In this document: positions 1-25,882 of the stretch, piece by piece
Position numbering within the stretch: the stretch's first letter is position 1
Layout: every line of letters begins with the position of its first letter
DNA from: a virus
Strand: one strand, 5' to 3'
IMG/VR virus record: IMGVR_UViG_3300042141_000130
Coordinates: 1 to 25,882 of that record
Length of the DNA: 25,882 bases
Position numbers and translations under genes: made by a program
Notes under the pieces: generated by a model
Told to the model about the DNA's origin: nothing
Seen by the model: only the letters and a program-made list of their open reading frames with translations
Database searches by the model: none

Positions 1-891
1 GACGGCAATTTGTACTGTTGGGGTTACAATGGTCAAGGACAGCTAGGCGTTGGAGATACAGCTAATCGCACAACTCCAACTTTAACTAACACGGGAGTTG
101 TCAAAATTATTACAACAGACAATACCGGCAACAACGGTACATCCCATCTAATAAAAGCAGATGGCACAGTTTGGGTTACTGGTTATTCAGGGGGTAATGG
201 GCTTACAGGACTTGGTAATGCTACCCAGCAAACCAGTTGGCAACAAGTTACGATTAACCTCTCTAATAGAAATGTTGTAGATATTATTAGTCAGGGTGGT
301 GGTGGCGACTCACGTTCTTTCTGGGCACTTATTGACGATGGTTCTATTTATTCATGGGGTTACAACGGGTATGGACAACTAGGACACAGTGGAACGTCAA
401 ATGTAGGCTCGCCCAACCTGCTAGTACAACCAACTGGGTTCCCCAAAGTAGATAAAATTGTTGGATTTGGTGCTGCCAGTGAATATGGGTTTAAAGCCAT
501 AAATATGGCAAGTGGCAGAATGTTTACAGTTGGTAATTGGTGCAATGGCGCCATTGGTATATCTAAAGATGACGCATCAGGCACCTGGCCTTTGGAAACT
601 CCCACAACTAACCGTGCTCATTATCCGGCACGAGAAGTAGAAAGTCCACAACCTGTATTGCAAGGGTATGCAACAATTAAAGACGTTGTAACTTTAATAG
701 CTGAAAACAGTGACCGCACTGCCGTATTTTGTTTATTGTCTGATGGCACGGTCTGGGCCAAAGGCGGTAATGTTAGAGGAGAACTAGGAACTAAGCAAGT
801 AATGAATTTTTACTCTGATGGTACAAATCCACAATCTGTACAACACGGTAATCTTCGGTGGAATCCAACTTGGCAACAAGTTCAGTTTTAG
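1..891 (+). CDS. RCC1-repeat (beta-propeller) phage protein, 5' partial
   Basis: The reading frame is open from the first base, so the gene begins upstream of the window; a TTG at 10 is only an internal Leu codon. The visible 296 residues carry repeated RCC1-like blades: YCWGYNGQGQLGVGD near the start, VTGYSGGNGLTGLGN, YSWGYNGYGQLGHSG in the middle and VWAKGGNVRGELGTK near the end. The spacing of roughly 50-100 residues between W-G-x-N-x-x-G-Q-L-G units is typical of a seven-bladed propeller. Some marine and freshwater phages carry such proteins among their tail genes, where they may act as host-binding or virion-decoration modules; that role is inferred here from the tail-fibre gene that follows 12 bases downstream. 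No signal peptide can be judged because the N-terminus is missing. Confidence 0.85.
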   Translation, partial: DGNLYCWGYNGQGQLGVGDTANRTTPTLTNTGVVKIITTDNTGNNGTSHLIKADGTVWVTGYSGGNGLTGLGNATQQTSWQQVTINLSNRNVVDIISQGGGGDSRSFWALIDDGSIYSWGYNGYGQLGHSGTSNVGSPNLLVQPTGFPKVDKIVGFGAASEYGFKAINMASGRMFTVGNWCNGAIGISKDDASGTWPLETPTTNRAHYPAREVESPQPVLQGYATIKDVVTLIAENSDRTAVFCLLSDGTVWAKGGNVRGELGTKQVMNFYSDGTNPQSVQHGNLRWNPTWQQVQF

Positions 892-903
892 TTAGTTGTA
901 AGC

Positions 904-1713
904 ATGCCTTACTCTATACCCCTACATCAAAGAGTTCAGTTAAGACGGGACACTGCTGCTAACTGGACTCGTGGAAATCCAGTTTTAAAATCTGGGGAAC
1001 TTGGGTACGAAACAGATGCTGAAAGAGTAAAGGTTGGTGATGGGACAACCGCATGGACTAATCTTCCTTATTTTGGTGGTGGTGGGAATCTTGGCGAACT
1101 CCAAGATGTCACTATCACTAATGCCGCAAACGGAGACTTTCTTCGTTGGAATGGAACAGCATGGATTAACGATGCGGTAAATCTTTCAACAGACACAGTG
1201 GGTTCCTACGTTCAGTCACTCGTTGCTGGTTCAGGAATTACAATTACAAACAACTCTGGTGAAGCGGCAACACCAACCATTGCTGTTACGGCAAATACAT
1301 TTGAAACTTACGGCGCAGCATCTAATGCTGTTTCTGTGCATCAAACAGACACTACAAACATCCACGGAATTGCCGACACATCACTTCTTGTTACAACTAC
1401 GGGAGCACAAACACTTACAAATAAAATATTTGATTCACCAGTTTTTATAGGAACTCTTCCAAACATTTCCCTTACTGCAGAACAAGTTGGACTTGGTAAT
1501 GTTGATAATACTTCTGATGCGAACAAACCAGTATCAACAGCAACTCAAACCGCTTTGAACCTCAAAGCAAATATTGCCTCACCAACATTCACAGGAATCC
1601 CTGAAGCGCCTACGGCGTCGTTAGGCACCAAAACTACGCAAATTGCTACTACCGCTTTTGTCATGAATTCTGTTGATAATGACCAATTTATTCTTGCAGG
1701 GCAAATTTTCTAG
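904..1713 (+). CDS. Tail fibre / receptor-binding protein
   Basis: 269 residues. Residues 1-60 match the short N-terminal module seen in many phage fibres (VQLRRDTAANWTRGNPVL, then GELGYETDAERVKVGDGTTAW followed by NLPYF), which in relatives attaches the fibre to the virion. The middle is Thr/Asn/Val-rich and the distal part has classic fibre-shaft signatures: TGAQTLTNK, VGLGNVDNTSDANKPVSTAT, ALNLKANIASPTFTG. These motifs form trimeric beta-structured shafts in known fibres. The gene sits in a run of adhesin-like genes, starting 12 bases after the RCC1-type gene. The ATG at 904 gives the full attachment module; there is no strong ribosome binding site before it. The exact receptor cannot be told from sequence. 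Confidence 0.88.
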   Translation: MPYSIPLHQRVQLRRDTAANWTRGNPVLKSGELGYETDAERVKVGDGTTAWTNLPYFGGGGNLGELQDVTITNAANGDFLRWNGTAWINDAVNLSTDTVGSYVQSLVAGSGITITNNSGEAATPTIAVTANTFETYGAASNAVSVHQTDTTNIHGIADTSLLVTTTGAQTLTNKIFDSPVFIGTLPNISLTAEQVGLGNVDNTSDANKPVSTATQTALNLKANIASPTFTGIPEAPTASLGTKTTQIATTAFVMNSVDNDQFILAGQIF

Positions 1714-1737
1714 TAACTTATATACAGGAGACAAAAC

Positions 1738-2106
1738 ATGGCAACATTTAACAAAGAACTGCTTTCAGAAAGCATTAACGGTAAAGCAATCAAAGTTTCG
1801 GCAACGGCAATTGGTACTTCACCAACTTTAATCCATACTGCTTCAACAAACCCAAACGTGCTAGATGAAGTATGGCTTTACGCCCAAAACAACCATACAG
1901 CGGACCTTGCGGTACGCATTGGCTTTGGTGGCACAACAGATCCTGATGACATTATTGAGTACACAGTAAAAACAAAAGCTGGTTTGTATCTTATTGTCCC
2001 AGGTTTAATTTTGAAAGGAAATGCAACTGCTCTAACAATTAGAGCAGCTTGCGCTACTGTAGACAAAATCTTTTTGTCAGGATATATTAACCGAATTACA
2101 GCATAA
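1738..2106 (+). CDS. Small beta-rich virion protein, function unknown
   Basis: 122 residues, preceded by a good Shine-Dalgarno sequence (CAGGAGA, 1725-1731) seven bases before the ATG. The sequence alternates hydrophobic and polar residues with few charges (LDEVWLYAQNNHTADLAVRI, then LILKGNATALTIRAACATVD), which suggests a single beta-sandwich domain. No catalytic motif is visible. Its size, composition and place between a tail fibre and a glycine-rich adhesin suggest a virion-attached accessory or decoration domain. It resembles the protein at 3280 in length, layout and beta-rich character, although no convincing sequence identity was seen by eye. Function not recognised. Confidence 0.75.
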   Translation: MATFNKELLSESINGKAIKVSATAIGTSPTLIHTASTNPNVLDEVWLYAQNNHTADLAVRIGFGGTTDPDDIIEYTVKTKAGLYLIVPGLILKGNATALTIRAACATVDKIFLSGYINRITA

Positions 2107-2115
2107 TTAACAATT

Positions 2116-2973
2116 ATGTCTAGGTCCTTTAAAGACACCAGCGGTGGTAAACAGATTAGTGGTGGGAGTTTAGCCCCACGCACTGGAAAAGTTAACTCTA
2201 CATTGCAAGTTGATTATGTGCGACGTGGTGGAGCCAAAAACCCACCATCATTGGTAGACTTTTTAGTGGTGGCGGGTGGAGCTGGTGGTGCGGGTACTGG
2301 TGCTCAAGTTGGAGGAGGCGGAGGAGGCGCTGGAGGTATGCGTAGCAGTGTTTCAGCAACTGGTGGTGGTGCTAGTCCTGAAGCAAAGTTAACTGTTTCA
2401 GGTGATGTTGACTACACAGTTGTAGTAGGTGGCGCTGGTTCAGACTCTATATTTTCTACTGTAACGTCAATTAAAGGTGGTACTCCTGGAGGTAGCGGTG
2501 CAGGCGCTGGTTCTAGTGGCGGTTCTGGTGGTGGTGGTGTTACTGGTGGTGGCGCTGGAACTTCTGGGCAGGGTTACGGTGGCGGCTCTGGCGCGGGAAC
2601 CTATACACAAACACCGTGCAGTTCTGGAGGCGGAGGCGGAGCTGGTGGTGGTGGTGGCTCAAGTGGTGATCCCGGCACTGGTGGCGGAGCTGGAGCTAGT
2701 GCGGCAAATAACATTACTGGTTCCTCTGTTGCTTATGCAGGTGGTGGTGGTGGTGGAGGTTCTGGTGGTAACTACCAAGGTGGGTTTTCAAACGCTCCTA
2801 ATTTAGGTGGTGGTGGAACAAACGGCCCTGGTGGTAGTGGTGTAGTTATTATTCGTTACCCAGATTCCTTTGATGATGCAGTACCAAGTGCTGGACTAGT
2901 GTGGGAAAAAACCACAATTGGTGGTAATAAAATTTTTAAATTCACCTCTGGTTCAGGTACAGTAAGCTGGTAA
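2116..2973 (+). CDS. Glycine-rich adhesin-like tail protein
   Basis: 285 residues. After an N-terminal segment of about 45 residues, residues 50-235 are dominated by runs of Gly, Ser and Ala broken by short hydrophobic pieces (VDFLVVAGGAGGAG, YTVVVGGAGSDS). This is followed by the SGVVIIRYP motif, which commonly ends the glycine-rich domain of phage tail proteins, and then a C-terminal domain finishing with FKFTSGSGTVSW. In T-even phages, glycine-rich regions of this sort form polyglycine-helix receptor-binding tips; a comparable role here is inferred from composition and from location among fibre genes. The coding DNA is rich in GGT/GGC/GGA, which also opens long false frames on both strands. 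The ATG lies 9 bases after the preceding stop, without a clear ribosome binding site. Confidence 0.85.
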   Translation: MSRSFKDTSGGKQISGGSLAPRTGKVNSTLQVDYVRRGGAKNPPSLVDFLVVAGGAGGAGTGAQVGGGGGGAGGMRSSVSATGGGASPEAKLTVSGDVDYTVVVGGAGSDSIFSTVTSIKGGTPGGSGAGAGSSGGSGGGGVTGGGAGTSGQGYGGGSGAGTYTQTPCSSGGGGGAGGGGGSSGDPGTGGGAGASAANNITGSSVAYAGGGGGGGSGGNYQGGFSNAPNLGGGGTNGPGGSGVVIIRYPDSFDDAVPSAGLVWEKTTIGGNKIFKFTSGSGTVSW

Positions 2974-2975
2974 TT

Positions 2976-3239
2976 ATGGCACACTACGCATTGCTTAATG
3001 ATGAAAATATCGTTGTTCACGTTATTACTGGGGTTGACGAAAACTCTACACAAATTGACACAGATGGCACAATTGTTGGTGGTTCATCGGAAGCATGGGA
3101 ATCTTTCTATGCCGCTCAACCATGGCATTCAGGGTTGACTTGCAAACGCACGTCATACAACAACAATTTTCGTGGAGTCTATGCTGTGGTTGGGTATACC
3201 TATGATCCTATAAACGATGTGTTCGTAGCCCCACTTTGA
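2976..3239 (+). CDS. Conserved small phage protein of the tail-fibre region
   Basis: 87 residues, starting 2 bases after the stop of the glycine-rich gene, so probably translationally coupled. The opening MAHYALLNDENIVVHVITGV and the ending with NNNFRGVYAVVGYTYD and DPINDVFVAPL follow a pattern often seen in short proteins beside tail-fibre genes of marine cyanophages and other aquatic phages. Their function is unknown, and I know this only as a recurring pattern, not as a characterised family. No membrane segment, signal peptide or catalytic motif is seen. A virion accessory role is inferred from the neighbours only. Confidence 0.75.
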   Translation: MAHYALLNDENIVVHVITGVDENSTQIDTDGTIVGGSSEAWESFYAAQPWHSGLTCKRTSYNNNFRGVYAVVGYTYDPINDVFVAPL

Positions 3240-3245
3240 TATAAT
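3240..3245 (+). promoter_or_regulatory. Possible -10 element (TATAAT)
   Basis: A perfect TATAAT lies in the 40-base gap before the gene at 3280. The predicted start would leave a leader of about 28 bases containing the AGAGGA ribosome binding site. No recognisable -35 element lies 16-18 bases upstream and the region is AT-rich, so a chance match is possible. Confidence 0.3.
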
Positions 3246-3279
3246 TAGCCCATACATTACAACATTATAAAGAGGAAAC

Positions 3280-3609
3280 ATGGCCCAAGCATACAAAGTA
3301 CTAGCACAATCTGCCCCTGCAGCCACAACAAACACGGATATGTACACCGTTGGCGCTGGTCTGCAAATCGTGGCTTCAACCGTAACTATTTGTAACCGTG
3401 CGGCGGTTGCAGCCACTTACCGAATTGCTGTTCGTAATGGCGGGGCAACTCTAGCCAACCTACACTACATTGCATACGACGCCACGGTAGCGGCAAACGA
3501 CACGATTGCTTTGACCCTCGGCCTCACTCTTCAAGCTTCAGACGTAATTACCGTTTATGCTTCTAGTGCAAGCTTGTCTTTTAACATTTTTGGTTGTGAA
3601 ATTACGTGA
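3280..3609 (+). CDS. Small beta-rich virion protein, function unknown
   Basis: 109 residues behind a good ribosome binding site (AGAGGAAA, 3271-3278). The sequence is almost free of charged residues in its second half and has alternating beta-strand character: LQIVASTVTICNRAAVAATY, IAYDATVAANDTIALTLGLT, LQASDVITVYASSASLSFNI. Short single-domain proteins of this type occur beside tail fibres in many aquatic phages. A virion or adhesin role is inferred; there are no catalytic motifs. Its stop codon overlaps the GTG start of the next gene by four bases (GTGA), so the two are likely co-translated. Confidence 0.75.
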   Translation: MAQAYKVLAQSAPAATTNTDMYTVGAGLQIVASTVTICNRAAVAATYRIAVRNGGATLANLHYIAYDATVAANDTIALTLGLTLQASDVITVYASSASLSFNIFGCEIT

Positions 3610-4148
3610 TCTACAGGGCTGTAAATGCGTCCATTAGCCGCACGGCACAAGCTAAGTTTTCATTAGAACGTTTTACAGGAAGTAAACTTAAAAGAACTTA
3701 CCGCCTTTCTTGCGGAGACATAGATGTCTACACGGGAATAGAGACTTGTATCGGAGTCAATCTCTACAGGTCGTACCACGATGGTATTTGTGGAACTTAC
3801 AGTACTTTGTATCAAAGCAATAGTGCCACTTGTGGCTACGTTGCACCAGCACCAGTTTCTCCAGTAGGGGTTTCGCCAGTAGGAGTTTCGCCAGTAGGAG
3901 TAGGAGGAGGAGGAGGAGGAGGAGGAGGAGGAGTTGGTGGCCCAACAAGCTGCACTTCTTGTAATGGAATTGCAAGTTCAACATCAGATAATCTCGTTTG
4001 CGAAGGTGGTTATCTTGTAACGTACAGGACATATTATTGGACGGAGCCATATGGTAACCCTGCTGGCTGTACTGGGTGCCCATCACAAGAAACGCATGAA
4101 ATTAACAGATATTGTGCAGCACCAATACCGTGTCCTGGTTCGTGCTAG
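3606..4148 (+). CDS. Cys-rich protein with PVGVS repeats and a polyglycine hinge
   Basis: 180 residues with a GTG start inside the preceding stop (GTGA overlap). Residues 1-78 form an N-terminal domain. Residues 80-99 hold Pro-Val repeats (PVSPVGVSPVGVSPVGV), followed by ten glycines encoded by ten GGA codons and then VGG. The C-terminal domain has many cysteines in pairs (CTSCNG, CTGCPSQ, CPGSC) and aromatic residues, suggesting disulfide or metal stabilisation. The layout of two domains joined by a flexible repeat hinge fits a virion-exposed or adhesin-like protein, in keeping with its neighbours. I do not recognise a named family. The opposite-strand frame across it is a Leu-rich shadow of the GGA repeat. 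Confidence 0.7.
   Translation: MIYRAVNASISRTAQAKFSLERFTGSKLKRTYRLSCGDIDVYTGIETCIGVNLYRSYHDGICGTYSTLYQSNSATCGYVAPAPVSPVGVSPVGVSPVGVGGGGGGGGGGVGGPTSCTSCNGIASSTSDNLVCEGGYLVTYRTYYWTEPYGNPAGCTGCPSQETHEINRYCAAPIPCPGSC
3861..3899 (+). repeat. 15-bp tandem repeat encoding PVGVS units
   Basis: Two full copies of CCAGTAGGnGTTTCG (3861-3875 and 3876-3890) and a partial third (3891-3899) stand in tandem, differing by one base. Each encodes Pro-Val-Gly-Val-Ser in the gene at 3606. The unit length is a multiple of three, so copy-number change would keep the frame. Confidence 0.85.
3903..3932 (+). repeat. GGA trinucleotide repeat (10 units)
   Basis: Ten consecutive GGA codons encode a ten-glycine run in the gene at 3606. 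Perfect triplet repeats are prone to slipped-strand copy change, and the G-rich strand has four-stranded folding potential. In-frame changes would lengthen or shorten the hinge. Confidence 0.9.
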
Positions 4149-4175
4149 GGTTGTAACTATTAATAAGGAGATTTT

Positions 4176-4403
4176 ATGTCTAAAACAAGTCAACCGCGGC
4201 TAAACATGAATAACTTAAAAGAATTTGCTGTGGTAGTAGAAGGAGACGTTGCGTTTACCATGAAGCATCCAATTGAAGTAGAAAACGTAATTGCTGCTTT
4301 ACGCTCAAATCCTCAAATAATTGAAGTTCCAGATGAGCTAAAAAATGTTGTCACTTTCGGTTGGACTTTTGACGGAACAAATTTTACACCACCATCGGAG
4401 TAA
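4176..4403 (+). CDS. Small hypothetical protein
   Basis: 75 residues, preceded by a strong Shine-Dalgarno sequence (AAGGAG, 4164-4169). The sequence is soluble with mixed charge (FAVVVEGDVAFTMKHPIEVE, ending VTFGWTFDGTNFTPPSE). It looks like a compact alpha/beta domain without cysteines or catalytic motifs. The ending resembles small proteins found near structural and auxiliary genes in aquatic phages, but I cannot name a family. It sits between the adhesin run and the enzyme cassette, and its stop lies 3 bases before the next start. Confidence 0.65.
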   Translation: MSKTSQPRLNMNNLKEFAVVVEGDVAFTMKHPIEVENVIAALRSNPQIIEVPDELKNVVTFGWTFDGTNFTPPSE

Positions 4404-4406
4404 CAA

Positions 4407-4631
4407 TTGAGTGCTTGGCAGGAATACAAAAAGAAAATTGGTACTGCTCGCCCTTGGCAACTTCTAGATCCATCTAATTATGTAGATGAGAGTTTAGAAA
4501 AAGAAAGGTATGATATATGCCTTGCTTGTCCAGAATTACTCAATATAACAAAGCAATGCAAACAATGTGGCTGTGTTATGTCACTTAAAACTAAACTTAG
4601 GAATGCAGTATGTCCACTGGGCAAATGGTAG
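4407..4631 (+). CDS. Small zinc-ribbon-like Cys protein
   Basis: 74 residues with a TTG start chosen because GGAG (4397-4400) sits six bases upstream and no ATG in frame would keep the protein intact. The C-terminal half has CLACPELL, CKQCGCVM and CPLGKW: two CxxC-type pairs plus further cysteines, a pattern fitting a single zinc site. Short proteins ending in CPLGKW occur in many cyanophages and other aquatic phages, often beside 2OG-Fe(II) oxygenase genes. The link to the next gene is close: the reading frames overlap by 22 bases. The partner or substrate is unknown; zinc binding is inferred from the cysteine spacing alone. Confidence 0.7.
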   Translation: MSAWQEYKKKIGTARPWQLLDPSNYVDESLEKERYDICLACPELLNITKQCKQCGCVMSLKTKLRNAVCPLGKW

Positions 4632-5218
4632 GAGAAAGAGAACTTGCTCCTGGGATAATTGTATACTCGTACAATAGAGATAAAGCAAATGAGTGGCTCT
4701 CAACACTAAAAACATACTCTGAGCCACTTTTGGCTTACGGAACAGTCTATACAAAAAAAGAAGATGGTTATCATTCAACAGTAAACCTAGACCACAGAAA
4801 GTGTAAAGTATTTTCTGGAAGTGATTTGCCGAATTGTCACATTGAAGATCCGTTAAGAGTTCTTTCAAATCAAATGCATGCTTTTATGGATGAAAATGTT
4901 GCAAAATTTTGCAATAAATATTCTGCCCATGAAACAGTAAAAAACCATGATGCAATATTTTTAAAGTATGAATCAGGTGATTTCTTTAATGACCACAACG
5001 ATGACTGCCCAACATACCCCAGAACTGTTTCTTCTGTTGTTTATCTTAACGAAGACTACTCTGGGGGTGAGCTTTGCTTCAAACATTTTAATATTGAGTA
5101 CAAACCACAACAAGGCGATTGTGTAGTCTTTTCATCGGCATTCCCGTATATGCATAGCGTAAAGCCAATTACAGAAGGAACAAGGTATGCAGTTGTTAAC
5201 TGGTATACGTACGTATAA
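4610..5218 (+). CDS. 2-oxoglutarate/Fe(II)-dependent oxygenase (prolyl-hydroxylase type)
   Basis: 202 residues. Iron ligands are visible as H129-x-D131 (NDHNDD) and H182 (PYMHSV), with R192 (GTRYAV) as the likely 2-oxoglutarate anchor. The intervening VVYLNEDYSGGELCF and KPQQGDCVVFSS segments are typical of the P4Hc/2OG-FeII_Oxy superfamily core. Such enzymes hydroxylate proteins, small molecules or nucleic-acid components using O2 and 2-oxoglutarate; the substrate here is unknown. The ATG at 4610 has AGGA upstream (4599-4602) and overlaps the zinc-ribbon gene by 22 bases; an ATG at 4625 is an alternative. Phages from surface waters often carry these enzymes. The family call is confident, the role is not. 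Confidence 0.9.
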   Translation: MSTGQMVGERELAPGIIVYSYNRDKANEWLSTLKTYSEPLLAYGTVYTKKEDGYHSTVNLDHRKCKVFSGSDLPNCHIEDPLRVLSNQMHAFMDENVAKFCNKYSAHETVKNHDAIFLKYESGDFFNDHNDDCPTYPRTVSSVVYLNEDYSGGELCFKHFNIEYKPQQGDCVVFSSAFPYMHSVKPITEGTRYAVVNWYTYV

Positions 5219-5233
5219 GGTAGGATTACTAAC

Positions 5234-5998
5234 ATGACTCTTGCAGAACTTACAATTGCACCACCAAACCCAGGCCCTGCAGATTGGAACGATGACGGTT
5301 TTCTAGTTGTAGAAAATTTAATTCCAGAAAACTTAATGTTTGACTATGAGCGTTGTTGGGCAGAAAACAATTCTGAAAGGCCTGGAGGTTGGCCAGATTG
5401 CACACCATACCGACGTCATCCAGAAGTAATGGACATTTTGACTTACAAAGGAATCAACGACACAATAGAACAGTTGATTGGTGAACCTGGTGGTGTGCAC
5501 CTAAACCTAACTGGGTGGGTAACTACTAGACGCAATTGGCACCAAGACACATACTTAAATCCTCCACATGTTGGAGATTACTACGCTGCTGTGTGGATTG
5601 CTTTAGAGACAATTCATCCCGATTCTGGACCTTTTCAATTTGTTCGTGGGTCACACCGTTGGCCAGTTGTCACACGCGAAAAGATTCTTGCTGCCCTAAC
5701 CCCAGAAGAACGAGACCACACATGGCCTAAACACAGCGAACGTTTGTTAACCCCACTTTTTGAACAAGAGATTGTAAACCGTAATGCAGAAGTGATTACT
5801 TACCTTCCAAAACGTGGTGATGTTTTGTTTTGGCATGGTCGTCTATTACATCGTGGATCGGAACCTAATGTTGTTGGAATGCCTAGAAAATCTTTAATTG
5901 CCCATTACTCTGGAATCAACCATAGGGAAGACATGCCTACAGCATTACAGCATAGTGATGGCTGGTATTTTCCGATTGACGGTGGCAATGTTTCTTAA
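5234..5998 (+). CDS. Phytanoyl-CoA dioxygenase (PhyH)-family oxygenase
   Basis: 254 residues. This is a second, unrelated-looking 2OG-Fe(II) enzyme. The iron triad is H103-x-D105 (NWHQDTYL) and H206 (RLLHRGSE), and R218 in MPRKSLIAHY is a likely 2-oxoglutarate ligand. PDSGPFQFVRGSHRWP and PKRGDVLFWHG are hallmark PhyH segments. The family hydroxylates lipids, amino-acid derivatives and other small molecules; the substrate cannot be deduced. TAGGAT (5222-5227) serves as a ribosome binding site seven bases before the ATG. The gene follows the other oxygenase by 15 bases and overlaps the methyltransferase by 11 bases, so the three are very probably one transcription unit. Confidence 0.92.
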   Translation: MTLAELTIAPPNPGPADWNDDGFLVVENLIPENLMFDYERCWAENNSERPGGWPDCTPYRRHPEVMDILTYKGINDTIEQLIGEPGGVHLNLTGWVTTRRNWHQDTYLNPPHVGDYYAAVWIALETIHPDSGPFQFVRGSHRWPVVTREKILAALTPEERDHTWPKHSERLLTPLFEQEIVNRNAEVITYLPKRGDVLFWHGRLLHRGSEPNVVGMPRKSLIAHYSGINHREDMPTALQHSDGWYFPIDGGNVS

Positions 5999-6560
5999 CG
6001 CTGGTTGTGGCACACATTATGCTTCAGGTTGGGTAAACACCGACGTTTGGGAAAACGAAGACACAAGACCCGATGTTCGTGTAGAGCCAGGTAAACCTTA
6101 CCCGTTTGGCGACAACACTTTTGATGCAGTGTTTATGAGTCATGTTCTAGAACACATCCATTGGGGTGAAGTTCCGGCATTTCTTAATGAGATGTCTCGC
6201 GTGGCAAAGCCAGGTGCACCCATGCTCATTATTTGCCCAGATGTTTATAAAACTATAAAACTGTGGCATGAAGGCAAAATGCCATGGTGGTTAGTTGAGT
6301 CAGTCATGGAGCACGCCGAAGTTGCTCCAGAACATTTGAAAGACGTTGAGTGGTGGGATGGTGCTACACACCATTGGAACGCACACGAAAAGAGAATAGA
6401 GGATTTGCTAAACCAAATGCAATTCCCAAATATTGAAAATGTGTTTACACTGATACCCGATGGCAACTCTTGGAATGACCACCGAATTGCAAACTTAATA
6501 TGGCCTGTTGTAGGTAAAGCAGATTGGCAGTTGTGTTTAAGATTTACCAACAAGCAATAA
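5988..6560 (+). CDS. Class I SAM-dependent methyltransferase
   Basis: 190 residues from the ATG at 5988. This start places the SAM-binding motif I (LNAGCGTH) right at the N-terminus, as in many short phage methyltransferases; the frame is open 90 bases further upstream, but that part lies inside the PhyH gene and adds no domain. FGDNTFDAVFMSHVLEHIHW is the motif III-like segment typical of the Methyltransf_11 group, followed by a strand-forming MLIICPD. The acceptor is unknown. The 11-base overlap with the PhyH gene suggests coupled translation. A common guess for this cassette is stepwise modification (hydroxylation, then methylation) of one substrate, but the sequence does not show it. Confidence 0.85.
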   Translation: MFLNAGCGTHYASGWVNTDVWENEDTRPDVRVEPGKPYPFGDNTFDAVFMSHVLEHIHWGEVPAFLNEMSRVAKPGAPMLIICPDVYKTIKLWHEGKMPWWLVESVMEHAEVAPEHLKDVEWWDGATHHWNAHEKRIEDLLNQMQFPNIENVFTLIPDGNSWNDHRIANLIWPVVGKADWQLCLRFTNKQ

Positions 6561-6571
6561 AATTTATGCGC

Positions 6572-6577
6572 TAAAAT
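6572..6577 (+). promoter_or_regulatory. Possible -10 element (TAAAAT) for a leaderless GTG gene
   Basis: TAAAAT ends five bases before the GTG at 6583, and no Shine-Dalgarno sequence is present. This would place transcription start at or next to the start codon. No clear -35 element is present, so the call is tentative. Confidence 0.3.
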
Positions 6578-6582
6578 GTGGT

Positions 6583-8601
6583 GTGAAGTTTAAATTTCGC
6601 CCACTGCAACTGCTCCCATTGTTTATTTGGTTACTTCCTTTTTTTGCACAAACAGCATTTGCCGACACCCAACCAGGTTTGACATATACGGTTTGGGATA
6701 ACCGCACCGGACAGAACAACCAGTACAACGTAAGTCCGCCACTCCCACCAACCACACCGATCATCGCAACAGGTGTCGCACCACGCATTGAATATCAGTT
6801 TGGTGGCGGTCCGATCTTCGGCACAAACATATCCGAGGATGTCGTCGTCAAGTTTGAAGGCTGGATTGATCCACCAACCGACCAGATGTACTACTTGTGT
6901 GTCGCTTCGGATGACGGCGCGAAGATGTATTTAGACGGCGTGAATGTCATCAATGATTGGTATGACCGTGGCGGCGGATGCGGGCAGACAGCCGATGTTG
7001 ACTTCTCAAACGGTCAACCCAAACAAATGACAGTTTGGTATTACGAAAATGGTGGCGGTGCGCATGTCACACTTCTGTACTACACCGGCAACGGTTGGGC
7101 TGCTGCACCCGACTCGTGGTTTACAATTGACCAACCTGTCGTGACTACGACGACCACTTCCACCACAACCACAACGACGACAACCACCACCACAACATCG
7201 TCAACAACGACCACAACAACCCTGCCACCCACAACAACCACGGATTTGACGACAACAACGTCTTCCACGACAACCACAACTTCTTCAACGACGACGACCT
7301 CGTCAACAACAAGCACCCTGCCAGAAACCACAACCACGACCACAAGTTCATCTACGACAACCCTTCCCACATCAACGACCACAACCAGCGAACCAGTTCA
7401 GACAAGCACAACCACATTAGTTGAAAATACAACGACGTCCACGACCACAACAATTCAACCAGCCCCGACAACAACGCAAGCACCTTATACTCCCCCGCAA
7501 ACCACCACTACTAGTCCCACCATTGAGACTCAACCCGAACCAACCACACCCGTAACCGAAACCACAGTTGCCGAACCCGAAACATCTACAACCTATCCTG
7601 ACGAGCCTTTTCCCAATATTCCTGATCCAACTTCTGACGAGACTGTTCCCGATGAAACAGAGCAGCCAACAGACACAGAAATGCCACAGGAAGATACAGC
7701 AGAAACAGAGCAAGAACAAGTAGAGGATTCATTAGATGATTATACCCTCCCAGAAGACGGTGAGGCAATCATTGCAGAAGAACTGGATAGCATTATTGAT
7801 GAAGTATTTACTGAGGATGTTTCGGCAGATGTATTTGTAGAAACACTTACCACCTTGCTTGATGCTGAACTTACAGATGAGCAATTAACTGAAGTTCTAG
7901 ATTCTGCTTTTTCTGAAGAAGCCTCGGTTGAAAACATGGTTTCAGCATTGGATGAGATTCTTGACGGCCCGATAGATGCAGAAGATTTGGAAAAGGTAAT
8001 GGACGCAGTTTTTGACGGCGACCTGTCTGACGATGAAACAATTGCTCTTGCCGAAGAGGTGCTAAAAGGTGAATTGACTGCCGATGAGTTTGCCACTGTA
8101 ATTGACGCAATTTTTGACGAGAAAGTAACTGACAAAGTTCTGATTGAAACATTTACTGCTGTTTTGAAGACTGAGCTTGACAACGAGAAATTTGAAGAAA
8201 TAGTAAATGTCCTTGAATCAGAAACCATATCCAACGAACAAGTTGCTGAAGTAGTTACTTTGATTGTTGAACAGGAAGGTGGAGTTAATGCAGAACAGGC
8301 AACCGAACTCGCAACAAGTGAAAAAGTGTTGGAAAGCATTGACGGCGAACAAGCAACGAAAGTGTTTGATGCCGTGGTTGCGTCTGAGGTGTCGCCAGAG
8401 GATGGGTTAGCAATTTCAAAAGCCGTGCAAGAAGCGCCTAAAGAAGTTAGAAAAGCATTTGAAAAAGAACTTAATGTTTTTGAAGGTGTATTTGATGTGT
8501 ATGTCCCGATGGGTTCTAGAGTGCCAGTGGGTGATCGCCGTGTCATCGTCGGTGTGGGTGCTGTATTATTAAGTGTCCCAGTTCGCGTGCGAGTTGGGTG
8601 A
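6583..8601 (+). CDS. Exported PA14-domain protein with Thr-rich linker and 17-residue repeats
   Basis: 672 residues with a GTG start directly before a Sec signal peptide (MKFKFRPLQL, a hydrophobic core to about residue 25, likely cut after AQTAFA). Residues 30-183 resemble a PA14/GLEYA-type beta-barrel (VVKFEGWIDPPTD, YYLCVASDDGAKMYLDGVNV, WYDRGGG, MTVWYYENGGGAHVTLLY), a module that often binds carbohydrate. Residues 188-340 are almost pure Thr/Ser/Pro, like surface-protein linkers of Acidimicrobiia. Residues 345-400 are acidic, 409-561 hold nine tandem 17-residue repeats, and the C-terminus ends in a short hydrophobic, Arg-bearing stretch (VIVGVGAVLLSVPVRVRV) that may anchor it in the membrane. 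By hand count GC is about 52% at 6721-7140 and 40% at 7801-8220, suggesting a host-derived front half. It may be a secreted adhesin, superinfection-exclusion or virion protein. Confidence 0.85.
   Translation: MKFKFRPLQLLPLFIWLLPFFAQTAFADTQPGLTYTVWDNRTGQNNQYNVSPPLPPTTPIIATGVAPRIEYQFGGGPIFGTNISEDVVVKFEGWIDPPTDQMYYLCVASDDGAKMYLDGVNVINDWYDRGGGCGQTADVDFSNGQPKQMTVWYYENGGGAHVTLLYYTGNGWAAAPDSWFTIDQPVVTTTTTSTTTTTTTTTTTTSSTTTTTTLPPTTTTDLTTTTSSTTTTTSSTTTTSSTTSTLPETTTTTTSSSTTTLPTSTTTTSEPVQTSTTTLVENTTTSTTTTIQPAPTTTQAPYTPPQTTTTSPTIETQPEPTTPVTETTVAEPETSTTYPDEPFPNIPDPTSDETVPDETEQPTDTEMPQEDTAETEQEQVEDSLDDYTLPEDGEAIIAEELDSIIDEVFTEDVSADVFVETLTTLLDAELTDEQLTEVLDSAFSEEASVENMVSALDEILDGPIDAEDLEKVMDAVFDGDLSDDETIALAEEVLKGELTADEFATVIDAIFDEKVTDKVLIETFTAVLKTELDNEKFEEIVNVLESETISNEQVAEVVTLIVEQEGGVNAEQATELATSEKVLESIDGEQATKVFDAVVASEVSPEDGLAISKAVQEAPKEVRKAFEKELNVFEGVFDVYVPMGSRVPVGDRRVIVGVGAVLLSVPVRVRVG
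7807..8265 (+). repeat. Nine degenerate tandem 51-bp (17-residue) repeats
   Basis: The protein repeats every 17 residues, with single 16- and 18-residue units near the end. Examples are LDGPIDAEDLEKVMDAV, FDGDLSDDETIALAEEV, LKGELTADEFATVIDAI and FDEKVTDKVLIETFTAV. The consensus is [LF]-[DK]-x-x-[LIV]-[ST]-x-[DE]-x-[LF]-x-x-[VL]-x-x-[AE]-[VIL]. DNA identity between units is low, so the array is old. Each unit looks like one amphipathic helix and a turn. Confidence 0.8.
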
Positions 8602-8673
8602 GGTTAACCAGTTAAAATCGCATTAGAGGCCCCTAGGAGGCCATTACAGGCGACAAAATACCACATGGGCTAC

Positions 8674-8693
8674 TTGATAGCGGACTTTATCAA
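8674..8693. other. Non-coding gap 8602-8714 with a short dyad
   Basis: The 113 bases between the exported protein and the small membrane gene hold no open frame I would call. They contain the dyad TTGATA-8 bases-TATCAA (8674-8693) and the palindrome GGTTAACC (8602-8609). No U-tract follows, so this is not a clear terminator; an operator or a chance match is equally possible. Confidence 0.3.
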
Positions 8694-8714
8694 AACAAGC
8701 GTATATGGAGTTTT

Positions 8715-8879
8715 ATGGAAAATCTTAAAAAAGAGTTAAAAGGTCTTATTTGGACTTTAGCCGGAACTGGGTTGGTGTTAATCACCCTATCTGGAAGTAC
8801 TCGTACAACTGGTATTTGGATCAGCATTGCTGCTATAGTTCTTTCGCTAGGAAGTGCGTATTTATCTAAAGACGAATAG
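8715..8879 (+). CDS. Tiny two-helix membrane protein
   Basis: 54 residues, beginning MENLKKELKGLIWTLAG and ending in the charged tail SKDE. Two hydrophobic segments (about residues 12-28 and 33-50) are separated by a short polar turn (SGSTRTTG). GGAG (8707-8710) lies four bases before the ATG, a slightly short but usable spacing. Size and layout fit a small holin, antiholin or other phage membrane protein, but the position between an exported protein and a glycosyltransferase, far from the endolysin, does not point to lysis. It may assist the neighbouring surface-related genes. Function not recognised. Confidence 0.65.
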   Translation: MENLKKELKGLIWTLAGTGLVLITLSGSTRTTGIWISIAAIVLSLGSAYLSKDE

Positions 8880-8885
8880 GGATGC

Positions 8886-9968
8886 ATGAGACGGAACACA
8901 ATAGGGTTTTTAACACACGACTGGGCATACGGAACAAAACCATTACAACCTAACGGGTGCGCTTGGTACAGATGTTTATTGCCAATGCGAGAGCTAGAAA
9001 AGCACAATTGGCGAGTGGGCATTGGCATGCCACAATTTAACAAAGAACATGGTTTTGGAATGATCTTAAAAGAGAACCAAGCCGTGCATGGTTGGGATGT
9101 ATTGGTGTTTAAACTTCTCATGAGAAAAGAAGTGGCATCAGCAATGCCGATTGCTAAAGCCCTTGGTCAAAAGATAGTTGTGGACATTGATGACTTTTTT
9201 GACGGTCTGGATGAGACTAATCAAGCTTATGCTGTTACTGACCCAAAGAGAAATTTAGACAACAATCGGGAGCATTACAACTCTATTATTGCTCAAGCCG
9301 ATGCCATAATAACATCAACACCGTTTCTATACGACTATTACAAAACAAAATACAAGAATGTTTATCTTGTACGAAATGGTATTGACTTACCTCGTTGGGT
9401 ACGCAGAAAAGACAGGGCAGTCAGTAGACCCACCATTGGTTGGGTAGGTGCAACTCCATGGAGGTCTAGAGACCTAGAAACATTGTCTTCATGGATTGGT
9501 CCGTTCATAAAGAAAAATAATTTGTTGTTTCATCACTCTGGGCATACTGCAAATTCACCTTTGGCTAGAGAACAATTAAAGATAGATAAACAACGATGCA
9601 CATCTACTCCGTTGTGTCCAATCAACGAATACCCTAAATTGTTTAGCAAGATAGACATTGGGATTGTCCCTCTTAACGATTTACCTTTTAACCATGCCAA
9701 GTCCTACATCAAAGGGCTTGAGTATGCTGCCGCTGGCGTTCCTTTTGTGTCTTCATATTCTCCCGAATATGAGTATTTAGCAAATGCTGGAATTGGTAGA
9801 GTGGCTCGCAACGCTGCAGAATGGCAATATCATTTAAGCGAGTTGATAAACCCTCAACTGCGTAAGGATGAGGCCGAAGTCAATTACGAAATATTAAAAG
9901 AAAAGTTTACAATGACCCAAACTGGCGCTGATTGGAATGATGTAATGCTTCAAATACTGAAGTTATAG
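8886..9968 (+). CDS. Glycosyltransferase, GT-B fold (GT4-like)
   Basis: 360 residues. The N-terminal half has a Rossmann-like start (NTIGFLTHDWAYG) and VVDIDDFFDGLDE. The C-terminal half begins at about residue 183 with TIGWVGATPW, the usual second-domain entry of GT-B enzymes, and carries the nucleotide-sugar signature KGLEYAAAGVPFVSS around E279. This matches GT4/Glycos_transf_1 proteins that move a sugar from an NDP-sugar to an acceptor. Phage versions may modify the host surface, virion proteins or DNA; neither donor nor acceptor can be told. The ATG at 8886 lies 6 bases after the previous stop, with TAGGGA overlapping that stop as a weak ribosome binding site. Confidence 0.88.
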   Translation: MRRNTIGFLTHDWAYGTKPLQPNGCAWYRCLLPMRELEKHNWRVGIGMPQFNKEHGFGMILKENQAVHGWDVLVFKLLMRKEVASAMPIAKALGQKIVVDIDDFFDGLDETNQAYAVTDPKRNLDNNREHYNSIIAQADAIITSTPFLYDYYKTKYKNVYLVRNGIDLPRWVRRKDRAVSRPTIGWVGATPWRSRDLETLSSWIGPFIKKNNLLFHHSGHTANSPLAREQLKIDKQRCTSTPLCPINEYPKLFSKIDIGIVPLNDLPFNHAKSYIKGLEYAAAGVPFVSSYSPEYEYLANAGIGRVARNAAEWQYHLSELINPQLRKDEAEVNYEILKEKFTMTQTGADWNDVMLQILKL

Positions 9969-9975
9969 ACTGTTC

Positions 9976-9981
9976 TATAAT
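9976..9981 (+). promoter_or_regulatory. Possible -10 element (TATAAT) for a leaderless gene
   Basis: A perfect TATAAT ends six bases before the ATG at 9988. The AGGAG that follows lies only one base from the ATG, too close for a normal Shine-Dalgarno contact. A leaderless transcript starting at the ATG would explain both. No strong -35 element is seen 17 bases upstream (AATACT). Confidence 0.42.
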
Positions 9982-9987
9982 AGGAGC

Positions 9988-10575
9988 ATGGCTAGACGCA
10001 GAGGCATTAATACAGAAGCAATGGCGCGTATTCGTCGTGCATTATCTGATGCCAAAGACTCTTTTGCGTTATCTTCAGACGAAGCTAAAGAAGCGTTGTT
10101 TTACGCTGAAGAACGTTTTGACCCATGGGTAGCAGCTACACAAGGCGCGGATAATGAAGACCCCAGTCAATTGGGAGAACGAACAAATGGTCAGGACAGC
10201 ACACGCTTATTGTCTGCTCAATACTTTTTTAACAAAGAAACCTTAATTGGGGATATTTATTTAAAATTTAGAGGACAAAAAAACAGAAGAAATGGACCGT
10301 ACTATGTGTTTAACAATGTTCCAGCATTTGTTGCAAAACGCTATATGACCGCGTTGTCCAAAGGCAAAACATTTAATACGATGGGGCTATCTGGAGGGTA
10401 CACACGAGACACTACTAAGTTTTCTTTAGAACCAGCAACGCCGTTTGGTGCAAAAATTCAAAAAGGCAATTACGGAAACGTTCCTCCTATTCCGGGTGTT
10501 CCTAGAACCCAACCTCTTTCAGAAGGTGCTTACGAATCGGGACTTGGTATACAACAACAATCGGACAATACTTAA
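9988..10575 (+). CDS. KTSC-domain-like protein
   Basis: 195 residues. The centre (about residues 90-130) reads IYLKFRGQKN, then YYVFNNVPAFVAKRYMTALS, then KGKTFNTMG. This fits the KTSC pattern, in which a short beta-hairpin Y-x-Y-x-x-V-P is followed by a helix and S-x-G-x-x-F-N. KTSC modules are small, sometimes nucleic-acid-associated domains of unclear function, frequent in phages. The N-terminus is Arg-rich (MARRRGINTEAMARIRR), giving a basic start that could touch DNA; the C-terminus is Gly/Pro-rich and probably disordered. It opens the run of small genes leading to TerL, so a packaging-related or small-terminase role is possible, but no HTH is seen. Confidence 0.7.
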   Translation: MARRRGINTEAMARIRRALSDAKDSFALSSDEAKEALFYAEERFDPWVAATQGADNEDPSQLGERTNGQDSTRLLSAQYFFNKETLIGDIYLKFRGQKNRRNGPYYVFNNVPAFVAKRYMTALSKGKTFNTMGLSGGYTRDTTKFSLEPATPFGAKIQKGNYGNVPPIPGVPRTQPLSEGAYESGLGIQQQSDNT

Positions 10576-10601
10576 ACTAAATTTTCGCTAGGATACACAA
10601 C

Positions 10602-10877
10602 ATGTCTATCAACACGGTTCACGGGTTTTGGTTTGTCTATTGGATAATTCGGGATACTGCAAGTAAAACCACGCCAAGAATGGCTGTAGGTTGGCTTCGT
10701 GAATTGGGCGGATATTGGCGCGTTGGTAAAGGCATTCAAATCAAAACAGGGAAGTACATTACACAAGTTGGCGTTTGTAGAAAACGTGAGTTTACAAATG
10801 AAGAAGAAGGGACATTAAACGTTCTTGAGGGTAGGATGATGACAACACCCACTAGTGAGATTGGAGATTGGCGTTGA
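10602..10877 (+). CDS. Small hypothetical protein
   Basis: 91 residues. The sequence is Trp- and basic-rich at the front (GFWFVYWIIRD, MAVGWLRELGGYWRVGKG) with no hydrophobic stretch long enough to span a membrane. No Shine-Dalgarno sequence precedes the ATG, but TAGGAT (10589-10594) ends seven bases upstream, resembling the -10 spacing seen before other genes here. It overlaps the next gene by four bases (TTGA). No family recognised; the position just upstream of TerL suggests an accessory gene. Confidence 0.6.
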   Translation: MSINTVHGFWFVYWIIRDTASKTTPRMAVGWLRELGGYWRVGKGIQIKTGKYITQVGVCRKREFTNEEEGTLNVLEGRMMTTPTSEIGDWR

Positions 10878-11122
10878 GATTGTTTAAAACTGAAAAGTTG
10901 TTGACTGAAGAGAAAGAAAGAACTCGTGCACAAATTCGTGCGGAAAGATTGGATACTTCATCTTTGTACACATGGATGGATAATTCCATAATGTCCTTGG
11001 GTGCTTCTTTTGATAATTGGCGTTTTAAAGATGCGCCATCAACGGAAGTTTCTTCATGCATAGAAGCAATTGCTGTGGTATGGTCGGAAATTGAAAAGAG
11101 GAAAAATGGACGAAACATGTAG
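10874..11122 (+). CDS. Small hypothetical protein, helical
   Basis: 82 residues from a TTG start. TTG at 10874 was chosen over TTG at 10868 because GGAG (10863-10866) then stands at a normal seven-base spacing and the start overlaps the previous stop (TTGA). The N-terminal half is strongly charged and probably one long helix (EKLLTEEKERTRAQIRAERL), and the rest is mixed (SLYTWMDNSIMSLGASFDNW). No catalytic or metal motifs are seen. It overlaps the next gene by 17 bases, within a run of tightly coupled small genes before TerL. Function not recognised. Confidence 0.62.
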   Translation: MRLFKTEKLLTEEKERTRAQIRAERLDTSSLYTWMDNSIMSLGASFDNWRFKDAPSTEVSSCIEAIAVVWSEIEKRKNGRNM

Positions 11123-11357
11123 ATCACCCGAAGAACTAAAAATGGATAAAGTAGTAGCGATGCTGAGGAAGATGGCAAACGACATTGGATCGTTTCCACG
11201 CAACAACATTATTAAACGAGAGGACTATTGTCTGATTGCTGATGTTGATGACCTTTATAATTTCTTAATTTGCGTTGAAGACCTTTATGAGTACCACAAA
11301 GGATTAGTGCGCCCAACAGAAGTCCACCCTGATCAACTATCATTATTTGAGATGTAG
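11106..11357 (+). CDS. Small hypothetical protein upstream of TerL
   Basis: 83 residues from the ATG at 11106, preferred because AGAGGA (11097-11102) lies just upstream; the frame is open to 11070, but that extension lies within the previous gene and has no ribosome binding site. The protein is acidic and helical (SPEELKMDKVVAMLRKMAND, then DVDDLYNFLICVEDLYEYHK). By position directly before the large terminase it could be the small terminase subunit, but no helix-turn-helix is obvious and it is short for that family. No family recognised. Confidence 0.6.
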   Translation: MDETCRSPEELKMDKVVAMLRKMANDIGSFPRNNIIKREDYCLIADVDDLYNFLICVEDLYEYHKGLVRPTEVHPDQLSLFEM

Positions 11358-11372
11358 TGTATCCTTATATGG

Positions 11373-12929
11373 ATGAGCGAAACACTAACTGACGAACAAT
11401 TACCAGAGGATTTAGTTGAAGAATTAGATGAAACCTCTGCTGAATTTGTAGAGCAACTCGTCACAAAGTTGGTTTTGTTTACAGAACAATTCTGTGACGT
11501 TGAGTTTTTCCCTTATCAAATACCCATTGCTTATCGGGTAATTGAGTCCATAGTGTTGGGAGATGGCGAAGAAATAACATTAATTGCAACTCGCCAAAGT
11601 GGAAAATCAGAAGTAATTTCTAATGTGCTTGCATCCATGATGGTAATACTTCCCAAATTAGCTCCTGTATACCCAACATGGTTATCTAAGTTTAGTAAGG
11701 GTTTTTGGTGCGGTGTATTTGCTCCCGTTGAAGACCAAGCCGATACGGTGTTTAGTCGCATAGTCAATCGTTTGACTTCAGACCACGCTTTGACGTTTTT
11801 ATTAGACCCAGAAATTGATGACACCACTAAAGCTGGTGGCACGCGAGGTAAGGGAAAGATTTTGGCGTTAAAGAACGCTGGGTCACTATGCCGTATGCAA
11901 ACTTGTAACCCTAAAGCCAAGATTGAATCTAAAACTTATCACTTTGTGTTAATTGACGAAGCTCAAGAAGCAGACGAATATGTGATTGCCAAATCAATCA
12001 AACCAATGTTGGCATTTAACAACGGAAGCATCATGTTGACTGGTACTGCTTCGCGCACCAAATCTTACTTTTACAAAATGATTCAATACAACAAGCGACG
12101 TATGACCAGTAGCAAAAAGAGCATGCGAGATTGTCATTTTGAATATGATTGGAAAGTTGCATCCAAGTACAACCAAAATTATTTGAAGTTTATTGCCAAA
12201 GAGAAGCTCCGTATTGGCGAAGATTCTGATGAATTTCAAATGTCGTATTGCAACCGTTGGATGCTTGAAAAAGGTATGTTCGTCACCGAAGAACGCATGG
12301 AGAGGTTGTACGAACCATCTATGCCGTTAGTCAAACAATGGTGGAGAACTCCTGTGGTTGCTGGTATTGACGTTGCTAGATCTAACGACTCTACGGTAGT
12401 AACCGTTGTCTGGGTGGATTGGGATCATCCAGACCCATTTGGTTTTTACGAACATAGAATCCTAAATTGGTTAGAAATTAACGACCAAGAATGGGAAAGT
12501 CAATACTTTCAAATTGTTGATTTTTTGCGCAATTACGAAGTTTGTAAAGTCGCCGTAGACGCCCAAGGTGTTGGTGGTGCGGTTGCCGAACGTCTTCAAA
12601 TCCTACTACCCCATATAGAAATAACGGCTACCTCATCTGATTCAAAAAGCCAAAATGAAAGATGGGTACATTTAACAGAATTAATACAAAGAGAACAACT
12701 TATTATTCCAGGGCATTCAAAAGCTCGTCGTACTAAAATGTGGAAAAGATTTAATCAACAAATGAACGATTTAGAGAAAGTTTATAAAGGTCCATATATG
12801 TTGGCGGAAGCTCCTGACGAAAAAGGAGCGTTTGACGATTACCCAGATTCCCTTGCTCTGGCGTGTTCTAACACTATTCATGACACCATGCCTACAATCC
12901 AAGTTGGGGAAAACCCGTTCTTTAAATAA
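11373..12929 (+). CDS. terL: Terminase large subunit (DNA-packaging ATPase/nuclease)
   Basis: 518 residues, a usual TerL length. ATPase domain: Walker A-like TRQSGKS (residues 73-79), Walker B with catalytic glutamate VLIDEAQ (192-198; D195, E196) and coupling motif TGTAS (223-227). RNase H-like nuclease domain: D333 in GIDVARS, D396 in VAVDAQG, and D489/D492 in FDDYPDSLAL. Together these show a complete packaging motor that pumps DNA through the portal and cuts concatemers. The start at 11373 has no Shine-Dalgarno sequence; TATCCT (11360-11365) ends seven bases before it, so leaderless translation is possible. The small subunit is not clearly identified; candidates are the upstream genes or the HTH-like gene at 16400. 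Confidence 0.96.
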   Translation: MSETLTDEQLPEDLVEELDETSAEFVEQLVTKLVLFTEQFCDVEFFPYQIPIAYRVIESIVLGDGEEITLIATRQSGKSEVISNVLASMMVILPKLAPVYPTWLSKFSKGFWCGVFAPVEDQADTVFSRIVNRLTSDHALTFLLDPEIDDTTKAGGTRGKGKILALKNAGSLCRMQTCNPKAKIESKTYHFVLIDEAQEADEYVIAKSIKPMLAFNNGSIMLTGTASRTKSYFYKMIQYNKRRMTSSKKSMRDCHFEYDWKVASKYNQNYLKFIAKEKLRIGEDSDEFQMSYCNRWMLEKGMFVTEERMERLYEPSMPLVKQWWRTPVVAGIDVARSNDSTVVTVVWVDWDHPDPFGFYEHRILNWLEINDQEWESQYFQIVDFLRNYEVCKVAVDAQGVGGAVAERLQILLPHIEITATSSDSKSQNERWVHLTELIQREQLIIPGHSKARRTKMWKRFNQQMNDLEKVYKGPYMLAEAPDEKGAFDDYPDSLALACSNTIHDTMPTIQVGENPFFK

Positions 12930-12969
12930 TGGTATTCTTTAATATCCGATTAACTCTAAGGAGTGACAC

Positions 12970-13377
12970 ATGACAGTATCACCAGCACCTATGTTCCCAG
13001 AAACGGGTCGTAACGAAATTATGTTTGAAGGCGAGTACGCCCCAAGCATTCCAGGCAACAAGGGTCCGCTTCGCTTTGAAGAAGGCGTTGCTACAGACAC
13101 TGACGTTCCAAACGACTTTGCTAAAGGCGCATATGAGGACACTGCTCCATCGCCAATGCGAATGAACCAAAATAACCCAGAGATGTTCTACAAGCATGCC
13201 GCAGACACTATGCGCGAGCGTGCGCACGTAGGTTCAGCCTCATGGGTTGAAGCACCATCAGTGCTTAGCGAATTTGTGGAAGGTGCCATGTCTGGCGACG
13301 ACATGCCGAAGTGGGAGTACTCCTACAACAGCGGTGGTCACATGAACCGTCCAAACGTAACTGTTGTTAGCGACTAA
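12970..13377 (+). CDS. Hypothetical protein with strong expression signals
   Basis: 135 residues behind a strong Shine-Dalgarno sequence (AAGGAGTG, 12958-12965) in a 40-base gap after TerL. The sequence is low in hydrophobic residues and rich in Pro, Met, Asn and Glu (MTVSPAPMFPETGRNEIMFE, ending NSGGHMNRPNVTVVSD), so it is probably extended or partly disordered. Codon choice (frequent CGC, GGC, GAC) is closer to the major capsid gene than to most neighbours, hinting at high expression, for example as an abundant virion or DNA-packing accessory protein. That is an inference; no family is recognised. Confidence 0.7.
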   Translation: MTVSPAPMFPETGRNEIMFEGEYAPSIPGNKGPLRFEEGVATDTDVPNDFAKGAYEDTAPSPMRMNQNNPEMFYKHAADTMRERAHVGSASWVEAPSVLSEFVEGAMSGDDMPKWEYSYNSGGHMNRPNVTVVSD

Positions 13378-13379
13378 CA

Positions 13380-13913
13380 ATGGAAGGCGGAACAGCTTCC
13401 GCATCTGAGTCCGGCGGTCTTGAATCTGGAGACAGCGGTCTCACAGGAACGCAAGAGCTATCTGAAAGTATTGCGCAAACCTACGGGCTAAGTCCTGTAG
13501 GTGCGTTTAGTCCACGAGGTTACAAGAGCAGAAAAGGTATATTTCAAACTATTGTTTTGCGCACCCCACCAGCAGCTGCTGAATTAAGAGAACGACGACA
13601 CCCGTTTGTTCTTAACTCGTATTTAAAAAATACATTGGGAGTTTCTGTTTATCAACCAACGGGTTACGCCATGCCAAAGAACTTAGCAGGTTCTGGTTTG
13701 CAACCAACTGCTCTTTCCAACCAACAGTTCTCAGAAGAACCTGCGGACCCAGTTGACTCTGCGTTTGGAACACAATCTCCGCATCTAGATGCTGGTGTTC
13801 GTGATGTTGAGAGGCCAGAGGAAGAGGGACGCTTGAGCAAAGAAACAGATCTTCGTAGGCGTGCATTGCACGTTGAAAAAGGTCGCAAAGACAAATACGA
13901 CTACGGGAGTTAA
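13380..13913 (+). CDS. Hypothetical protein, low complexity ends
   Basis: 177 residues, starting 2 bases after the preceding stop. The first 35 residues are Gly/Ser/Glu-rich and probably disordered. A central, more folded-looking part follows (KGIFQTIVLRTPPAAAELRE, then FVLNSYLKNTLGVSVYQPTG). The last 50 residues are highly charged (RDVERPEEEGRLSKETDLRR, then EKGRKDKYDYGS). No catalytic motif, cysteine pair or membrane segment is seen. The tight spacing to both neighbours suggests co-expression with the gene at 12970 and the GP88-family gene. Function not recognised. Confidence 0.65.
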   Translation: MEGGTASASESGGLESGDSGLTGTQELSESIAQTYGLSPVGAFSPRGYKSRKGIFQTIVLRTPPAAAELRERRHPFVLNSYLKNTLGVSVYQPTGYAMPKNLAGSGLQPTALSNQQFSEEPADPVDSAFGTQSPHLDAGVRDVERPEEEGRLSKETDLRRRALHVEKGRKDKYDYGS

Positions 13914-13917
13914 CAAC

Positions 13918-14952
13918 ATGGCAGAAACACCATTTTTTTATGAATTAGACCAAGTAAGTGAAGCTGATTTAAACAGGATACCTGTTGGAAGAGGGGGTGC
14001 TCAATTCAGCAAATTCTTAATAGATCAAGGAAGAAATCCTGGTTTGACACTATTAACATCTCCTAAAAGTAATACAAAAATTAAAAAAAACATGACTTCT
14101 ACAAACCCAATGGCTCGTTTGTCTTACCAAGCCAGCATGAATTTATCTCCAGCTAGGTCTTCTGGAGTTACAGATACCTGCGGTTCTTGTTCAACCGCGG
14201 GTTGTCGCAATAACTGCATTAATGACACTCATCAAATGTCTGGACCAGATCAACAGGCAGCACAGATTAATCGTACAAAATTTGGCGTTTTGCATCCAGA
14301 TTTGTTTTTAGCAACTCTCAGAGATGAATTAAGCCAACATAGTGAAAAGGCGTATGCTTTAGGTTTACACCCCGTAGCACGTTTAAATACAATTTCGGAC
14401 ACAGCTTTTCATAGGTTAAAAGTTGCTCCAATTATTATTGGTCAATATGCGGAAGCTCCAAAGGGTTTGGATTTACCTAAAGAAATTAGGCATCTTCCAG
14501 GAATGACTTTTAACGAATATTCAAAAGAAAATATGCGTGATGTACGTGGAGTTCCTGAACCAGATCCTGTTTATGCACACCACCATATAGCCCACAGCGC
14601 AAGCGAATTAACTACAGCAGGTCGTGTTGCCGAACTTATAAAACAAAATAGGAATGTGTATTTCCCAGTTGATAGATCAAGGGGTCCTGCTCATGTTTAC
14701 CCATATACGACATTTAAAGACTTAAAAACAGGAGCAGAGGTTACAGCACCTTCTTTTGATGCAGATCGTGATGACGCTAGATGGGCAGATCCTGAAAAAG
14801 CATCTTTTGGTGTTTTTGCTGAAAAGAAACGTGGTCATTATTCTAAAGGATTAATAATAAACCCACACACTAACGAACACGGTTTTATACGTGAAAACAT
14901 ACCTGGACAAAATGTTTCCCTTAGCCGCAAACCTTCTCGTAAGCAGTTGTAA
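13918..14952 (+). CDS. GP88-family phage protein
   Basis: 344 residues from the ATG at 13918, with GGGAG (13905-13909) upstream; the longer frame from 13861 lies inside the previous gene. The protein follows the pattern I know as the phage 'gene product 88' (GP88) family: MNLSPARSSG, a cysteine cluster C88-x2-C91-x4-C96-x3-C100, QINRTKFG with LFLATLRDEL, then VARLNTISD (compare the family's RLNGTSD), MTFNEYSKE, and a late segment around DRDDARWADP, SFGVFAEKKRGHYS and LIINPH. The family is widespread in actinophages and other phages and has no established function; the conserved cysteines suggest a metal or Fe-S site. It lies between terminase-proximal unknowns and the lysis genes. Confidence 0.78.
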   Translation: MAETPFFYELDQVSEADLNRIPVGRGGAQFSKFLIDQGRNPGLTLLTSPKSNTKIKKNMTSTNPMARLSYQASMNLSPARSSGVTDTCGSCSTAGCRNNCINDTHQMSGPDQQAAQINRTKFGVLHPDLFLATLRDELSQHSEKAYALGLHPVARLNTISDTAFHRLKVAPIIIGQYAEAPKGLDLPKEIRHLPGMTFNEYSKENMRDVRGVPEPDPVYAHHHIAHSASELTTAGRVAELIKQNRNVYFPVDRSRGPAHVYPYTTFKDLKTGAEVTAPSFDADRDDARWADPEKASFGVFAEKKRGHYSKGLIINPHTNEHGFIRENIPGQNVSLSRKPSRKQL

Positions 14953-14954
14953 TT

Positions 14955-15167
14955 ATGACTGACGCTTGGGCAATAGTTATCGCTGCGTCTATTCCTGTTT
15001 TGGCTACAGGAATTGGTTGGGTAATAAAACTTTTGTTCAACCTTGCAAAAACAAACAGAGACGATCATAACAAGGTTATGGAAGAAATGCAAGTTTTAAC
15101 AAAAAGCGTCAAGAAGGTAGGAAAGAAACTAGATAAACACATAGATTGGCATGCATATGAAAAATAA
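14955..15167 (+). CDS. Small membrane protein, one helix plus coiled coil (holin candidate)
   Basis: 70 residues. One membrane helix near the N-terminus (residues 5-28, WAIVIAASIPVLATGIGWVI) is followed by a charged, coiled-coil-like helix (NRDDHNKVMEEMQVLTKSVK) and a His-rich end (HIDWHAYEK). This layout of one helix, then a cytoplasmic coiled coil, resembles the second small lysis-cassette membrane protein of actinophages (DUF2746-like). It starts 2 bases after GP88 and overlaps the next membrane protein, which is followed directly by the endolysin. A holin or holin-modulating role is inferred from this context. Confidence 0.78.
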   Translation: MTDAWAIVIAASIPVLATGIGWVIKLLFNLAKTNRDDHNKVMEEMQVLTKSVKKVGKKLDKHIDWHAYEK

Positions 15168-15441
15168 AGATTTGCTTGTTAATGTCCTTCTTAGAATCCT
15201 TGCAACATTTGCGGCATCAGGTTTGGGCGTAATTGGTGCAGGAGCAATCGCTGGAGTTCCGTTGTGGAAAGCCTGTTTTATGGCAGGAATTGCAGGCGTG
15301 GCATTTGTTGTTGAAGGTTTGTCTCGTTCATTCTTAGATGATGGTAAACTTACGCTTTCTGAAATCAACGACGTCTTCAATAAAGTAGACGGAAAAGATT
15401 CAACAGTAGAAGAAAAACCAACAAAACCAAAGGCTAAATAA
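15151..15441 (+). CDS. Holin-like two-helix membrane protein
   Basis: 96 residues, or 94 if the ATG at 15157 is used; neither start has a clear ribosome binding site and both lie within the previous gene's end. Two membrane helices (about residues 11-33, VLLRILATFAASGLGVIGAG; and 38-57, WKACFMAGIAGVAFVVEGLS) precede an EF-hand-like acidic stretch (DDGKLTLSEINDVFNKVD) and a Lys/Pro-rich tail. This matches small actinophage holins, which open the inner membrane so the endolysin can reach the wall. Its stop overlaps the endolysin start by one base (TAATG), making a compact lysis cassette. Confidence 0.85.
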   Translation: MHMKNKDLLVNVLLRILATFAASGLGVIGAGAIAGVPLWKACFMAGIAGVAFVVEGLSRSFLDDGKLTLSEINDVFNKVDGKDSTVEEKPTKPKAK

Positions 15442-16208
15442 TGAACAAAGTTGCTTGGGATTATATTGTTCCTATTAAAATGCCAGCCGATTTGAAAGGA
15501 GTTGAACCTGGAAAACTGCCCGAATCATTACTCAGAGCAATCCCAACAGGAGGAAAACTCCACTGGCTTGCAGCAAACGCATGGAACGCAATGGTCGCCA
15601 AAGCCAAAGCCGACGGAATTGAACTCAAGCCCACGTCATCTGGCGACCTCTATCGCAGTTACGAGTCGCAACTGGCGAGTTTTAAACAGCGCTACGTTCT
15701 GGAACCAATTCAGGGAACCAGCACAAAAACATTTGAAGGAAAAACTTGGTACCTGAAAAAAGGTATGGCAATGCTTGCCACCCCAGGAAAATCAAATCAT
15801 AATCTTGGTCTTGCCGTTGACGTGCACTCAGCAAGTGAGCCAAAGCGTCTTAATTGGTTAATTGCCAATGTTAAAGATTTTGGATTTTCGTGGGAAGTGG
15901 TTCCCAGCGAACCTTGGCATTTGCGCTACGTATGTGGTGATACACCACCTCCAGCCGTTGTTGCTTATGCTGCTGGGCAACCAGCACCTGCTGCAAGCAC
16001 AGCAGCAGCTCCGGTAGCTGACGTTTCTAAGGACGCAAACAAAGAACTTCAACAAGCCCTTAAAGACAAAGGTTTTTACAACGGGGCAATTGATGGCGAT
16101 CTTGGTCCAAAAACTCAAGAAGCTGTCAAAGCGTTCAAGGTTGCAAACAAGCTTAACGCCGACTCCGTCGTTGGTCCAAAAGTAAAAGAACTTCTAGGCC
16201 TAAATTAG
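15441..16208 (+). CDS. Endolysin: M15 (VanY-type) peptidase with peptidoglycan-binding domain
   Basis: 255 residues. Residues 30-167 form an M15 D,D-carboxypeptidase/L-alanyl-D-glutamate-peptidase-like zinc domain: YRSYESQ (residues 71-77), SNHNLGLAVDVH with zinc ligands H120 and D127, and EPWHLRYV with catalytic E157 and ligand H160. A Pro/Ala linker (170-195) leads to a PG_binding_1 domain (200-255: ELQQALKDKGFYNGAIDGDL, GPKTQEAVKAFK, VVGPKVKELLGL). It cleaves peptide links in the host wall at lysis. There is no signal peptide, so it needs the upstream holins to cross the membrane. Sampled codons are more GC-rich than in several neighbours. The gene overlaps the holin gene by one base. Confidence 0.95.
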   Translation: MNKVAWDYIVPIKMPADLKGVEPGKLPESLLRAIPTGGKLHWLAANAWNAMVAKAKADGIELKPTSSGDLYRSYESQLASFKQRYVLEPIQGTSTKTFEGKTWYLKKGMAMLATPGKSNHNLGLAVDVHSASEPKRLNWLIANVKDFGFSWEVVPSEPWHLRYVCGDTPPPAVVAYAAGQPAPAASTAAAPVADVSKDANKELQQALKDKGFYNGAIDGDLGPKTQEAVKAFKVANKLNADSVVGPKVKELLGLN

Positions 16209-16224
16209 ACATTACAACACTCTA

Positions 16225-16253
16225 TTGACGACCTGTCGCGGAGTTGATAGTAT
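16225..16253 (+). promoter_or_regulatory. Sigma-70-type promoter, TTGACG-17 bp-TAGTAT
   Basis: This is the best promoter seen in the window: -35 TTGACG (16225-16230), a 17-base spacer and -10 TAGTAT (16248-16253). It lies in the only intergenic gap of the region, right after the endolysin. The expected transcription start is about 16260, exactly the A of the next ATG, so the transcript would be leaderless. It would drive the group from 16260 into the head genes. Confidence 0.72.
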
Positions 16254-16259
16254 GCCTGT

Positions 16260-16403
16260 ATGCGGGTTTCAGACATTGATCTAATAGTTTATTTCTTACG
16301 AAAAGTTTATCCAGGAAAAATGGAAGAACAAAAGTTAGTAGACTTAATAGACAAGCTGTTGTTGGAGAAAAAAAACAAATTGGCTAAAAAGGAACCAAAA
16401 TGA
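16260..16403 (+). CDS. Tiny hypothetical protein, likely leaderless
   Basis: 47 residues (MRVSDIDLIVYFLRKVYPGK, then a Lys/Leu/Glu-rich helix ending KEPK). The ATG lies six bases after the TAGTAT -10 element and no Shine-Dalgarno sequence is present, which fits leaderless translation. The stop overlaps the next ATG (ATGA), so it may serve to couple translation into the HTH-like gene. The second half is probably one basic amphipathic helix. No family recognised. Confidence 0.62.
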   Translation: MRVSDIDLIVYFLRKVYPGKMEEQKLVDLIDKLLLEKKNKLAKKEPK

Positions 16404-16693
16404 CAAAAGGTACACAAGAAGAAACGCTTCTTTCAAAATTAGCGGTGATGTCAAAATCAGTTGAGGCACCTTGTCCGTTGGGGAAGATTTACAAAAGATT
16501 GGACAAAGAGACAGCGCAGGCTTTTCTGTCAGCGTTACAAAGTCCGGCCTCATCAAGCGAAATACACAGGGCTTTAATTTCAGAAGGATTTTCAATATCA
16601 AGAACCACAATCAACCATAAACGTCATTGTTTTAAAGCGGGAACAGATGATCAATGTTTATGCTTTCCGAATAACTTGGAGAACAAACAATGA
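16400..16693 (+). CDS. Helix-turn-helix-like small protein
   Basis: 97 residues with ATGA overlaps at both ends. The core, LDKETAQAFLSALQSPASSS followed by EIHRALISEGFSISRTTINH and KRHCF, has the spacing of a helix-turn-helix: a first helix, then IHRALISEG, a turn, and a recognition-like helix ISRTTINHKRH. Proteins with this pattern, ending in a basic His/Arg/Cys stretch, are common small DNA-binding proteins in actinophages. It could be a transcription regulator of its own operon or the missing small terminase subunit; sequence alone does not decide. Further cysteines (C50 region, QCLCF) could bind metal. Confidence 0.65.
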   Translation: MTKGTQEETLLSKLAVMSKSVEAPCPLGKIYKRLDKETAQAFLSALQSPASSSEIHRALISEGFSISRTTINHKRHCFKAGTDDQCLCFPNNLENKQ

Positions 16694-17859
16694 GTAATTT
16701 GCAAAGCAAATTAAATAACATCACGTCTGAACAAGAAAAGAAACAACGCAAAGATAAATTGCTTAGTTCTTTGGCAGACGTGTTACTGGAAAAAGACATT
16801 GATGTATCGGAGATAGGTGACCTTAAGAAAGTTACTGTTACACAACGTTTTTCTAAAGACAAAGAAGGAGAACCACAAACCCAAGAAACAGTTGTTGTTC
16901 AACTGTCTCCTAGATGGGAGGTTGGTCCAGAGTGGCCGTTGGTTAAACAAGGTCCATCTTTTAAAATTCCTGTAAACAAAACGTCGTCTAAACCAGTTAC
17001 TGGTTTTAAAACGTGTGTTGTTGTTCCTGATTTACAAATAGGTTTCTATCGTGGTAGGTCTGGAGAATTAGAAGCAACCCATGACGAAAAAGCAATCTCT
17101 GTTTCATTGGCAATAATCAAAACAGTAAAGCCAGAAGTAATTGTTTGTGTTGGTGACAATTTAGATTTACCAGAAATGGGAAAGTATCTTACATACCCAG
17201 CGTATGCACAAACAACACAGGCATCAATTGACAGAGCAACTGCTTTTTGTGCAGAGATGCGAAACGCTGCTCCAAACGCGCAAATTGTTTGGTTAGCAGG
17301 TAACCACGAAGAAAGAATGCCTAAATATTTACTTACTAACGCTGGCGCTGCTTATGGGTTGCGAAAAGGAAATATCCCAGAATCTTGGCCCGTATTGAGT
17401 GTTCCATATCTTTGCCGAATGGATGAATTTGGTGTTGAGTACCGACCAGGGTATCCAGCTTCAGATTTTTGGATTAATGAAAAACTTCGTGTTATTCATG
17501 GAGATAGAGTTAAGTCAAGTGGTTCAACTGCTCACGTATATCTCAACCAAGAAAAGACATCGGTAATTTATGGACACATTCACAGGATTGAAACTGCATA
17601 TAAGACTAGAGAAGACTTTGACGGTCCTCGCACAATCATGGCGGCGTCGCCTGGTTGTCTCGCTCGCATTGATGGTGCTATCCCTTCTACTAAAGGTGGT
17701 GTAGATTTAGATGGGCGTCCGTTGGTTCGGTATGAGAACTGGCAGCAAGGTCTTGGTGTAGTTACTTATGAAGACACTGGAGCACATAAGTTTGCTTACG
17801 AAGTAATTCCAATTTACGATGGTTGGGCAATGTACCACGGCAAAGAGTACAGTGCTTAA
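16690..17859 (+). CDS. Calcineurin-like metallophosphoesterase
   Basis: 389 residues. About 105 N-terminal residues, partly charged and helical, precede the catalytic domain. The five metal-binding blocks are visible: D114-L-Q116 (VVPDLQIGF), G155-D156-N157 (CVGDNLDL), G204-N205-H206-E207 (LAGNHEER), H270-G-D (VIHGDRV) and G295-H296-I-H298 (YGHIHRI). The usual first-block DxH is DxQ here, a variant also common in other phage members (PDTQ type). The family hydrolyses phosphate mono- or diesters with two metal ions; substrates may be nucleic acid, nucleotide or phosphoprotein. GGAG (16679-16682) serves as ribosome binding site and the start overlaps the HTH-like gene by four bases. Confidence 0.9.
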   Translation: MSNLQSKLNNITSEQEKKQRKDKLLSSLADVLLEKDIDVSEIGDLKKVTVTQRFSKDKEGEPQTQETVVVQLSPRWEVGPEWPLVKQGPSFKIPVNKTSSKPVTGFKTCVVVPDLQIGFYRGRSGELEATHDEKAISVSLAIIKTVKPEVIVCVGDNLDLPEMGKYLTYPAYAQTTQASIDRATAFCAEMRNAAPNAQIVWLAGNHEERMPKYLLTNAGAAYGLRKGNIPESWPVLSVPYLCRMDEFGVEYRPGYPASDFWINEKLRVIHGDRVKSSGSTAHVYLNQEKTSVIYGHIHRIETAYKTREDFDGPRTIMAASPGCLARIDGAIPSTKGGVDLDGRPLVRYENWQQGLGVVTYEDTGAHKFAYEVIPIYDGWAMYHGKEYSA

Positions 17860-17864
17860 AACAC

Positions 17865-18500
17865 ATGACAACAATTATTGCTATTCAAGGAGATGGGTTC
17901 TCAGTAATTTGTGCTGACTCTCGTATTAGTGATTCTTACTCTGATGGATTGATATCTCAAATAGGAACTTTGCGTGAAGGTTCTGGAAAAGTGGCTGTCA
18001 ATGGAAAATACTTATTGGCAACTGCTGGCGACCTTAGAGCAATCAATATTCTTCAACATGTATTTCAACCACCTACGCCAACACCCAACACTAAAGGTAA
18101 AAAACTAGATCAGTTTATTACTAGCAAATTCATTCCGGCACTAAGAGAATGTTTTGATTCTCAGGGATACTCAGTTCCTGATCGTGATGATAAAGAACAT
18201 ATGGCTGAGCAAGGGTCAACTATTCTTTTGGCAATCAACGGAACTCTGTACTTAATTGATGGGGATTATTCGTGGTATTCCGACTTTACAGGACTTTACG
18301 CAATTGGCACTGGTTCGTCATACGCTCTTGGGGCATTACAAGCTTTAGTGCACAATAAAAAGCAGACGGTAAACCAAGCAAAATCCAACGCTATAAAAGC
18401 CATTGCAATCTCTGCTAAGTTTGACCCATACACGGGTGCGCCTTATCACACCTTTGTGCAAGAATACGAAGTGCGCAGTAAATCGCGTAAACCTGTATAA
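17865..18500 (+). CDS. HslV/proteasome beta-like Ntn-hydrolase peptidase
   Basis: 211 residues from the ATG at 17865. This start places Thr directly after Met (MTTIIAIQGDG), as in HslV (MTTI...), where Met removal exposes the catalytic Thr1. D18 in VICADSRIS then corresponds to mature Asp17, and K42 in GSGKVAVNGKYLLATAGD to the active-site Lys, allowing for a short insertion. Later features also fit: STILLAINGTLYLID, YAIGTGSSYALGALQAL (compare IGSGGPYA in HslV) and AIAISAKFDPYTG. Known relatives form ring peptidases fed by an ATPase; none is encoded here. Similar proteins occur in other actinobacterial phages without assigned function. The start lacks a good ribosome binding site. It lies two genes before the portal. 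Confidence 0.82.
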   Translation: MTTIIAIQGDGFSVICADSRISDSYSDGLISQIGTLREGSGKVAVNGKYLLATAGDLRAINILQHVFQPPTPTPNTKGKKLDQFITSKFIPALRECFDSQGYSVPDRDDKEHMAEQGSTILLAINGTLYLIDGDYSWYSDFTGLYAIGTGSSYALGALQALVHNKKQTVNQAKSNAIKAIAISAKFDPYTGAPYHTFVQEYEVRSKSRKPV

Positions 18501-18528
18501 TTAACAAACCAACAAAAGGAGTAATACC

Positions 18529-18780
18529 ATGAAAACAGCTCATGTAGACGCAACAGCAAAAGGAGCCTTGTTAGGCTTGTTGACATATGTCGGCACAAAA
18601 TACGACGTTTCAGCAGAAGTAGTAGCTGCCTGTGTTCCAGTAGCAGCGCTTGCTTTGTCATTTATTTCAACTAAAATCGGTGACAAAAACACAACCATGT
18701 TGATTGACTTGGCTACTAAAGCCGTAGCCGCAGCCCCAGCAAAGCCTGTTGCCAAAAAAGCCCCAGCAAAAAAGAAGTAA
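18529..18780 (+). CDS. Small membrane protein with Lys/Ala/Pro tail (holin-like)
   Basis: 83 residues with a strong Shine-Dalgarno sequence (AAAGGAG, 18515-18521). A hydrophobic segment at residues 11-23 (KGALLGLLTYVGT) and a longer one at 31-49 (VVAACVPVAALALSFISTKI) suggest one or two membrane passes. The last 20 residues are a basic tail (AAPAKPVAKKAPAKKK) like those on histone-like proteins or holins. It looks like the small holins of actinophages, but it is separated from the endolysin by 2.3 kb and sits beside the Ntn peptidase and portal. A second holin or a head-assembly membrane helper are both possible. Confidence 0.65.
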   Translation: MKTAHVDATAKGALLGLLTYVGTKYDVSAEVVAACVPVAALALSFISTKIGDKNTTMLIDLATKAVAAAPAKPVAKKAPAKKK

Positions 18781-18810
18781 TATCTTATTACTTTTTTAAA
18801 GAGGTTTTAA

Positions 18811-20505
18811 ATGCCTATTGATTTTTGGTCTCCGTCTTATAGGGCTGCATCTAGCGACTTAACAGTTGCTATTAGTCCTTTAGGACTAGTTGAACTTGCC
18901 GACGAAGAGTTTGAAGTTCACGGCCCACGCCTTAATCGCTATTCGGCTGCATGGGCTTGGTATCTAGGACACCACTGGTCATACCGTCGTGAGATGGGCG
19001 ACAACAACATAACGATGAACTATGTCCGAACAATGTCGGACTTCATCACCAATTTTTGTTTTGGTAAAGGAATTCAATTTAAAGTTCCAGAACAAAATCA
19101 AGCAATCATTCCACGACTTCTTCACGAGATTTGGGATAATCAAAACAACAAGCATTATCTGCTTTGGCAGATGGGGCAACTAGCCAGTGTTACTGGAGAT
19201 TGTTTTGTAAAAGTTGCGTATGATGAACCGTACACGGATGGTGCTGGCGTTATGCGCCCTGGACGTGTTCGCATTTTGCCTCTTAACCCAGCGCACTGTT
19301 TCCCTGAATATCACCCACATGATCGTGAACGTTTGCTGCGGTTTAAACTTAAATATCGGTTTTGGGGTACATCTCCAGAAGGTACTCGTCAGGTTTACAC
19401 CTTTACAGAAATCCTTACCGACGAATTAGTTCAACAATATGTAAACGACGAGCTAATTGATTCATATCCAAACCCAATTGGAACAGTTCCTATTGTTCAT
19501 ATTCCAAACATCACAATCACTTCATCACCTTGGGGTCAATCAGACATCTGGGATGTAATCCAACTAAACCGTGAGTTGAATGAAAAGATGACTGAAGTTT
19601 CAGACATCATTAACTATCACGCTGCTCCCGTAACAATTATCACTGGTGCAAAAGCAAGCCAACTTGAGCGAGGTCCAAAGAAAGTTTGGGCTGGTTTGCC
19701 AAAGGATGCACAAGTATTTAACCTTGAATCTCGTGGAGAAATGGCTGGAGCTCTTGAGTACATCCAGATGATAAAGAGAGCAATGCATGAAATTACTGGT
19801 GTTCCAGAAACAGCATTGGGACAATTTCAACCAGTATCTAACACTTCTGGTGTTGCTTTAGCAATTCAGTATCAACCTTTAATGAACCGTTATCAAATGA
19901 AGAAAGTTCACTTTACTAATGGTTTAGAGAAACTTAATGAAATTATCATTAGAACAGCGGCGGTGTTTATGCCAGAACTTTTAATGTACGACCCATCACA
20001 ATCCGCAATGCCGGAAGCAGATCAACTAACTCAATTAGATCCAATGGACCCAAATACATATAAGACAACAATCCATTGGCCAGAACCCCTTCCTGTTGAT
20101 GCTCTTATCAAACTTAATGAAGCACAAGCAAAGATGGCCTTAGGTATTGAGTCTAAGAAAGGTGCGCTTCGTTCATTAGGTGAAGAGTTCCCGAATGAGA
20201 AGATGATTGAAATTTTTGATGAACTTATGGACGATGCAATTGATCAAGGTGCACTTGATATGGTACGTGCACAGATTGGTCAAGCAGTGATGCTTGCTAC
20301 GGGCCTATTGCCTGATGCCTCTGGTATGCAAACGACTTCTGCTGGAGGTGCTAATGTATCTAGTGCGGGAAGTTCGGGAACGGGCGGACCGCTTCCAGGT
20401 GTTGGTGGTATTCCACCAATTGAGGAAGATCTAATTAATAAAATGACTAGTCGGGCATATGGCGCAAGGTTTGCACAGCGTCGTATTCCTGATGAAGACA
20501 AATAA
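18811..20505 (+). CDS. Portal protein (SPP1 gp6-like)
   Basis: 564 residues, within the portal size range, with an AAAGAGG ribosome binding site (18798-18804). Typical features are an N-terminal wing start (WAWYLGHHWSYRREMGDNN, ITMNYVRTMSDFITNFCFGK), SVTGDCFVKVAYDEP, the hydrophobic IPIVHI-like core (TVPIVHIPNI), and the stem/crown helices after PETALGQFQPVSNTSGVALA. The C-terminal 50 residues are Gly/Ser/Pro-rich and flexible. Portals form the dodecameric ring at one capsid vertex through which TerL threads DNA and to which the neck attaches. Position before scaffold and capsid genes is the standard order and supports the call. Confidence 0.93.
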   Translation: MPIDFWSPSYRAASSDLTVAISPLGLVELADEEFEVHGPRLNRYSAAWAWYLGHHWSYRREMGDNNITMNYVRTMSDFITNFCFGKGIQFKVPEQNQAIIPRLLHEIWDNQNNKHYLLWQMGQLASVTGDCFVKVAYDEPYTDGAGVMRPGRVRILPLNPAHCFPEYHPHDRERLLRFKLKYRFWGTSPEGTRQVYTFTEILTDELVQQYVNDELIDSYPNPIGTVPIVHIPNITITSSPWGQSDIWDVIQLNRELNEKMTEVSDIINYHAAPVTIITGAKASQLERGPKKVWAGLPKDAQVFNLESRGEMAGALEYIQMIKRAMHEITGVPETALGQFQPVSNTSGVALAIQYQPLMNRYQMKKVHFTNGLEKLNEIIIRTAAVFMPELLMYDPSQSAMPEADQLTQLDPMDPNTYKTTIHWPEPLPVDALIKLNEAQAKMALGIESKKGALRSLGEEFPNEKMIEIFDELMDDAIDQGALDMVRAQIGQAVMLATGLLPDASGMQTTSAGGANVSSAGSSGTGGPLPGVGGIPPIEEDLINKMTSRAYGARFAQRRIPDEDK

Positions 20506-20556
20506 TTCGTTAACTACATCAGTAAATATTCGCTAAACAAAACATAGGAGAAAATT

Positions 20557-21360
20557 ATGGCAAAGCGAGAAACAGATGAAATCACCATCCCTGCAGTTGC
20601 AGTTGATGCGTTTAATGAGGCGGCTCAACAAGTAGCCCCAAGTAATCAAGTTACCCCAACGGGTAAAATCTTTTCTGAAACAGATGTGGAAAACATCCGT
20701 AAACAGGAAAAAGACAAGATGTACAAGCGTCTTGAAGAAGCCGATGCACGAGCAAAGGCCATGGAAGAGCAACTTAAAGTACTTGCTCAAGACCGTGAAG
20801 AAGCTATTAAAAAAGCTGAAGAAAAAGCCCGTGCTGAGGAAGAAATCCGCAAACAACGTGAGTTTGAAGAACTTACCTCTAAGCAATTGTTGGCCAAAAC
20901 CGAAGATGAGTTCAATGCCAAAATTAAGAACATTGACGCTGAATGGCAAGCTAGGTTTGCGGCAATTGAAGAGGATCGCAAGTCGCAGCAAGCATTGCTT
21001 GATAAAGAACGCGAATTGCGCGAATTAGAAACCTATCGTCAGCGCAAGATTCACGAGGAACAAGAGAATATCATTCCAGAATTGATTGATCTTGTCGCTG
21101 GTAACACCATTGAAGAGGTAGACGCTTCAGTAGATATCTTGCGCCAACGTAGTGCTGCTATACTTCAAAGTGTCCAACAAGCGACGCAACCACGCCAACT
21201 TAAAGGCGTATCGGTTACTTCGCCAGTGTCTGGACCAATGGAAAACCAACAGGAATACCAAACGTTGAACTCGGATGACATCCGAAACATGACAATGGAC
21301 CAGTATGTTAAAATGAGAGACAGGCTATTAAGTTCACGATCCAACAAGGGTCGTTTTTAA
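20557..21360 (+). CDS. Scaffolding-like capsid assembly protein
   Basis: 267 residues with TAGGAG upstream (20542-20547). It is highly charged and dominated by a long coiled coil, about residues 40-165 (KQEKDKMYKRLEEADARAKA, KKAEEKARAEEEIRKQREFE and onward). The C-terminal part is less charged (IIPELIDLVAGNTIEEVDAS), ending with MTMDQYVKMRDRLLSSRSNK. Lack of catalytic motifs, coiled-coil architecture and position between portal and major capsid protein are those of phage scaffolds, whose C-terminus binds the capsid protein and which leave the prohead before or during packaging. No protease domain is fused, so removal would need another route. Confidence 0.83.
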   Translation: MAKRETDEITIPAVAVDAFNEAAQQVAPSNQVTPTGKIFSETDVENIRKQEKDKMYKRLEEADARAKAMEEQLKVLAQDREEAIKKAEEKARAEEEIRKQREFEELTSKQLLAKTEDEFNAKIKNIDAEWQARFAAIEEDRKSQQALLDKERELRELETYRQRKIHEEQENIIPELIDLVAGNTIEEVDASVDILRQRSAAILQSVQQATQPRQLKGVSVTSPVSGPMENQQEYQTLNSDDIRNMTMDQYVKMRDRLLSSRSNKGRF

Positions 21361-21395
21361 GGTCCATATTCAATAGGAAATTTAGGAGATAAATT

Positions 21396-22475
21396 ATGGC
21401 AATTCCAGGCCCACAAGGTGGAGCAATTACAGGAGCAGGTCTTACGTCAGTAACGACTACAGGCTACTCAAGTGATGCAACACTCTCACCAGCAATTCAA
21501 CAGATTTGGTCAAAAGAAATTTTGTTCCAAGCAATGCCGGTTCTTCGTTTTGAACAGTTCGCAGTAAAGAAAACAGAACTTGGTGTAATGCCTGGTTTGA
21601 CAATTAACTTCATGCGCTATTCAAACTTGTCAACAGACGAGGCTGTAGGTGCAACTTTGACTGAAGGTGTACGCATGGAGCCAGTGGCTCTTTCAGCATC
21701 ACAGATTCAAATCACGGTTGGTGAACAAGGACAGGCTCTTGCAGTAACTGAACTTCTCCTCAACGCATCGTTTGATGACGTAATGGCATCTTCAAGCCGC
21801 TTGCTTGGTCGTCACATGGCACAGTCAATGGACATTCAAGCTCGCAACACTCTCTACCAGAATGCAGTTCCATTCTCTGGTGGTGCAGCAGTTCCACCAA
21901 GCGTCGTGTTTGGTCGCAACGTTCAATCGGGTGCTCGTACAACAATTTCACCATACGATGCAGGTACCGTAGGTACATACAGCAGTCCAGGTTACTTGTC
22001 ACCTGCAGCTATTAAAGATGCAGTTGAAATCCTTGCTGGTCAGAACATCCCACGTCTTGGCGACACTTATGTTTGCTTCGTTCACCCATCACAAAGCCGT
22101 GCGCTTCGTGACTGGCCAGAATTCATTGAAGTAACTAAGTATGCTGCCCCAGGCAACTTCATGCTCGGTGAAATTGGTCGTATCTACGACGTAGTGTTCA
22201 TTGAGACAACTCAAGTTGTTGCAGGCGGCGGTCCTGCAGACCTTGTATCAGGTACAACTGGTGCACAGGCTCCAACAGCAACTTCATACAGCGCCATCAT
22301 GATTGGTGACAACGCTTTCGGTCACGCTATTGCATTGCCAGTAGAACTCCGTGACGGTGGTGTCATTGACTTTGGTCGTGAGCATGGTCTTGCTTGGTAC
22401 GCAATTTGGGGCTTCGGTATGATTACTGGAGAATCCCGTGTTGTGATTAACACCAAGGGTGGAGCAATCGCCTAA
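21396..22475 (+). CDS. Major capsid protein, N4-gp56 family
   Basis: 359 residues with a strong TAGGAG ribosome binding site (21380-21385). The sequence follows the N4-gp56 capsid family: an N-terminal arm, then LSPAIQQIWSKEILFQAMPV, LRFEQFAVKKTELG, PGLTINFMRYSNLS, GATLTEGV, the hydrophobic ITVGEQGQALAVTELLL spine region, LGRHMAQSMDIQARN, YVCFVHPSQSRALRD, and APGNFMLGEIGRIYDVVFIE. The family has the HK97 fold and forms the icosahedral shell. Clean codon use and a hairpin right after the stop fit a very highly expressed gene. No protease-type delta domain is present. Confidence 0.93.
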   Translation: MAIPGPQGGAITGAGLTSVTTTGYSSDATLSPAIQQIWSKEILFQAMPVLRFEQFAVKKTELGVMPGLTINFMRYSNLSTDEAVGATLTEGVRMEPVALSASQIQITVGEQGQALAVTELLLNASFDDVMASSSRLLGRHMAQSMDIQARNTLYQNAVPFSGGAAVPPSVVFGRNVQSGARTTISPYDAGTVGTYSSPGYLSPAAIKDAVEILAGQNIPRLGDTYVCFVHPSQSRALRDWPEFIEVTKYAAPGNFMLGEIGRIYDVVFIETTQVVAGGGPADLVSGTTGAQAPTATSYSAIMIGDNAFGHAIALPVELRDGGVIDFGREHGLAWYAIWGFGMITGESRVVINTKGGAIA

Positions 22476-22491
22476 TTAATCTCTAAGATGT

Positions 22492-22515
22492 AAGTGGGGG
22501 TTAATACCCCCACTT
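22492..22515 (+). terminator. Hairpin after the major capsid gene
   Basis: A perfect 9-bp stem (AAGTGGGGG / CCCCCACTT) with a 6-base loop (TTAATA) starts 17 bases after the capsid stop. The following bases (CATTCTT) are only weakly U-rich. It would act as a partial intrinsic terminator or as an RNA-stabilising 3' end that raises capsid mRNA relative to downstream genes. Confidence 0.8.
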
Positions 22516-22546
22516 CATTCTTAACTACACAAAAAGGAGCCATAAA

Positions 22547-22798
22547 ATGGCACGTGCTAAAAAAGAAATTAAAGAATTTGTTGAGCAAGATCAAAGTTTG
22601 TACGCTATTGAAAGTGATGAGGCGCAAGTACTTGATCCAACTACTAAAGACGATTTGGTATCAGCAAGGGTCAAAGGTAGCTGGGTTATGTTCTGGAGTC
22701 AGACAAGCTATTCATTTGTGGATGGACAGCGTTACAAGCTTCCTCGTGAATTGTTTAACTATCTTAAGAAATCAGGAAACATCTACGACACACTCTGA
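22547..22798 (+). CDS. Small hypothetical head-region protein
   Basis: 83 residues with a strong AAAAAGGAG signal (22530-22538). The front is basic and helical (MARAKKEIKEFVEQDQ); the rest has aromatic-rich strands (VKGSWVMFWSQTSYSFVDGQ, RYKLPRELFNYLKKSG). Such short proteins directly after the capsid gene often serve as head accessory or head-tail connector pieces, but none of their motifs is clear here. The stop lies 10 bases before the next gene. Confidence 0.7.
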   Translation: MARAKKEIKEFVEQDQSLYAIESDEAQVLDPTTKDDLVSARVKGSWVMFWSQTSYSFVDGQRYKLPRELFNYLKKSGNIYDTL

Positions 22799-22808
22799 GG
22801 TTTAAACA

Positions 22809-23450
22809 ATGACAGGATTTATAGTACCGAACGCAAATCAATTTGGTGTATCAATCCAAAGTTTAGATCAAGCAGAACCTGATTCATTAGATTTTGAAAT
22901 TGTTGGAAACAACCGCTACGCGGTTCTTTCTGGGTTATCTGCTACCTTCAACGCAGCTTCTAACGGTTCAGCAATTGTTGCTAGCGGAGAAGTAATTATT
23001 GATGGAGTGTACGGTTCAGTTTCTGGAGACACCTTGACATTTACTGCTCCTTCTGCCGATCCACGATTTGATTTAATTGTTGCGCAAAATAGCGCTGGTA
23101 CTTTTTCTTTAAATACTGTTATTGGCACTGCAAGTTCAACCAATCCTGTTTTCCCAGCAGTTGCTTCTACTCAAATTGTGCTTTATGCTTTGTACAGAAA
23201 ATCTGGGGAAACTTTTGGCAACAACAGCGTTGTAGATAAACGCAAATTAACATCTACAGTTATCCGTAGTGGAACTGGAGTTCCTCCTGCAGTTGGTGTA
23301 GATGGCGACTTGTATATCCGAACTGGCTTTACACCAGCCAACGGTCAATCATCTTTGTATGTAAAGCATTCCGGATCTTGGCAAAACTTAGGTGTATACA
23401 CAGTAATTCCAGATGTTCCTCTGAATCCATTTTTGCTTGTTGGATTGTGA
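22809..23450 (+). CDS. Putative virion structural protein, beta-rich
   Basis: 213 residues of predominantly beta character with few charges. Segments such as SLDFEIVGNNRYAVLSGLSA, SGEVIIDGVYGSVSGDTLTF, STQIVLYALYRKSG and GVPPAVGVDGDLYIRTG, followed by SLYVKHSGSWQNLG, resemble head-fibre, decoration or tail-fibre modules; the GDLYIRTG...LYVKHSGSW part recalls short attachment repeats in phage fibres. Its position between capsid and neck genes favours a head-exposed fibre or decoration protein. The weak ribosome binding site and the GTGA overlap with the next gene suggest coupled translation. Confidence 0.7.
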   Translation: MTGFIVPNANQFGVSIQSLDQAEPDSLDFEIVGNNRYAVLSGLSATFNAASNGSAIVASGEVIIDGVYGSVSGDTLTFTAPSADPRFDLIVAQNSAGTFSLNTVIGTASSTNPVFPAVASTQIVLYALYRKSGETFGNNSVVDKRKLTSTVIRSGTGVPPAVGVDGDLYIRTGFTPANGQSSLYVKHSGSWQNLGVYTVIPDVPLNPFLLVGL

Positions 23451-23599
23451 GCGAGGAACTTCTTCCTACTCCTGCGGGAACTGTTACAGACATTACAAGA
23501 GTTCGCCGCGTTAGTTTGGGGCGTTTCAGAGAACAACAACCTGCAATGAACCAAGAATTGCAAGACACAGTTCCCGGCTCTGGTTCTGGCGATCAATAA
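23447..23599 (+). CDS. Small hypothetical protein coupled to the structural gene upstream
   Basis: 50 residues from a GTG that overlaps the preceding stop (GTGA): MSEELLPTPAGTVTDITRVR and so on to SGSGDQ. GGATTG just upstream offers only weak ribosome binding, so it probably depends on the upstream gene's translation. The protein is soluble, Pro/Gly/Gln-rich and probably disordered. Without it, 166 bases would stand empty in a gene-dense operon. Function not recognised. Confidence 0.55.
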   Translation: MSEELLPTPAGTVTDITRVRRVSLGRFREQQPAMNQELQDTVPGSGSGDQ

Positions 23600-23616
23600 T
23601 AAAGTAAACTATTATC

Positions 23617-24450
23617 ATGCATACAGTATTTGACCCTGCTTCAGTAAAAACAATTACAACAATTGCTAGAAAGTTTTTAAGAGATTTTCCTAAATTTTTT
23701 CAAGTATCGTTTAACGCAGTAGGCAGAACCTATGAACTTGGTAATCCTAACATTGACGCGGATTCTCTATGGGTTGCTACTTACACAAACAGTGCCCCAA
23801 CAATAATATCTTCAAACACTTCTGCCAGTTCTTACTATTCACTAGATGCTCGTAATGGAATATTGCGTTTTAATCAAACCCCATCTGCAAGCGCAAGTAT
23901 CCTGGTTGAAGGTTATTATTACGAATGGGTTCTGCCTTCTGATCTTGAATTTTACGCAAACCATTCTATTGAGCAGCATGTATATAATTTAGATTTGCCC
24001 CTTGAAAGCATGTCTTCAATTGTGATTGACACTATCGGCATGCACTGTGTGGTAGAGGCTTTATGGGGGTTGCTCACGGAATATAGCCGAGATATTGATA
24101 TTACGACTTCAGAATCTGTACATATACCAGCAAGTCAAAGATTTAGAATGGTTCAAAGTTTGCTTGATTATTGGTCAAAGGTTTATGAAAAACAAGCTAA
24201 GGCTCTAAATATTGGTCTTGAGAGGATTGAGATAATGAATCTTCGCCGTGTTTCTAGAAACACAAACAGATATGTTCCAATCTATAAGTCTAAAGAACTT
24301 GGAGAGTATGGGCCGATTGAACGACTGTTTCCAGAAATTGGAGATGGTGTTATTAACATTGAAGAACCTGAAGACAAACAAATTAGCGATGTTTTCGTCA
24401 CAATTGAACCTGGGGTGACTACCAACTCGTCTGCTATCTACGGAATATAA
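23617..24450 (+). CDS. Putative neck / head-tail connector protein
   Basis: 277 residues. The N-terminal half is beta-rich (VSFNAVGRTYELGNPNIDAD, RNGILRFNQTPSASASILVE). Then comes a helical part: VVEALWGLLTEYSRDIDI, RMVQSLLDYWSKVYEKQAKA and LERIEIMNLRRVSRNTNRYV. A helical bundle of this type after the capsid genes is usual for adaptor or connector proteins that dock on the portal. The exact family is not recognised. The ATG lacks a Shine-Dalgarno sequence; TAAACT (23605-23610) ends six bases before it, the spacing seen at other possible leaderless starts in this window. Confidence 0.65.
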   Translation: MHTVFDPASVKTITTIARKFLRDFPKFFQVSFNAVGRTYELGNPNIDADSLWVATYTNSAPTIISSNTSASSYYSLDARNGILRFNQTPSASASILVEGYYYEWVLPSDLEFYANHSIEQHVYNLDLPLESMSSIVIDTIGMHCVVEALWGLLTEYSRDIDITTSESVHIPASQRFRMVQSLLDYWSKVYEKQAKALNIGLERIEIMNLRRVSRNTNRYVPIYKSKELGEYGPIERLFPEIGDGVINIEEPEDKQISDVFVTIEPGVTTNSSAIYGI

Positions 24451-24453
24451 ATC

Positions 24454-24984
24454 ATGGATGGTCGCAGAGAACTTGCTCACATTCGCAAGAATTATCGTCA
24501 ATATCACCGACAAGTTGGGGAAACCATAGCGTGGTTTAGTTTTATTCCTTTCTCGCCCACTGGCAGTGAATACGATGATGTGTACGATGAAGGGCCGTAT
24601 GGGTCAGATGGTAAGAAATACAAAGACAAAGTAATTGTCCCAGTATTGATGGTTACTGAAACCGAAGATACGAAACGAGCTATCCCAGAAGGTAGGCAAC
24701 CAGTGCAGGTAGTAAACGTTGTTTTGTCTATTGCTGACATGCGAGATGCTGGTATTGAAGAACCTTACGAATACCAAAGACACTTAAACGACATGTTTAT
24801 GTATGACGCTAGGTACTATAGCGTTACCATGTACCGCGTTCGTGGTCGTGTGAAAGATGATGTTTTGGTTGTTGTTGAAGGAATTGAAGTTTACGTAGAT
24901 GATGAAATGCCAAACGATCCAGGTCCTGCAGCGATGTCTGTTACTGACCTTCCTTGGCCTTCTACGTTGCCATCCCTTACCTGA
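24454..24984 (+). CDS. Putative head-completion / neck protein
   Basis: 176 residues, starting 3 bases after the preceding stop. A basic N-terminal helix (MDGRRELAHIRKNYRQYHRQ) precedes a beta-rich domain (VIVPVLMVTETEDTKRAIPE, VQVVNVVLSIADMRDAGIEE, SVTMYRVRGRVKDDVLVVVE). The end is acidic and Pro-rich. The layout and position between the connector-like gene and the gp10-like gene fit a head-closure protein, but no family motif is certain. Confidence 0.62.
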   Translation: MDGRRELAHIRKNYRQYHRQVGETIAWFSFIPFSPTGSEYDDVYDEGPYGSDGKKYKDKVIVPVLMVTETEDTKRAIPEGRQPVQVVNVVLSIADMRDAGIEEPYEYQRHLNDMFMYDARYYSVTMYRVRGRVKDDVLVVVEGIEVYVDDEMPNDPGPAAMSVTDLPWPSTLPSLT

Positions 24985-24993
24985 TAAACTGTA

Positions 24994-25017
24994 ATTGCTT
25001 AACGAGCGTTAAGCAAT
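24994..25017 (+). promoter_or_regulatory. Perfect 10-bp inverted repeat between neck genes
   Basis: ATTGCTTAAC and GTTAAGCAAT flank the four-base loop GAGC in the 60-base gap before the gene at 25045. The stem is AT-rich and no U-tract follows, so it is a poor terminator. It may be an RNA-processing or stability hairpin or a protein-binding dyad. Confidence 0.6.
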
Positions 25018-25044
25018 ACAACGCCTAGGGTTAAAGGAGTGCCA

Positions 25045-25440
25045 ATGACTGGCAAATCTACGAACGCATCCTCTAACCCTATTGTCACAGGTTGTCCTGC
25101 CCCAATTACCTATCTTGCAGACCTTTTTCTTAATCTTGAAGATCATTTAACTAACATCATTGGCGATGCGGTATTAGAAGAAGAGAAGAGAATTAGAAAA
25201 TCTTTGCCACAAAAAGAAGCAGAATGGAACTCTATTTCTAAAGACTTTAGTATTAACTGGGATTCTAAAGACCTGTCTTTTTCCTACGACGTGGTGGGTG
25301 CTTCTAATGCAAAAGCAGCCAGTTTGGAATATGGCCCTCCAGCAAAATCATTGTTAAGGCATGAAATCCTTAACGTCAATAAAACTCTTGGAAAACAAAT
25401 AGACAATAACATTAAGAAATTCTTGGGTGATAAAGCGTGA
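25045..25440 (+). CDS. Putative HK97 gp10-like / tail-completion protein
   Basis: 131 residues from the ATG at 25045, chosen over GTG 25039 because AAAGGAG (25033-25039) then has a five-base spacing. A helical N-terminal half (YLADLFLNLEDHLTNIIGDA, VLEEEKRIRKSLPQKEAEWN) is followed by DFSINWDSKDLSFSYDVVGA and AASLEYGPPAKSLLRHEI. The LEYG...LLRHE pattern is reminiscent of the [VL]E[FY]G...R signature in gp10-like tail-completion proteins. The call is an inference from this short match and from gene order. The stop overlaps the next GTG (GTGA). Confidence 0.55.
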   Translation: MTGKSTNASSNPIVTGCPAPITYLADLFLNLEDHLTNIIGDAVLEEEKRIRKSLPQKEAEWNSISKDFSINWDSKDLSFSYDVVGASNAKAASLEYGPPAKSLLRHEILNVNKTLGKQIDNNIKKFLGDKA

Positions 25441-25882
25441 AAACTGGGTTTCTCTTAGCTGAAGATGAGGCTATAAAACTACGTTTCTCCAACTGTACGG
25501 TGTCGGATGACCGCAATAATTCCAGAGAAGTAGATGTATTCTTTAGATATCCAGAAGCCGAAACTGAGCGCAATTACCCATTTATTACAATTGAACTTAT
25601 TGATATCCTACATGCAACAGATAGACAACATTCCGATGTTTTAATTTATTCTGGAAATGCTGGTGGGTGGTCGGATAATCCAGCATATTTTGATTACTGG
25701 CCTAGTGTTAGCGCCAGCGTTACTGGTGGGTCAACTACGACTTTCAAAAGAACAGACGATTTTATACCCGTAGATCTTTTGTATCAAGTATCTACCTATT
25801 GCAGAACGGCTTTACATGACCGTCAATTAACGGCCCGACTATTACAACGGGTAATTCCTTTTAGATACAATTCTATTAGCAT
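25437..25882 (+). CDS. Putative neck/tail-terminator protein, 3' partial
   Basis: The frame runs from a GTG overlapping the previous stop (GTGA) to the end of the window without a stop; 148 full codons are visible. It starts MKTGFLLAEDEAIKLRFSNC. The segment FFRYPEAETERNYPFITIEL combined with DLLYQVSTYCRTALHDRQLT resembles tail-terminator or connector proteins in which a beta-sheet packs on a helix, in the usual place before the major tail protein. The family is not certain, and the C-terminus is missing. Confidence 0.65.
   Translation, partial: MKTGFLLAEDEAIKLRFSNCTVSDDRNNSREVDVFFRYPEAETERNYPFITIELIDILHATDRQHSDVLIYSGNAGGWSDNPAYFDYWPSVSASVTGGSTTTFKRTDDFIPVDLLYQVSTYCRTALHDRQLTARLLQRVIPFRYNSIS

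Follow-up and report, generated by a model that had tools for sequence, protein, structure and literature searches.

A phage two-gene module with exchangeable heads, probably serving display on the infected cell surface

The window, that is the whole 25,882-nucleotide stretch of viral DNA analysed here, carries at 6583-8601 a gene for a large protein of an undescribed family, followed by a small partner gene. Our best explanation as a whole, of moderate confidence, is that the two genes form a module by which phages, probably actinobacterial ones, display a protein on the cell surface, with receptor masking as its likeliest purpose. We consider display of the protein on the surface of the infected cell likely. 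That masking of receptors is what the display is for is a more tentative proposal, to which we give somewhat less than an even chance. The architecture, the family, the invariable partner, the fusions and the exchange of heads are each read from sequence. Inspection of the large reading frame reveals that it is present and open on the plus strand, begins with GTG and encodes 672 amino acids. The features of the module are as follows:

6583-6663, plus strand: predicted Sec signal peptide (residues 1-27; n/h/c layout; cleavage after AFA; in 60/61 relatives)
6664-7137, plus strand: PA14 head (residues 28-185; SDDG, with the DDG motif; Pfam PF07691, 3e-8)
7138-7617, plus strand: Thr-rich stalk (residues 186-345; head swaps end within the stalk)
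7618-7752, plus strand: acidic Pro/Glu-rich spacer (residues 346-390; from sequence and composition)
7753-8490, plus strand: acidic helical repeats and conserved helical core (residues 391-636)
8491-8541, plus strand: family signature FDVYVPMGSRVPVGDRR (residues 637-653; positions invariant or nearly so in 61 relatives)
8542-8598, plus strand: hydrophobic stretch (residues 654-667) and basic C-terminus RVRVG, proposed membrane anchor
8715-8879, plus strand: two-TM partner, 54 amino acids (MENLKKELKGLIWTLAGTGLVLITLSGSTRTTGIWISIAAIVLSLGSAYLSKDE), with a GGAG ribosome-binding site; adjacent or fused in 93/93 testable loci

A sequence-only reading of this DNA had described a signal peptide, a PA14 module, a Thr linker and acidic helical repeats, all of which are found in the frame. 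Its proposal of export is supported by residues 1-27, MKFKFRPLQLLPLFIWLLPFFAQTAFA|D, which follow the three-part layout of Sec signals and include an AFA|D site, and by the relatives, where a basic n-region with a hydrophobic stretch occurs in 60 of 61 non-redundant members and an A-X-A-like cleavage site likewise in 60 of 61. No lipobox Cys follows the signal peptide in the window protein. Thr makes up 86 of the 160 stalk residues, residues 346-640 carry a net charge of -75, and residues 391-636 are 72-97% identical in close relatives. Overlooked in that reading were the conserved hydrophobic, basic C-terminus (residues 637-672) and the partner gene. The protein ends FDVYVPMGSRVPVGDRR-VIVGVGAVLLSVPV-RVRVG, that is to say signature, hydrophobic stretch and basic end, where the KD15 maximum of the stretch is 2.09 at residue 654. 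At least two K/R lie within the last eight residues in 41/41 unfused relatives. The window protein has this hydrophobic stretch and basic end and no LPXTG.

These termini also bear on whether the protein could instead be a virion component, e.g., a decorated fiber. Tail genes precede this gene in the window, as they do in many relatives, and the heads look like receptor-binding modules. Tailed virions assemble in the cytoplasm, however, such that a protein that has a predicted Sec signal (60/61 relatives) and a proposed membrane anchor is unlikely to belong to the virion. Moreover, the heads have essentially no homologues among other genes of these phages, save two weak matches in L049. We regard a place in the virion as very improbable.

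The partner reading frame had fallen below the length limit of the first list of open reading frames. Among 94 loci analysed (a few of which are the same contig), the partner is fused in frame to the large gene in 20, adjacent to it in 73 and cut by the contig edge in one, leaving 93 testable; the 73 comprise 71 within script limits plus L069 and L076, where the open frames overlap slightly more. A reciprocal search starting from the partner placed the core gene just upstream in 151 of 152 testable loci. Changes between fused and separate forms number at least three on well-supported branches of the core tree and six on the best tree, which is built from few columns and has many forks without resolution. 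Gene fusion and constant adjacency imply that the two proteins work together. The partner protein has two hydrophobic segments, a KDE end and no Pfam match. At locus L158, an fn3/ASH-type protein (2-946) with an LPVTG sortase signal stands directly before the partner, the one LPXTG replacement seen in the loci covered. There is no core at that position, and because LPVTGG, a TM segment and KKG end the protein in its place, the core plausibly does the anchoring job. We also considered whether the gap separating the genes preserves a remnant of a fused linker and rejected this, as the gap has no profile match (best 2.4 bits). This intergenic segment (8602-8714) is well conserved in close relatives and holds a near-palindrome around GGCCYCTAGGAGGC.

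Scanning IMG/VR with an alignment of the C-terminal part recovered at least 296 relatives. Those examined keep the C-terminus FDxYVPxGSxVPVGxRR, a hydrophobic stretch and a basic end, together with the two-TM partner directly downstream. We define the family by a signal peptide, the core signature and an adjacent or fused two-TM partner, all of which the window protein has. The core matches no Pfam family above cut-off, and PHROGs yield no match for the window protein and, for one of 61 relatives, a single weak match, to an unannotated PHROG. Pfam matches to GatB_Yqey (26 versus 27 bits in the window) and Glycos_trans_3N in the repeats were taken as helical look-alikes. The core region of a modeled fused relative is helical (pLDDT 75-89), where the fused-form model has a mean pLDDT of about 60 and a poorly modeled topology; a Foldseek search with the fused C-terminal model, largely of low confidence, gave no significant match. 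A description of the family was not found in the open-access literature. The family is undescribed, present neither in Pfam nor in PHROGs, and its one annotated member is a 'hypothetical protein'. While phage proteins displayed on infected cells are a known kind, the two-gene scaffold with exchangeable heads appears to be new.

The hosts of these phages are probably actinobacteria, given that the nearest TerL proteins belong to Streptomyces phages (46-47%) and that phage DSL-LC01 is a relative; the window itself is without direct host evidence. Actinomycetia are the predicted hosts of DSL-LC01, whose genome includes WhiB genes (PMC10611076). Its WJZ48438.1, a 'hypothetical protein' in a metagenome-assembled genome, is a fused family homologue, 38% identical in the C-terminal part and 41% in the partner, with heads other than that of the window. 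A family gene is also observed in a Flavobacteriales MAG bin (L095, CALKUW010000343.1), along with a two-TM partner, a holin-like gene and a peptidoglycan-hydrolase-like gene; at 61% GC, this is probably a misbinned phage contig. Elsewhere in the window, 17823-18500 encodes a proteasome-like (Ntn-hydrolase) protein (Pfam Proteasome, 9e-8), and an RCC1 repeat (beta-propeller) protein lies at the open end (1-891) beside an Mtd_N tail fiber gene (904-1713).

The head of the window protein scores 33.9 bits against PA14 (PF07691, Pfam cut-off 24) over residues 31-173, and its AlphaFold model is of good quality (pLDDT 87, pTM 0.86). Superposition on 6qe7 gives Z 18.1 with an rmsd of 2.5 over 142 residues, and the nearest structures are the RsgI3 PA14 domain (Z 18) and the sugar-bound Marinomonas PA14 domain MpPA14 (Z 16). 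Profile matches link the head to RsgI3 (9e-32) and to 6m8m (1e-7). The DDG motif is invariant across 16 PA14 heads, and the profile alignment sets the SDDG of the head opposite the ADDG of 6m8m and MpPA14. From what is known of sugar-binding PA14 domains, we take DDG to correspond to the Asp-Asp (DcisD) motif at their calcium/sugar site, and the head would by this reading bind a surface sugar, probably with calcium. MpPA14, the RTX adhesin 6m8m, Flo/Epa adhesins and the RsgI3 PA14 domain all have the same fold as the window head (Z 13-18), and the first two also have DDG in common with it in the profile alignment. These are cellular proteins, whereas the window head belongs to a phage gene and its sugar binding is predicted.

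PA14 is one of several head types, which are adhesive or sugar-binding in kind. Pfam identifies PA14 in 16 of 61 non-redundant members, fn3 in 14, EPTP in six, a beta-helix in three, PPC in two, and an L-type lectin (1e-40) and GLEYA in one each. Long-stalked heads of lectin and adhesin type could also serve adhesion or aggregation, where heads on infected cells bind neighbors or particles and bring new hosts close. Such 'sibling capture' has been proposed for pelagimyophage curli genes, in a paper that does not mention PA14 (PMC7029224). Pelagibacter phage HTVC008M gp18 (L002 5872-7197) resembles the window protein in its signal-peptide-like start and in a PA14 head 33% identical over 156 amino acids, and is encoded after curli genes. 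In contrast to the window protein, gp18 continues into curlin-like repeats and has no Thr stalk, core or partner, and the window has no curli genes. An adhesive purpose thus seems quite unlikely to us, though less so than virion membership.

Composition along the gene is uneven. The sequence-only reading had estimated about 52% GC for the PA14 part and about 40% for the repeats by hand, close to the computed 51.9% and 42.7%, and the codon-usage check along the gene that it proposed shows a step in GC3 from 0.544 in PA14 to 0.316 in the repeats, with a mean of 0.31 in the other window genes. The highest GC3 of any 158-codon stretch in those 23 genes is 0.449 (269 sliding windows). After controlling for amino acids, the GC3 excess remains in PA14 (z = 5.9), continues into the initial half of the linker (z = 5.4) and is lost in the repeats (z = 1.1); within the linker, GC3 is high in that half and then drops toward the phage mean. 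The family-wide excess of heads is small (0.47 vs 0.40 in tails), and the step is therefore largely particular to the window.

Comparison among relatives reveals that heads and cores have separate histories. Window DNA aligns with L004 at 83% over 3233-6602 and 89% over 7334-13923, and from the signal peptide to mid-linker there is no long alignment, only one 44-base match at 84%. Alignment with L006 likewise runs up to 6680 and resumes from 7253. The opposite arrangement is found in L012, L014 and L015, which are 68-70% identical to the window in the head and 30-35% in the core. Head identity is only weakly correlated with core identity over 1035 pairs (rho 0.13): in 35 pairs the core is at least 70% and the head at most 35% identical, and in 36 the core is at most 48% and the head at least 50% identical. 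The GC3 step together with head exchange among relatives supports the view, put forward from sequence alone, that the gene is a mosaic, and we attribute the GC step of the window to head exchange between phages. These data suggest that selection acts on the head through its binding target.

The source of the head is a separate question. By the same measure, head GC3 is 0.55-0.58 in L012/L014 and 0.56 in the window, and in L012/L014 it is also near the GC3 of their own genes. Given the agreement in GC3 and in identity (L012: head 69%, core 35%), an L012/L014-type phage is the likeliest donor; that is to say, the window head most likely came from another phage with the same gene and not from a host. 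Such heads travel widely, since L015 carries one at GC3 0.46. The sequence-only reading had instead proposed that the front was recently captured from a host surface gene and fused to a phage-like tail, a view consistent with the GC3 step and with its premise that the presumed hosts typically have such Thr-rich linkers. Two observations were to count against recent capture, the full architecture in many phages and uniform composition; the former is borne out by the relatives of the C-terminal part, and the latter is not what we see. The nearest heads found belong to this gene as carried by other phages and match in GC3, and the only match in a genome scan (one pattern, among the matches listed) is a phage-like contig in a MAG. 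Recent host capture is thus very doubtful, contrary to the original proposal. The head may have a more ancient host origin, bacterial genomes having been covered by one pattern, among the matches listed.

Genomic setting brings in a lysis-related role, the main rival to receptor masking by virtue of the neighborhood and of a known two-TM lysis protein of similar layout. Here, the partner would be holin/antiholin-like and the large protein would bind wall or surface glycans and help or time envelope disruption. Downstream sequence reaches at least six genes in 77 loci, and 54 of these have VanY-type endolysin and/or holin-like clusters within eight genes, often within 1 kb, where VanY was confirmed and 'holin-like' denotes small size and hydrophobicity only. 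Fusion ties the two parts together, and LysF1a, a two-TM protein with both termini inside (N-in/C-in), affects lysis timing in mycobacteriophages (PMC13056207), offering a parallel. In the window, however, the module lies between tail/modification genes and a glycosyltransferase, about 6 kb from a lysis cassette (14955-16208) that has small TM-like proteins of its own; most endolysin-adjacent loci carry further holin-like genes, and a lysis role leaves head exchange between phages without explanation. We consider it unlikely, albeit the strongest of the alternatives. Gly-rich tail genes are often upstream (51 loci, counted in either direction), and this, with the endolysin/holin-like neighbors, suggests late expression. 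Just upstream of the window module, 4610-6560 encodes two oxygenases (2OG-FeII and PhyH) and a methyltransferase; the 2OG gene is 27% identical in L006, compared with 94% for PhyH, and may be exchanged too.

Of the roles suggested in the sequence-only reading, we favor a block to superinfection from the cell surface. Receptor masking by a displayed protein, the purpose that we favor, would proceed as follows. Sec would export the large protein, which would stay in the membrane of the infected cell by means of its hydrophobic, basic C-terminus and the two-TM partner. From there, the acidic helical rod and the Thr-rich stalk would bear the head through the cell wall. Late in infection, the head would mask receptors on the infected cell and on debris, keeping competitors out and protecting progeny. 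Phages swap the head alone, from the end of the signal peptide to mid-stalk, by recombination, and keep stalk, anchor and partner. Export, topology, sugar binding, timing and purpose are what we infer in this scheme.

If heads mask receptors, they should vary in step with the receptor-binding proteins of the tail. For Gly-rich tail proteins, such covariation is weak (partial r 0.19-0.29 after two controls; values as high in 9-50 of 500 permutations), in a test where the core was located by a pattern that misplaces it in L038, L048 and L073. Single pairs disagree: L004 has a swapped head and a divergent Gly-rich tail gene, whereas in L006 the head is swapped and the Gly-rich tail gene is still 76% identical. 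In the window, this Gly-rich tail protein (2116-2973) marks a second variable spot relative to L004, most neighboring genes being 85-99% identical.

Precedents exist for exported, variable phage proteins tied to superinfection exclusion. In T5-like phages, alleles of a receptor-blocking lipoprotein lie beside the receptor-binding gene, and this protein, Llp, counters superinfection and, presumably, inactivation on debris (PMC4728585). Like the window protein, T5/BF23 Llp (with Oad/Hrs) is a phage-encoded, exported protein of the infected cell whose alleles vary among relatives. Llp is, however, a small lipoprotein that blocks a protein receptor of Gram-negative hosts, with no homology seen to the window protein, which differs in its long stalk, adhesive heads, anchor and constant two-TM partner. 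A highly variable, exported PA14 protein was also described as Cryophage PA14/T9SS cargo, for which competition or superinfection exclusion was suggested (PMC7468147, Bellas et al. 2020); it carries a type IX secretion sorting domain (Bacteroidetes-type hosts) in contrast to the core and two-TM module here.

In its fullest form, our proposal is of a modular receptor-masking device, with exchangeable lectin/adhesive heads and a dedicated anchor and two-TM partner, coevolving with the phage's own receptor-binding proteins and widespread in actinobacterial phages; this we offer as a possibility a little more tentative than masking itself. If true, phages of aquatic bacteria would redecorate infected cells using a standard display scaffold on which the head is swapped like an allele, and a large family would join the few known phage surface-exclusion proteins. 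The constant partner would make the anchor mechanism open to direct test. Hundreds of unannotated genes would gain a function, and the heads would be usable as probes for host surface glycans.

What the first reader, a model, noticed from the sequence alone, without database searches (positions are those of the whole stretch)
17865..18500. Phage HslV/proteasome-beta-like peptidase beside the head genes, without an unfoldase
The sequence shows Met-Thr at the start, Asp18, Lys42 and the IGTGSSYA loop, matching the order of catalytic and structural residues in HslV and proteasome beta subunits. No HslU, Mpa or other AAA+ partner is in the window. The gene lies just upstream of portal, scaffold and capsid, where many phages keep the head-maturation protease, and the scaffold has no fused protease domain. 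It could be a new type of prohead protease, a peptidase borrowing a host ATPase, or a stand-alone host-takeover factor.
Basis: partly seen in the sequence, partly recalled or inferred. Interest (0 to 1): 0.78.

Follow-up and report, generated by a model that had tools for sequence, protein, structure and literature searches.

The report
Swappable proteasome-like peptidase in actinophages
A virus of (very probably) freshwater actinobacteria carries a small proteasome-like protein-cutting enzyme of an already described family; its place beside the capsid genes is not good evidence that it matures the capsid, because sister viruses with the same capsid genes do without it.

Summary
Window 17865-18500 (+) encodes a 211-aa proteasome-like (HslV/BPH-type) Ntn hydrolase: Pfam Proteasome over cut-off, confident AlphaFold model (pLDDT 86, pTM 0.83), best Foldseek match BPH, then HslV. 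Thr2, Asp18 and Lys42 are invariant in 104 of 104 distinct homologues.

The prohead-protease idea fails. (1) In phages with the same portal family, the slot between a metallophosphoesterase (MPE) and the portal gene holds either this gene (38 of 64 loci) or an unrelated ~98-aa ORF (24 of the other 26, 0 of the 38). (2) The capsid protein has the same short N-terminus with or without it. (3) Relatives also occur beside MPE and WhiB genes, or elsewhere, in contigs lacking this portal family; three such records have an S78-type protease. (4) Head adjacency changed at least three times on the tree.

Best reading: a mobile, non-structural infection factor, probably an ATP-independent ring peptidase like BPH, probably co-translated with the MPE. 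It misses the HslV equivalog cut-offs and is not PPH. Proteasome homologues in phages were described by Fuchs et al. 2021. Novelty is modest: an actinophage lineage and its genomic context.

The parts
17865..18500 (+). Proteasome-like (HslV/BPH-type) N-terminal-threonine peptidase, 211 aa
17868..17870 (+). Codon for Thr2, the predicted nucleophile (Thr1 after Met removal); invariant
   Evidence: 104 of 104; aligned ranges start at model residue 2 and residue 1 of BPH chain 5ovs_A
17916..17918 (+). Codon for Asp18 (Asp17 of proteasome/HslV numbering)
   Evidence: 104 of 104
17988..17990 (+). Codon for Lys42 (Lys33 equivalent; 8 residues of extra loop before it)
   Evidence: 104 of 104
18162..18218 (+). 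Residues 100-118: extended, acidic pore-loop region (19 aa, net charge -3), aligned by phmmer with the pore-loop stretch of BPH
   Evidence: low-confidence part of the model
16690..17859 (+). Calcineurin-like metallophosphoesterase (phrog_20266); its stop lies 5 nt before the peptidase ATG; the most constant neighbour
16400..16693 (+). 97-aa ORF (phrog_1738, unknown function) overlapping the MPE start; within 3 kb upstream of the peptidase in 48 of 94 loci
15441..16208 (+). VanY-type endolysin with peptidoglycan-binding domain
15151..15441 (+). Holin-like small membrane protein (phrog_443 holin 6.8e-7; but phrog_26427 'nuclease' 4e-21)
18529..18780 (+). 83-aa hydrophobic ORF with a Lys-rich tail between peptidase and portal; no family
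18811..20505 (+). Portal protein (PF05133, phrog_64)
20557..21360 (+). Scaffold-like all-helical protein, no protease domain seen
21396..22475 (+). Major capsid protein (phrog_1357); short N-arm, no long N-terminal pro-region
11373..12929 (+). Terminase large subunit

Best explanation
The gene encodes an apparently intact proteasome-like N-terminal-threonine peptidase of the HslV/BPH kind. Inferred working: the host methionine aminopeptidase removes Met1; Thr2 becomes the nucleophile with Asp18 and Lys42; subunits assemble into a closed BPH/HslV-like ring with internal active sites; peptides or unstructured proteins are admitted past an extended acidic pore loop without a dedicated phage unfoldase. 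It is a non-structural, dispensable cargo gene of actinobacterial phages, probably translationally coupled to a metallophosphoesterase and inserted in a variable slot that in this lineage happens to lie before the portal gene. It most likely acts in the host cytoplasm during infection (protein turnover or host takeover), not on the capsid. Shown: fold, catalytic residues, contexts, absence from part of the phages with the same head module. Inferred: activity, ring assembly, ATP independence, cytoplasmic role.
For: Fold and active site. Pore loop: 19-20 aa, net charge -1 to -4, in 93 of 93 homologues of at least 55% identity, aligned with the loop of T. denitrificans BPH; BPH is a tetradecameric ring with an elongated acidic pore loop and no apparent unfoldase (PMC5777263, abstract and passages). 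Coupling to MPE: within 1.5 kb upstream in 104 of 119 loci; spacing -4 to +5 nt in 73 of 81 distinct sequences that have an MPE hit nearby. Cargo: alternates with a ~98-aa ORF (24 of 26 against 0 of 38); no copy elsewhere on 9 of 9 contigs lacking it in the slot. Mobility: head-adjacent placement needs 4 changes (gains or losses) on the tree, at least 3 forced by well-supported branches. Actinophage hosts: WhiB gene in 19 of 23 records.
Against: No activity, oligomer or expression data. Four large phages with a relative encode an AAA_2 ATPase, so energy-dependent work with a partner is possible there, and a host ATPase cannot be excluded anywhere. By VIA-align, proteasome beta, BPH and HslV chains are tied, so the fold alone does not favour BPH. 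The BPH paper's passages imply no activity on the model substrates tried, so likeness to BPH predicts little about substrates. In the window's lineage the gene stands among late genes, which fits a late role as well as a takeover role. The most distant relatives have shorter, less acidic loops (12-18 aa, net -2 to 0, 11 of 11). The window record itself, a 25.9-kb fragment, has no WhiB match.
Confidence: 0.6

Rival explanations
1. New type of prohead (head-maturation) protease that trims scaffold, portal or capsid protein of this phage.
For: Portal within 1.5 kb downstream in 95 of 122 loci; no S78 or S49 protease found in the 8 head-linked contigs; scaffold without protease domain.
Against: Same portal family without the gene in 26 of 64 and 9 of 59 loci, mostly with an unrelated ORF in its slot; capsid, scaffold and portal N-termini alike; capsid without a pro-region; relatives in contigs without this portal family, three records with an S78 protease.
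Confidence: 0.05
2. Peptidase that borrows a host AAA+ unfoldase (HslU, Mpa/ARC, ClpX/ClpC) or, in large phages, a phage AAA_2 ATPase, to degrade folded host proteins.
For: HslV-like fold; full-length AAA_2 matches (PF07724, 172-182 bits) in 4 of 18 records, all large phages with a relative; the two scanned have a ClpB_D2-small domain.
Against: None in the window or in 8 of 8 head-linked contigs, nor in two other large records with a relative, G004 and G006; in the four that have it the ATPase gene lies 56-61 kb from the peptidase gene (coordinates); the long acidic pore loop is the BPH trait that goes with lack of an unfoldase. Docking residues were not tested.
Confidence: 0.22
3. Not a processive protease but a specific protein-processing or ligating enzyme (connectase-like chemistry) acting on one phage or host protein, possibly in a step shared with the MPE.
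For: Tight spacing with the MPE gene; connectase shows that the fold can ligate (PMC8665760).
Against: Model has no S3/S4 insertion and has the first helix pair that connectase lacks.
Confidence: 0.1
4. Decaying or selfish passenger gene without function.
For: Patchy presence.
Against: Catalytic residues invariant in 104 of 104 distinct homologues; start tightly spaced from the MPE stop.
Confidence: 0.03

Closest known systems
BPH, Betaproteobacteria proteasome homologue (5ovs, 5ovt, 5ovu; PMC5777263)
   Same: Best PDB match by sequence (E 5e-4) and by Foldseek (2.5e-11); Z 19.0-19.1; Thr nucleophile at the start; extended acidic pore loop; no known unfoldase.
   Different: 18-24% identity; phage-borne; loop less acidic; quaternary structure unknown here. 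VIA Z values of proteasome beta and HslV chains are tied with it (17.8-19.3 over the 50 rows shown).
HslV (ClpQ)
   Same: Fold, Thr/Asp/Lys triad, GSG-type loop.
   Different: 27.2 and 25.6 bits against equivalog cut-offs of 137 and 157.75; no HslU-class ATPase in the window; longer pore loop.
AAH and PPH groups of proteasome homologues in phages (Fuchs, Alva, Lupas 2021, PMC8665760)
   Same: Phage-carried HslV/BPH-like homologues, no AAA+ partner found, context unexplained. Plasmid relatives fall in rhizobia, Paraburkholderia and Streptomyces (21 records), close to the range named for AAH.
   Different: PPH has ~140 residues and lacks helix H2; this one has 211 and both H1 and H2. The paper found no actinobacteria-specific phage with AAH; whether this is AAH could not be tested.
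phrog_1040 'peptidase HslV family'; Microbacterium phage Pumpernickel gp135; Moorella phage MTATph1; Geobacillus virus E3; Psychrobacter phage D'Alembert
   Same: Relatives by tblastn; the window protein and the MTATph1 protein match phrog_1040; same catalytic residues.
   Different: 24-33% identity; beside or near ThyX, DHFR and thymidylate synthase, or small ORFs of unknown function, not head genes.
Salmonella jumbo phage pSal-SNUABM-04 HslV genes (PMC7823757, passages)
   Same: Phage HslV-type genes reported without HslU.
   Different: Not compared in sequence here.

Membership tests
Proteasome superfamily (PF00227 / proteasome-like Ntn hydrolases) | Whole-protein Pfam score over the gathering cut-off | tested here: met
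   31.3 against 22.4 bits; the six-frame pieces alone are under it
Proteasome superfamily (PF00227 / proteasome-like Ntn hydrolases) | Proteasome-like fold | tested here: met
   (model range 2-203, Z up to 19.3)
Proteasome superfamily (PF00227 / proteasome-like Ntn hydrolases) | Thr1/Asp17/Lys33 triad | tested here: met
   T2, D18, K42 in 104 of 104
Proteasome superfamily (PF00227 / proteasome-like Ntn hydrolases) | Oxyanion-hole glycine (Gly47) | tested here: met
   G55 in the window protein and in 99 of 104; the five others have Ser; equivalence by position in the alignment, not by a residue-level structural match
HslV | NCBIfam equivalog cut-offs (NF003964, TIGR03692) | tested here: not met
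   27.2 against 137; 25.6 against 157.75
HslV | HslU partner encoded in the same phage | tested here: not met
   PF07724: 0 matches in the window and in 8 of 8 head-linked contigs, which may be fragments
BPH | Long acidic pore loop between H2 and the next strand | tested here: met
   19-20 aa, net charge -4 to -1 in 93 of 93 of at least 55% identity; 12-18 aa and -2 to 0 in the 11 others
BPH | Tetradecameric double ring | not testable with these tools
   no oligomer prediction or experiment available
PPH (proteasome homologue of phages and their hosts) | ~140 residues, helix H2 absent | tested here: not met
   211 aa, H57-65 and H78-99 both present; definition from PMC8665760
AAH | Sequence clustering with AAH references | not tested
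   reference sequences not at hand; only the host range of plasmid relatives is suggestive
Connectase | Two-helix insertion between S3 and S4; first helix pair absent | tested here: not met
   strands 20-24 and 30-35 adjoin; H57-65 and H78-99 present
Phage prohead protease | Needed by the head module it accompanies | tested here: not met
   26 of 64 and 9 of 59 loci with the same portal family lack it; genomic inference, not an experiment
Phage prohead protease | Member of a known prohead protease family (S78, S49, S77) | tested here: not met
   the protein's only Pfam family over cut-off is PF00227
Phage prohead protease | Capsid or scaffold cleaved in the virion | not testable with these tools
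   needs virion mass spectrometry; no pro-region seen in the capsid protein

The most novel reading that the evidence does not exclude
Actinophages carry a phage-specific proteasome branch as a plug-in infection module. A ring peptidase made together with a metallophosphoesterase (a possible dephosphorylate-then-degrade pair) acts on host proteins without an unfoldase. The alternative ~98-aa protein in the same slot does a complementary job (for example delivering targets to a host protease), and in 104-216 kb relatives the peptidase works with a phage AAA+ ATPase as a phage-encoded proteasome-like machine.
Probability: 0.1. Interest if true: 0.75.

Novelty: new member of a known kind. Interest (0 to 1): 0.36.

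Why it matters
Proteasome homologues in phages had no known function in the 2021 survey, which reported no informative gene context and no actinobacteria-specific phage with AAH (PMC8665760). Those are testable handles on function.

Tried and rejected
Prohead protease: rejected. HslV proper: rejected. PPH and connectase: rejected with the definitions. Defence system: no PADLOC match for 5 proteins. Cellular origin: one pattern-based scan of genome contigs gave 1 relative, on a contig of a 'Gammaproteobacteria' MAG with homologues of the window's phage genes around it, probably a stray phage contig; that scan would miss distant relatives such as those on plasmids. T4-type protease PF03420: 0 of 21, but no control rang, so uninformative. 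A Pumpernickel-based contig scan found nothing. A first tree counted rows of unknown context as a group and overstated the changes, without them, is the one used. Literature searches of the PMC library: among the listings shown I saw no functional study of a phage proteasome homologue; lists were capped at 20, and two listed phage papers that hold one of the terms (PMC8953757, PMC11841896) were not opened. Term searches in the Dishui Lake paper that published DSL-LC01 as a metagenome assembly with a predicted host (PMC10611076) and in two freshwater actinophage papers (PMC6802176, PMC10202952) found no 'HslV' in the main text. Supplements were not readable.

Counts and dropped rows: one search used 139 loci after leaving out 14 duplicates and 6 database phage records; loci too short for a given distance are left out of that denominator. 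One search used 202 loci (104 distinct proteins, several from the same contig at different flanks) and skipped 5 partial or reversed ones. In one search the WhiB label came from a motif search within 1.8 kb; L083 was missed by it and relabelled by hand from its annotation. One search dropped loci of unknown context and 8 others (7 distant relatives and a duplicate). The two main scans by the peptidase kept only the best 80 of 169 and of 538 or more relatives, so linkage counts lean towards close relatives of the window. The two portal scans kept 80 of 448 and 80 of 568 or more; they share contigs (three of the 26 loci lacking the gene lie on contigs already counted), and the slot profile was built from three ORFs loci.

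Full report
What is there. The ORF at 17865-18500 (+) starts with ATG 5 nt after the stop of a metallophosphoesterase gene (MPE, 16690-17859) and encodes 211 aa. It scores 31.3 bits with Pfam Proteasome (cut-off 22.4) and E 2.9e-24 with phrog_1040, 'peptidase HslV family'. The closest solved relative by sequence is BPH (5ovs, E 5e-4). An AlphaFold2 model on an alignment of 46 sequences is confident (mean pLDDT 86.4, pTM 0.83). Its best Foldseek match is BPH (2.5e-11), then HslV (2.1e-10); by VIA-align proteasome beta, BPH and HslV chains are tied (Z 17.8-19.3 in the 50 rows shown, 164-178 residues, rmsd 2.6-3.6 A). The aligned ranges begin at model residue 2 and residue 1 of the BPH chains, so Thr2 stands where the nucleophile should be. 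T2, D18 and K42 are invariant in 104 of 104 distinct homologues, as are G148, G150 and A154.

What kind it is. It is not HslV: the equivalog models score 27.2 and 25.6 bits against cut-offs of 137 and 157.75. It is not PPH, the ~140-residue phage group that lacks helix H2, nor connectase. It is a homologue of the HslV/BPH kind, nearest to BPH by sequence and Foldseek. Between helix 78-99 and strand 119-124 it has an extended loop, 19-20 aa with a net charge of -1 to -4 in 93 of 93 homologues of at least 55% identity. That loop aligns with the acidic pore-loop stretch of BPH, which has no apparent partner unfoldase. Eleven more distant relatives have shorter and less acidic loops. Relatives on plasmids of rhizobia, Paraburkholderia and Streptomyces (21 records) resemble the range given for AAH, but AAH reference sequences could not be compared.

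Who carries it. WhiB, described as restricted to actinobacteria and their phages (PMC6802176 and PMC10611076, passages), is present in 19 of 23 records examined (22 virus records and the MAG; the window fragment itself has none). So the hosts are very probably Actinomycetota. DSL-LC01, the closest named phage (44% identity), is a metagenome assembly whose Actinomycetia host is predicted (PMC10611076, passages). The 2021 survey had found no actinobacteria-specific phage with AAH; whether this lineage is AAH is open.

Is it tied to the head? Three contexts occur. (A) MPE - peptidase - portal - scaffold - capsid, as in the window. (B) MPE - peptidase - WhiB, often with lysis-type genes (endolysin, holin-like) upstream and none of this head module's genes downstream. 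(C) neither neighbour; in the three such loci read by eye (L080, L120, L121; contigs of 169-216 kb) the surroundings look replication-related (an SSB-like ORF, not family-searched). Among 139 loci the MPE lies within 1.5 kb upstream in 104 of 119, and the portal within 1.5 kb downstream in 95 of 122; of the 15 loci lacking the MPE, 14 have room to show a portal and none has one. The MPE-peptidase spacing is -4 to +5 nt in 73 of the 81 distinct sequences with an MPE hit nearby, so the two are probably co-translated. Portal family phrog_64 is found in 8 of 20 contigs, only the head-linked ones, so the same peptidase family rides on phages with other heads. On a tree of 48 representatives context A needs four changes (gains or losses), three of them forced by well-supported branches.

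The decisive test was the reverse one: start from the head and ask whether the peptidase is there. Of 59 portal loci with at least 2.2 kb upstream, 50 have it and 9 do not; none of the 9 contigs (four of 70-99 kb, five of 6-37 kb) has it elsewhere, while both positive controls rang. In a second scan, seeded mostly by portals from phages lacking it, 38 of 64 have it and 26 do not. The slot between MPE and portal then holds a ~98-aa ORF (phrog_25889-like in the one that matched a family, unknown function) in 24 of these 26 and in 0 of the 38. Scaffold and capsid genes were found in 25 and 23 of the 26. Because of its seeding, 26 of 64 is not a prevalence estimate; the exclusion pattern is what matters. 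Capsid proteins of six loci lacking the gene are 76-86% identical to the window's, those of the loci with it 78-100%, and all start with the same short N-arm, without a pro-region to be cut off. The scaffold is modelled as helices only. Among records with a relative outside this head context, three hold an S78-type protease (3 of 21 searched); in DSL-LC01 three genes annotated as capsid maturation protease stand beside the capsid gene at 63.8-68.7 kb while the peptidase gene lies at 38 kb. No S78 or S49 protease was found in the 8 head-linked contigs, which fits a head that matures without proteolysis, but by itself would also fit the head-protease reading. On the whole I give that reading 5%.

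How it most likely works. Shown: fold, invariant active site, co-occurrence and tight spacing with MPE, absence from part of the phages with this head. Inferred: Met removal exposes Thr2; subunits form a ring with internal sites; the long acidic loop controls entry, so peptides or unstructured proteins are taken without a dedicated unfoldase; the product is a non-structural infection factor. I give this 0.6. The main rival is use of a host or phage AAA+ ATPase (0.22). Four of 18 records, all large phages with a relative (104-216 kb), encode a full AAA_2 match; the two scanned have a ClpB-type small domain. Two more records have sub-cut-off matches. In the four, the ATPase gene lies 56-61 kb from the peptidase gene (coordinates), and none occurs in the window or in 8 of 8 head-linked contigs.

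Novelty. Phage-borne proteasome homologues, the lack of an AAA+ partner and the unknown function were published in 2021 (PMC8665760; sections 3.1 to 3.3 and Discussion read); a jumbo-phage paper noted HslV without HslU in 2020 (PMC7823757, passages). BFVD holds 36 viral structural matches at E 0.001 or better. The finding is a new member of a known kind. Its added value is the actinophage lineage, the near-constant MPE neighbour, the alternating slot, and the case against a head role.

Noticed in passing
L232:3682-5109 (-), L235:2629-4050 (+), L234:3441-4865 (-), L233:3183-4358 (-): Four 104-216 kb phages with a peptidase relative encode an AAA_2 ATPase of 391-475 aa with an unassigned N-terminal part (ClpB_D2-small domain in the two scanned), near a gene that looks RecA-like by eye; a possible unfoldase or an assembly ATPase.
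   Followed up: partly
L209 and L225, between MPE and portal; same slot in 24 of the loci L236-L301: A ~98-aa ORF of unknown function that alternates with the peptidase in the MPE-portal slot.
   Followed up: partly
window 15151-16208: Lysis-type genes (holin-like ORF, VanY endolysin) sit between terminase and portal; in many context-B loci they lie upstream of MPE and the peptidase, away from head genes.
   Followed up: partly
L085, L086, L087, L160, L162 (and L161): The rhizobial/Streptomyces/Geobacillus branch of the family has Thr-Ser in place of the Ala-Gly at the oxyanion hole position (GFTSSFR against GAAGDVR) while keeping Thr, Asp and Lys: perhaps a different chemistry.
   Followed up: no
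window 6583-8601: 672-aa ORF with a long Thr-rich tract; homologues occur near this gene cluster in several loci.
   Followed up: no
G009:C1:63979-64419: An S78 capsid-protease match lies inside an uninterrupted open frame of 3988 aa in a 140-kb phage, which suggests a giant fused protein.
   Followed up: no
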